From Strigamia acuminata (Eukaryota > Arthropoda > Chilopoda > Geophilomorpha > Linotaeniidae): DNA of 64,000 nucleotides. The notes under the pieces were generated by a model. That model had not been told where the DNA came from. It saw only the letters and a program-made list of their open reading frames with translations, and did not search any database. Numbering within the stretch: the stretch's first letter is position 1; each line of letters begins with the position of its first letter. A program made the position numbers and the translations under genes. Shown in pieces: positions 1-64,000 of the stretch. Where the stretch lies: assembly GCA_949358305.1 (NCBI GenBank), contig OX442314.1:63497369-63561368 (forward strand). The letters run 5' to 3'.

Positions 1-2108
1 AGTGACGCAGCTGCTGTGGCGCTTGTAACTGGAAGCGGTGGTCTTCCGGTCATTCGCGCCGTGGCCTTCGCAAAGGACCACTCGGTTCGCAACCGAACGG
101 CGGCCTCTTCTTCGGTCTCACCGTTTGCTACGACTTGCTTTATTAGCTCGGCTAAGATCGTAGGCGGGTCGAGCCTGAGGTGGTACCACAGCTCGACTTT
201 CTTCTCCGACAGGCCCATCGGCGCGGTCCAAAGGTACGTTATGGCCGCTAACGCCTGTCCTGGCGAAGGAAGAACACCAGGGTACAACACCCTAGTCATC
301 CCCGGAATTAGCTGACGCTGAAAATCCATCAGACGGGGATCATCAATGGTATTGATGTCGGAGACTTCTAGCCTTTCAGCTAGTCTCTGCCAGTCCTTCT
401 GCGACTCGGCGATCTGGGCGCTTTGGTATGCGTCCAGCTTCTGGAGCACTTCCTGCTGTGCTCTAATGGGTTGCTGCTCGTAGCAGGTCCATTGTGGGCC
501 GAATGACTCACTAAAAAATGGCCGGAGTTGCAGGTTGCTAACTCCAGCCGGCAAGCGGGAAACATATCCTTGTTCGGGCAAGCGGCTAGCATGTCCAGGT
601 ACTGGCACGCTACAGTCGGGAGAAATATCACCGACAACACGTCTCATGGCGTATGGAGTAGCCGAGTTGTCCACTTTGAACGTGGAGGCGGTTCGGCTAC
701 TTCGGGCGGACTTAATTGTGGAGTCCGATTCAAAACTCAGCGAAGACGACGAGCCAAACGACTCTGGTGTCCGTCCTCGTCGCGACTGCGGGCGTGATGG
801 CTGCGCGTCAGTCGAATATGGGCGTGATCGCTTCTGACGTTCCTCTCGATCGCGGCTTGATTCGCGGAACATCGGTCGGACTGGAACCGGCGGAGGGAGT
901 TGCCCCACCCTCAAATCCTCGTCTTGCGGCGGAGGATTGATGGCCGCTGGGGCCGGAATTTCATCTTCTTGATAAAAAGGGAGAGCGCAACGCGCTTGCT
1001 CCTCTGCCTCGTGTTCTCGAGCCAGTTGTCGATTTTCGTCGACGCGAAGCTGCACCGCGGCAGCTCGGAGTGCTTTGGACGGGAAAAATCCCGGAAAATC
1101 GTTAAAACACCCGGCGAGCGCCAACTGGTGGAGCTCGGTTTGTGTGACGGGAAGTTGTGGGTTCCCGTCACGAACGGATTTGCGATACCGTTTAACGACT
1201 TCGCGTTGTGTCGTCTTGAGGTTCTTCCTCAATTGGGTTAGAGCACCGTAATTAATTCCGGTACTCTTTAGCGCTCTTCTGCGCTCGTGACGCTCTCGTG
1301 GCGTCACTGGCCACTGGTTGTGCAGCAACTCTGCTGCAAGCGGTCCTGGGGGGCTCTCGTCGAGCGTCCACTCGATTTCGTCGACACCGTCCACGTGAAG
1401 GCGCTCGATGAATCTTCCTTTTGCACCAAATCCTTGCAGCGCTGATCTGCTGAAGTCGTGGCGCAACTTCCACCAGGTATTGTTTGCCGTCTTCAGTCTT
1501 CTGATTTTTTCGGGCAATGCCGCTCGAAAAATCAGCGGGTGCTGAGTCGGCACGTGATCGGGAAGCGCGAATGGCGTTTCTCGATCCCTCTCGATCTGTA
1601 TTCGAAGAAAAATAAATAAATTAGTTTATTTAAAAATAAACAAATAATTTCTTATTTGAAATATTTTTTAAGCTTAGCGCTTGTGGCTGTGAGTCACTAA
1701 GGGATGTTGGTTGTCATGGCAACTCCCTTCGCACATGCTTGAAGCACGTGACTTTTATAGCCGCCATTTTTATTTTTTAGCGGCTTGTGTTTGAAGTCAG
1801 GAAAAGTGAAATTACTCAATTTTTCTGACTTAAACACTTGGTAAAAATTTATTCTAATAATTTACCCGTTGTTGAAGCGTCAATTGAACGTCTTCATTTG
1901 CCCCTTCCATGGGCATTTCTCCGTCCGCCTGGAGTTGGATCGCTTCCTCGTCCATTCTCTTTCGTTTTCCGGTAATTTCGGAAATTCTTTCGTCTTGAAA
2001 GAGAAATAATACATAAATCTTATGTTTTATCAAATTTTTCATACAGAAAAATTACTTACGATCAGGTTGTCGAACTATTCGGGTCGTAACGTAGGCGATG
2101 CGATGCAT
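1..2108 (-). CDS. Element A ORF3, spliced, C-terminus beyond window
   Basis: Third ORF of element A. The main exon is open from 1595 to base 1 (531 codons, no stop) and has no ATG at its start; it begins right after a TTCTTCGAATACAG acceptor. A second exon, 1993-1866, sits between a TTTCAAG acceptor and a GTAAAT donor. A first exon, 2108-2060, carries an ATG and ends at a GTAAGT donor. The phases fit exactly: 16 codons + 1 nt, then 2 nt + 42 codons, then phase 0. Translation could also start at the ATG inside exon 2. The visible protein (about 590 aa) has an acidic N-terminus, a segment resembling the start of element B's ORF3 (an IFRAALP-type motif), a Ser/Arg-rich middle and a helical region that also aligns with B. 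No signal peptide or membrane helix is seen, so it is not an env. Function unknown; splice sites are predicted by eye. Confidence 0.7.
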
Positions 2109-2297
2109 ACACTCTCGAAACTTTTGAAAAAGTGACTAAGTTCGTTGATTGCAAACACGAACTTGGATTAGAGACGCTTTGTGACGTCACTAATTATAAC
2201 GTATGATTAACGTTGTCATTCGAGTGGGTACTACGAATGACGTCACGAGATTGCTTTCTCGGATCTTTTGGGTAAACCCAAAAGGTGAAAGACAACA
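2109..2297 (-). promoter_or_regulatory. pol-ORF3 gap with two CRE palindromes
   Basis: The spacer between the pol stop and the first ORF3 exon of element A. It contains two perfect TGACGTCA palindromes (2182-2189 and 2238-2245), the consensus site of CREB/ATF-type bZIP factors. No coding frame is seen. The position suits an internal promoter for a separate ORF3 transcript. The alternative is a leader region of a spliced genomic RNA. Motifs are directly visible; the function is inferred. Confidence 0.4.
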
Positions 2298-5200
2298 CTA
2301 TGTCTTGGCTCGCGGAACGCGAGATCTCAAGTTGTACTTTGACTTTCGCGAAGTACAATCCAACTTGTTTAGATTGTCATCAGCATCGTCTCCAATGTCA
2401 GATGAGTTATATACTTCATTGTTTGAAATTTTCTCTTTTTCTAAAAACATTTCCTTTTCTAGATTTTCATCAAGAGAAACATTTTCAAGTCGCTGGTTTA
2501 TTTCATCGACTTCGTTATTTTTGAGTTTCGATTTTTTACTCGATTCCGTGTTTTCGACAGGAATTTTGGATAATTTAGCATCATCCAAGGTATTAACAAT
2601 ATTTTTTGTTTTTTGACCCACTTCCTCCCCTTCCAGCCAAATTTCTTGGTTGAAAACGGGAAAGTACGGCATTAATTCAGTGCCGTGAACAGCTGGATAA
2701 ATTTTATTATCACTCAGCCGTCGAAGTTGAAAGGCGCCTCCTTGTAACCTTTTGATAATTACATAAGGCCCATTCCTTTTCGGTGAAATGCCTGCTGCTA
2801 TTCCTTTAGCGGCATTTGAGAGAATATGAGACTCTCGCCAGACTAAATCATTTTGTCTGAAGTTGTCGAATTTCTTATCTGATTTTTCAGCTTCGACACG
2901 GCGTCTCAAATCTAAGACGTGAGACATCATATGCTGATACGTCTCTGCAATTATTGTTTCTAATTTCTGAACATATAAATGCGGATTTTTTGGATCAATG
3001 ACTAAAATTCCTTCCGGAATTCTTGGATCCCAAGGAATTCTTAATTCTCGGAAAAAATTTAAGAAAGCAGGAGAATAATCTCTGCCTCTTGTTACAGTTG
3101 TTCTCAAACTGAATGCAAATTCGCGTAGATACTCATCCCATTGGTCATGAATATCTAAATAAATCGAAACTAAATATTTAATATCTCGATTGGTTCTCTC
3201 CACAGGATTGCTTTGTGGATGATAAATCGATGTCGGTGTTCGCGACATGTCGAATTTTTTGCAAAATTCTTTATAGACCTGTGATCGAAATTGTGGTCCA
3301 TTATCACTTATGATTTGTCTCGGAAATCCGAAAGTCATTGATAAGTGATAAATTGTGTTGGCAACTTTTATTGCCGTTGGATTACACATTGGAAATAATT
3401 CGGGCCAATGTGTAGCGACATCTACGATGACGCAAATGTGGGTATTGTTTTTTCTGGTTCTTGGTTTGGGACCAGACAAATCCACACTGAGGCAGTCAAA
3501 TGGTCCAAATGGTCCAATTTGAGCGCCTTCAATTTCGGTCTTTGATCTCGGCTTACATGCCTGACATCCTTGACAATGTTGAATAAAACGTGTAATATCA
3601 CGTTTCATACCTTTCCAGGTATAAACTCTTCGAGTTCGGTACATTGTCCTCGCAATGCCTGGGTGGCCGGACAGTGGATGTCCGTGCATCAACCAAATGA
3701 TTTTATAAATCAATTTTCTTGGCACAACAACTTTAAGTGCCCTACCATCCTCTCCCAATTCATCGGTGGAGGTAGGATGATAATGGAGTAGCATATCTTC
3801 TTCAATGAGATAAGTACTCGCGTGTCTTTCAAAGTTTCTTCTTTGAAGACGAGTTACTATGTAACTTGGATATTGCTTGTTTAGCAAGTAATTGCGAATA
3901 TGTTGGCAAAATTCGTCTGCTTTTTGCGCTGCAATAATGTCATCTCTCGTTGGAGGATCACATTCTAATTGCTTCGCAATTTTAGCTGCAAATGCTTTAA
4001 TTAAAACATTTGTTGTTGGCAGCTCGAATTTTTTAGCCATCATAGCTCTTAATTCGACGTCAGGGGTTCCTGACGGATCATGCATGTTAATACAAAAATT
4101 AATTAATGCTTGATCGTCGTCATTAACTATTATTGACTTGGGTAATTCGTTCAATTTTCCCATTTGCCAACTTCGGCAAGGAGATGGACAATATGATAAT
4201 AAATCATCATTATCGCCATCGTCTTCTGGTTCGTCAGGTGCGCTGACAGGTGCACGTGACAATGCGTCTGCTATTACATTTAGCGGACCTTTGACGTATT
4301 GTATTTCGAACGAATACGCCATCAGCTCCATTTGCCAACGAGCTAATCTGCCCGACGGGTCAGATAACGACATCAACCACTTAAGTGCTTGGTGATCCGT
4401 TTGTACAGTGAATGTAGTGTACTCTAAGTATGGGCGAAATTTGCGTAATCCCCATACTACTGCGAGACATTCTAATTCTGTCACAGTATAATTCTTTTCA
4501 GCGGGTTGCAAGCTTCTGCTTGCATACACGCATGGCATTTCGACTTCTTGGCCATCCACAATTTTCTTTTGTGTAAGGGCTGCACCCAACCCTTGTTTAC
4601 TGGCGTCAGTATGAACAATAAATGGCATGTACAAGTCAGGCATCTTCATTGTTTCAGCATTCGTAAGCAAGTCTTTTATTGCGTCGAATGCTGCCTGATG
4701 ATGCAGTTCCCAATCGAACTCCGCATCTTTCTTCAAGAGAGGCCTTAGTGGTTCTGCCACTGTGGCCAAATTCTTGATTAGGCGGTGAAAGAAATTCACC
4801 ATGCCTAGAAATCTTTGTAATTCCTTAAGATTGGTAGGAGCCGGAAATTGCGTAATTGCAGCGACTTTTTTAGGGTCTACTGCAAGTCCTTCTACTCCTA
4901 CTTTGTAGCCTAGAAAAATTAATTCCTTTCTACAGAGATGCGTCTTGCCAGGGTGCGCATGTAAATTAGCTTCTGCCAATTTTTTAAACACTATATCTAA
5001 ATGTTTAATGTGTTCTTCGAACGATTTGGATACAATAATTATGTCATCCAAATATGCCCATGCAAATTTTCTGTAAACGTCACCCAAAACCTTTTCCATC
5101 AATTCTTGGAAAGTAGTTGGTGCGTTTACTAATCCGAAAGGCATGACTAAAAACATTAGTCTTCCCATTGGGCTCCAGAAGGCAGTTTTTTCTCTGTCTT

Positions 5201-6557
5201 CAGGTCGCAATTCTATCTGCCAATATCCCTTGGTCAGATCTATAGTACTGACCCATTCGAATTCTCCGATTTCTCGCAGAATTTCCTCAATTGTTGGCAT
5301 TTGAGGTGGGTTGTACTTAGTATGTGTATTGATGGGGCGAAAATCAATGCACAAGCGTGGGTCGTTTCCTGGTCGCATGACTAGGACTGGCCGCATTCCG
5401 TAATCGCCTTCAGCTTTGACGACTACGCCTTTGTCAATCATGTCTTGACAAAGTTGTCTGATTATTTCCCTTTTTTGAGGGTTTATGCTCTTAAAGGGGA
5501 CACGGATGGGTTTCTCCGTGTCAAGCTCAATTTTGTGCTTAACCAGGTGTGTTTTACCTGGATCTTTAGAAATAATCCTTTTATGTTTGGATAACATCTT
5601 TTCTAATAATTTGGATTGCTCCAAATTTAAGTTAGCTTCTTCGACTAACTTTTGGATGAAATTCTCTTCATCAATTTTGCCTTGAGTTACACTTGCAGCG
5701 TAAGCTTTTGCAAAGGTCATAAATGAGGAATCGGGTTCCTCTATTTTCTCCAAATAACGATCCAGCAACGCTTGTGGAATGTAGGGTAAATCTGCATCCA
5801 TAGGTTGCGTGAAATTCCAAGACATCGTCTGTGGATTAGGTTGGATTTTTAATTTATTCATAAAATCGCAACCCAATAGTACCATTGGATACTTATTTGG
5901 TATTACGATGAACGGATGACGTAACGTGCCATGTGTCCATCGAAATGAAAGATGGATGGTTCCATCTGGAGTGACTTCTTCACTTGCCGTCGTAACTCTG
6001 ACACCAGGTCCGATAGGTCGTAGATATTTTTCTAGACCTAATTGATTAATAACTGAAGTGGCTAGGAAGCTTTTATTTGCTCCTGAGTCCAACATTCCGG
6101 TTATTACACCTTTTAACGTTTCTAACTTTAACGTCGGAAGGTCTTGGCTGTTTGGTATTCCAGCCACTTTGCACTCAAACTTGCGCAATTTATGAGGAAT
6201 TGTAATTGGAGGCTCCAAAGGCAATTCATCTAATAACTCATTGGTATCAAGAGTTGTAGTTGCAAATAACTTAATGCATTCCTCAATTCCAGGTGTCTCT
6301 GGAACTGAGCTTGGTCTATCGTCTTTAACTTCGACTTTATCTTGAATATTGGAAGTGTCTTCTTCAGTCGGGGTTTCGCCGACAATCTCCTTTTTTACAT
6401 CAAGAGATCCTTTTTCTTTTAGTTCTGTTTGACGAATTAATTCATCAATAACTTCTCCAACATCTTCCATTATCTTCAGATTTTCATTCTCTGATTCCGA
6501 TTTCGGAGGTGACGCAGCGTCCACTAGACCTGATGGATCTGCGTCTACAAGTTTTTT
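2298..6557 (-). CDS. pol: Element A pol polyprotein (protease, RT, RNase H, integrase)
   Basis: Pol of a Ty3/gypsy element, which makes and integrates the DNA copy. The first possible ATG-like codon is a GTG at 6524, and the frame stays open upstream into the end of gag, so it is expressed as a Gag-Pol fusion by -1 frameshifting at 6551-6557. Numbered from that GTG: protease active site DSGA at about 146-149; RT with FRPIN, MPFGL and YLDD (about 491-494); RNase H acidic residues near 640, 683, 710 and 753; integrase zinc finger H949/H954/C984/C987; catalytic triad D1015, D1074, E1109; and a GPY motif near 1270. There is no chromodomain. The tail is Lys/Asp-rich and ends before the ORF3 spacer. 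The visible frame is 1408 aa, long for pol alone but normal for this pair of elements. All catalytic residues are present. Confidence 0.95.
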   Translation of the reverse strand, partial: KKLVDADPSGLVDAASPPKSESENENLKIMEDVGEVIDELIRQTELKEKGSLDVKKEIVGETPTEEDTSNIQDKVEVKDDRPSSVPETPGIEECIKLFATTTLDTNELLDELPLEPPITIPHKLRKFECKVAGIPNSQDLPTLKLETLKGVITGMLDSGANKSFLATSVINQLGLEKYLRPIGPGVRVTTASEEVTPDGTIHLSFRWTHGTLRHPFIVIPNKYPMVLLGCDFMNKLKIQPNPQTMSWNFTQPMDADLPYIPQALLDRYLEKIEEPDSSFMTFAKAYAASVTQGKIDEENFIQKLVEEANLNLEQSKLLEKMLSKHKRIISKDPGKTHLVKHKIELDTEKPIRVPFKSINPQKREIIRQLCQDMIDKGVVVKAEGDYGMRPVLVMRPGNDPRLCIDFRPINTHTKYNPPQMPTIEEILREIGEFEWVSTIDLTKGYWQIELRPEDREKTAFWSPMGRLMFLVMPFGLVNAPTTFQELMEKVLGDVYRKFAWAYLDDIIIVSKSFEEHIKHLDIVFKKLAEANLHAHPGKTHLCRKELIFLGYKVGVEGLAVDPKKVAAITQFPAPTNLKELQRFLGMVNFFHRLIKNLATVAEPLRPLLKKDAEFDWELHHQAAFDAIKDLLTNAETMKMPDLYMPFIVHTDASKQGLGAALTQKKIVDGQEVEMPCVYASRSLQPAEKNYTVTELECLAVVWGLRKFRPYLEYTTFTVQTDHQALKWLMSLSDPSGRLARWQMELMAYSFEIQYVKGPLNVIADALSRAPVSAPDEPEDDGDNDDLLSYCPSPCRSWQMGKLNELPKSIIVNDDDQALINFCINMHDPSGTPDVELRAMMAKKFELPTTNVLIKAFAAKIAKQLECDPPTRDDIIAAQKADEFCQHIRNYLLNKQYPSYIVTRLQRRNFERHASTYLIEEDMLLHYHPTSTDELGEDGRALKVVVPRKLIYKIIWLMHGHPLSGHPGIARTMYRTRRVYTWKGMKRDITRFIQHCQGCQACKPRSKTEIEGAQIGPFGPFDCLSVDLSGPKPRTRKNNTHICVIVDVATHWPELFPMCNPTAIKVANTIYHLSMTFGFPRQIISDNGPQFRSQVYKEFCKKFDMSRTPTSIYHPQSNPVERTNRDIKYLVSIYLDIHDQWDEYLREFAFSLRTTVTRGRDYSPAFLNFFRELRIPWDPRIPEGILVIDPKNPHLYVQKLETIIAETYQHMMSHVLDLRRRVEAEKSDKKFDNFRQNDLVWRESHILSNAAKGIAAGISPKRNGPYVIIKRLQGGAFQLRRLSDNKIYPAVHGTELMPYFPVFNQEIWLEGEEVGQKTKNIVNTLDDAKLSKIPVENTESSKKSKLKNNEVDEINQRLENVSLDENLEKEMFLEKEKISNNEVYNSSDIGDDADDNLNKLDCTSRKSKYNLRSRVPRAKT
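6511..6557 (-). promoter_or_regulatory. -1 ribosomal frameshift signal of element A
   Basis: On the minus strand the gag frame reads CGA AAA AAC TTG TAG, giving the canonical slippery heptamer A AAA AAC (plus coordinates 6551-6557) two codons before the gag stop. Five nucleotides downstream a perfect 7-bp stem, GACGCAG/CTGCGTC, forms between 6539-6545 and 6511-6517 around a 21-nt loop. Pol lies in exactly the -1 frame and has no usable ATG. Element B has the same heptamer and nearly the same stem. Confidence 0.8.
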
Positions 6558-9500
6558 CGAAACATGTCAGTTATGATCTTGACTGCTTTTTCAAACTCAG
6601 CTGTTGACACTGGTTTGTCCTTTTTAGAGGAAGGGCAGTCTTTTTGCCAATGCCCTAATTTTTTGCATAAATTGCATGGATCAGTGGCAGGCGATTTCTT
6701 TTTCGTTGCTGCTGGCGAGGCAGAACGAGAACGAGCGTCAGACCGGCGCTCTGGCGACACCGCAGGTGACTTTGAATTCCTTTCGGTATTCACCTTTGAT
6801 GCGTCAAATGAAACATTTTTTGGTTTCATCCTTGGCTTCCATTTGCCCGCAACGGGGTTATTTTTTGCTAACAACGCCGCTGCTTTGGCCAATAAAGCCA
6901 TCGTCTCGTCTCCTGTTTCCTCCTCCTCTTCAGCTTCTTCAGCTTCAGACGACGGAGTTTCAGCTCCAGTTATATTTGCGTGTAACTTAGGGACTGAATG
7001 AGGATTTTTGACGTCCTTTTTGGAAGATTCTTTTTTCGAACTCTTCTCATCCACTTCGTCTAGAAAGTCTTCGTAACTAGGTGGCTGCAACAATTTCAAA
7101 CCATTAAAGGTTTCATTGTTTTGCTCAGCGAGTCTTTTCTCTCGCTTTAAGTACGCTGACCTTTCGGCTTCTGTAAGATAAGCTTTGTACTTTTCGTCAA
7201 TGCGCAATTGATTGACTTCCATGAATTCGTTTAACTCGGAGAATTTCCCCGGGTCGGGAGCGTCCGACATCATCAGAATATTTTTACTATATTCTGTGAG
7301 GCCAGCTCTAAACTGATCATCTGCTGTTGCATCAGTAACAGCATGTGGCATTCTGCCAAGCAGATTCTCTGCTCTTAGCATGTACGAATGTAAGCTTTCG
7401 CCTTTTCGTTGCTTAAGACATCTCCAGAGCGTTTTGATGTCTTCGCTCGATTCACCAAATTTAAACATAAATTGTTTAACGAAGTCATCCCACTTCGTGA
7501 AGTCTTTCCTGCGAAACCACTCCTTGACACCGCCAACTAGTATTCTTGGTACTAGATGGGCCAATGCACCTTCACAGCTAAAACTGTGAACTTTGCCTAG
7601 TTCGAATATTTCCAGCAAGAGGTTTGACCCTGCTTGCCAATTTCCATTATAGGCATGTGGGATAACTCGATCCCATCTAATGAACTTTTCATCTGTTGTT
7701 TGATGAGTCCATTTATCAGAAGTAAATTCACTTATTTTTTGCAAAATAATTTTATCCCTTCTGCTTTTTCGCTGTTGTTGAGCATTTTGCCTCAACAACT
7801 GGTCAATCTCATCTTTCGTGTAGAAATCGGGTCTTTGAGTTCTACTACGTGTTCTGTGACGAGATCGCCCTCTCACACTGGGACGCGAGGAATCTGTATC
7901 TGACGCAGATTCATGATTCGGATTTGGCGGCGGATCAGGGTCCGGAGGATCGTCGCCATCTGGCGGACGACGGTCTCCATTTGGTGGTCCCCTTCCATTT
8001 CGATTGCCATTCGAATTGTGGTCACGTGAGTGGCCACCTCCATGTCCATCTGAACTATCTCCACCTGGTGGGTCACCACCTGGCGGATTTCCACGGTATC
8101 TCGGCCCATCACGGATGTCGTTATGACAATCTCGTTTTGGTGAGCCTTCTCGCGGATTATCGTGTGACCGTCCACGATCGTGTGGTTTCTCACGTTCTTT
8201 ATTCTTTTTCTCTAGCATTCCGATTAATCGGTCGCTATTGCTAAAGAATCGATCCGAATCTTGCGTAACTTTTGGGGAATGATATTCGGTCGGGTCTGGT
8301 TGTCGCTTTCGCTTTTTGCGACTGTGATGACTGTTACGGCTTCCACGACTACTGCGTGAGTCATCACTGTCAGTCCAACTTGATTGTCGACTGACTTTTG
8401 GTTTAGCTGATGTTAAATCAATCAACTCAGGTGATTTGGAAGCACCTTTTTGCAAAACTGGGGCTGGCTTTGCAAAATTATCTTCGCCACAAACGTCTTG
8501 TACTTTTTGTACTACTACTGCAAAGTTCTCTTGTACCGTCAATAGATCTGCGCGAAGAATTTCGTTTTCACGAGCTTGCGCAGCTAAGTCGGCACGTAAT
8601 AACTGCTCTGCAGTACTTTGACTTTTGGCGGCTAGACCAGCATCAATTACGGACTGCTGTCGAGCGAGAAATACTTCGTTTTCTCGTTGTGCTAATCTCT
8701 TAGCTCTTGCTGCTTGCTCTGCAGCATGATTCTCGTAATTTCGAGAAGTGGAGGGAATTACTTCCCTCGCTCGAACTGGGGCGGTTAGTTCGGCAGTCAT
8801 TAAATTTGTGTTGGCTTCTCGCAAATTTGCGTTGGCCAATCTCAAATTTTCATTAGCAATTTCTAAATCTTTTTGGGCTTGATTTAGTTGCTCGAGCCTT
8901 TGTTGTTGCTCTTCGTCAGTAATTAGCCAGGAAGCTTTTTCCTGTTCTAATTGTAACAACTTAACATGGTCATTCGCACGTTGTTGTTTTAGTTCGGCAT
9001 TTTGCTGATGCATTTCTGCACGCATTCGCTCGAACTCTGCTTGCAAGCTTGTTCTGACGATTTCAACGTCTTTTTGGCTTTGTTTGCGAACCATAGCTTT
9101 GTGGATTTGTTCCACAGTCATTTCGCTAGTGACTTTTACTCCCTCGAGCCTAGCTTGCTCACGGAGTGCGTCCATCATGGTAACACGCACGGGAGAATGA
9201 GAAACTTCCATATTGGAGTTCTCAGAATCTTGTTGTGCTGCACCTTGAACCGGTGATGAATTCAGCGAGTGCTCCGCACTTGATGATTGAATTCGTAAAT
9301 TCAAATCATCGTTTTGCGACTTGGAACGGCCACTTCCAGTTGGATTGTTTAAGTCCAACTGGCCGCTTGGCGGGGATGGCTTTTGTCGCTCCAACGCTTG
9401 CGTGAATTCATTCACGATTAACTGTGCCGAGTTACAGTTAGCTGTTTGATCCATAGTTTCAAACAGTTCTTGTGACTCAGTCACTTCTTGATCCACGGCT

Positions 9501-9568
9501 GGTAGATCGATCGCCACTCGTCTCTTCGCTGGTCTGCCTCTCGGTCTCTTTTCTGAAGGAGTCGCCAT
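6545..9568 (-). CDS. gag: Element A gag polyprotein (1007 aa)
   Basis: Structural protein of element A, forming the particle and binding the RNA. The ATG at 9568 is the first after the primer binding site, with a 91-nt leader. The order is: a Pro/Arg-rich start; a long Gln/Glu/Leu/Ala-rich segment (roughly residues 150-350) with coiled-coil character; a Ser/Arg/His-rich and then Gly/Pro/Asp-rich charged linker; a capsid-like domain (roughly 600-760) with a KEWF and WDDFVKQF-type signature of retrotransposon gag; and one CX2CX4HX4C zinc knuckle at 965-978. The protein ends 9 codons after KIITDM with TAG at 6547-6545. At about 1000 aa it is roughly two to three times the usual gypsy gag, mostly through the N-terminal coiled coil and linker. 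Element B's gag has the same plan. Confidence 0.92.
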   Translation of the reverse strand: MATPSEKRPRGRPAKRRVAIDLPAVDQEVTESQELFETMDQTANCNSAQLIVNEFTQALERQKPSPPSGQLDLNNPTGSGRSKSQNDDLNLRIQSSSAEHSLNSSPVQGAAQQDSENSNMEVSHSPVRVTMMDALREQARLEGVKVTSEMTVEQIHKAMVRKQSQKDVEIVRTSLQAEFERMRAEMHQQNAELKQQRANDHVKLLQLEQEKASWLITDEEQQQRLEQLNQAQKDLEIANENLRLANANLREANTNLMTAELTAPVRAREVIPSTSRNYENHAAEQAARAKRLAQRENEVFLARQQSVIDAGLAAKSQSTAEQLLRADLAAQARENEILRADLLTVQENFAVVVQKVQDVCGEDNFAKPAPVLQKGASKSPELIDLTSAKPKVSRQSSWTDSDDSRSSRGSRNSHHSRKKRKRQPDPTEYHSPKVTQDSDRFFSNSDRLIGMLEKKNKEREKPHDRGRSHDNPREGSPKRDCHNDIRDGPRYRGNPPGGDPPGGDSSDGHGGGHSRDHNSNGNRNGRGPPNGDRRPPDGDDPPDPDPPPNPNHESASDTDSSRPSVRGRSRHRTRSRTQRPDFYTKDEIDQLLRQNAQQQRKSRRDKIILQKISEFTSDKWTHQTTDEKFIRWDRVIPHAYNGNWQAGSNLLLEIFELGKVHSFSCEGALAHLVPRILVGGVKEWFRRKDFTKWDDFVKQFMFKFGESSEDIKTLWRCLKQRKGESLHSYMLRAENLLGRMPHAVTDATADDQFRAGLTEYSKNILMMSDAPDPGKFSELNEFMEVNQLRIDEKYKAYLTEAERSAYLKREKRLAEQNNETFNGLKLLQPPSYEDFLDEVDEKSSKKESSKKDVKNPHSVPKLHANITGAETPSSEAEEAEEEEETGDETMALLAKAAALLAKNNPVAGKWKPRMKPKNVSFDASKVNTERNSKSPAVSPERRSDARSRSASPAATKKKSPATDPCNLCKKLGHWQKDCPSSKKDKPVSTAEFEKAVKIITDMFRKNL

Positions 9569-9659
9569 TTTTCAATGAGGATTTAGAAAGGATAGAGAAG
9601 AAAGATAAGCAAGATAAAAATGGCGGGTAAATTTTAACTAACAAAGTTATACAATGACT

Positions 9660-9677
9660 ATCCCGGACGGGCCCCCA
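9660..9677 (-). promoter_or_regulatory. Primer binding site, tRNA-Pro-like (element A)
   Basis: Minus-strand TGGGGGCCCGTCCGGGAT, two nucleotides inside the 5' LTR. From memory of eukaryotic tRNA-Pro, whose 3' end is ATCCCGGACGAGCCCCCA, this complements 17 of 18 bases. The discriminator C is a tRNA-Pro trait. Element B uses the same type of site. Confidence 0.75.
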
Positions 9678-9679
9678 CG

Positions 9680-10573
9680 TGCTGCGATCCGGGTTTTTAT
9701 CCACTTAATTTCTAATAAATTAAGCAGAAACCGCAGGTGAATGCTTTACAAGACTTATATCGCGGCCGAAACTTGTCTAGGGTTAAGTTTACGGAAATAG
9801 GAATAAAAAGACAGTTTATTATGGTAATAAAAATCACACAAATGTTTTATTCGATAAATTACAATATATACTAATTATGATTATGAATATCACAGAATAA
9901 AATGAGCGGGAAACAATGAAACAAAGGAAGGGCTTGCAACGACTGTTGCAAGCTACAAAGCGTCAGAAATGGCGCTTAAACAACTTGAAGTTGTTAGGCG
10001 AAGGCAAATTGTCTTCGTTCTACGAACTCACGAACGATGGTCGAAGACGATGGTTCTCGTGGGCTCCTTCTACGGCTCGTGCGACGGCTCGGCGGCGGTG
10101 GTTGACGGCTGTAGGCGTCCGGCTTTCGTACGATGGCGGTGGCTGTCGTTCGCGCAACAGCGACGGCGATGGTTCACGATCGTCGGGAATCTTCTCTTCT
10201 CGATTGCTGGAATTAGCGACGGCTAATTCAAGCAGGATTGCTGGCTTTGTGCGTTTGATACACAAAGATAGCAGGTGAAACTGAGTTACAACGGTCCTCT
10301 ATCAATACTTTTCTTTCAGGAGCAAAAGCAGTGATGTTGAGGTTGTTGTTGTATTTTTCAGAGTCCCGATTTGAGCCAAGACGCGAGCCCAGCACGCTTC
10401 AATATTGCGCAGAAAACCTGCGCACTTAGCTCAAATGGGTGCAACTAGTGGTTATTACACCATATTGCACCATAACGGCTAATAACCGTTTTCACCCCGG
10501 ACAACCTGGGGTGATATGTGCCTAGAGAGGATTTCTCCCCTCGGTCACATGATCTGACTTGGCGTGTGCCACA
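9680..10573 (-). repeat. 5' LTR of element A
   Basis: The inner edge is firm: TG at 9680, two bases from the primer binding site, exactly as in element B. The outer edge is set at 10573, where the plus strand reads GTGCCACA. In element orientation this gives a start of TGTGGCAC, matching TGTGGTGA in B. Minus-strand AATAAA signals occur at 9815-9820 and nearby, as expected for R. The Arg/Ala-rich short frames at 9.9-10.3 kb are not genes. The length of about 894 bp is an estimate until the partner LTR is seen. Confidence 0.65.
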
Positions 10574-11882
10574 GTCAAATTAATTAGAAGATAATTAATT
10601 TAATCTTCTAAGTTGGTGAATATTTTGAGATCACCACACATCAGCATGGTAAGCCGTTGCCAATTGCCATCCATATTTTTAAGCCCTTCAATACCCCTAA
10701 GTAAACACCAAACACAAATTAAATTAAAGAAAAAAAGAGACAAAAAAGAAAAGAAGAAAAAAAGCAGCAGCAAATTCCATTCAACTCGGAGCAACCGTGT
10801 GCACTTAATTAATTTCATATGCAGAACTACCCTCTGCAATTGGATTATAGGTTTGATTGAAAATGTAAATTTTAGCTTCTTTAAAACGAAAGAAAGAAAG
10901 AAAGAAAGAAAAAGGAAAAAAGAAGGGAGAAAAAAATTGGAAAATAGTTTTCTCGGTGTTAAAGAAAGGCGATAAGTCTCTCTCTTCTTTTGCACTAGCT
11001 GCAAATGTCCTCTTTGCACCGGGGTCCCTTAATGACTCGATTTTGGCGTTGTAGCATCCGACTTGTCTAGATTGCCTTCCTATTTCATTGCGCGTCTGTG
11101 TGAAATCACCTCGCAGGATTCATCGCGGCCCAACACACTCGGATGCTTGTTTGGCGCGTGCGAGATGATATTTTGCACCTTTAGTTTTGCATATTTAGAC
11201 CCGCGTGTGTCGGGTACCTGCGGGAGCTGGCGCGTTATAAATCAGCGCCCGAGTGCCTTTTACCTGAGCATCTCATCAACGCTTAATTGGTCCCTCAAGA
11301 AAATGGCGAAGATTTCAAGAGAGCCAAATGGAATAAAGGTGTTTTCATCAAGTAGAAAGTGGGGTGTGGTCGAGTGGACAATCGATGGGGATAAGTGAAG
11401 GGAGAAATGCAGACTGACTGGTCTCGCGAGAAGAGGGAAAAAGAAAATTTCTATCAAAAGAAAAGAAAAGAAAAGAAACGAAGAGAAGAGAAGCGTGCAT
11501 GCATCACCTCGGTCTCCTGTTTAACAAAAATTTGTTTCTCTTTTGTCCTTTAAGCTGTTGCAAACCGCAGTTTCCTGTCTACTTTGTTGCTTTCGCTCTT
11601 TTCAACGCGGCAACACGAACGCAGGGGGACACTTTTTCGCATTTATTGCCGGAATTAATTTTTCAACATTTTTTTTACCAATTACAATATTAAAAACGAC
11701 TGTCTCAAACATTGATTTAGACAGGTTTAAACCAGATAAACCAGTATAAATGACTTTTCCAATGTACCGAGAGTGATTCAGCAGAAAACACCAATACGAG
11801 AAGAAGAAAAAAAAGACAAAGAAAAAGAAAAGGAAAAAGAAAAAGGAATGGTACTATTAACTGTGGATAAACCTTCGAGTTC
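10574..11882. other. Non-coding stretch right of element A
   Basis: AT-rich DNA with A-rich low-complexity tracts, including (AAAG)n near 10,892 and (AAAAG)n near 11,458. A perfect 9-bp-arm hairpin (TTAGAAGAT...ATCTTCTAA, 10584-10611) lies just outside the LTR of element A. A TATAAA at 11236-11241 followed by TCATC near 11,273 is weakly promoter-like. No convincing coding frame or RNA gene. Confidence 0.5.
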
Positions 11883-11961
11883 TGCGGTGTATTTGCACCA
11901 CAAGAAATTGTGCAGGTTAGAGCACATTGCTAACAATACAATGTACAAGGCATCATGCAGC
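11883..11961 (+). repeat. Dispersed repeat family 1, copy 1
   Basis: This stretch recurs in inverted orientation at 51,831-51,922. Both contain GGTGTATTTGCACCACAAG, then AATTGTGCAGGTT and ACAATACAATGTA, ending in GCATCATGC. The copies are diverged and carry small insertions, and the reading frame is not kept between them. It is therefore a decayed interspersed element rather than an exon. The superfamily is not recognised. Confidence 0.6.
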
Positions 11962-13608
11962 TTCCAGAGATGCACCGACAGTGCTGTAGCATTCCGAGGC
12001 ATTTCTAAAGATTTGAAGAGGCTAAATTGCTCGTTGGAAGTCCACGGAGCACTTTGGACATTGCAACAACCTGTCTGATTGTCGGCATCAATTATTCACT
12101 TTTCGGTTGCAGTTATTAACTAATCTTTCTCCACAAAGCATAAAAATTTCATTCAAATTGTTCAACTCCAGCACGTGTGGCCCTCGAGATTGCAAAAGAA
12201 AAGAGGGCGGGATTTAAGTTGCAAACATTTGCCGGAATTTTAAAGTCGGGGATTAAAACTTTTCCAGCAGCAGCTGCAGCAGCGACTTGAAGAAAAATGC
12301 GAGAAAGACCATTGGTAATACGAGCCGAGTGTTCCGGTTGGTCATCTGGGAGAGACATTACCGCTGTAATCTCCACCCACGATGTTACCTTTTCGAATAC
12401 CAATCGCGCAATGCGTTAATAATTGATAATTCGCGCTACGAGCTGAATAAAACTCACTCGCGAGTGGAGTTTCAGCGACTAATCAAACTTATCGATTATC
12501 AGAAAAGAAGTCGTGATACTCGTGGAAACTGATGCCGAAACAACTTAAATTTAATCCTCATTAGTCTCGAGTCTTAGTACTTGAGCACAAACTTCAATTT
12601 TTAACTCGAATGATTCGCAAGACCCGAGAGAGAGAGAATCGAGTCGAGTTTGGAGCTCGAAAGCAGCCAAAATGCGCTCTAAGCATGTTTTGTTTCAGCT
12701 CGCTGTGTCGGAGGCGTTCCACCAATGTATTTAGAGGGATTTTGTTTTGCATCTCCAACACAACCGCCAACGAATGCCTCCCCGTTCCCGTCCCCGTCCC
12801 TGCGTCTATTCTCATTGAATAATGGCCTCGTGCGAGCGTCCATCACCCAACAGTTTGATCGATTAAAAGGCTCTCCGAAGAAAGATGATGTCGCGCAAGT
12901 TCGACGCATTCCGCACGCCGGAAGTGAAATGACGACTTAACTTCATCAACAGATTTGCCATCAATCTCGGGCCAGATAAATGTCACAGATTAGACTACCT
13001 TACGCCGTTTGGTTTGTCGATGCGCTCGATAATTGTTTCTCAATAATTGTAAAAACGCGAAAACTCGAGTCCGTTCTCCGGTGCAGTGCAGTGCAGTGCA
13101 GTGCAGCAGATCATTAAACTGGCAGCGGTTTATGCCACCACAATTGATTAGGTAATTGTTTAGTGTATTGTGTGCTTGGCGGGGAAAACTGAAAGGTTTC
13201 TGCCGCTGATTTCCCGCAGCCAAAAAATGTTGTTTGCAACCGGCAAAGCACAAACCCGCGATTAGCCCCACAGACAGATATACGTCTTAATTCAGTCGGA
13301 TGATAAAATCATCAAATTCCAAGTTATGTGCGAGTTCAACGAGTGGAAAATGCTTCGCACAAATAGGTTAGTAACGGCTCACCATGCCGATCACCTGTTC
13401 CCATTTGACCACACGAGCTAAGCAGCAGCGGGCCCCGGTCAGTGTTAAGTGACCCTATCCTTGTACCTCGTCTCATTCCAACTTGCTCGTTTCCATGGCA
13501 AACGCCCATCTGTCACTTGGACTCCTAACAGGCTTTTCCGCGGTTAGCCGACTTCTCGCTGCGATTCGAAGGCGCACGAACAATGTGCTACAACACACTC
13601 TCTGCTGT
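11962..13608. other. Non-coding stretch
   Basis: Mixed-composition DNA without a supported gene. It holds a pentanucleotide microsatellite (GTGCA repeated five times, 13081-13105). Short open frames on both strands overlap one another and show no domain, splice pattern or codon bias. Confidence 0.5.
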
Positions 13609-13726
13609 ATTGGATAATCCTTATTTCAACTTCAAACAAGTTTGAACATACTTGCATTACCTTACTTCTACTTCTTCATTGTTTACTTTACTTTACTTTA
13701 CTTCCAAGTGTAAACGCACCTTTATA
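13609..13726 (+). repeat. Dispersed repeat family 2, copy 1
   Basis: About 118 bp that recur in the same orientation at 46,011-46,132. Shared features in order are ATTGGATAATCCTTA, CTTCAAACAAGT, GAACATACTTG, ACCTTACTTCTACTTC, a (TTTAC)n run and CCAAGTGTNAACNCACCTTTA. The number of TTTAC units differs between copies. It is a short non-coding interspersed element, possibly a MITE. Confidence 0.7.
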
Positions 13727-16385
13727 CACCCAACGACCGAAGCCGTGACAAATGCTGTCCTCCAGTCCTTGAGATTTAGATTTGTGTCCAATCAAAATAT
13801 AATTGCCAGTCTTCCGCGAATTAAAATGTAAAAATAGAGATAAATTATGCATATAATTTCGGTGTGTGACATTACGTGGAATAGAAGAATAAAAAATGCA
13901 ACAGTCGCGTTGTAATTTTTCTGAGTTGCCGGGAAATGCATAATGCATAAGCCTCGGCTAGGCCTTGAATTATCTATTGATTATTCCAAACATTCTATAA
14001 ATTAATAATCACCATGTACAACACAACCAAGGGGACAACAAACACCTTTTTTTTTAGATAAAAATAAAATAAAATAATGAAACATTTATTCTCTCGAGGG
14101 AGCTGTGTATTTGTGAATGTGTATCGAAGTGGTTCGGCCATTTTAATGTGCAATTAAGAGTTTAATGTCCTCGCTTGAGGATGGAAAATGTGTCGAAATA
14201 AATTTGCGGTTTGAACAGCAAAAAGAAAACATGACACAATCGAGTTGTGACAAAATTTCGTTCCGTCATTGTTGGCATAAAAAGTATTATGTGAAATTAA
14301 ATTTATAAATACATGTGCGGACCTGATTTACATGAAATCTAGTCCTCGGCTTACGGGATAGAATAAAATCAACACCGTTGCCGATGCTTTACATGTAAAT
14401 TAGAAAAGCCAGTCGCAACAGTTTGACTGTAAATGAACGACAAGTAGCGAAATATTTCGTAAATGAAGAGAGTTGTGTGTGTGCTTGTGTACAAAAAGCA
14501 AACATTTCCCCCGAGCCAACGCAGAAAAGCCATAGTTACATTACATCAAATCATTCTAATTGTAATTGTCCAACGAAACCGGAAATTTCCCATTAGACCA
14601 AAATATTCCTAAATTTTCAATTTTTTTTTCTAAGCACTTTTCCTGTGCACGATTTTCCAGCACTGTTTGATTATTCCTCCATCTTGCAAACTCATATTAA
14701 TAAGTTTTCCATTTTCTTTTCATCAAAAATACAAAATGTTTATTTTCCCATCGAATAATTGAATTTCCAGACATCTTTTATTTGAATAATAATAAAAAAA
14801 AAAAAAAATAAATAAAAAAAAAAATGAAAAAATGTTATTAAAATTTCCAAGCGTGTTTTTTAAATTTCCATTGGCCTGCATTGCAGCATTCTAGCCAGTC
14901 CTCTCTATCTCTCCCTCACTCCTAAATCAAGCCATTATCAAACCCGCCTTGATCCACCCATTAATTTGTCTGATCCGATCCTCCTGGTCAATTGTTTTAA
15001 TTCCTTCCATTCCTTCCATCCGTTTCCACCCCTAGCACGAGTGTTGGCCGTTGCTGCCTTCAACATATTCCACCTGCATCGTTTTATAACAGTAATCAAT
15101 TCATATTCCCGAGAAGACCACTGGAGAGAGAGGGCGCAGGTGTTTTGCTTCGCCTTGTTAAAAAAACAAGGATGATGGGGCTAAGGGACATAAGGGTAAA
15201 ACCGTTTGAACAAGGGGAGGGTAAAGGAAGTTAAGGGGCACAGACAAGCGAGACAAATGCTTAGGTGTGTGACTCGAAAGGCAAATACGAATCCCCCATT
15301 CTTTCCTCTCCATTTCCGCTCGTCATATACATCTTTCAGGTGTGGACTCTTGAAAATGCAGGTGAGAAAACAAACTGTTGACTTCATTCCACCCTCGAGC
15401 AAACACCGGATAAAAGACGACAACATCTTATCTTCATTTTCTTATCCCCGAAAAATTCCAGCCAAAGGGCAGGAAAAAAAATTATTGTCTTTTTTTTTCC
15501 CAAAACATTTTCTACAAGATTTCAAACACGCACATTTAATTTTTTTTTTTTCATTTTCATTTAATTTGATTAGAAAAACAACTTTTTCGGTCATCGTCAC
15601 TTCGGTATCCATCGTCTTTCAATTTTTATCAATTTCAAACATTTTTGCTGCAGTTTTGCAATTTGTGACGTCGTGGGGATAAAAAATGACAATTTTCTCA
15701 CTTTTTACCTCCGAAATGGTAAAAAATTTCAATTCCCTTCTAATTTTGTTCCATTTGGCACTCAAAATCCATTCGGAAATTTAAACTTTTTAATTTCACA
15801 TGAGTGGCACTTTAAACGAGATCAAATGCAGCCTGCCTTGCCTGCTCGCCTTGCCTTGCCTGCACCAGCAATTGCAATTGCTGTCAACTGTCTCCTCATT
15901 TATCCTCGCTTCGATTTACTCAATCCCCGTATACAAATATTGAACTTTGCCACAAAAGTGGCGAAACAGGAAATGGGTGGGGCCGCCCTCACACTACCAG
16001 TTCGTCTATTGGTCTTTCCCACAACACAGAAAGGGACACACAATCAAAACCTGCAAATGCAACCAAAGTACACACTTCAATCCAAATTCCTATCCGTTTA
16101 CCTCTGATACAAAACAGATGACAAAATCTCGTGTAGATAAACTGCTGCTAGCAAAGGCCACGAGCAACAGGCCAGCACTAAAGATAAATGCTGCCAGAGT
16201 GCACTGTATTTGCTCTATAATATATCTTCGCTTAACAGTCCTGACGCCATCAATAACCTTCCCAAAAACCACGTCCCGGTCTCCGACAAACGTCTCAATC
16301 CAAACCACCTATGCCCACATGCTTGAAAACGCACTTATCGCAATTCTTACCATACCGGGCGTTAGCAACTTTTCCAAATACAAGA
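13727..16385. other. Non-coding stretch
   Basis: AT-rich, with A/T homopolymer runs at 14.04, 14.79 and 15.54 kb. A + frame near 15.2-15.7 kb is rich in Phe/Ser because of poly-T DNA and is not gene-like. No RNA gene or element was recognised. Confidence 0.45.
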
Positions 16386-16432
16386 CACGGCAATACCACG
16401 CTCAAAACACCGGTTGATTCTCGTTCGAACGT
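16386..16432 (+). pseudogene. 5S rRNA-derived fragment, copy 1
   Basis: Resembles the 5' third of eukaryotic 5S rRNA (CGGCCATACCACGCTGAAAA..CACCGGTTCTCGTCCGA) with one A for C, one C for G and a 4-nt insertion before CTCGT. The internal promoter region of 5S downstream is not recognisable, so it cannot be a functional gene. Confidence 0.65.
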
Positions 16433-16505
16433 CAATATTTTGGAATTCATACCGTAATGGACATTTGCTACTTTTCAAACACTTAAAACATAAACTTAAA
16501 CATAA

Positions 16506-16547
16506 ACGGCCATACCACGCTGAAAACACCGGTTCCCGTCCGAGTTA
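16506..16547 (+). pseudogene. 5S rRNA-derived fragment, copy 2
   Basis: A better match than copy 1. ACGGCCATACCACGCTGAAA, then ACACCGGTTCCCGTCCGA, agrees almost base for base with the start of 5S rRNA; a short deletion then leads into AGTTAA. The rest of 5S is missing. The shared GGC(C/A)ATACC start lies 119 bp from that of copy 1, about one 5S gene length. This suggests a decayed head-to-tail dimer or a 5S-headed SINE. Confidence 0.75.
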
Positions 16548-19392
16548 AATTCACTACAGTCGTGTTGGAGGGCTATTTATTCGCAAATGTGCCTTTTATT
16601 ATTTTTTAAACAGAAAGGAACACGGAATAAATGTAAACGAAACCCCTAAAATCAGTTGCAGAAGCTTTAAAACTTTTTATTTCCTTTGCTACCTCGTACC
16701 GGTTATCGGTGTATTAAAGTAGACCTTTTTTTCTCTTTCCTTTTTTTTTATTCTGCGAATTCCGTGATCCCCCGGGGGTCGCAATCCAGTATTAGAGAAA
16801 CACTCCTATATTGCGATAATAACTTAAACCAGATCTAAAAATGTAACTAAATTCTATTACTGCTGCCTGCATTTTTTTTTATGCCTTTCCCAGCTAAAAC
16901 ATGATTAATTTCGTCAGCATCACCAGGGACAGAGAAGGGAGTTAGTTATACAGGGGTCCAAAGCGAACCATATGTGCGAGACCGAAAACCCTAGAAGTAT
17001 ACTTACACTTGATTGCATTTCATCCCATTTTTAAAACTCGACTGCAAATTTGAATTAAAATGCGGTTTGAAGCCGCGACTTCGTTTCGGCAATAATTCAT
17101 ATACTGTTGCGTTGCGTTACAAACGTCCCCGCAGTCGAATACTAATATTTAACTAACTAATTGTTTAAATTAAGCGAATCTAACACAAAATCCCACGTAA
17201 TTCCGCATAATTTCCCAAATCACAACTAAATAAAATAAAATAAAACTTCGTTGCAACAGAAGAAAAGATTTTTTCAAAAAACAAACAAACAATGGCTAGC
17301 GGTAATCGTTTGCGCCTTGCCCCCTGCGCCGTGCGCCTTGCAACGGCTCAAATTCAATAATTATACGGCAAGTTGGTCGCGATCAAACCCCAAGTGGGAC
17401 CAGATTTCACAGTGGATGTTCAATTAATCCCGGCAACCCCCTTTCCTCCCCTCACTTCGCCTCAGCTCACCTCCCCGTGTTCTTGCAAGCCTGTCTTGCC
17501 TTTCCCCCCTTTGTATAAATCAAGTGAGATAAACGACATCGTTCGAGAAGAATCTCATGCAAGACAAGTGGACTTTGACCAACTCCAAGGCCGATACCCC
17601 AATCAGAATGAGCGCGCGGACCCCACAAAACGAAAGGAAAGGACATAAATAAACAAAAAGTGAATTACGGCTTAATGCGTTCGCACTCAATTTGTCATTC
17701 AAATTCGAGCGCAAACAATGGGAATGGGAGGCGGAGAAAGAAAAAGTGTATAAAGCGGACGAAGTTGTAGCACTTACCGTGTATCGCACTCAATCCAGAT
17801 GCTAAAAAATCCTCGGTTTTACAAACAGTTGGCGTCACCATTCCATTCCCGACGAGAATAAAGCAAATAAAACAAACCAAATCAAATCCCGAGTGGAATG
17901 CACTAGGACGACCGAGTCAGAGCTCCTCGCATGCCGCTGACTGCGCGTCAACTGGCCACCGGGAACAGAGAGACACGCTCGGGCGGGCTCTGGCTCTGTT
18001 AAGCGCCGGATCAGTTCACTCTGGTGCGCGGGGTGGCGCGCGCAATGAATACAATCCAAAGGAAGTGGATGGATGGGAAGGGAAGGAGGGAGCTGCGCGC
18101 TCGACTCACGAGCCAGCCAACCACCACCAGGTCGATGCAATGAGCTGAGGTGTGCCCGGCGACAAAACTGGGGGCAACACATGCGCATGGAAATGCCATT
18201 TAAGTGAGACAAATAATTCATTCCTTCATTAGTTTAGAAATTAACAATTTTTCTACAACTTTTCCTCACATGGTTTATTTTTATTTTTATAATTTTTTTT
18301 TAAAAATTTCTAACTAATTAATGTTGAATGTGATGCATGCAAAGCTGAGGATGAAATCAAGAGTTGTGGTGAAATGTGCTTTGCTCTGCTCAGTTCTGCT
18401 CTGCTCTGCTCTGCGGCGGGTTTATATTTGATGGTTTGGCTTTTCTGACATTGATGCTTGAAATTTAGCCGATGGGAAACGCGTGTTTAATTTGTGAAAC
18501 ACAATGGTTCGTCCGATTATTTTCTGTGGTCAGTTAAACGGGATTTTTTTTTTTAAAATTCCACAATGACTTTCAAATTGTGCTCATTCCCGAATTCCAG
18601 TTTGTACTTTGACTTTGACACGATGTTTCCAATTTCAAGCGGCAAACTCGCGTCAATTTATGCCTCTAACCAGTTTTTGACCGATTCTCACTAGCTGTGT
18701 GCTACTGGTCAAGTGAAATTGCGGGGAAATCAGTCGGATAATTTGATAAATACGTTGAGAAGATTGTAAAATCGGTTAATTGACAGTTTGGCCGGTCGTT
18801 GCAAATGGGGCGCGGCGAATTTTGACAGACATCATAACAATCGAGATGAAATGGAATTAAGTCCACGTCAGAGACCTCGCACGAATTATTGGCTGAATAT
18901 TAAAACAGTCGGAGCAGAATATAACGCCAGGTATATCCGAAAGGAGGAGGAACAAACGCCAAGAACCCCCTCGGGGGAGGGTGTCAGAAATGAAAAAGAA
19001 AAGAGCGTTGAAAAGTAAAGAGAAAAGCACCAAACCAAGGAAAAAAAGAAGCGGAAAGGCTTTTCCAATATTGAATTCCACTGCACTCTGCTGGAATGGA
19101 ACATGAAGCAAAAGAAAAAGTGAAATAAAATAAAATAAAAAAAAAAAAACTTTTTTTTTAAAAAATAAAAATACGTAAAAAGAAGCACCAACACTAACTT
19201 AAATATTACATTGCCCAAAAGAAAGAAAAAGAAAGATATGCAATTTTCCTTCCATTATATGTCCGTAAGTTACACTTCAACGAAATCAAAATGCAGAAAA
19301 TCTCGCGTTTTAAATTTTTGCTGGGGATTGTCTGAAGCTTCTGATTGGATTAAAAGTTGTCTCTATCCATCCCGACCCCACGGGGATTATAT
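16548..19392. other. Non-coding stretch with a GC-rich island at 17.9-18.2 kb
   Basis: Mostly AT-rich. An island at about 17,900-18,190 is clearly richer in G, C and CpG, with GCGCGGGGTGGCGCGCGC, and could mark a promoter or first exon. A TCAGT initiator-like word lies near 18,010. (TCTGC)n occurs at 18,376-18,415. No open frame here has recognisable domains. Confidence 0.4.
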
Positions 19393-19798
19393 TATTTGTA
19401 CACTATTTTCCCTTATTTTTACACTCACTGACCTTTTACACTATTTTCACTTATTTCTACACTAAACTTCGGAATACTGTAAAAGTAAAATTAATCCCAT
19501 CCACACATAATCTCAACGGAAATTTGTTTAAATTTTCCAAAATCTAGAGATTTTATGCGTTTATTTGCAGTTTTTTTCGAGAAAAACTGGCGGAAGTCGA
19601 CACGTGGTATTCAGAAGTTTAGTGTAAAAGTCAGGGATTTTTAGTGTAAAAGTCAGGAATTTTTAGTGTAAAAGTCAGGGATTTTTAGTGTGAAAAATAA
19701 GAAAAATAGTGTGTCTTGTCAATGAATTTGGTGTAGGAAAAAGTGGTGTAAACTGTAGTTTTTTTAGTGTAAAAATAAGGGAAAATAGTGTACAAATA
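19393..19798. mobile_element. Foldback MITE with 33-bp perfect inverted repeats
   Basis: The sequences at 19393-19425 and 19766-19798 are perfect reverse complements over 33 bp (outer end TATTTGTACACTATTTTCCC). The outermost bases allow a TA target duplication, as in Tc1/mariner-type MITEs. Further imperfect complementarity continues inward, for example around 19,433-19,465 against 19,688-19,715. Inside is a tandem array of three 22-bp units (GTGTAAAAGTCAGGGATTTTTA, 19622-19687). There is no coding capacity. Confidence 0.75.
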
Positions 19799-22700
19799 AA
19801 TGGCAGCCGGTAATAAGGCACCATCTGCAGAACCCCTGCTGAACCCGAGGCGAAGCATTTACTTAGGTGGAAAGGTTTAAATTGTTGCATTCCTACCCGG
19901 GGTTGGGACAAGAGCAAAGTAGCCCACTAATAACTACCTGCACGACATATTCGGCTGTAACGACCGAGTGGATGCTGTTTTTCTCTATTATAGTCATTTC
20001 CACGCTTGTTTGGTGGATTCCCAACGCGCGGAATTCCTCCTTCACGATTGCTGAAGGAAAATTCACTTTAATTTTTCATGTTGTTACGCGGTCGAAATTT
20101 GAGCAAATTTATCTGCATCGTGATCATGGGATCGTGAAGTGCGGAATATTTGTTCCTCGATGGGTTCGTCACGTCCCGAGTCCACAATCCAATCTTATCT
20201 CGAGAAAGATAAGATAATCTCAAGTACACAAGGGCGAGAGAGAGAGAGAGCACCATCAGTCAGCGTTTATACAAAGTTTCAAAACAAAAGACGCGAGTAA
20301 CAAATCGAATTTTCATTCATAAGAAAGTGACGAAATACGAAATGAATTTCTCATGTATATAAACGAGCAAAAAACGAAGAAAAAAAAAATTGCCCATTTT
20401 TTCCATTTATTCATTTTTTTCCCTTCCTTTTTCGGTCAACTGGAACTCATCTCTTTCGCCACTTGCACAAACCCGACTAACCTTTACTCCATACTTAATC
20501 TACAACCCGATAAAAACAAATTCACCAAATGTAACGACAACACATGGCTCGGTCCAACTTATGAACCAACCGGTGTTCGCGACCCCGGGTTTTTCTCGCA
20601 GGGATCGATGAAGTGAGGAAAAAGAAAGAGAGAACGAACGAAAAAAAAACTGCTGGAGATAAGAAGCGGAGGCGGTGAACGCGGGCGTCAATGTGTGGGA
20701 GCGACCATCCTAAGGCCTGAGACGCGATCTCCACTCCAGATTGAGCAAGTGTTGAATACAAAGGCCGACATTCAAGTGAACCGATTTCTTACCCTGACCC
20801 ATTTAAAAAAAAAAAGTTATGGACAAATCTATACACCTTTTCAAACCCCCCCCCCCCTCCCCAAAGAAAAAAACTTTTTCAAAATATTTTATAAAAAAAA
20901 AATATATGTATATATATATATATTTTTATTATTATAATTTTTTTTCTTCTTCCTAAGTTCTGTTTCCGCTCACTTTTATAATTAGATCAAAGCAAAACTG
21001 CAGACCGGGTGAGTTGAAAAGCGTCTTAAATTACACAAATAGACCTCCGAAAACATGGCATGTTCAATTTTTTTTTTATTTTTCCTTATTTTATATTTTT
21101 TCTTAAAGAAAACTGTCTTAAACGTCCATCTTAGGACTCATGTGTTGATTAGAGCAAAGCCAAGAACCCCTTTTGCTTTATCAATTGGCGAGAGAGAGAA
21201 AAGAGCAAGTCGTGGGTCAGGGAACGCGCTAATGAAAAGAGGAACGCCGCCTCGTTGCCTCGGGGTGGGCGAGGAGCGCGGCGCGTGGTGTTGTGGGACA
21301 AACAACTGGCTTTGAGTGCTAAACAAAAGCGGGCCAGCGCACGGCTCGCGAATATGAACGGAGCGAAGCAGGTCGTAATAAAAGGAGAGGAGCCAAAGCC
21401 AAAGCCACGAGGCAAGTTTGACATGATGCGAGTTGCACTCGTGGCCCCTTTTGCGCATGCCTCGCGTTTAAGTGAAAAATTGGTCGATATGGAATAAAGA
21501 AGTCGCTATCTCAGAAATCTCCTGCGCACAAAAATACTAATTTCACAATGAACCCATCAAAAAAGTGCAAGGTCGAAATGACTAACCAAGGTGTGCGCAT
21601 TTCTTTCCAATATTTTAATCTTATCTGTAGTTTCGTTCGCATTCCATTGATTCAGCGACATTCAAATATGTTATTTTGCTAAAACAGCAGATCCCGAGTT
21701 AAACCGATTATTCCGATGAATTAGATTACTACAAAGTAGATTATTGCGCATGCCATCTAGGATTTCGGTCAGATCGATTGCCATGTCATAATAAACATGT
21801 ATTTTGCCATTTGACTTCAAATTAACATTTTTATTCTGATTGATTTGTGACGGTTAAACTTAAACTTGACTAATTACAGTAGAATAAATATTGAATTTAT
21901 TTACAATCATATATCGACTTTATACTGTGTACATGATGAGTATTCATCGTCAACATAACGCACAAAACACAGGCTTTCCTTCTTGACAACAAATCAAGCC
22001 ATAAGGTGCTACAATTGAGCAATTATACTGTTTGCGGCAGCCACTTTTTCCTTATAAAAACTCCCGATACACGTATAAGTGTGGTGGAACTTAGCTTACA
22101 GGAGGATAACTGGAAATAGCGCAACCAATCCGGTAATTTGCCCAAAAAATTGCAAATGGCGACTACTTGTGATTGCCGCCATTTGCAATTCTCCACATCA
22201 AGCAGAACAGGCACACGTAATAATTTATCGGTAAGTTTGATTGTTTAAATATTATTTATTTTATGAAGCCATGGCAACAAAGAGTTAATCGTAAAATTTG
22301 CGGGAATCACGGAAAAAACTTTGAGCAAATTTTTAGAATTATAAGGGAAAAATGCATACCGTAAATCATAATTTTTCTCTTTTCCGTTACACTATTTATA
22401 ACATAAAATTAAGCATAACTAGAAAGGAAAAGTCGCAGCCGCAATCGTCCAGTATAGGATAGGGATGTAAAATGGACATCCATTTGGATTTGGATGTCGT
22501 TCTTTAAGTGCAAATATTGCCATAATTTTGTGTCAAGTTTTTCAGATTATTTCCAGAACTGTTTTGATTAGCAGTTCTGGCAAAATAGACAGTTTAATGA
22601 ATAATTGTGTTAAATAAGTAAATCATTGTGGTTTTAAATTTAGAATTGCGTCTGGTTCCATCCAGAGGGTGGCTTCACTGTTTGTTTGTGTTTGTCTTTG

Positions 22701-24461
22701 GGTTGTTTCAATCAGATGTTGTGTGTTTGGGTTTGGTTATTGTCACTTTTTCTGCTGACTTGTATTTCCCCCCCTCCCTTTCAGATTTACGACGGCAGCT
22801 CGAATTTGACCCATTTGTTGCATTTATTTATTATTATTGTACACAGTACACACCGGCTGGTTCCAAAGTGCAGACAAATCACTTCTAATTTTTCTTTTTA
22901 ATTCCAGCAATTCGCCATTTAATAAAGAAAAAAATCAATCGCTGACACATTTGATTGACACTTCTCACCCCCAGTTTTTCCACGCAACTAATTTCTAAAA
23001 ATTTCTATCATATTTCTTTTTAATTTCACACCTCACACCTAACTGCTTCCTAGCCGAATCGATTGCATGAATCAGTGGCACTTTTCTGATGACTTCATTT
23101 TCCCCGCACCCTGGATTCAGCATTTGATGAACGGCCCCTCCATCCACTGCACACTCATCCGCCGTCACCCCCACCCTACACCCCCCCACGGACTCGCAAC
23201 ACAAAAATCTTTCATCTCGAAGGTTATAATTTAATTGTATTCCCTTTGTCTCTCTTAATCCATTTGTTTGCACTCACAAACAGCACGCGACGCACACTCA
23301 CTCACTCACTCGTCTATTAATAAGCCACACGGGGCACCGAGCACGCGCAATTACTAAATCACAAATACTGAATCCCCCCCCTCCCGACTCCAAAACTGAC
23401 CTCTCATTAGATTAACCCCCCTCCCTCACCCACTGGGTCAGTCCGAGGGGGGTAAAGACATAAACGCACAATGGCAAGACCAATTTCCGATTATCGCATC
23501 CCCTGACTAATCCTCACAATAGAAACATCAACTCGCTTCCCGCATTCGATCATCGGTCGCGGGAATAAAGTGGACACACACACATGAGCGACTCTCACCC
23601 CAGACCGCTTTTCTTTCTTCGGACACGTCGAGAAACGAGCTAAACCTCAGAGTCCCCTTCCTCCCTCCTGCTGCACCTTTATCCGCGCGGTAGACAAGAT
23701 GGCGGCACCTGCTTCCACTTGCTTCATTTGTCCCATTCACAGCCCACGCTCGAGTGCTTTCACCAGTGGAGAGGAGACTGCAGAGTTGAAGGTGTTGGCA
23801 GGAGGAAAGTGGGGTGTCCAGGTGAAACGGATAGCCTGGCAGTTGGCATAGATGGACTCGGCCGGAATGCGAAACTCGATATCGGCAAGAATTCTCACAC
23901 GATGACAAAATTAAGGTTCAATTGATGTCAACTGCGCGTTCACACCTTGGGAGAATGGGAAAGAAGAAGGAGGAGGAAGGGGAGAAGAGGAATTTTTGCT
24001 ACCGTTTTCAAAATCGGATATCTCGATTCCAGATCAACTTCCGGCGTCTGTGAAAATATCTGTAATTGAGGGGTATCAAACGACGTGCATTTTCCTCGCT
24101 CCAATAAGCAATTTCTGGTGTGTAAAACTCCTGCGAGGAGGGTGTGGGCTCAACGCTTGGTCGGATGAAATGAAATTGGCACAAAAACCCATAGAAGAAA
24201 AAAAAGAGAGTACGGGTGGAAAACCTTTCATCAAAAATCTCCTTTTAACGGATCTAGTGGATCTCAAGCGCGTCCTACATACACTCTAAACACTATTTGC
24301 ATCAACAACAACTCTCCAGACTTAAGCTTGCGTATATATTTGTTTTGTTTTCTTTATTCTTTTGACGGATAGGAAAATCATGCGCAAATTATGCGAAATG
24401 CGCACTTGTCGAATATACAGTGATTTCTTCTCATTTGTCTCGTGTTGAAAGTATACGATAT
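19799..24461. other. Non-coding stretch
   Basis: No supported gene. At 20,190-20,262 GATA motifs (TTATCT, AGATAAGATAA), a (GA)n run and CATCAGTC form a possible TATA-less promoter. Elsewhere there are (AT)n near 20,900, poly-C runs (20,848; 22,770; 23,170; 23,375) and (ACTC)n near 23,297. The interval 23.5-23.9 kb is somewhat GC-richer without a clear frame. Confidence 0.4.
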
Positions 24462-25217
24462 TGTTACGTGGATTTGGGGTTGTTAATCTTTCACGTAACT
24501 TATGTTTAATATTTGAAGGACTCAGACGTTTGTTCGTATGAAAATATGTGCTTTATTAAAACCAGTCGGACATTTGCTAAGTGCAAATGTTTGATGTTAA
24601 CTTAATCAATGGAATTCTTACAGATATTACACTGCCTTTAAATTATAAGATTTAAACTAAGTTATACAAAATAAAGCAATCAAATCAAATCAAACTAATA
24701 TTAAACCAGTTGCCTAGCCCCTCAATCCCAAAAGACTGACATTTTTCCACCAATATCTCCATACCAGCAAGCTTCACGAAAATGACAAAAGAATTAAGAA
24801 AATCAGGAAAAAATAATATTTTTCTTGTTTATTTTTTGAATTTCCAAGAATGTAAAAATTGCAGCCCTCGTGGGATCTACGAGTGAAGTGGTGCACAAAA
24901 CAGCCGGAATTAGCCCTATGGGTTTTGCAGGGCGAATCGGGCGGCCGGCAATGGTCACATAAAATAAAGGCACTCTTGAAATATTGACCACCAGCTCGAA
25001 TAGGCGAAACATGCAAAGCTTTCGGGGTTTTGTGATCTGTGAATGTGATCAGGACCGGAACCCTGATTCCAAGCCATTGCACAATTAGCCCAAGATTGCC
25101 ATGTCCATCTGCCGTCGCCGTCACGCGATTAACTGCCGCGAGGACTGGCCGGACCCTTTCCACGAACGTTTAAACGACCTTCGAGTGAACCAGGTGCCAT
25201 TCGAACTCAACCTAACA
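24462..25217 (-). repeat. Putative solo LTR (756 bp) with ATAT target duplication
   Basis: Begins TGTTACG and ends CCTAACA, so the termini form a TGTTA/TAACA inverted repeat. It is flanked on both sides by ATAT (24458-24461 and 25218-25221), the 4-bp duplication size typical of gypsy elements. A minus-strand AATAAA lies at 24552-24557. No gag or pol sequence is attached, as expected after LTR-LTR recombination. ATAT is low-complexity, so chance is possible. Confidence 0.5.
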
Positions 25218-25221
25218 ATAT

Positions 25222-28200
25222 AATTGCTCATTTTATATATTTTTTTTACAACTTTTATTTTATTTTTTTTTTACTTTTTCGTTTTCGTCGCCTTTAATTC
25301 TAATTTCTAGCCAATAACAGCTTAGGATGTCAATTATTACCCTCCACTGACTTGTGTCAATCACATTTGTGCCCGAAGGCATTGTGAGCTGCTGTTTTGA
25401 GGTTTGCAACTTCACTTTAATCTACAAATGTCAAACTTTATCATTTCGCTCAAATACTTTTACATGGAATCGCAATTACACTTATGTACATGCAGAAATA
25501 TACATACCCGAGCCAATGCGGGATAAACAACATTTCATTTTTATAATATTTTATTCCAGAAAAAAATAAAGAAAAAAAAAATTCAATTATTTTTAGCACT
25601 GACTACACGACTCCATACCCGAGTCAGGAACCACCAATGCACCGAATCAATCCAAGTTTTAAATAATTTACTCTACATTCCAACGGCGGTACGGCTCATT
25701 TCCTTTTAAATTTTATATATACATATCTCGTACTATATATAATATAAAAAAAAATTTTAAAAAGATAAAAAAAGAAACCTATCTAGCCTAGAAACAAAAA
25801 AAAAATCAATTTTTTTAAAGCGTTACGAACGAGATTGTCTCATTTCCAATAAAAATCACCAAAACCAAATAATTAAATTCCCCAAAATTCAACCGTTCAG
25901 AGCCCAACCAAGATGGCGTCCACCGCACACGTGATCATCTGATCAAAGATAATAACTATGTTTAGCACTAAAAATACATTTTAATTGCATTCGGCAATAA
26001 AAAAATGATAATTTTATGACACTCGACTCCTTAAAATAAAGACGAAAAAAAATGTGTCTCCCAACTTTGGCGTTGAATATCCATAAAAAAAGTAAGGCGC
26101 CTGTTGTACACATGGCTTATAATGAAGGCTAAGGCGAGGGTTAAGGCACTGATGTTCATTCTCTTGACTGCACTTCAAGAAAGACTCCTTGTGTGGACCC
26201 CCTCTTCCTTCCTTTCCATCTGGCTTCACTCGCAGAAAGCAGTCAGTGCCAACTTAGCTCGACAACAAGATTCGCAGCAAATAGCTCACCTATTCCAGGT
26301 GCACACACACAGCGGGGATCGCATGCAACCTGCTTAATGCCCCCCCAACTCCAGGTGAGGCCTCGGCCACCCCTCGCCTTGGGGAGGTGATGAAGACCAC
26401 TTCTCGTGCTATGGATAGCGCGATTTTTATCTCTCTCATTGGCTCAGCACTAGGCGCATTCAAAACGAACCACGTGTACCTAGTGTTAGGCCTTGTCACC
26501 GTATTTAACACGAGAACATCGTGTAAAATCCCGTTTTGACAAAAATAACACGGCTTCTGAAAAGTCGAGTTTTGTTCGAAAATATATTTAACAAAATATG
26601 GCTTTTTACTTATTGCATTCGAAAAATGTGTAGCCTTTTATTTGTACATTAAATAATGCATTCATAATACAAATGGAAAAATGCATTTAATTCTTTTTAA
26701 TAAAAACGCAAAGTAATATAGACGTTTTCAATTGCAATACTGTATTTCAATGTATTTGGATGCGAGGAAAACAAAAGTAGCTCTAATTCTCGTGTTGTGT
26801 TGCCAGCGAAGAAAGACCATAAGCAAAGTCCAGATTCAGGTGTGAGGAAAAAAGCGTCAAAAATGAGTGGGAGATATCTCACTTGTAAACGAAGACGAAT
26901 CGGAGCGATCTCGTTGGTTTAATTTAGAGGGAAAGAAAAATGTGAGGAATTCGCAGCGGAAGGAATACATCATCATCACCATGTACATGCGACCATGCAA
27001 CCACGCACCATGATGCGACATGAATAAAGTGGAAGAAATACATCTCAATATATACAAAGGAGCGGAGCCAACGCATTGGATGTGGGTAGGGGGGAAAGGA
27101 AGTGGGCTTGGAGGGGAACGAGAGAGAGAGAAGTGAATAAAGTATAAATCGGGGGGAAAGCACAAAAGTTGCTTTCAGTCAGGTTTGGACAACACTTTGT
27201 TGGAGGGGCCATACACAACGAGTTTGAATAAGGGTCTCCTCGCGTGCGAGAAGCCTCCGTGTTTTTTACAAGGTTAATCCATAAATTTCTCAACCATACC
27301 TGTAATTAACGAGAGAATATAGCCGACCGTTAATTTATTGGGTGCCTCGAGAAAGAATGTGGACAAAGGGAAAGGGTTTTTGTCAACTGTAAATCAGCAG
27401 TGGGAAATAAAAAATAATGTTCGCTCAATCGGCTTTATGGGCTCGTTAACACGAGTTTTCCTCGATTTATTCGGGAAAATGAATTTTTACTTTAAATTCG
27501 ACAATCTCTCAACCTTTACTCCGGAATTTAAACGAACGAAACGATTAATTCCTGACCTTCGCGACACCAGGCACGCCGCAACACATCATTAATAACAAAA
27601 TCAATAACAATATTCACAAAACCGATTGCAAAATGCAAACAAACGCGAACAAAGGGCCAAATCAGCTAAATCCGCAATTTTCTTTCACTTGCAAAGTCCA
27701 AGTGGGTGCAATTGGGATCTAGCACAAACCCATAGCCGAACAACTTCCCCAATTAAGGGCGTATCCGTAAAACAAACCCTCTCGAAGAAAGACGACCTGT
27801 GCACACAGCAAAATGATGATAATCACCAATCCGCTGTCCCCTCCTCGCTAATTATCAACAATTGTCTCGTGATTCAAGGTTTCCCAGCAGCAGCAATGGT
27901 CAAGGCCATTCAGACCTTAAAATGTCTCTCACAAATCATAATTTATCGAGTTATTTCACTCGGGTGTTAAGGGTTAGTGCGTCTACCTTCAAACACATGA
28001 TAAATAATAATAATGGCGTAACCCAAAGGATTTTTTTCTTCTTTTTTCTTCGTTTTATTTTCTCTTTGAGTTCTTTTCATCGTGGCCATAAATTAATCTA
28101 TTAAATCAATAGAGAAACGGGGCAAACTCATGGCTAATGAACCCTTTTGCAACCGAGTCCAGCTGTCGCCCAGCCTGCTAATGAAGTCTGTGCTCTCCCC

Positions 28201-28732
28201 CTTGCGGCAGCTGCTAAAATGCAAGTCTTTGTATTCTGGTGGTGGGGAAGCCAAAGCGAGGTGTCGACCAGGGTCATTAGGGGTTTTAGAGGTAGCCCCA
28301 GTATGGAGTTGAGGTTACCTTGGCTGGATCAGGTTTCCATCAGCAGCACGGGGGTAATAAGAGATGGTCTCGGTGTTCAAAGGAGTGTGCAAAAATGGGA
28401 TGTATTTCACTCGTGAGTGGGAAATTGAGATGACTTAACAGCTAATGGGTGGATTTTCTAGGATTAGATCTCCAAATCCCCCAGTCTCATATCACTAACA
28501 TCAAATGGCGTATCATGTGGAAAAGTGAGATTTTAGCATATTAGAATAAAGATTATTATTTTAACTTCTATGTACTTCGCTTTTTTTTTGCATGCGCAAA
28601 GCTTCCGAAAAAACTTGTTCGCGCAGTTTGTCATGTTTAACCAATTTACACCTTGGACTATTCACAGTGTGATTTAATCCATTAATCCAGGATGACGCGG
28701 CACAAGCCAATGGATGAACAGAAGCCATGCAT
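25222..28732. other. Non-coding stretch with one promoter-like site
   Basis: AT-rich DNA with poly-A/T runs (25.25, 25.56, 25.8 kb). The strongest signal is TATAAA at 27143-27148 with TCAGT at 27175-27179 (annotated separately). No open frame with domains; no RNA gene. Confidence 0.45.
27143..27179 (+). promoter_or_regulatory. Candidate core promoter (TATA + initiator)
   Basis: TATAAAT at 27143 and the arthropod-type initiator TCAGT with its A at 27177, 34 bp from the first T of the TATA box, inside the functional window. A (GA)n tract lies just upstream. A possible first exon could run to an AAG|GTTAAT donor near 27,272. No coding sequence is attached, so this remains a candidate. Confidence 0.35.
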
Positions 28733-29262
28733 TTTGAAATTTCTTGTGGATTTGGAATTTCTTGTGCATTTGGAATTTCTTGTGGATTTGGAATTTCTTG
28801 TGGATTTGGAATTTCTTGTAGATTTGGAATTTCTTGTGGATTTGGAATTTCTTGTGGATTTCTGGAATTTCCTATGGATTTCGGAATTTCCTATGGATTT
28901 TGGAATTTCCTAAGGATTTCTGGAATTTCCTATGGATTTCTGGAATTTCCTATGGATTTCTGGAATTTCCTATGGATTTCTGAAATTTCCTATGGATTTC
29001 TGGAATTTCCTATGGATTTCTGGAATTTCCTATGGATTTCTGAAATTTCCTATGGATTTCTGGAATTTCCTATAGATTTCTGGAATTTTCTATGGATTTC
29101 TGAAATTTCCTACGGATTTCTGGAATTTCCTATGGATTTCTGGAATTTCCTATGGATATCTAGAATTTCCTATGGATATCTAGAATTTCCTATGGATATC
29201 TAGAATTTCTTATGAATGTCTGGAATTTATTATGGATTTCTGGAATTTACTATGAATTTTAT
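28733..29262 (+). repeat. Minisatellite with 18-bp then 20-bp period
   Basis: Starts with about seven copies of an 18-bp unit (TTTGGAATTTCTTGTGGA) and from about 28,860 changes to roughly eighteen copies of a 20-bp unit (TGGAATTTCCTATGGATTTC). The edge copies are more diverged, for example TGGATATC near 29,155-29,210. A plus-strand frame stays open through most of it only because the unit has no stop in the frames used. Confidence 0.9.
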
Positions 29263-30685
29263 ATGGATGTGCTTTTAACTTGATACAGTTCTTGTATATT
29301 TGTTGAAATGTGAATTGATTTCTTTTTTTAACAGTTCCGCATCTTTTCGTGAGGTTTCGATCAATCATTCATTTTAAAGTCTGAAAGATTTCCAGTATAG
29401 ATTTAATAGATCTTTGGATTTGTAGTAAATTTATTGGCTTTGTTTGACATAAATAGATTTATTCCGTATACTCGCGGTCAAGCACTACGACTAAAACGAA
29501 GATTTATGCAAATAGCTAACCCCTCACTGATACAGACATATGCATGCAGATCCAGGTCTTTTTCTAGATTGCCAATCCGGATCCGCAAATGAATAGAATT
29601 CTTGGAATTCGTTTACAGCCCGGGTTTGCTTAGTCGTTCCCCACATATATAAATAGGCGTGGATCAAGATTTAAAACGCCGGTTTAATTATAAAATCAAT
29701 AGAAGGCTCAACACGAGAAGAATACACACAATTCCGGACAACGTTTTCAATGCGACCAGATTAATATTACACAACAAACATAACCATGTGCAGAAAATCG
29801 AAAAGCGTTCGGTTATATTCCAGCTCAAAGACCTGCAATTCCAACAAATTTCTCGTGCAAACAAAAGAATCTGCGCGCATTTTCTGCCGCGAGAACCCGG
29901 CGTGAATTATGTATCAGTTGCGTTAATTTGTGTGCAATTTGAGTTGCTCAGAGGTCTTGCAGTAATAATTCGAACAAGTAATCTTCACCCAAAATACCAT
30001 TCTGTGAAAAAAGGAGAAGAAGAAGGAGGAAAAAAAAATAGAAAAAGCTAACTTATTTACTGGCCGAGCACAAGCACTGAACACGTTTTCCATCTGCTTT
30101 GCTTTAAACCTCTCTAAGGAAATTCGGATTGTAGCACAAAATGTGAAACCCCAGTGGCCATTGAGGGACCCATCAGAATCTCGATGGAACCACTAACAAA
30201 TTGAGGAACGAGTTTCCCTTCAGGGAGTTTTTATACAGAACGTGGTGCAGAAAAAGAAAAAAAATAGTTGCAGCAGACCACTTTAAGAAAAAAAAGGGTT
30301 CGCCATTGATGTATAATGTAAACATTGGTTTAAGGCATCATGTGGCGACTGTCAAATGAGTCAAGCGACTATTAATTTATGCACTGCGCGATTAAATCTC
30401 GATGGCAATGCAGATTTAATGAGTGTCAGTGTGATTTCCATAAAATCTTTTAAAAAAAAAACACAAATTAATTTTAACTTTTATAAGAATTAATCGACAC
30501 ATGTAGGGCAGAAATTGAAGCAATTTACGAAGAAAAAAAAATTAAAATAAGTAGAAGGTCGAAAAGAGCATCGATAATTCTGAATTGAATGCAAAGTTAA
30601 AGTTGGCTCGCAGGCAAGCCCCCCTGCTGCACATTTTCTTCATCCAATTCCGATGCCCTTCAAGGTTCCTTCTCTTTGTTTATTA
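29263..30685. other. Non-coding stretch left of element B
   Basis: AT-rich. A 130-codon plus frame at 29,659-30,051 has no recognisable domain, ends in a Lys/Glu-rich simple tract and lacks splice or promoter support. I treat it as chance. Confidence 0.45.
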
Positions 30686-30689
30686 CATA
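30686..30689. repeat. Target site duplication of element B, left (CATA)
   Basis: CATA directly precedes the TG of the left LTR and recurs at 43555-43558 after the right LTR. Because the LTR ends in ACA, the duplication can also be read as 5-bp ACATA. Confidence 0.8.
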
Positions 30690-31509
30690 TGTCGCGTCCT
30701 ACTTGGTATAGGTTTAAATAGCGCTAACGTGTAATACTTTACCTGTGATCAATTATGTAAATACCCAAATGAATACCAAATGTATGTAAATAAACAGGTA
30801 ATTTATTCACCAGGCTTTATGCCTTTAAAATACACTCAGTAATAATTCTAGAGTCGACGTGGTCAGCGTCGAACAAAGGATTTCTCAAGATGGCGTCGTC
30901 GATTCCGCGTGGTCGGCGGAACAAAGGCGGCGTCTCGAGTTGTCGTTAATTCGTCACGGATTCGTCTTCACGGACGCGGTGGAATGCTCTTTCGAGTCTT
31001 CTATCCGTGCCTGTTGTCTAGGGTTTGTTTAGCGTCGCAGAGGCCTCGTCTAGGAACTTTGGGGTTCCCTACAAAGCACTCGGACACTTACTTCGGCGAA
31101 TAATCGTCTGGGCGATTATTCTGGGTGATTTCACAAGGGCTATTCTCGTGCTTTCGCAGGAATAGCTCGCAAGTGACTTCGTGAGAGTTACAGTTTGCAC
31201 TTTACTCAGCGATCCTCGATCAATCCTAACTTGTAGTTGAAGTTGGCCTGACGGTGAGGTAGTTGCTGTGTTCTTGGTGTCGTTTGTGTAAGTTCTGTCT
31301 TTAGGCGGGAAACACAGCCTTTTATGCAGTGGGGTGAAGGGCCGGCGATCAACCAATGGGGGCTGACCACCAGCCGCTTCCTCCCCCTCGGGGCACACAC
31401 CTGCCATGGGGAGGTGGAGCCAACTCGGGGGGGAACGACTCTTTAATCATAGTGACTCATAGGACAAGTATCCGCCCTGGGGGGACACTTATCCAACTGG
31501 GTCACCACA
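30690..31509 (-). repeat. 3' LTR of element B (820 bp)
   Basis: Plus-strand TGTCGCGTCC...GGTCACCACA, repeated exactly at 42735-43554. In element orientation: TGTGGTGACC start, a TATA-like CATAAAAGG at 31318-31326, AATAAA at 30802-30807 and a GCGACA end. Short open frames inside it (30,909-31,407) are not genes. Confidence 0.95.
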
Positions 31510-31525
31510 CGTCCCTCCTCCAGCT
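31510..31525 (-). promoter_or_regulatory. Polypurine tract of element B
   Basis: Minus-strand GGAGGAGGGACG directly abuts the 3' LTR, where the plus-strand DNA primer is expected. It is short and interrupted by one C, but it is the only purine run at that position. Confidence 0.6.
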
Positions 31526-31556
31526 TCGATCTCGGATCGGAGCGATCTCAATTTTC

Positions 31557-34500
31557 TCATCGCTCTCCTCTGCGAAGAGCCGGCAGCACTCCTCTGCATG
31601 GGCGGAGGATCACGGGTGGCACTGCCGGTGGCGGCGGTGGTAAATCCGGGGGCAGAGAGGTTGTCAGATCCGCAGGATTTTGTCGCTCGTTGATGAAGTA
31701 CTGCGGGTGACTGCCGGCTGGCTCGCCAACCAACCCCGTACGCTCATGGATCCAAATCCGGGTAGACGCGGGGAATCGATCGGGGACGAGTCGGATCCTT
31801 CGCGACTCGGCGCTCGATCCGGGTTTCCTGTGGGCCCGTAGGATACGGCGATGGAAGACGGCGTCCATGGTGGATCGGGCTTCTCTGTTTAGCCATTTGA
31901 GGATTGATTCGCCGTGATCGTCGGAGTCAATGATGCGTTGTCGCGTGAACTCCGACATCTGAAGGAAGGGGTATTCCACTCCCAGCCTCAAATAAAGCTG
32001 CGCTGCTGGGGGCGGCGGAGGCGATGGTGGGAGCGGAATCTCCATTGGGCTCTCCAACGGTGGCGTAGCCGGCTCTGCAGAGAGAGCGGCCAGCCCTGCC
32101 GCTGGTGGTGAAGGAGAGGGCAGCGGAGGAGTTCGGGGTCCTCGGTTGGAACGCTTCGGAATCAATATGGGTCGATTCGCATGTCGCTTCTCCTTCGGGA
32201 ATACCGGCTTTGGGGTCGGTATGTATGGTTGGACCGCCGCCTCTGGGGGGGCGGTCTCGATGGCCTGTGGAAGGCTCGCCGCCGTTCCCGGTATCTCCGG
32301 AACCTCCCGAATTGTTCGCAACAAGGAAGGGTGGACTCCGGGGTTCCGGTAGCGGAATGCTAACGAACGCATCTTTGAAAACTGTAGGCCTGGGTTTTCC
32401 GTATTTCTGGCCAGGTCGAAGCGCAGCGAGGCGGGCTCAGGAGTCCATCCGGCCCATACCTGGTACAACGCCCGAGGAAGGTGAACTCCCTCACGGTCGA
32501 CGATTGTCCAGGCCGCCATAGCTTGCCGACTGTCCAAGAAGACGCCCAGGGATAGCAGCTGGGCCAGTACGTTCGTCACAGCCAAATTCAAACTGCTCCG
32601 ATGGCAGGGGTGAGCGCGGTCCGGATTGTCACTGAATTGTTGTGACAACGTCCGCATCTGTTCGATCGCCCAGTTGATGTGGTGAGTTTGGGCGGCGTCG
32701 GCCTGTCGTATGGCCAACTCGGCAATCGCGGGGTTCTCGTATTCGGCCAGATATTCTTGTAACTCGCTGAGTGGGGGATAGGCCGCTTCACGCCGGCATC
32801 TGGCGTCCATCTCCCGCTGCGCGTACCACTCGGCGTTGCGATAAGGTCGACACACTCGTGGCGTTGGGGGTGACGGTGGACGGCCCAGCCCGGGTAGATT
32901 ATCGTATCTGACCCGCTTCGGAGCTGGATCCCCCACCGGAATCATCCGGGGAGGGGTCCAAGCGGTCACGGCTGGGTTTGTACCCTCGAGGAGTGGCGGC
33001 CATCGCGATTGCACTTGTGGGGGCACAAGCGCGGTGGGCACAGCCGGTGTTGAGCCCGACGGCCGGTTGGCCGCGTATCCTCGGAAGGCGTTCTTCAATG
33101 CTACGGCCAGATCCTGTTTTGTAACCGGCCCATCTTTGTCCGACTTATCTGGGGACATTTGCTCTTCCGTCAACTCTCCCAAATCAATCTCTGCTTGGCG
33201 CCTGGACGGTCCAGCCGTGGGTCCGAGACTCTGGGGTTCGGACCGTTTCGCGGCGGCCATCTCTCGCTCCTTCTCTAATCCCTTAGCTATCAGGGATTGT
33301 GCTCGCAACTTCTGACGTACTTTGCGCTTTCGATTCCTCCGGGTGCTGGCTGCGACGGATCTTCGTTGGGCCGTCCTCTGGGGGACGTCCGTCGGAGAAT
33401 TCGGTCTCTGGTGTGATGAGACGGTTCGTCGCGACGAGGATTGATCTGACGACTGTGTGGTAATCGCCATGAACAACGAGGATCTTTTCTTTCCTCGATC
33501 TTGGTGTGTCTCGGTCCTCGCAGCCCAGTGGGCGGAAGATTCGACTGTTCGCTCAGCCCGCGCGTCGTCTGGCGAGGCAGGCTCGAGCGTTACTACTCGG
33601 CGACACTCCGAGCGCACGACAACTCGAGTTCGGGAACTGGAGCTGCTCGAGCGGCTGCGGTAGTCGCGGCTCGTTGACGGGCCGGCCTCTATTGGGGAGA
33701 CGGCCTGTCTTCTTCGTGCGGGTCCGCGTGGGGCGGACTCCGCCGGACGCTTCGATCTTCTGTGATGGCGGCGACTTCCCAGGATACCAGCGTGGTATAA
33801 CTGCCACATCTCAGACTGCGTGGCCGTAAAATTCGCCGGCGGTATCCATCTGGGTGTCAGATGATCTTCTTCGATGTCGCGAAGCCATCTACGGATTTCT
33901 TCGGGGGAGAAACCGTTTCTCTCGAGAACTCGGGTTACTCCGTGAGTCTCGGTGCGCTTTAAGCGTTCGATCTCGTCGTCCACTATTTTCTGGCGGGCTG
34001 CCAAGGTCGGGGCCTCGCTCCACCTGTGGGAGGTGTGCAGCTCGGCCACCGTGCCTGGGTAAGCCTCTTCCAGGTACCCGGAGTAAACGGGGCTCGGCGG
34101 ATCCGCATCGGGTGGGATCCGCGGCCCCACTCGCTCCCTCATCTCCTTCGTCATGCACTCGACCAGCGTTTTCGATCGCTCGAATTTTTCCTCGAGGGTC
34201 CTGGAGTACATCAATCGGATTTTCCAGGCGCTGGTCTCTGCAGGATAGGCCTGCCGCAGGTAAATCGGCAGGGCTCCGCGAAAGATGTTGTTGGCGGTTG
34301 ACACCGTCGAAGGCAGGGCGTCCCACGATTCTAGCGGGTCGACCTGAATAATTTTAGATCACAAGATTAATATAATAAATCCCAGTTTAACGATGGGGAT
34401 CAGAAATATGCTCAAGATCGACGGTGGCAGCAACTCCTTTCTTTTGTTGCGGCCGTCGGTCTTATTTTCTTGTTTCGCAGTTCTGCGATGATCTCCGCCG

Positions 34501-35022
34501 TCGTAGCGCTGATCCAACACTACCTTTGAACTCAGGTGATCCGCTTTTTTGGAAGGGGTCGCAGGCAAAACCGATCGTTAAATTTTAATTTCTTACGCTA
34601 AACTTTTTTATTTTAACTCTAATCGTATTTTAATTTATTACGATGTTTAATTTTAAAAGAAAGAAAACCTTTAGTTTTGGTTTTGGTTTGCCACGACGCC
34701 ATTCCGCGAACACTTCCTTTGTTCTAGTTTTTTGGCGGCCTTGACTCCGAGGTGAATCTGGGTCCACTCTCGGGTTTTTAGCCAGCCTTAAATCAACAAT
34801 AAAACAGAAAGAAATATATCAGTCACAAGTCACGCTCCAATCTGGGTTGGATGCAACAGATTCAAAGAATTATGTGATTTCTCTGGGGAAATCACACTAA
34901 TTTACCTGCAACGGCGGTTGTTCGTCCCAATTCTCATCGTCTTCTGCATTTACGATTAGGCCGTCGCTCTCGTCTCTCGACGATGCGCTCGGCTCTAATC
35001 GTGGGTTGCGTCGATCGGCCAT
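31557..35022 (-). CDS. Element B ORF3, two exons, predicted 967 aa
   Basis: Third ORF of element B. The main exon, 34343-31557, is open for 928 codons but has no in-frame ATG upstream of a TGA; its first non-ATG start would be a GTG at 34304. It begins exactly after an AATTATTCAG acceptor. A 39-codon exon at 35022-34906 starts with ATG, is acidic and ends in CAG|GTAAAT, phase 0, matching the acceptor phase; the intron would be 562 bp. The protein has a conserved N-terminal block (IFRGALP motif, shared with A), basic and Ser/Arg-rich segments including RRNRKRKVR, a helical region shared with A, and a Pro-rich C-terminus (runs of PPSPPPPP type). There is no signal peptide, membrane helix, zinc knuckle or known enzyme motif. 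Not an env. Function unknown; nuclear or RNA-linked roles are only a guess. Confidence 0.75.
34344..34905 (-). other. Predicted intron of element B ORF3
   Basis: Bounded by CAG|GTAAAT and an AT-rich ATTATTCAG acceptor. A 69-codon minus frame inside it (34,568-34,359) is Lys-rich and then hydrophobic; I regard it as intronic, although an extra optional exon cannot be excluded. Confidence 0.55.
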
Positions 35023-35396
35023 TTCAATAAATGAAGTTTTGTTTGAGAGGTCTTTGTCTTTCTCTTTGGGGGAGAAGCAAAAACACGTCTCGTCGTGTTA
35101 AAAACAGTCGGAAACTGGGCCTATCGACGCTGAGAATTGTGGGTCTCGAACGCGTCTCGTATTTTGCGAGATCCGCCGTGCTGGCAATGACGCTACGGGG
35201 TCGACCGCGTGGTTTCGTTGTCACGTGGTCGCCCGCTACGTCATAACTTCTCGTCTGTTAGTGGTGACTGCGACAATTCGTTGCGAAGTTTGGACTTAGC
35301 CAAATTTTCGCGTTTCAACATGTGCAGCAGCTCTCGTAAGTAAACCTTTTTATTTTACAAGGCCTCCGCTCCATGTTATCACATTTTCTTTTATTT
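35023..35396 (-). promoter_or_regulatory. pol-ORF3 gap of element B with bZIP/E-box sites
   Basis: The spacer between the pol stop and the ORF3 first exon. It contains TACGTCA (35237-35243), CACGTG (35222-35227) and TGACG (35188-35192), all bZIP or bHLH-type core sites. A TCTCAGC initiator-like word on the minus strand lies near 35,133. The same position in element A holds two full TGACGTCA sites. An internal promoter for ORF3 is the simplest reading, but it is inferred. Confidence 0.4.
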
Positions 35397-38300
35397 TTAG
35401 TTCTTCCCCACGACTTTGCCGTCCCGAATGAACGGATTATTGCTTCGTCGTGGTCGAAGGTTGATTTTCGACGTGCTCGTAGATCGTGACTCTACTTGCT
35501 CGTTCATCTCCGATGTGTTGGCATTTTTCTCATTACTAATTTTTTTATTTTCCATTTCAGAAGTACTTTCTTCTGCTTCCTCCCTCTCCGAAATTGCTTG
35601 CTCCGGCTGTGCTGGAGCCTCGTCGGCCGGAGATTCGGCGTCGAAGAATTCATCCTCGTCCTCCGCTATATTTTCAGCTTCATTTGTTTTTTGGAACGTG
35701 TCGACCACGGTGCCCCCTTGGCCGCTGTGTGTCTGACCTTCCAGCCAGATTTCTTGGGGAAACTCTGGCAGATATGGCCTTAAATCTCGGCCATGTATCG
35801 ACTGAAAATTTTTGTTGTCCTCTAAGCGGCGTAGTTGGTATGCGTTGCCGCCGTGTTCGGCCACAATTACATAGGGACCGTCCCTCTTGTCGGCTAAACC
35901 TGCGGCGATGCCCCTCGCTGCATTGGACAACGTGTGTGCCTCCTTCCACACTAGATCATTCACTTTAAAGTTCGCGAAAGCGAGATCGCCTTCTTTATCT
36001 GCGATTCTTTCTCTCATGTTGAAAATATGCGCCATCATATGCTGGTATGTGTCGGATATAGTCTGTTCCAACCGGCACACGTACTCGTGTGGGCTCGATG
36101 GGTCTAATACGTTAACAGCTTCGGCAACGCGTGGGTCCCATGGCATCCTTAATTCGCGGGCGAAGTTGAGGTACGCCGGTGAGAATTCGCGTGTTCTTGA
36201 CACGGTTGAGCGAATGCTGAAAGCGATTTCTCGCAGGTATTCGTCCCATCGATTGTGAATATCGGTGAATACTGTCAGCGCATATTTTATGTCTTTATTT
36301 AATCTCTCGACTGGGTTTGTCTGAGGATTATACGTGGAGGTGTTTGATGCATCCATTTTAAATTTTCTACAGAAGTCCTTATATATTCTCGATCGGAATT
36401 GGGGGCCGTTATCCGAAATGAGTTTTCTGGGAAACCCAAATCGCATTGCCACGTCGTAAAGGCACTCGACTATGTTTTCAGCCGAGGGCTTCGCGAGGGC
36501 GTACAGCTCCGGCCATCGGGTGGCCACGTCCATAATTACGAGAATATACATGTTCTTGTTTCCCGTTGTGGGCTTGGGGCCCATCAAGTCTATGCTTAAG
36601 CAGTCAAACGGTGCGTAGGGTCCGAGAGACATGGCGTTTCTGGCTACTTTATCTCGCGGTCTGCATGCTTGGCACCGGGGGCAGTGTCGGATAAATTTCG
36701 TTATCTTTTGCCGCGCGCCCGGCCAGAAGAAAAGTTGCTTTACTCGATAAAGGGTTCTCGCTATGCCGGAATGGCTGGCGAGTGGGTGTCCGTGCATCAG
36801 CCACAACAGTCGGTTGTGCAGTGATGCCGGTACGACCACTTTCACCGAGTTTCCCGCTCCACTGAGGTCATCTTGAAATGTCGGGTGGTATTTTACCAGG
36901 AGTTCATCATCTATGAGGTAGCTTGTTGCTTCTTTGACGAACTGTTTCCGGCGGTGTGGGTTTGTCATCCCTTCCGGAAATTCGCCGTTCAGCAAATATT
37001 GCGTTATAATTTGACATTTTGTGTCTGCTGCCTGGTGTTCGACGAACTCACGTCTCGTGGGTGGAGCATATTGCGTTTTTTCCTCAATTTTTGCTGTGAA
37101 GGCGCGTAGTAGTGTTTTGTGGGTTTCTCCGGGGGGCGGAGGTTGAATTGCGGACGTTGAATCGCTCGTCCCAGCTGGCTGGTACGTTCGAGTCCAAAAA
37201 CCACAAAACGTTCTATCTTCGGGCTCCATCACCGGCAGTTCGTTTGCTTTTCGTAAGCGCCATATTCTGCGTGGAGTTGGGCAGTACAAGAGGTGGGTGT
37301 CGTCCTCGCCGTCGTCGTCTGGTCCCTGGGGGTCAGAGGCTGGGGCTCTTGAGAGGGCGTCGGCCACATGATTGTACTTCCCGGGGCGGTACGTAATTGT
37401 TATATCGCACGCCATTAACTCCAGTTGCCATCTTGCGAGTCGGCCGGAAGGTTCCTTGAGCTTCATCAACCAGCTTAGTGCCTGGTGATCTGTCTGAACC
37501 TCGAAGTTCGTGTACTCCAGATAGTCGCGAAATTTTCGAACTGCCCAAATTACGGCTAGGCATTCTAGTTCCGTTGCCGTGTAATTTTTCTCCGCGCCCT
37601 GTATTTTCCTGCTTATAAACATACAGGGTACTTCTTGCGAGATTCCGTTGTACACGTGGGTCTGCAGAAGGGCTGCACCCAGTCCGATTTTACTCGCGTC
37701 GGTGTGCAACACGAACGGTCGGTTTAGGTCCGGCAATGGCATCTTTTCGACGTCAGCCAGCATTTGCTTGATAGTGCTAAATGCGGCCTCGCACTGGACC
37801 GTCCACTCAAACTCTTTATCCGTTCGTAAGAGATCCGTTATAGGCGCGGCCACCTCAGCCAGACCAGAGAGTAGTCGGCCGAAGAAATTGACCATGCCCA
37901 TGAATCTTTGGACACCTTTTATATCTTCGGGGGCGGGGAATCCGTTTATTGCTTTGACCTTTTCGGGGTCAATCGCGATTCCCTCGACTCCTATTCGATA
38001 TCCTAGGAAGGCAAGCTCTTTCCTGCAAAACTTGCTCTTCCCTGGATGGATGTGGAGTCCTGCCTTGGCTAGGCGAGAGACCACTCTATCGATGTGGTCT
38101 ATATGTTCTTCGAATGTGTCCGACGTTATTATGATGTCGTCGAGATACGCCCACACGAAGTCGTGCAGCATATCTCCCAACACGCTTTCGATCAGTTTCT
38201 GGAACGTGCTCGGGGCGTTTACAAGCCCGAACGGCATCACGTTGAACATTAGTCTTCCTATCGGGGAGTAGAAAGCCGTTTTCAGTTTGTCTTCGGGTTT

Positions 38301-39533
38301 TAGCTCCACTTGCCAATACCCCTTTGACAGGTCCATGGTGGTTACCCACTTGAACGGGCTCAGTTCCCGGAGGATCGAGTCTATAGACGGCATCTGAATC
38401 GGGTCTATAACCGTTATCGCGTTCAGGGGGCGATAATCAATGCATAGTCGAGGTTCCGAGCCTGGACGCATCACCAGGACGATCCGCATGGCGTATTCGC
38501 CCAGGGCTTGCGTTACTATGCCCTTGTCGAGCATGTCTTGGCACATTTGCGTCACGATGTCTCTTTTCTGGGGGTTCATCCCCTTGTAAGGCACTCGAAT
38601 CGGCTTGTCTGTGGTTAAGACTATTTCGTGTGTTGCTTCCGTCGTTCGACCAGGTGTCTTGGTCAGAATTCTTTCATGCTTTCGAAGCACTCGCCTTAGT
38701 AGCGATGCCTCGTTAACACGCAGTGCTGCCTCCTCGACCAGGGTGTCCACGACGTTACTCCTCTGTAATTCCAGAGTGAAGGCTGCGAAATCGTAATCTT
38801 GGACGAATTTTCGCAATCCTCTTCCGTATTCCTCTTTGTCCTTGGCTTCGTCCAGTAATTTTTGGGGAACTACGGGGACTGACCGTTCTCCCTCGGGACT
38901 TATCCAGTTCCATGAACGGGTTATCGGGTTTGGCTGAATTTTCAGTTTCGCCATGATGTCCATCCCTAGGAGGAATACTTTGTCGTGGGATGGCAAGACT
39001 ATGAAGGGGTGGGACAGGTTCCCCCCCGTCCAGTCGATCATGATGCGAACTACGCCCTTCGGCTTGACGTAGCCGTTGGCGGTGAGCAATTCTACGTTCG
39101 CGTTCACTTGTGCCACCTTCTTTCCAATATCCAAGTCTTTTACTATATCTTCGGATATGAATGAACGATCCGCTCCTGAATCCAGTAGACCGAACAATTT
39201 TTGGTTTTCTATCTCCACTGGCAGCATACACAGAGTTTCGCAATGTGCTTTCGTGACATTGCAGTGAAATACGCGTAATGTCTGGGGCTCAACCTCCAGA
39301 TTGAACGGAAGGTCCGTCCAATCCATGTCGACCTCCGGTTTCGTTCTCACTTGCATACTCGTTAACGTCACTTTTTCCTCCTTCTTCGGAACGATCTGTA
39401 TGCGGTCTTTGATCTGTGCCTCTGCCAAGGCATGACCTGCGGGTCCAGTGTGATATTTCTTCTTTTTAATTTCCGCGGCTGGCGCAGACGAAGCTGAATT
39501 TATTTCGGCGACGCCTGCGCTTGGGAGTTTTTT
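35397..39533 (-). CDS. pol: Element B pol polyprotein (protease, RT, RNase H, integrase)
   Basis: Pol of element B, over 1340 aa. There is no ATG: the frame is open from the frameshift site at 39527-39533, and the first alternative codon is a TTG at 39428. Numbered from that TTG: protease DSGA at 83-86; RT with YRPLN, MPFGL and YLDD (428-431); RNase H acidic residues near 577, 620, 647 and 690; integrase zinc finger H881/H886/C916/C919; catalytic triad D947, D1006, E1041 with the 34-residue D-E spacing of Ty3/gypsy; and a GPY motif near 1205. There is no chromodomain. It is clearly homologous to element A pol along its whole length (for example WDEYLREIAFS against WDEYLREFAFS). An Asp/Glu/Ser-rich tail follows. 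No inactivating change was seen. Confidence 0.96.
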   Translation of the reverse strand, partial: KKLPSAGVAEINSASSAPAAEIKKKKYHTGPAGHALAEAQIKDRIQIVPKKEEKVTLTSMQVRTKPEVDMDWTDLPFNLEVEPQTLRVFHCNVTKAHCETLCMLPVEIENQKLFGLLDSGADRSFISEDIVKDLDIGKKVAQVNANVELLTANGYVKPKGVVRIMIDWTGGNLSHPFIVLPSHDKVFLLGMDIMAKLKIQPNPITRSWNWISPEGERSVPVVPQKLLDEAKDKEEYGRGLRKFVQDYDFAAFTLELQRSNVVDTLVEEAALRVNEASLLRRVLRKHERILTKTPGRTTEATHEIVLTTDKPIRVPYKGMNPQKRDIVTQMCQDMLDKGIVTQALGEYAMRIVLVMRPGSEPRLCIDYRPLNAITVIDPIQMPSIDSILRELSPFKWVTTMDLSKGYWQVELKPEDKLKTAFYSPIGRLMFNVMPFGLVNAPSTFQKLIESVLGDMLHDFVWAYLDDIIITSDTFEEHIDHIDRVVSRLAKAGLHIHPGKSKFCRKELAFLGYRIGVEGIAIDPEKVKAINGFPAPEDIKGVQRFMGMVNFFGRLLSGLAEVAAPITDLLRTDKEFEWTVQCEAAFSTIKQMLADVEKMPLPDLNRPFVLHTDASKIGLGAALLQTHVYNGISQEVPCMFISRKIQGAEKNYTATELECLAVIWAVRKFRDYLEYTNFEVQTDHQALSWLMKLKEPSGRLARWQLELMACDITITYRPGKYNHVADALSRAPASDPQGPDDDGEDDTHLLYCPTPRRIWRLRKANELPVMEPEDRTFCGFWTRTYQPAGTSDSTSAIQPPPPGETHKTLLRAFTAKIEEKTQYAPPTRREFVEHQAADTKCQIITQYLLNGEFPEGMTNPHRRKQFVKEATSYLIDDELLVKYHPTFQDDLSGAGNSVKVVVPASLHNRLLWLMHGHPLASHSGIARTLYRVKQLFFWPGARQKITKFIRHCPRCQACRPRDKVARNAMSLGPYAPFDCLSIDLMGPKPTTGNKNMYILVIMDVATRWPELYALAKPSAENIVECLYDVAMRFGFPRKLISDNGPQFRSRIYKDFCRKFKMDASNTSTYNPQTNPVERLNKDIKYALTVFTDIHNRWDEYLREIAFSIRSTVSRTREFSPAYLNFARELRMPWDPRVAEAVNVLDPSSPHEYVCRLEQTISDTYQHMMAHIFNMRERIADKEGDLAFANFKVNDLVWKEAHTLSNAARGIAAGLADKRDGPYVIVAEHGGNAYQLRRLEDNKNFQSIHGRDLRPYLPEFPQEIWLEGQTHSGQGGTVVDTFQKTNEAENIAEDEDEFFDAESPADEAPAQPEQAISEREEAEESTSEMENKKISNEKNANTSEMNEQVESRSTSTSKINLRPRRSNNPFIRDGKVVGKN
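39482..39533 (-). promoter_or_regulatory. -1 ribosomal frameshift signal of element B
   Basis: The gag frame reads GCA AAA AAC TCC, giving heptamer A AAA AAC at 39527-39533. Six nucleotides downstream GCGCAG (39515-39520) can pair with CTGCGC (39482-39487); three inner pairs extend the stem to 9 bp with one G-U. Pol is in the -1 frame. The gag stop TAA (39502-39500) lies in the loop. Confidence 0.78.
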
Positions 39534-42500
39534 GCTAGATTAGTATTTAACTCCATCATCATTTTCATCAAGGTTTGCATGATGCCTTTTTCTTTGACGG
39601 TTTTTTCGCATTTGTCGGAGTAGTGACCGTATTCTCCGCAGCTGTAACATTTGATGTTACTTTTGTCCCCTGTGGGAGTGAATCCCGGTTTTTTCGGGAC
39701 GAAGGGCGTCGGAAATCGTCTTTTTCCTCCCAATGCCCCTCTCGCTTTTGTTGCCTGCACGTGTGCTCTGAATTGTGCGATTGCTAAGGCCCGGTGTGCA
39801 TGGTGCAAATAGGGACCTTGATCGTCGCATCCCGTCGACAAGTTTTCGAGGTGCTCATTTAGGGCTTCCTCGTCGCTTGATGCTGGCTCCTCTTCTTTAG
39901 CCGTGGCGAGAGGTGTTGTCTCTTCGACTTTCTCCATCTGGGTGGAGTCCGTCGAGGTCACCTGCATCGCCGTTGCTGCCGGTGCTTTCTTTGGGGCAGC
40001 TATCGGGTTGGCTGGAAGAATACTGCCTGCTTTAGGCGTCAGCATTCGTCCGAAGGATGCTTCGGTGAGACTCATTATGCCGCTCAAATATTCACTTGGC
40101 CTCATTAATTTTTCTGAGGTCTTGTGGCGTTCGGCGCTCGTCTGCAACCGCTTCTCGTGCGCGTCAGCTTCTTCCGGGGGCAGAGTGGCGTAATACCGCT
40201 GTTCTATTTCTAACGTGTTTGTTAGAAGATAGTTACTGACATCTTGGTAATCGCCAGTGCGGGGTGCACGCATGTCTAGCAGAATTCTTTGCGAGTGGGC
40301 CGATAATCCTCCGTAAAAGATCATCGTAAAACCAGCGGGGTTTATTTCGTACGGCGCTCTTGCAAACAGGAGTTTCGCTCGGGCGTCGTAGTCGGCTAAT
40401 GTTTCTCCTGGGGCTTGCCGTAGACCACGTAATTTGTTACTGATCTCGTCTGGAGTCTCGCCGTATCGGAGATCGAAACGGACGAGAAAATCGTCCCAGG
40501 TTGGGTTTTTCAGTCCCTGATACCATTCTCGAGCTGACCCCGTGGTTAGCTCCACTAGACCGTGGGTTAGCATGTCGGCGACGGTGGCTTTTGTCGCTTT
40601 CTTGATACGCATTACTTCGTCTAGGAAGCGGTCTCCGGCCTTCCACGAACCGTCGAATCGTGTTTGTATGTAGTGTTGCCAACGGATGTTACCCGTGGCT
40701 TCGCTGCTTGGTTCGTTTCGTACGCCATATTTGCGCTTAACCCTCTCTCCGGCGCGATTATGTTCGTCGCCTGGATGGCCTAGATCTATTCCTTCTCTTC
40801 TGAAAGAGTTCAGCAGGGCTCGGCCTAGCTCAGACATCGTGTAATGTCGGCCAGATGAGTCCTGAAAGTTCCCTTCCTCCGAACGAGGGTTGGAGCTCCG
40901 GGAGGAGCGGTCTGAAGCATTCGGCCGGTTCGACCGGTGCCCATCGCTGTCTTCTTGACTCCTCCCTGTAGACGGTCGACTCGGATGGTCGTCGTCCGAC
41001 GAATCGGAGGGCTCGGAGGGATCTCCTTGGGGGTGAAACCTCGGCCCTCTCGGTGGGGTCTCTCCGCCAGCCTTCTTCTGTTTCGAGCCTCCGGATGGCG
41101 GCGGCTCCCCTCCGTCGTTGTTCTCGTAAAAAGAATGCCATCTGTTTTCCTCGCTTTCGGGGCGTTCCCGATTTTTATTTGCGTTTTTCTTTTCGAGTAA
41201 CGCGTCGATGGCTGCTCCCGTCTCGGATCTTTTTGAGGGGTGACGGTCCTTTGTTTTTGGGACCGACTCGTCTCTCTTTTGAGATTTCCCCCTTTTCGCC
41301 GTTTTTGCCGGCTTTGTTGCACCTTCTCCTGTGTCGGTATCAGAGCCGCTGGGGGGTTCTGGTTTCCGTTTCAGGTTTTCTTCATTTTTCTTCCTGTCCG
41401 AGACGTCTTGTGCGTACTCTTTCTGGAACTTTTCTGTCTCCTTCTCCCAGTTTTCGGCTTCCCATCTTTTTTGCTCATCTATTATAGCTTGTTTCTTCGC
41501 TTTGTACTCTTCGGTCCATCTGACTCGATCCCACTCTTCTTTCTCTTTCAGAAACTGTTCTTTTTCTTTTCTGGCTTCCTCTTCTCTCAACCTCTCGCGA
41601 TGTTGTTCTTCCCATTTCTGATGTTGTAGAATGGCCTCTTTTCGCAACATTTGTAGTTTTTCTGTTTTTCTTTGAGCTATTAGCGCTTGAAATTGGTCCT
41701 CGTACTCTTGAGCTTCTCGATGTCGCCCTTCTACTGTTGCGTTCCATTCTTTTCGAATTTTAGCTTCTCGTTCTTCCCTCATTTTTTGGACCAGTTTCTC
41801 TGTTCTCTCGGTGGTTCTTCTCTCGCGTTGCTCCCTTTCTTCCTCTTCCTTCCAGAGTTCTCGCCGCTCTGCGCTCAGCCTTCGTTGACGACTAGTCGCT
41901 TCTTGTCTGGCTTCCTCGCGGGCCTTCTCTCTGGATTCGTGAAGTGTTCGGTTGGGGTCTGGCGCGAAACCTCCGGTGTCACTGGGCGTTACCTGGGGCA
42001 TGGGCGTCTCCGCTGCTGGTCTTGCGACCGGCGTCGGGGCTTGTGCCGCACAGATAGCGTCAGTGAGTAGGGTAATCGATTCCCAGACTGACGTTCCTAC
42101 TGGAATGTCTATCATCGCTTTCAGTTGGGCAGCTTGCCGTGTCAACCGAATTAGGTGAGATACCTCGAAGGAAACAACCGCAGGACTCGCCGTAACTCGG
42201 GGGGTTATCGGGGTCCCGCCGTCGTTTTTTCGTGGGGTTTGCTCCACGGACGTCTGAGCCGTGGGTGGCGATGGGTTCGTGCCGACCGTGACCGTTATTT
42301 TCGGAGCTTCATTCGTCTCCTCGGTCATCAATATCGATACTCGTCCTGGCGATACGTCGCGAATTTCTTCTCGATTTTCTATGGCTTCCGGATCGGTATC
42401 CTCGAAGGGTTGCATATTCAAGGGAACCCGCTCTCGCTCTGGCCCGTCTAGGGCCGCGAGCGATGCAGCTTGCTCCTCTTTCTGCGCCTTCGCTCTCCTT

Positions 42501-42640
42501 TTATTCGCTCGGGCTTTCGCCTTTGCGGACATTTCAGGGACGGGACCATCCGATCTCAGGTGGTAGTCGGAGGTCCTTTTTCCCTTCTCGGGCATTCTCT
42601 GCTCGGTTTCAGACGTGGATTGCTCGTCTTTGTCTGACAT
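39500..42640 (-). CDS. gag: Element B gag polyprotein (1046 aa)
   Basis: Structural protein of element B. The ATG at 42640 lies 75 nt after the primer binding site. The order is: a charged, Lys/Arg/Ala-rich N-terminus; a Thr/Pro-rich segment; a very Glu/Arg/Lys-rich block (about residues 230-420) of strong coiled-coil type; a Ser/Asp/Arg-rich linker; a capsid-like domain (about 650-800) with REWYQG and WDDFLVRF signatures like those of A; a Glu/Ala-rich spacer; and one CX2CX4HX4C zinc knuckle at 998-1011. The last 35 residues contain a Met-rich helix and the slippery site. It is unusually long for gypsy gag, and the coiled-coil block explains most of the excess. The stop is TAA at 39502-39500. 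Confidence 0.92.
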   Translation of the reverse strand: MSDKDEQSTSETEQRMPEKGKRTSDYHLRSDGPVPEMSAKAKARANKRRAKAQKEEQAASLAALDGPERERVPLNMQPFEDTDPEAIENREEIRDVSPGRVSILMTEETNEAPKITVTVGTNPSPPTAQTSVEQTPRKNDGGTPITPRVTASPAVVSFEVSHLIRLTRQAAQLKAMIDIPVGTSVWESITLLTDAICAAQAPTPVARPAAETPMPQVTPSDTGGFAPDPNRTLHESREKAREEARQEATSRQRRLSAERRELWKEEEEREQRERRTTERTEKLVQKMREEREAKIRKEWNATVEGRHREAQEYEDQFQALIAQRKTEKLQMLRKEAILQHQKWEEQHRERLREEEARKEKEQFLKEKEEWDRVRWTEEYKAKKQAIIDEQKRWEAENWEKETEKFQKEYAQDVSDRKKNEENLKRKPEPPSGSDTDTGEGATKPAKTAKRGKSQKRDESVPKTKDRHPSKRSETGAAIDALLEKKNANKNRERPESEENRWHSFYENNDGGEPPPSGGSKQKKAGGETPPRGPRFHPQGDPSEPSDSSDDDHPSRPSTGRSQEDSDGHRSNRPNASDRSSRSSNPRSEEGNFQDSSGRHYTMSELGRALLNSFRREGIDLGHPGDEHNRAGERVKRKYGVRNEPSSEATGNIRWQHYIQTRFDGSWKAGDRFLDEVMRIKKATKATVADMLTHGLVELTTGSAREWYQGLKNPTWDDFLVRFDLRYGETPDEISNKLRGLRQAPGETLADYDARAKLLFARAPYEINPAGFTMIFYGGLSAHSQRILLDMRAPRTGDYQDVSNYLLTNTLEIEQRYYATLPPEEADAHEKRLQTSAERHKTSEKLMRPSEYLSGIMSLTEASFGRMLTPKAGSILPANPIAAPKKAPAATAMQVTSTDSTQMEKVEETTPLATAKEEEPASSDEEALNEHLENLSTGCDDQGPYLHHAHRALAIAQFRAHVQATKARGALGGKRRFPTPFVPKKPGFTPTGDKSNIKCYSCGEYGHYSDKCEKTVKEKGIMQTLMKMMMELNTNLAKNSQAQASPK

Positions 42641-42714
42641 TTTCTTTCGGTAATTCTACGATTTGGGTTATCTTATTGAGAGATCACAAGTTCAGATTTG
42701 AGATTTATTTCTAA

Positions 42715-42732
42715 ATCCCGGACAGGCCCCCA
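42715..42732 (-). promoter_or_regulatory. Primer binding site, tRNA-Pro-like (element B)
   Basis: Minus-strand TGGGGGCCTGTCCGGGAT starts two bases inside the 5' LTR. Against the eukaryotic tRNA-Pro 3' end it matches 16 of 18, with two adjacent differences in the acceptor stem, and the match continues for two more T. The host tRNA-Pro itself may carry these bases. Confidence 0.72.
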
Positions 42733-42734
42733 CG

Positions 42735-43554
42735 TGTCGCGTCCTACTTGGTATAGGTTTAAATAGCGCTAACGTGTAATACTTTACCTGTGATCAATTA
42801 TGTAAATACCCAAATGAATACCAAATGTATGTAAATAAACAGGTAATTTATTCACCAGGCTTTATGCCTTTAAAATACACTCAGTAATAATTCTAGAGTC
42901 GACGTGGTCAGCGTCGAACAAAGGATTTCTCAAGATGGCGTCGTCGATTCCGCGTGGTCGGCGGAACAAAGGCGGCGTCTCGAGTTGTCGTTAATTCGTC
43001 ACGGATTCGTCTTCACGGACGCGGTGGAATGCTCTTTCGAGTCTTCTATCCGTGCCTGTTGTCTAGGGTTTGTTTAGCGTCGCAGAGGCCTCGTCTAGGA
43101 ACTTTGGGGTTCCCTACAAAGCACTCGGACACTTACTTCGGCGAATAATCGTCTGGGCGATTATTCTGGGTGATTTCACAAGGGCTATTCTCGTGCTTTC
43201 GCAGGAATAGCTCGCAAGTGACTTCGTGAGAGTTACAGTTTGCACTTTACTCAGCGATCCTCGATCAATCCTAACTTGTAGTTGAAGTTGGCCTGACGGT
43301 GAGGTAGTTGCTGTGTTCTTGGTGTCGTTTGTGTAAGTTCTGTCTTTAGGCGGGAAACACAGCCTTTTATGCAGTGGGGTGAAGGGCCGGCGATCAACCA
43401 ATGGGGGCTGACCACCAGCCGCTTCCTCCCCCTCGGGGCACACACCTGCCATGGGGAGGTGGAGCCAACTCGGGGGGGAACGACTCTTTAATCATAGTGA
43501 CTCATAGGACAAGTATCCGCCCTGGGGGGACACTTATCCAACTGGGTCACCACA
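42735..43554 (-). repeat. 5' LTR of element B (820 bp)
   Basis: Direct repeat of 30690-31509. In this copy the TATA-like CATAAAAGG (43363-43371) would drive the genomic transcript leftwards. The AATAAA of R/U5 is about 500 bp further on, so U3 would be about 220 bp and R-U5 long. Followed by the CATA target duplication at 43555-43558. Confidence 0.95.
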
Positions 43555-43558
43555 CATA

Positions 43559-46010
43559 TAATAATCGCGTAAGAGAGAGAGAGAGAGAGAGCTAAAAATC
43601 AATATTTTTCTTTTGAAATGCCCGTTTAGTTGAGTCGGCCATAACAATATCCACTTATTCAATACTAAAGCAACAAAATCAGCACCGAGCATCATAAACC
43701 ATACATCAAACCTCTCTCTAGTCTATCCCCCACAAAAATCTAAATGTGTTATTTTATACGCATACCTGGTGGAAAAAAAATCTGTTAAAAAGACCAGAGG
43801 ACAAAGTCAAGACGAGATAAACGCGGCTACACACGCTTTAAAAACAGGAGGGGTGATAACCCTATACGAGTACACGACTTACGACGAGAATGTAAAGTTG
43901 AGTCAAATCCTTTGTAGCTGCATTAGAGAGCAAAACTGATGAATACTGAATTTCAAACACGGCTCGCGCCAAAATTATGCGAACAAAATGTTTTCTTTCC
44001 AGCTGCCGACGTGCCGGTCTATTAGCGCATCAAAATTGAAGTCACAAACTTCAATTCCGGCGAGTTTTGTCACGGCACAAGCATCCTCCTACGTGATCAG
44101 TTTCACAGTATTCTCACACACAGACAGAAAGGTTCTGCAGAATCATGCAGAATTCTTTGCGCGAATTTCTCAGTTAATGAGTCGGTTGAGTTTACGCTGA
44201 GTTGGATCACGCTGGGGGTGTCAGGCGAGTGACCGCAAACCCAGAATTGCGAATCGATGGAGGCGGATTCAGATTTTTAAGGGATAAAACAAAGGCGGCA
44301 AAGGGTGAATAGCTGAAGAAAAAAAAATCAGCCCGCAGTACACAAGTTCTTTGTTCAAACGGTCAATTCAATATGGTTGAAAGCGGGATGACGATGACTC
44401 AGGCGTCATTTAGACACCCGGATCGCGATCAACCACCCCTTAAAACTCCCTCGAGGACGATTAATACAAGCCACAAAACCGTGTTATTTGCCCCTGACAC
44501 GGCTCTACAGGCATAACTTACCCATTGACTCATTCTCATTTGCCAAAAAGTGTCCGGTTTGTGCAAAACGCACAGACGGCTGGAAAGCTTGGCTCGGGGA
44601 AAACTGAGTAAATAAAGTGGAGCCAACAAAATAAAGCGGGCTCAAATATCTAGTGTCAGCAATTTTCAACTGTCTTAGAGAATGCAGCGCAAAGCCTGGT
44701 CACGCAGAGGCCTTTTATTGATTTTTCGCAACGTGCGTTCGGCGAGGAGGAAATATGTTCTTACCAAACGTCAACTCAGATCGAACACAATCTCACTTCC
44801 CCTTTTCACTGCACCAGCCAAGCCTTCCGATATGTTTACAATTTATTGACTGCTGCTCGGATCGAGTTACTTGTTGAACTCCCATTTTCAATTTCATCTT
44901 CATTAAAAAGAAAAAGGAGTAAACACGAGCGCAGAGCGACCGTGCAATTTCCAATTTGGAAAACAAAAAATTCTTTTCTTTTCTTTTCTTTTCTTTCTTC
45001 TCTTTTTTCTTCTTTTCTTTTCTCTTTGAAATTGTTGAAATTCTGGAATTGAAAATAAGTTTCCAATGGATTTGTCAAAATATCGATGTTAATGCATTTT
45101 GAAATTCGATATTTCGAATTTTTCTTTCTTTCTTTTTTTTTTTTACATTTGTTTGTTTCCTATCGGGAGAAAAAAATTCATATTGATTTTAAAACGTAAG
45201 TGTTAAACAAATAAAAAATTACACAATATAAATATTCTCATTTTTAAAATATGTACAAGTAAAAAAAAATATTAATAATTATAGTGGCATAAAACGACTT
45301 CCAATAGAATAGTTGAATGATTAAATAGTTTTTAATAGTGATTACATCTTAAAAGGTGGTATGAGAGAGCACCATGTGGATGGGTAATGCATCATGCCAC
45401 AATAGCGGTGCCAAATTTGCAGTAAAATTTATGTTGTGCTTTAAAATGAGAAACAAACGCAGCAGATTGGACTCCCAAAAACACATTATTTTCCCAAAAC
45501 TCGATGTTTTTCTTTCCCAAATACTTTTCTCACCACCTAAAAAACAACCAATTTGAATATCAATTTCCCTTCTACTTTTTCTTCTACATTGTTTATATTT
45601 ATTTAGAATATTTTCTGCAATTTACATATATTTCCGCTTTTTTTGTTTTCAGTTAGAACCATCCTACACCACCTGTCTTTAAAACTTTAAATTCCCTCAA
45701 TTTTGAAAAAGTCCAAAAAAAAAAGTCATTCCTTTGAGCCTAAAAGGAGAATTACCAAGAAAAGCCTAATTTGTTACCATCAGCAGCATCTGGTGAGAAT
45801 TACAGAGAAATTCTAAAACCTCTTTGACTGCCACACCCAGACAAACTTTGGTATTTGTTAATGATCAAAGTGTTCGGCTCCACTTTTGGCCGCACCAACT
45901 CGACCTTCGGTAATACAAGAAAAGAAAACACCCGTTTGTGTCTACAGTGGATCTTAATGATCATACAATACAGTTATTCTTCTGGATCAACATTTTGCCC
46001 CTTAATTCGC
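43559..46010. other. Non-coding stretch right of element B
   Basis: AT-rich. Holds (GA)n at 43,573-43,591, a (TTTTC)n tract at about 44,970-45,020 and poly-T runs. No gene or RNA recognised. Confidence 0.45.
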
Positions 46011-46132
46011 ATTGGATAATCCTTACTTCAACTTCAAACAAGTGTGAACATACTTGTATTACCTTACTTCTACTTCCTCATTGTTTACTTTACTTTACTT
46101 TACTTTACTTCCAAGTGTGAACCCACCTTTAA
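46011..46132 (+). repeat. Dispersed repeat family 2, copy 2
   Basis: Second copy of the element at 13,609-13,726, same orientation, about 90% alike by eye, with one more TTTAC unit. Outside these limits the flanks differ, so it is an interspersed unit and not a segmental duplication. Confidence 0.7.
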
Positions 46133-47104
46133 AGGTTGTGCGAAATAATATGACTTAATTGGTCAGATTAAAGTACACATCTTATATCATCAGTTTTTTT
46201 ATGCAAAACATTAAATAACATCTCGTTCGCGTTTTTACAGTTAAGAAGGTGCAATTTTTTTACTGTTTACGATACTTAAAAACATAAAAACATGGGAGAA
46301 AACTCAGAATAATTTAATTAACAATAACTCCATTGTATTCACTATTAAATCAGGCCCAACAAGTGTGAAAATGTGATAGAAAATTAATCAGCAATTCAAA
46401 CATTTGCATTTTATATATATTACATAGATTTCAAATTAAAAAAAGAAAAAGGATTTCAATCATAAAGGAAAAAGTAAGAAAAGAGAGACAATCTGGAAGC
46501 ATCTGACAAAGAGCCTAGGGCGCCCTAGAACCACACGAGATGGGAATCGGGGCAGCTGCCACCGTTGAAAATAGACACCACAGCTCAACACAACTACTCA
46601 TAGCACAAAACATGTCAATATATTCCTGCTGTTCGCAATAACTGCAAATTTCTCACACGCGCAGCAGAAACTCAGTATTTCAAGCCTTTGATGAACCTCC
46701 CCACAATATATTGTATATCTAACTACTCAAAAAATTGAGTTAAGGTTCCTTGCCAACACACACACACTTGGCCAAAGAAAATTGCTTTTCCTTCCCTTAA
46801 CTTGCATACAAATGACCAATTTTAAAATATATTCCCCAACCCCATCTTAAACACACCCCTCTCTCTCTCTCTCATCTTAATGGAACACAATCGCCTCCCT
46901 AATCCATGCAAATAAACAAAACTCCATTCAGGATTTACAAATTCCACCAGCACAAAATCCACTATTTTATTCAATATTACAATGGATTAGATTTGAATAT
47001 TGAGGGGAATTCCAATGAATGCAACGTAAATTAAATGCTTCCGTGATGTGACACATGGAAATCACCTGAATAAGATGCAGCCTCGTCTAAATCTCGAACT
47101 CCAA
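46133..47104. other. Non-coding stretch
   Basis: AT-rich with (CT)n at 46,859-46,873 and a 14-bp perfect palindrome CTAGGGCGCCCTAG near 46,513. Nothing gene-like seen. Confidence 0.45.
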
Positions 47105-47374
47105 TGTTACGTTACAGCACGCCATGTCTCTGACTACGTAGTCCAGATCCATTCTTGTGTTCTTGCTTCTGATTGCATTGGATAGAAACGATGGAGTTGG
47201 ATGTAGTTGTGGGAAAAGAGTCACGATGCGACCATCTTAGTTACACGCATTGGCATAATGTCTTTATTCATAAAAATACAAAGGGTTAAATAGGTCAAAA
47301 GCACTGGTCACTGATTGGCAGACATGTAAATCTTGCATGACCGAGTGACGCGACAAAAATTGGAGTGCCGAACA
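47105..47374 (-). repeat. Putative solo LTR (270 bp)
   Basis: Starts TGTTACG and ends GCCGAACA. CTCCA lies at 47099-47103 (one base before the TG) and at 47375-47379 (directly after the CA), which fits a 5-bp target duplication with one extra A. On the minus strand a TATTTAA box is followed closely by AATAAA (47262-47267 on the plus strand), a compact promoter/poly(A) layout typical of short LTRs. The family is not identified. Confidence 0.45.
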
Positions 47375-47379
47375 CTCCA

Positions 47380-50300
47380 CATTTTAGTTGCAAACAAATG
47401 CTTTTTAATACGAAACCTTAATGTAAGGTGAATTTTCGGTTTTCCTTTTGAAAAAAAAAATAAAAATAAAAAGTAAAACATAAAGAAAATAAAAAAATGT
47501 CTATTGCCGTTTTGTATTCCAGACTCGAGAATGAAATTTATGATTTTAATATAGAAGCAGAAAGGGAAGGGGAAGGGGAAGTATGAAAAACAGCCTCGCT
47601 AATCTCACGCATGCAAAATCCGGGGTCAGACAAGTTTGAAAATGTTGAAAAGCAAAAGTTTGGCGCATGAATTATTGACTAGCCGGTTATGGACATAAGA
47701 TCAATACATCAAGCGGTCAGCAGCAGCCATCTGCACGTGTCCATTTTCTCATAAGGTGAGAAAATCTTCATTAACCCGTCGCCAAGAGCTAACAAGACAT
47801 CAATGTATATCGATCAAACAACTTTAGTCGCCATCTTCAAACTACTTGCGAGTCATCGATCCGAAAAAAAAAATCCCCTTGCAATCTCTTCTGATCGGCT
47901 TTTACACATTGATCTGCTCAACCAACTATCATATGCACCATCCGGCTAATGCAATCTTTTTGCCATCAACTAGGCAAGAAAAATATTAAGTAAAAAAAAA
48001 AAACTACTCCCCGTATTTATTTTTATTTTTATTTTTATTTTCACATTTATATCCGCCCGCGCTCTAAAATCTCCGCTTTTTTGATTAAAATTCGTGCAAA
48101 TATCAATAATGTAGCGCTAAGCGACCATGTGACAGTTTATGCCATAAAAAAAGTAAATCTGACCATCCAGTATGAAATCTGGAAGCGAGTGAAGACCACA
48201 AAGCTGAAAAAAGGGTAAAACAGAAAAAAAAGAAAAAAAAGAAAGCCAATAGGATTAGAAAGTAAAAAAAACAAAACTTTTTACGTTTCAAGTCGTATTA
48301 CATTAGTTTCCATTTATCCTTTCTTTTCCACGCAATCAATCAATTTTACTCCAAATTCTTGTGCAGACCTTTGACTTTAGAATCTAGTCTCGTGGAAATG
48401 ACCTTCTGGTCATTACAAACAGAGCTGGATGGCTTCTAACATTGTTTTCCACAGTATGGCCTTTACTTTCTTAAATGCAAAGTCAAGCTTCAACAGAATT
48501 GTTAATGCGAGCCAAATGCCCCTGCGTCTTGTCGTGTTATTAACACTCCAGACTCTACTGCTGGAATTCTCATGTTAATTCCTCTGGCCGAAACTCTTAA
48601 GTTTTCAACAACTTAATACCTCTTGAACCGTGCCAACCCAGGTAAACTCCACATACCGTATGCTAAATGTCCTAAGACTACACGGCGTGAAGCCAAACGT
48701 ATACCCGCATTTACCCTCCGCTAAAGCTCTGCATAAATACTGAACAAGTATAAGAAACATTATTGAAGCAACTCACAAAATCTGATTTTTGCGATGTTTT
48801 GGTTTTCCTCTCGGTGGGTTCTTGTTGGTTAATAAAAACCAACTGAGAAATAATATAAAGTCTCCTTATGGGGACAAAATGTTTTCAAAACCTTTTACTA
48901 GCTAGGCAAAACAGCAACTGTACAAGCATAATGTTTAAATTACTCTGTAAAAAAGTAAACTAATACAACAAAAGAACAATACTATGACACATACGTACTA
49001 TACTGACACACATGACATAACTTAGTATAACTAAAAATAAGCACTCCTTCAAATGACATAAATTCAACATTAGGATACCGTGACTAACAAATATTATATA
49101 AAATATTATAAATGTTAAAATGCAAATCTCACACTGTTCACAATCAACACCTTCGCAAACCTGAGCAAATCAGTTGCGCAGTTGACATTTTTAATTCACT
49201 ATTTTGTCAACAATTTATGTGCAATATGTTGCGCACAACCGATTTTCTGCACTGCGCGTCATTTCATTCTGAGCTAGACTTTCGATTAATTTGAATAGTT
49301 ATAGTACAAGTATAATGAGTGACTTTATCATTTGAAACACGCCTCATATTATAAGTTACCTTCCATTTCACCACATCCATGTCTCCCAAATAAATAAAAA
49401 TAAAAATAAGAAAGAAAATATTTGAGTTGCAATCAATAACAAACAAGTTCCCTTTGAACCGATTGCGCATGATTTGCATTAATGACTTCACAAACAAGTA
49501 AATTCGTCCATTCATTCTCATTAAAGCGAAGAAAACGCAGCATTTGAGCGGCGAAATCTTATCTACAATCAATCACAGATAATAAGTTTGAGCGGTGTTG
49601 ATGAGTTCCAGTTCGTTAAGCTTAAAACTTCCAATATTTTTGATCCGTTTTCTCTTCACAAGTGCGAGTATTTGGCCAGCCAATTGTGATTAGTAATTAG
49701 CAGTGTGTACACCCAAGATAAACTGAGCACCACATGAAAAGAAAGGCAAGGAAGGCTCCAATTGTTGATAAAATGCGCACTGTCGACTAATTGTTTACGA
49801 GAAATGTTGAAAGTCGATTTTCTTTTCGAGCAGAAAAAATAGAACAAATATCCCCGAACCAAAGTAACCTTTAATGCATCAATTAACTCTCAATTAAGAC
49901 TTTCCACTCACAATCAAAACCCAGCACGGAGCTCTGCGAGGCACCATCTTTGTTACACCGCATTTTTCTGAATTCCCAAAAATCGATGCAGTGAGAATAA
50001 GACGAGCTAATCTTATAAACCCTGTTTTTATTTGCCCATATTAACCCATTCAACTTTTCCTTTTTTTTCCCCCCTCTAAAATTTTACTAATTAAAAAGAA
50101 AAAAAAATTATCAATTTCAATTCATTTGCTTTCAACTCACGGTAAGTCTCTTAGCAATCCCATTTGAAATCTTTAAAAAAAAAAATACATTTAAACGTAC
50201 CGCAATTTTCGGTCTGTCACAGCTTTAAATGTTTTCCCGCTCAGTGCACCGGCATCAGCACCATGTTCATTTTAATCCCCTCTAAAAGAAAAAGTACAAA

Positions 50301-51402
50301 AAAAATACAATGAGAAAATAATTTTTGTTTTTCCATAAAATAAAAGCACGAAAAACATGTTTGTTGTTATTTATTTCTCATTTTTATTGAGAAAAAATAA
50401 GAAACTTAAAGAAAAAGTTTGAATGGAAATGAGACTTTATTTTATATGAGTTGCAGCTGCATTACACCTGCTCCTATAAAACATCTAAAACAAAACGGAG
50501 GTAAATCATACGAAATAGACCAAACCACGTGCTGTTACCCTTTAAGGGCACTTTGGAGACCGATAAAATGGCGGATACTTCCTTTTCACACGCTTCAATC
50601 GTTTTGACAGAGTCAAGAGGAACTCACGAAATGAACGGCACAGTATCAGCATTTTCTCGAAATAAAACTAATTGTCTTATCTGCATCAGTGCTAATTAAT
50701 CCCACCCAACATCACCAAATTTACAACTAAACTGTCCAGCCTCGTTGCCAATCCCCACCAGCACGAAGCGGCAAAGTCAACCTCAAAATGAAATATCAAA
50801 ATTCTCCTCCTCGGGCAAAACGATGCTTTCAACACTAATCCAATTACATTTCGTGGTGTATACAATTGCTTCTGTTTTTGGTGACACTTGTTGAAAATTT
50901 AAAGACACGCCGGCCTCTTTGCAGTGCAAATGTTCGAAATTTTTACCGAAATAGCAACTGGTCACAGACTATAGTTACTCAAGTAACTTAAATAAATGAA
51001 TAATTCACAAAACTTATCTTGAAGAACGGATGGAGTCGGATTTAAGTTTGAAAACGGCGGACACAAGGAAAACGCATGTATCAGTTACATTTACAAAAAT
51101 AGAACTAAATTTTTATTCATTGTACTGAATTACAAAGGAAGGGGATTAAAACCCCTTTATTTCTCGGAATTGATCTAACGTGGGTCACAAGTAAATTTAC
51201 ACCTGTACCACGGTGGTTAAGTGCGCAACTAGATTGGTTCCTTTTGGAAACCGTCAGTTTCCACACAGACGCAAAACTAGGACCAGGAGCACACCACACC
51301 ACACCACACTACAACCAATCTTTAATTTTGCACTCATAACTTGTTGCACGTGCCTCTTCGTGGCCGTTAAAAGCTTGCTATTTGTGGTTTAATGGTAGTC
51401 CC
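47380..51402. other. Non-coding stretch
   Basis: AT-rich, with poly-A runs, (TTTTTA)n near 48,016-48,042 and (GGGGAA)n near 47,562-47,580. Short frames on both strands have no domains. I see no gene. Confidence 0.45.
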
Positions 51403-51480
51403 GAATAGCACAATGGTTGGTAGGTTGGTGCGACTGTGTGGCAAACGATTCTTGCGGTTCGATTCGATTCCCGGTCCTGG
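51403..51480 (+). repeat. tRNA-like sequence, probable SINE head
   Basis: A-box-like TAGCACAATGGTTGG at 51406-51420 and B-box-like GGTTCGATTCG at 51456-51466, spaced as in a pol III type 2 promoter and followed by ATTCCCGG. A duplicated GATTC disturbs the T-arm and the acceptor arms do not pair, so it is not a working tRNA. A tRNA-derived SINE or tRNA pseudogene is the best reading. A CCTT-rich tract follows. Confidence 0.5.
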
Positions 51481-51830
51481 ATCCTTTCCTTCCTTTCCTT
51501 CCTTCTTCGTCCATTTTGACTACGATAGTGTGTGCAGGTAAACCGCCATTTGGCAAAAGAGTCGGGGCATTTTGCAAGTCCATCCTGCAAAAAGCTTTGG
51601 ATTCGCACTACAAGTTAACTGCTCTTTGCATTTCTAATCAAATGTCAATCACTTGTAACTTACTTTCTTTAGTATCTTTAGTCCGAGATAATAAATAACA
51701 GACCAAGGTTTAGCTTCTGCCTCTTCTATTTCTCTAACTGAAAATGGAAATCCTTTATTGTTCAAACCTGATCAACCGTTGTTAGGAAAAAATATGGAAG
51801 CTGCATATGATGCCTTGAGCACCTTGCATC

Positions 51831-51922
51831 CGCATGATGCTTTATACATTGTATTGACAACAATGCAATGTAAATCTCTAGCAGCTCAAACCTGCACAAT
51901 TCCTTGTGGTGCAAATACACCA
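51831..51922 (-). repeat. Dispersed repeat family 1, copy 2
   Basis: Inverted relative of 11,883-11,961. Read on the minus strand it has GGTGTATTTGCACCACAAGG, AATTGTGCAGGTT, CAATACAATGTATAAAGCAT and CATGC in the same order, with a short insertion in the middle. Decayed interspersed element. Confidence 0.6.
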
Positions 51923-53494
51923 CACTTTCTCATCTTTCAGTGACGCTGCCTTCTGCAGCGCCACTTAGTTGGTGGCGAGTGGCAGTTGTTCTTGCCGTAG
52001 AAACATTACAGCTCGAATCAATCAATCAGGCAAGCTTGAGAAACAACTGCGATTCCCCGAAGTAGTGACCAGGCCCCGTACTGCTTAACTTGTGTGTTCT
52101 AATGGAAATGGGCGACCAGCGTTATTGTTGTCAATGCTTATGCACCTGAATCCCTTAATGACGTAAGATTAGGGATGTTTTCAAAACAGAAAGCAAAAAC
52201 GAAAAAAAAAATTGAAATGTATTTTTCCAGCTGTTTTTAAGCATGAACGCAGCTCAAAGTAAAGCTGTTGTAATTCCAATTTGGATTGAGCATTCCCCCT
52301 TTTAGGCCTTTAAACCCCATCAGCTGACGGCACTCGAAATCGTTCATCCTTCGACTACATGACGACCACGAAGCCCAAACTTGTGCACAGCTTGCGGTTT
52401 TGTTTGGACATTCCATGCATAATTGCTATCAAATACCCGTTGCATGCAACATACTCGTAATGCAAAAGCGTGATTTCAAATTAGAGAACTGTTTGTTTTC
52501 GCTCATTTCCACGCAGAATGTAATAAAAGCCGGTGCTGAAAAACGAAAGGCATAAACCCCGGCCAACTCGCAGCCACTTTTCCTCTTATCTCACCCGTCC
52601 ATCTACTTTTAATGAATTTCATATCGCTCCTATTTAGTCCGAATGAAACTCCCAATAACAATACTAAAGAAAAATACAATATCGATTAACGGTCCAAAAT
52701 ACACCAATTACGTCTCATTATACACAGTATACAGCCCCGTACGTAGGAATTAAGCGTGGGGGAGATTTAAGAGCGACTTGAACATATGTTTAAACTAACA
52801 ACCACTTTTGCCGACTCAAAACCACAATGACCAGAGTTAAAGCTTCGCTGCAAGCCTAGAACTCGCATTGTGCTTATTACTCATATATGGCAACAATCAA
52901 TTCGAAACCTCCTAATCACCTGAGAACAAGTTGCTTATACTTAAATGACAAAAGGCTTCTGCAAACATAACACACCCACAGTTCTATTTTGATGGATACC
53001 TTAATTGCACTTTTCAATAAAAATATATACAAAACCAACTAAGCAAGCATCTCCGACCCCCTCCGCGCTAATGGCGTGCAACGACTGATTTTCTATCGCA
53101 TGAAAAAACGAGAATACGTTCATTTCACCATAATCACACACAATAGTCGAGGACTAATAAAGTGGTGGGCTCTAAACTCAACTAATCCATCATTTTCCAG
53201 TCAAATCACCTGTCATTCACCAAACACGAGTTGGAGGTTAAATAAAGAATAAGCAGGGGGAGGAATGAATGTGTGCTTTTTTTGTTCGAGGTCTGCAACT
53301 CAAGCGATAAAGTTTCGCTTCAAAAAGAATTTAAACAAAAAAAATTAAAAACATAAATGGTGGGTATCGCCGTATGATTTAACGGTTGCTCCAAGTTGAC
53401 CGTGAAAAGGCGGAATAATTAATTTGAAATATAAAACTTTTTTTGGATTTTTAGAACTTTTAAAGCTGTTTATCATAATTTAATTGGAATTTCA
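51923..53494. other. Non-coding stretch
   Basis: Mixed AT-rich sequence without repeats of note, RNA genes or a credible coding frame. Confidence 0.4.
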
Positions 53495-53715
53495 ATTTTT
53501 TCATTAAAATTTCACTTTGTTCCATTGACAAATTATTTTTTTCCATTAAAATTTCACTTTTTTTCCCATTGAAGTTTCACTTTTTTTTCCATTGAAATTT
53601 CACTTTTTTTCTATTGAAATGTCACTTTTTGTATTAAAATTTCACTTTTTTCATTAAAACTTTATTTTTCAATAAAATTTTAATTTTTCCCATTAAAATT
53701 TCACTTTTTTTAAAA
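53495..53715 (+). repeat. Degenerate minisatellite (about 25-bp units)
   Basis: Eight or so copies of a unit close to CATTRAAATTTCACTTTTTT with variable T-run length. Copies differ by substitutions and by the number of T, suggesting slippage in an old array. Confidence 0.75.
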
Positions 53716-55914
53716 AAAAAATTCTATCTAAATAACCATCATCATCAACGAATGTTTCATTCACCGTTTCCTGTTTGGTTATCAAAGCCCTCAAATATTA
53801 GCCGTGGCTACTATTTGAGGACGGCTCTTATTTCAAACCGCCTCTCTGACGCGCGGCTACCATTCGACAGTGGCTACAAAACGAGGGCGACTCTTAATCT
53901 GTAAAATACGGCAAATGAAAAAGAAATATCAATGTGTGTCTTATTTTTAAAAAAAAACAAGAAAGTTGTGAGATAAAAAATATCAAGATGGCTCAAGAAA
54001 GACAAACATCTCGTGCCGTGTGGAAGTTTGCACTCTTTCTCAAAGATACACACCAAGATATCGCCTGACCTAAGATGAGATTTCGAAAGATTTTTTTCCT
54101 CCCTCATCCTAACTTCGTTTTTGTGGCACGCCGAGATTAGTATCGAGCAAAGTCAGCATCCATTCGCTTAAAATGTGGGTTAAAACCCCCATTCAATGTG
54201 GCCGGGTTAAAAAACAGTATTGATCATCAGCCGAACACACTCTTATCTCGCTCCAGCCTAATGCTGAGCAACCAATATTCAATGCTAAAAAAAAAAAACA
54301 TAAATATACGAATAAATAAAAAATAATTATTAAAATATAGTACGTCTCCAATTGGCAAAAGACAAAAAATTGGAATTTGACAAATTTGTCAAAATATATT
54401 TTTTTTTTCTAAATTTTTTTTAAATTCTAAAATTTCTCAAAAAATATCAAAAATTTAAAAAAATATATTTTATTTGCAGGAGGAGGCCCATTGATCAGTT
54501 GCTAAACCACTGCTGCGCAAAGAATTTATTTGTTGATCAATTCGTAATTGCATTTCATAAAAGAAAAACTTTGCAAAGCATCTGATTATGATTACATTCG
54601 TTGCAAACAAAATTCGGTTTTAGCAGAAACTAATTAGAATTACATACCGAGTTTTTACACGGCCTTAAATAATCTTTTCCATTAAAATCGTACGTAGCGA
54701 ATTGAAACATAATTTGCCGAGACAACCAGTCTCTTGAATGTCAGTTAATCTGTAAATTAATTTTTTTCTTCTTCCTCCAATATTTCTAAATTTCCTCATG
54801 TCATCTTGTCCAAAATTACCTATCAACTTAATATCAATTTGTTTTCTTAAAAAAAAATAATAATGATAATAAAAAATTAAAAATAATTTTCTCAATTTAT
54901 ATAATTTCTTTGCCCGAAAATTAAATTCAAAAAATAAATTTTTTCTAAGCCCAAACTTAAAGATGATTTACGAGCAGGCAAAAGTTGATGTCCCATAGTT
55001 CCTCGTTACAAATACGATAAACTACGAGACTTTTTCAATAACGCCATTAATTCAATTAAAAGTGATTACACCATTGAAATTTATGTTGCAAAATTTACAT
55101 TTAATCGAACAAGTAATCACGGACGATTGATCGTCCCCATTGTTTCCAACTTGGAGAAATAAAATAATAGTCTGTGAATTTAATGAACCATCGCCTTAAC
55201 CCTACGACTATGATTCACAACCACAAACGTGACGAAGAAGCGCCAGTTGTGATAATGGGCGACATTTGTCACTTGTTTGTAGCCAATGCATTCGTTTGCA
55301 AGTGATGGCAGACTGCTGTCCCTGTTCCCCGTCACAGCTCCACAATTCAAACTGAAGGGAAATTTATCATTTTAAAAACCACTTTTTCACATTTTTCCTC
55401 CATTAAATTCATCCCGAGAGAAATAATTTTTTGCAATTAACCCATCCCTGCTCTGAGCCACCGACAACGTCTGATTGAGTTACGTAGCCATGCAATTGGA
55501 GTGTTGTGGCTTGAGGCTGAGGCAAGATATCCATTCCAATATTTATGATGAAGGGGCAATAGTTGTCTAATCTGTTTTTATTTTTCATTTTTTTTAACTC
55601 GTTGGATTTTATGTAAAGGAAATATTACACAATTTCAATAACGGCTTCTATGTCTAATGGAAAGTCTGGAATGGAATAAAATTTAAACTTTGTAATTGTT
55701 TCGCTGGTCTAGTAACGAACCAATTAGTAATTACAGAGCAAGAAATACTCAAAAATTGTCCAATCAACGGCAAATTAATACCCTCAAGCTTTGGTTAACC
55801 AGATTTCGTCAGAGCAGAACTTTTGGCAAAATCATGAACAGGATTTTGCAAGATTTGGCGACATTTTGCATGTTGGCATGAGTTTGCGCAAAAATTCGTG
55901 GGATTTTGCCAGAT
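53716..55914. other. Non-coding stretch
   Basis: Very AT-rich with A/T runs around 54.3-54.5 kb. No gene or RNA found. Confidence 0.4.
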
Positions 55915-56035
55915 TCAATGAGTAAATGAGTTTTTGCGAGATTAACTGAGTTGTTGTGAGATTTAAGTGAGTTGTTGTGAGTTTTAAATGAGTTGTTGTG
56001 AGATTTAAATGACTTTTTGTGAGTTTCGAATGCGA
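55915..56035 (+). repeat. Short tandem array (about 21-23-bp units)
   Basis: Four to five diverged copies of a unit like TGAGTTGTTGTGAGATTTAAA. The minus-strand frame across it reads as repeated Leu-Thr-Thr-Thr motifs and is a by-product of the repeat. Confidence 0.75.
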
Positions 56036-59000
56036 TTTTGTCACAACAAACAAGTACGAAATCCGATTAATTCTGTCCATAGAAAACACATAAATATACT
56101 TACAGTAATTGCATTTTGCCACCTGATTTTTTTTTTTTACTGAACTAATTACCTTATTATTCTTGAATTTTTCTAGAAAATAATTATTCCAACGACAAAC
56201 CATAATCATTTTCCACAAAATCGAACCATTTCACGATAACTCAACCAATAAAGTGCTCAGGATACAAATTACCCTCTGCCCACTCTCACTCCCACAGACA
56301 AAGGCAAACCAGTTGCATCAACGTAACACAATAACACATAACACCAATAGTTTTCATCCACCTTCACTTTTTGCATTGACAAAAAATAAAAACATTTTGT
56401 GTTCAGAAGACAACTAAGCAATTATTGAAGTACGGTATCACAAGATTGAAGTAGCCCAATTTGTAAAGAAATTAAAAAAAAAAATCATTGCTCGAAATTA
56501 CACAAAATTTTAACACCAATGCAAAATAGAATTGACGTTGTAATAAAACCAAATGATGATGCTATAACATCTGTACTGTTGGGAAACCATATCGTATTTG
56601 TGATTGACTATGTCGATATTTAAAGACGTGTGTTTCCGGTTTAGCGCGTTTGGCGTAATGTTACATTAATCGGTTCAGTATTGCGTTTCATAGCCCCAAA
56701 GTTTATGTGTTTCCTAATGTCGATGTACGTAATATGTCGGTTATTTGTATACAGTCATTGTGTAATGTATTTGTATGGTTTACAGTAGAAAACTTATATT
56801 GTAACGCGCATTTGATAAATGTTCTATGCCGGTCCAAATACATGACCTTAGTTGTAAGATTCGTACTTTAGTTAATGTTTAATTTATACTTGCGAATCAC
56901 ATGTGTTTCATACTTTGTAAACACGATTTGTCCTAGTTGTTTAATTTTTTGTTAATGTAAAAAATGCTATCGGTGTTGGGCTCACATAAACATAATAGCT
57001 TGCTTTTAGCTTAATACAAACCGCCTAGCCATTACTTTTTAAATACAAATAATTGGCCAAGCACACACGACTTTGAGTTACACACACGCTGCAACTGCAA
57101 TGATACACTTCACAATCCTCCTCGAATGTGCGAGAAACCTCATCCAATCTCGAGCAAAGCAAGCTAATTCCCTGTATAAAACACACGCACAACACTGAAA
57201 CCCAACACCTTCCCACCCTTCCATCTATCTCTATCTCTCTCTATCTCAATCCCTTTGGCTATTTTATAAATTCCCTCTTTTGTTCACCCAGAGCCAAGTA
57301 TGGAAAGGGGAGATTTTTTTTCCCCTCCCGTCACAACTCTAGAAATTACTTGGAGAAAATGGGGCGTGACTAATCCATCATTAATAATACATAGGGCCCC
57401 TACCACTTCTTGCCAGCATATGGCCAGAAGCAGTTAGAGCAGAAGCACCACTCTAAAACACCATACACACTCTCTCTTGCTAGGAAATGACCTGCCTCTC
57501 CCAAACATTTCGAAAAACACACACTCGCCGCTCTTCATACAGCCAGACAATGGAAAGGACTAAGGTTAATTATCTGTGAAAACTAAATCACACCCACAAC
57601 CTCAGTTTCGTTCCAAAAGATGGAAGCAACAAAGAAAAACCCTTCAATTATTAAGTCAAAATTCAATATTCTATTTTGCAAAATTTAAAAGAAAAAAAAA
57701 TTTAAAACGTGTTGCCGTTTTGCCACCAAAAGCAATCACCGAAAGAAAACATGTTTTCAGTTAATGTGAATAGAAATTTCGAGACTTTTTGTTTTTATGT
57801 TGGAAATAATAAATAAAATTTTCCTCACCTTTTATATTTTCTCCTTTACCACCGATACCCTGCAGAAAAGCCTATTTCCTAGAGCAAGCATAACAAAATA
57901 ATGATGCAGAACAGGGAGTGGTGCAACAGTGCCCTCTTCATCATGTTTGGGTTCACTAGGTCAACACATCTGCTAATGACCAAATAATTACCATCCTCTA
58001 TTGACACACTGACAAACAATAAGAAATAAAATAAAATAAAATAAAATAAAATAATTTTTTTTTTTACTGTTTGCAGACTTCACCTCAAGAAAATGGTGAG
58101 TCGATTTATTACTTCAGAGCAAATGGCACCGACTTTCTATTACTTTTCACTTTAAGCATTAATGAAATTTTCACTTGCATAATAATGCTCAGAGTTAAAT
58201 ATTAACTCACTTCTTCCCATTTTGACACCTACACGTATAATTTCGACTTTTCGTAATTAAAAATCCACAAACCGATGGATTTTAATCAATATGGTAAATA
58301 AATGAATTTCAATTTCCAATTTTTGAATTTTTCTCAATTAAAAAAAAAATTGAAATTGCTCAACATTGCAAACACATTGTACACACGTTTAGTTGGTATT
58401 GACATAAGTTTTAAATGGAAAAATGACACTAAGAGATCCGTTTCCAACTGTCAGTTTCAAAACCTCAAAATACACCATAAACCCGATACACTAAAGCAAA
58501 TTGAAAGACAACTAATTGCACTTACATGCACCAATAATTCATTTCATATTAACATTATTATCGAGGACCATTAAAAGATAAAATGTCATGCTCAGACTTG
58601 ATTCGTTTTTAATACTTGCCTAATGAACAAGTCATTGATCTTATTCGTCATGCACTCGCACGAAAATCGAGGTCACCCAAGACAGGCCCGCGAGAGACGA
58701 TTCACTAACTCTTTTTAACCTTACTTGAAAAACGCAGCGTCTTTTCGGTTTGCTTTTTCGTTTGCTTTTGGGCTGACTATTAAAATTTTTAATTATGCCC
58801 ACTTCCCATCAGTAATGGCACACACATTAGACGTTCGGTGTTCTTGACCCACATTGTCTGCAACGCTAAAAGGAGAGGTGCGCTGCGCAATCAAACCCGC
58901 GTACACTACACAATGAAATGTGCGCGAATGCTACACGCCAATTTTAATGGCGCCATAAAACTTCTCGCATAGAAATGTAATGAAATGCAAAGTTCGTTTC

Positions 59001-59260
59001 AGTTTTGTCAATTTTCAAAGTCGTTCATCACACGATCAAACATTTCTCGAATTCCATCAAAGTATCCAATGGTTGGAACGAAAACCGCAAGCTTTTATTA
59101 TAACTTTGCTTGCAGTTTTAGCTCAATGCCTCTGCTCTGCTCACTCCCACACGAACCAGATATAACAATGTGTTAAATTTGCATAAGATAAAAATAATAC
59201 AAACTTAGCAACAAGTTTCTAAAAGTTCCTGGATACAAATGATGGATAAAGTTGAGGTTG
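56036..59260. other. Non-coding stretch left of element C
   Basis: The part at about 56,560-57,020 is rich in TGTA/TTGT words and less homopolymeric, somewhat like a 3' UTR on the plus strand, but no coding exon precedes it. (AAAAT)n at 58,026-58,052. No RNA genes seen. Confidence 0.35.
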
Positions 59261-59629
59261 TGTTGAAATTCAAAGATGGCGTTGGAGCAAAGTAAAAGCA
59301 CAACCACACGTTTTAGAGGTAAAAAGTACACTAAAAGTTTATTCTATTTTCAACACAATGGGAAAAGGGGTAGAGGAATGTGGATGACGCGTTCAGAGCG
59401 CCAATGAGACGGCGCTCAAGAGGTAGGAAAAACCCACACCAATTAAGGGATTAACAGGGCAAGGTACTACAAATGAGGAACAGGTCAAACACTCAAATAA
59501 GAAATACAAATATATTGAAGCATTAAAATAAGAAATATTACAACAATATTAAACTATTCAATCTAATAAAATGGTAAAGCAATGTAAATGAAACACAAAT
59601 AACAACTAAAACCACAAGACAAATCAACA
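59261..59629 (-). repeat. Probable 3' LTR of element C
   Basis: The plus strand starts TGTTGAAATT and a matching CAACA occurs at 59625-59629, giving TGTTG...CAACA ends common in Bel elements. A minus-strand AATAAA lies at 59338-59343 with a T-rich region after it. There is no clear polypurine tract before the U3 edge, so that edge (59629) is uncertain. The U5 edge (59261) is better supported. Confidence 0.4.
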
Positions 59630-59716
59630 CATTGAAATATAAAAGATAACAACAATTCAAAAATGAGAATAGCAATTCAAATAATAGTTTATATCACGCG
59701 TAAAATCACTCGATTT

Positions 59717-62700
59717 TCACACTGCCGGCGGGGAGGGGATGTCTGACCCCACTTCCAAACGCACGAGACGTTGAACTGGTCGACGTAATTTTCCCCCATC
59801 CGCGAGCACGAGTTCACATGACCTAACTTTGTCATCGCGACCTCGTCTGACTTCGACCACTCTCCCCATCTTCCATTTCAAACGGGGTTTAAATTGCTCC
59901 TCAATTATCACAACGTCGTCAATTTGCAGCTCACGTTTGTCTGATTTTCCCGTTTGCACCTTCAGGTCCTTTAAATATTCACGGGACCAGCGTGACCAAA
60001 ATGTTGACAACATGCGTTGTTGATATTGCCACTGTCGAACGAATTCCTTTTGAGTCGGTTCGAGTATTTCAGTCGACCCTGAATCCGGCAAGTGCGTTTG
60101 CATGATTCCCGTCAAGAAATGTGCTGGAGTAAGTGGTTCGGCTTCGCTTGGCTTCTCGTACACGTATGTGATGGGCCTACGGTTGATGACCGCTTCCGTC
60201 TGTGCCAAGAAAGTTCCAAATTGATAAAAGTTGAGGTGTGCAGATCCGATTACTTTTTTCAAGCAACGTTTAACTGTCTGTACCATCCTCTCCCAAAACC
60301 CTCCCCACCATGGTGCATTTTCCACGATGAACTTCCACTCTATTCCCTTTTGAGCCAGATAATTTTGGAACGCCTCGTCTTTGGTGGAGCGTAAAAGAGA
60401 TGAAAGTTCTAAATGAGCGCGGCGAAAGGTGGACCCGTTGTCGCTGTACATCGTCTTTGGGAGGCCTCTACGACTGATGAATCGTTCAAAAGCTCCCAAA
60501 AAGTCTGTTGTTGACAATGAGGGAACCAGTTCCAAATGGACCGCTCGAATGGTTGCACACGTGAAAAGGGCTATGTAAGCTTTGGTTGTTCGTCCCTTTA
60601 TTATTATCGGTCCAGCAAAATCGACCCCAGTAACCGCGAATGGTTGGCACTTAGTCGTCCTGTCTGCTGGGAGGGGGCCTGGCACTTCTCGCATCAACCG
60701 TCCTTGAATCTTTTTGCAGACGACGCATTTGTCCAAAATCGATTTTAAGGTCCTCCTTGCGGATGGTGTCCAGTATAAGTCTCGAAATTTCGACAATGTG
60801 GCTGTCAATCCGCAATGAAGGACCTGTAAATGAGAGTGTTGTAAAATTAATTTCGTGAGTTTATGGTTTGGAGGTAAAATCAAAGGTTGCACAGCTGTGT
60901 GCAAATCTCGTGATTTTTGCAGTCGAGTTTGCAGTTCAATCAACCCCATATCGTTCAGCTGTGGATTCAGGTCTCGCAATTTCGAATCCCTCTGAATTTG
61001 TTTTCCATCCCTCAATTGGTTTATTTCCTGGCCATAAACCTCTGCTTGCGCGATTCGAATTAGGCCGAATCTCGCGCGTTTCAACTCAGTTGCGACCAAT
61101 GGACCTCGACCTCGCTGGTTGGCGTCTTGTTGTCGCTTCCCAGCGTTGTCAGCGAATCTGAAAACCCATGCCAACGTTCGGATAGCCTTTGAAAGCGATC
61201 CAAACTTGGCAAACGGAAAAACATTAGTTATTGTCGTCTGTACCGCCTCGACGTGGATTTCAGTCATCTCGTCCGGTTCTTCGACCGTCTCTGTCGGTAG
61301 GTTTGGCCAATCCTGACGACTTCCGCGCAGCCAGTCTGGTCCCTTCCACCAAAGTCGCTCGACAATCATCGCCTCTGCGTCCATTCCTCTTGTCAGGCGG
61401 TCGGCAGGATTTTCGACGCCTGGCACGTGTCTCCACTCGTCTACTCTTGACTTCTCTCTTATCTCCAGTACCCGATTGTGCACGAAGGTTGGCGGTCGTT
61501 TGGACGTGTTTTTTATCCAATGCAGACAAATCTGCGAATCCGTCCAAAAAAATATCTCGTTTGGCGTCACCAGTTCCTTGATTTGATCGGCGAGGCGTAC
61601 AGCAACCAGTGCTCCCATGAGTTCGAGTCGTGGCAGCGTAAGTGGTTTGACAGGAGCTACACGACACTCCCTCTTTGTCGCTTTTTGGTAAGGTGAGCAA
61701 GTTTTCTCCACCGCCAGTCCCAATTCGTCCGAGTTTGGATTCCATCTGATTCCCAGCACTTTTGTATCTTCATCTGATGTCAGCAGTGTGTCAGAGGGGC
61801 ATTCCTCGCGAAATTTGGCTCTGAGTTCCGGTGAGTTGGTTTGCCACTTGGCGAGTTCCATGCCGGCTTCTGTAAAAATCAGGTTAGACTGGCGAAATGT
61901 TACCAGTGCTTGAGCGACGGTTTTGAGGGATGAGATGAAGTCGTCCACGTACAGGCACTTTAACAACAGTTTTACAGTTTCTGGATATTTCTTCTCGTAT
62001 TTGCGCAAGTGATGTCGAATGGTGGCGCTCAACAAAAATGGGCTTGGTGTGGCGCCAAATAACACTCGAGTTTGTCGCAATACTTTTAACAATGCCTTTC
62101 CTATACCGTCCCAGCACTCATCAATCCAGAAAAATCTCGTTGCGTCGCGGTCCTTTAGAGCGATCTCGATCATGTGAAATGCCTTTTTAATGTCACCCAT
62201 CATGGCCACTCTCCCAAGACGAAATCCTAACAATACGAAAATTAGTGAAGGTAGAAAGTTTATACCTTTTGATAGGCAATCGTTCAAGGAAAGGTGGCCT
62301 TTTCGGTGTGATGATGCATCAAATACGACTCGCAACTTTGTGGTAATTCGTTCCTCTTTGATCACTGGACTATGTGGCATGTAGTAGACCGGCCCTGTCG
62401 AAGTTTGGTTCGGAATTTCTTCGACAATTCCCATTTTTAACTGCTCGTCGATAACCTTTTTATATTCTAAGTAGAGGTTTGGTTGTTTTCGGAAGCGACG
62501 AATCAGCGACATGATGCGTTGTTCTGCTCCTCGATAATTGTCGTCGAGCTCGTTGGTGTCCACGATCCACGGCAGTTCCACGGAATACTTTGAACCCGTC
62601 CATTTGATAGTTTTTTCGAACTTCTGCAGCGTTTCAGCGTCGTCGCTGTCTTCGACCGACTCGTGGCGCACTCCAATCGGTTCCAGTTCCCACATCCGGC

Positions 62701-64000
62701 GTAAAAGGTCATCTGTCGATGGGGTAAGCGTAATTTTGTTAATTCTTACCGGCGCAGCAATGACTCTTGTCCCATTCGTGGTCTGTCCGTGCAGTGTCCA
62801 ACCGAATTTGGTCTTTACTGCAATCAAATTCTCCTCCAAAAATTCCGTTTGGCCTGTCATTACACGCCAGTAATGGTCTACTCCAATTAATAGGTCCACT
62901 TCCTTCGAATGCAATGCGACTTGTTTACAGGCCACCTCGATTTTTCTTCGATGTAGTTCGGCTTTAAGTTGCGCATTTGGCTGCTCTCCGGGCGTGGACG
63001 TGACGTGGGCAGTTTCAATGGCCTCGATTGTGACAGCTGGTGACTTCGAATTGGCGGGGCTGAGAGTTAATTCGACTCTGTTGCGTATTTCTGACTTCGG
63101 CTCTTGTCCAAACACGGCCAAGTTGATGGTTTCTGTCCCTAAAATTTTTAAGTTCAGTTTTTTTACCAATTCGGACCGTATGAATGTGCGTTGAGCTCCC
63201 CCGTCGATATAACACACTCCCGACGTCGACAGTTTTGGTCCGGCCATTTTCACCATCTGGACCATCAAAAATTCGGACTTGGGAGGACAGGTGGTGACTA
63301 CTGAGTTCGAATGGGTGACTCCTTCGACGACCTCCGTAGATTTTGGCGTGTCGCACACGTGTGTGTGGTGCGCTCCCTCGCAGCTGTAGCATTTCATGCG
63401 AGTCCTGCACTCCTCAGTTTTGTGGGGTGCTTTTCCCAAGCATCGCAAGCAAATTCCCTTTTTTTGCAACTTTTTACGTCTCTCTTCCATCGAGAGTGGA
63501 CATCGCTTTCGGTTGTGTTCTGTGGAATCACAAAATTGGCATTTTATTATTATTACCGAAAGTTGTGACGCTGATCCAGATCGAGGCTCCTTTTCTTTTC
63601 GTTTGAATTTTCCCTTATTGTTGTGGGCGTTATCCGTGAATGACGATTTGTTTGTTGCTGCATCAGGTTTTGTTTGAGTTTTCATCATGTCGTATTTGGC
63701 GTGTTTAGCGATGTAACTGCTCAGCCAATCCATTAGCCTCGTTACCGACCTCTCTCCGTCGCAGTCTTTGTCGTACTCCATAATCACGTTGCGTGGTATG
63801 GCGGACGACAGCACGGGGAAAATGGTACGCTGAATTTCGGCCAATGGTACCTCGATGTTCGCCAAATTCTCGATGTTGATTTCTACGTGTCTGTGCAGTT
63901 TCTGGAGCCCCATCCTATCTCGATCGCTGTTGACTAAAGGTAGGTTAATTAAATTTGACAAATATTTGTTTTCAAGCACGATCTTGTCGCCATATTTTTT
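59717..64000 (-). CDS. Bel/Pao Gag-Pol polyprotein, N-terminus beyond window
   Basis: One frame encodes the C-terminal part of Gag and all of Pol, ending at TGA 59719-59717. It is open at the window edge, and the first start-like codon, a GTG at 63979, is not the true start. Numbered from that GTG: the end of a DUF1759-like gag region (1-100); three CCHC-type knuckles (147-160, about 177-192, 197-209); protease at about 250-390, where the active-site triplet is D259-G-G rather than the usual D-S/T-G; RT at about 540-720 with YVDD at 677-680; RNase H with D814; an integrase zinc finger ending CVVCKK near 1086; catalytic D1120, D1180, E1230; and a DUF5641-like domain from about 1320. No premature stop or frameshift is seen. 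No env follows. The DGG protease is the only odd residue found. Confidence 0.93.
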   Translation of the reverse strand, partial: KKYGDKIVLENKYLSNLINLPLVNSDRDRMGLQKLHRHVEINIENLANIEVPLAEIQRTIFPVLSSAIPRNVIMEYDKDCDGERSVTRLMDWLSSYIAKHAKYDMMKTQTKPDAATNKSSFTDNAHNNKGKFKRKEKEPRSGSASQLSVIIIKCQFCDSTEHNRKRCPLSMEERRKKLQKKGICLRCLGKAPHKTEECRTRMKCYSCEGAHHTHVCDTPKSTEVVEGVTHSNSVVTTCPPKSEFLMVQMVKMAGPKLSTSGVCYIDGGAQRTFIRSELVKKLNLKILGTETINLAVFGQEPKSEIRNRVELTLSPANSKSPAVTIEAIETAHVTSTPGEQPNAQLKAELHRRKIEVACKQVALHSKEVDLLIGVDHYWRVMTGQTEFLEENLIAVKTKFGWTLHGQTTNGTRVIAAPVRINKITLTPSTDDLLRRMWELEPIGVRHESVEDSDDAETLQKFEKTIKWTGSKYSVELPWIVDTNELDDNYRGAEQRIMSLIRRFRKQPNLYLEYKKVIDEQLKMGIVEEIPNQTSTGPVYYMPHSPVIKEERITTKLRVVFDASSHRKGHLSLNDCLSKGINFLPSLIFVLLGFRLGRVAMMGDIKKAFHMIEIALKDRDATRFFWIDECWDGIGKALLKVLRQTRVLFGATPSPFLLSATIRHHLRKYEKKYPETVKLLLKCLYVDDFISSLKTVAQALVTFRQSNLIFTEAGMELAKWQTNSPELRAKFREECPSDTLLTSDEDTKVLGIRWNPNSDELGLAVEKTCSPYQKATKRECRVAPVKPLTLPRLELMGALVAVRLADQIKELVTPNEIFFWTDSQICLHWIKNTSKRPPTFVHNRVLEIREKSRVDEWRHVPGVENPADRLTRGMDAEAMIVERLWWKGPDWLRGSRQDWPNLPTETVEEPDEMTEIHVEAVQTTITNVFPFAKFGSLSKAIRTLAWVFRFADNAGKRQQDANQRGRGPLVATELKRARFGLIRIAQAEVYGQEINQLRDGKQIQRDSKLRDLNPQLNDMGLIELQTRLQKSRDLHTAVQPLILPPNHKLTKLILQHSHLQVLHCGLTATLSKFRDLYWTPSARRTLKSILDKCVVCKKIQGRLMREVPGPLPADRTTKCQPFAVTGVDFAGPIIIKGRTTKAYIALFTCATIRAVHLELVPSLSTTDFLGAFERFISRRGLPKTMYSDNGSTFRRAHLELSSLLRSTKDEAFQNYLAQKGIEWKFIVENAPWWGGFWERMVQTVKRCLKKVIGSAHLNFYQFGTFLAQTEAVINRRPITYVYEKPSEAEPLTPAHFLTGIMQTHLPDSGSTEILEPTQKEFVRQWQYQQRMLSTFWSRWSREYLKDLKVQTGKSDKRELQIDDVVIIEEQFKPRLKWKMGRVVEVRRGRDDKVRSCELVLADGGKLRRPVQRLVRLEVGSDIPSPPAV

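Follow-up and report, generated by a model that had tools for sequence, protein, structure and literature searches.

A spliced, non-envelope third gene in two Ty3/gypsy-type retrotransposon families of Strigamia acuminata: evidence from genomic copies

We analyzed a window of 64,000 nucleotides from Strigamia acuminata (contig OX442314.1, positions 63,497,369 to 63,561,368), which contains two LTR retrotransposons, here called A and B. Both carry a long open reading frame downstream of pol, ORF3, and we conclude with good confidence that it is a true third gene of at least two Ty3/gypsy-type families, that it is expressed through splicing, and that its product is not recognizable as an envelope protein. 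An earlier note, made from the letters of the window, had proposed for element B a third gene expressed through an intron in a Ty3/gypsy lineage. That proposal is now supported by seven spliced retrocopies in the A family, by selection on the frame, and by the presence of the gene in a second family. The Ty3/gypsy label of the lineage rests on the LTRs, the order of domains in pol, and database hits sharing pol domains.

Architecture of elements B and A

Element B lies on the reverse strand and has the LTR structure of Ty3/gypsy elements. Its 5′ LTR (42735..43554) and 3′ LTR (30690..31509) are identical, each being 820 bp long and running from TG to CA, and a short CATA duplication flanks them at 43555–43558 and 30686–30689. 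The ends were set from an exact 821-base match to 30690–31510, which was cut back by eye so that each LTR is TG..CA and flanked by CATA. A gag-like frame, taken from its first ATG (39500..42640, reverse strand), has a weak zinc knuckle match near its C-terminus (zf-CCHC, E=0.002, below Pfam's cut-off). The pol of B (35397..39539, reverse strand) encodes, by Pfam, protease, RT, RNase H, and integrase, in an order that is shared by the pol of A. A scan of viral contigs with the pol of B gave no result, and a search of the 64-kb window at Rfam gathering scores gave no RNA family.

Between pol and the 3′ LTR of B sits the ORF3 gene, also on the reverse strand. Its first exon (34906..35022) starts with ATG, spans 117 nt or 39 codons, and ends in TTGCAG, directly followed by the donor GTAAAT. 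A predicted GT-AG intron of 562 nt (34344..34905) separates it from the main exon (31557..34343; 928 codons and a stop), and the two exons join in phase 0 to give a predicted product of 967 aa with a pI of 9.9. The coordinates and matching phase given for this ATG exon and intron in the earlier note were confirmed, as was its description of the product as basic and rich in Ser/Arg and Pro; ORF3 is very Arg/Pro-rich, and exon 1 of A is short and acidic. Read from stop to stop, the frame in B covers 933 aa, five codons of which precede the acceptor. In 500 dinucleotide shuffles of 31557–34358, read in all six frames, the longest open frame was 488 codons, against the 933 observed.

Element A, on the same strand, follows the same gene plan. 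Its 5′ LTR (9680..10642) is 963 bp long and has an identical partner just left of the window, its gag-like frame (6545..9571) has a zinc knuckle match that again falls below the cut-off (E=0.0009), and its pol (2298..6566) is 50% identical to that of B. All 33 of the A pol copies scored are open across 1422 aa. Downstream of pol come an upstream intron of 66 nt (1994..2059; GTAAGT..TTCAAG), ORF3 exon 1 (1866..1955; ATG, 30 codons), an intron of 270 nt (1596..1865), and the main exon of ORF3 (1..1595), which extends left beyond the window and completes a protein of 760 aa in all. The 270-nt intron has a GTAAAT donor and lies in phase 0, the same phase as the intron of B. The ORF3 proteins of A and B are similar and collinear at both ends (BLASTP E 5e-7 and 1e-7), and their identity across the whole alignment is about 25%, compared with 50% for pol; on this sequence similarity, we regard them as homologous. 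In six of seven intact A-type sequences an in-frame TAG ends at the acceptor, and there the frame does begin exactly at that site. The earlier claim that the ORF3 frame starts precisely behind its acceptor is therefore correct for these six sequences and not for B, where the frame opens five codons earlier. The same TAG rejects readthrough from upstream into ORF3 as a route of expression in those six sequences. A start at an internal ATG of the ORF3 exon was likewise rejected: conserved sequence precedes the first Met of that exon, which is residue 45 in B and falls between residues 78 and 318 in the seven A-type sequences.

Several side observations were made on the two elements and their surroundings. 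Nearly identical putative primer-binding sites, TGGGGGCC[CT]GTCCGGGAT, lie on the reverse strand at 42715–42732 in B and 9660–9677 in A, and we take them to be tRNA-Pro-like. One A-type copy (G000:C1:26202668-26203042, reverse strand) has an ORF3 frame listed as 1271 aa, which exceeds exon 1 and ORF3 together. A tandem array at 28727–29259 consists of about 27 copies of a 20-bp unit with 92% matches, and a repeat of ~120 bp occurs outside both elements at 13609–13724 and 46011–46131 (91% identical).

Copies of ORF3 and selection on both exons

Copies were sought in the 237.5-Mb genome (157 contigs). With the whole-length B ORF3 as query, the 49 best loci, scored from 2637 first-look candidates, were all open over 933 aa. 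A 168-aa N-terminal query matched at all 150 of the best loci scored (1231 candidates); 132 of these keep the 933-aa frame, which is shorter in 17 and longer in one, these counts being biased toward the best copies as they come from the best-scoring loci. The 3′ end of B exon 1 had 166 genome matches at up to one mismatch, against one for the reversed pattern. The frame is thus present in other copies, where the earlier note had proposed to look for it, and the gene recurs in A.

For selection in B, we fetched 40 copies from the best 49 and added the window copy, giving 41. Every one of the 41 has the main exon open at the same length and also carries the ATG exon, which occurs as three protein variants among them; the GTAAAT donor is found in 40. 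Pooled pN/pS was 0.10 (34 distinct sequences among the 41 copies). Variants found in at least two copies comprised 106 synonymous and 26 nonsynonymous changes, and singletons 57 and 32, respectively. No variant was a stop codon in these 41 copies; they had been chosen by an intact-frame search, which partly explains the missing stops and affects the pN/pS ratio less. Synonymous diversity was uneven, with pS at 0.19 in codons 801–900 and 0.07 or less elsewhere across the 41 copies, a peak that may reflect recombination between subfamilies.

Another seven A-type copies, of lower identity, were retrieved, and dN/dS was calculated on the window copy plus six, excluding the broken copy L065. Across the 21 pairs of these seven sequences, dN/dS was 0.08–0.17 at dS of 0.16–0.90, and the pooled uncorrected pN/pS was 0.19. 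For A-type exon 1, pooled pN/pS was 0.28 in frame, compared with 1.65 and 1.36 when it was read in either of the alternative frames. Purifying selection acts on both exons as protein. The ratios in both families lie far from the value near 1 that the earlier note had named as a refutation. They also refute the idea that ORF3 is a non-coding accident, for which only the absence of known domains speaks; together with the frame-specific pN/pS of exon 1 and the 488-codon maximum in shuffled sequence, they leave that idea a probability of practically nil.

Splicing in the two families and the structured A intron

The best evidence for splicing comes from processed copies of the A family. The predicted A-type junction between exon 1 and ORF3 has seven genome matches with zero mismatches, and the reversed-pattern control has none. 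All seven copies were fetched and read, and in each the ATG exon is joined exactly to ORF3, the roughly 270-nt intron being precisely gone. In five of the seven (L067, L068, L069, L072, and L073) a 66-nt GTAAGT..TTC[AT]AG stretch is missing as well, while L070 and L071 retain it upstream of exon 1. The 66-nt intron pattern was matched in six of eight A-type sequences, the exceptions being L065 and L066. When three mismatches were allowed, a genome search for the junction left by the 66-nt intron returned 12 hits against six for the reversed pattern, and of these we used the four at 0–2 mismatches together with that of L068. A further A-type copy, at C1:63982127, apparently lacks the 66-nt intron (two mismatches), and its 761-aa ORF3 frame points to retention of the second intron. 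Splicing in the A family removes the 66-nt and about 270-nt introns and joins the ATG exon in phase 0 to ORF3.

Over 230 exonic bases, L071 and L073 show no difference from the window copy of A, and this identity indicates recent intron loss rather than divergence. The junction copies belong to different subfamilies and lack different sets of introns. This suggests that introns were lost several times independently, with recombination between copies as an alternative. Reading continues in frame through the fetched sequence in six of the seven, L068 being broken; among the loci listed with frame lengths, which do not include L070, five of the seven have frames of 821–827 aa and the L068 locus one of 257 aa. 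Upstream, each of the seven copies still has the end of pol, so RNA containing at least part of pol also loses the introns.

In the B family, the predicted 34906/34343 junction had no genome match at up to two mismatches. One of the 40 fetched copies, L018 (G000:C1:58130436-58134636), is without exactly 119 nt, corresponding to 34787..34905 on the reverse strand, a GT..AG stretch from the predicted donor to an alternative acceptor. Its junction occurs once in the genome, and past it the exon 1 frame runs for two more codons before a stop. When exon 1 ends were paired with ORF3 starts (92 of the 100 ends listed, out of 166 in total, with 149 of the 150 starts listed), 91 of the paired introns measured 558–565 nt and one, that of L018, 442 nt. 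The donor at 34906 is very likely real in B; a chance deletion in L018 between ends that share a three-base match is less likely. The join of this donor to ORF3 is predicted from the reading frame, from selection, and from the A family. The junction foreseen in the earlier note thus has its donor borne out by L018, and its join to 34343 was not recovered as a retrocopy. Two guessed junctions between a donor in the LTR and exon 1 of B were not found at up to three mismatches.

The A-type intron is itself conserved. Its pairwise difference among A-type copies is 0.135, compared with a pS of 0.37 at ORF3 synonymous sites, so the intron is more conserved than these. The A intron (235 of 270 nt) is far more stably folded than shuffled sequence, with a z of −6.48, and the intron of B also folds more stably than its shuffles (z −4.36). 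For seven A-type introns, RNAalifold returned 72 pairs, six of them changed on both sides; in the alignment, 98.2% of cells can pair, against 35–43% with partners slid, and the covariation score lies above all 500 shuffles. Two measures, the counts of double-change pairs and of pair types, are no higher than in shuffles, and the scoring used the very alignment of seven related sequences from which the structure had been drawn. These results support reading the A-type intron as a conserved hairpin array with some compensatory changes. Some stretches of the intron presumably resemble E-box, X-box, and YY1-type DNA motifs, and constraint at the DNA level is a possible second reason for its conservation.

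The ORF3 protein, its possible role, and known systems

Searches of Pfam, NCBIfam, PHROGs, and PDB sequences with ORF3 gave chance-level scores at most (best E 0.81 and 0.24). Of 7986 candidates scored in a large protein database, none matched B ORF3 at E≤1, though low-complexity words may have crowded the candidate set. Scans of viral contigs and of prokaryote genomes gave no result, and fold searches with the second ORF3 structure model gave no match at E≤0.001. The structure models are of low confidence (mean pLDDT 39 and 42) and weakly outline a protein whose N-terminal and middle parts are helical, with linkers rich in Ser, Arg, and Pro and a small part at the C-terminus. The earlier statement that no family is recognized therefore holds in HMM, PDB-sequence, and structure-based searches, none of which matched above chance. 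Its term "new accessory protein" likewise holds for newness within the sequence and structure libraries; that the protein is accessory in function we infer. Judged from these libraries, ORF3 is probably an uncharacterised helper protein of the element.

A third gene in an LTR retrotransposon is usually taken as env or its relic, and the position of ORF3 between pol and the 3′ LTR, as well as its splicing, would fit a diverged or degenerate errantivirus-like envelope gene. The protein argues against this. Among windows starting at residues 1–49, the highest 19-residue hydropathy (KD19) was 0.57 in B and 0.41 in A, leaving no N-terminal hydrophobic segment. The usual KD19 threshold for a membrane helix is about 1.6; residues 624–642 of the joined B product reach 1.75, but no stretch of the A protein exceeds 1.0, so hydropathy gives no membrane helix common to the two. 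The earlier assertion that ORF3 has neither signal peptide nor membrane helix is accordingly upheld in the main, with the qualification that this one B segment just passes the threshold. By hydropathy and Pfam, ORF3 lacks the signal peptide and membrane anchor of an envelope glycoprotein, and its composition is rich in Arg and Pro. We consider the envelope reading very improbable.

Two further proposals deserve more weight, though we think each of them unlikely. ORF3 could be a structural component of the particle, either a coat protein or a second Gag-like protein, and the low-confidence models, with their helical middle region and Pro-rich linkers, agree with this; against it, comparison with Gag gave an hhalign probability of 0.8% (between two shallow profiles) and a best BLASTP E of 2.4, and Pfam detects no zinc knuckle in ORF3. 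To the same limited degree it may be a silencing suppressor or transcriptional regulator aimed at the host and not at element RNA. Some viral regulators are non-membrane, partly disordered proteins made from spliced RNA, and ORF3 is non-membrane, partly disordered, under selection, and made from spliced RNA, but it has no family match in the Pfam searches. To the notion that ORF3 is a captured host gene carried as a passive passenger we assign a low probability. It matched no known retroelement family, as such a gene might; however, it occurs in two families in which pol is 50% and ORF3 about 25% identical, with the same intron phase, and it has been under long-term purifying selection. Element copies fill the scored candidates in the genome, a scope in which any single-copy host paralogue would be masked.

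We instead favor a role inside the cell, and it seems an even chance that ORF3 works with the element's own RNA or particles, as a regulator or as a nucleoprotein partner. In the mechanism that we propose, the B donor at 34906 would be used with two acceptors, the one after 34787 yielding a 41-residue stub and the one after 34344 the 967-residue protein, so that acceptor choice would set the amount of ORF3. A leader splice or some other device would place the ATG exon near the 5′ end of the RNA. ORF3 would then act on element RNA or particles and not as an envelope. We also put forward, as quite unlikely, a feedback circuit in which ORF3 would bind the hairpin array of its own intron; intron-keeping RNA would be exported and packaged, and spliced RNA would yield more ORF3. 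If true, this would be a Rev/RRE-like system that evolved independently in an LTR retrotransposon.

Whatever its role, a lineage with many recent copies retains a large non-membrane third protein under strong selection and with no matched family. Elements A and B offer a system for asking how a third protein benefits a retrotransposon that has no env, and for studying the balance of spliced and unspliced RNA, with processed copies making splicing testable from genome sequence.

Three known systems bear comparison. In errantiviruses, the gypsy group of insects, env is made from spliced RNA. A and B resemble them in their Ty3/gypsy-type pol, in a third gene between pol and the 3′ LTR, and in splicing, a trait established in A by the seven retrocopies and assigned to B by homology of plan only. 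They differ in that ORF3 has no N-terminal hydrophobic segment, common membrane helix, or match to env models, and in that the gene itself is divided by a structured intron and starts in an ATG exon of its own. Some plant LTR retrotransposons carry additional conserved ORFs downstream of pol to which no function has been assigned, and A and B similarly carry a conserved post-pol ORF; unlike those, ORF3 needs splicing and a separate ATG exon, a distinction drawn on gene plan. Finally, retroviral Rev and Rex are made from a multi-exon message, and the Rev-response RNA is structured. ORF3 likewise has a multi-exon message in which splicing keeps or removes a structured RNA stretch, whereas the protein is far larger and has no similarity in the searched libraries, and its binding to intron RNA is our proposal.
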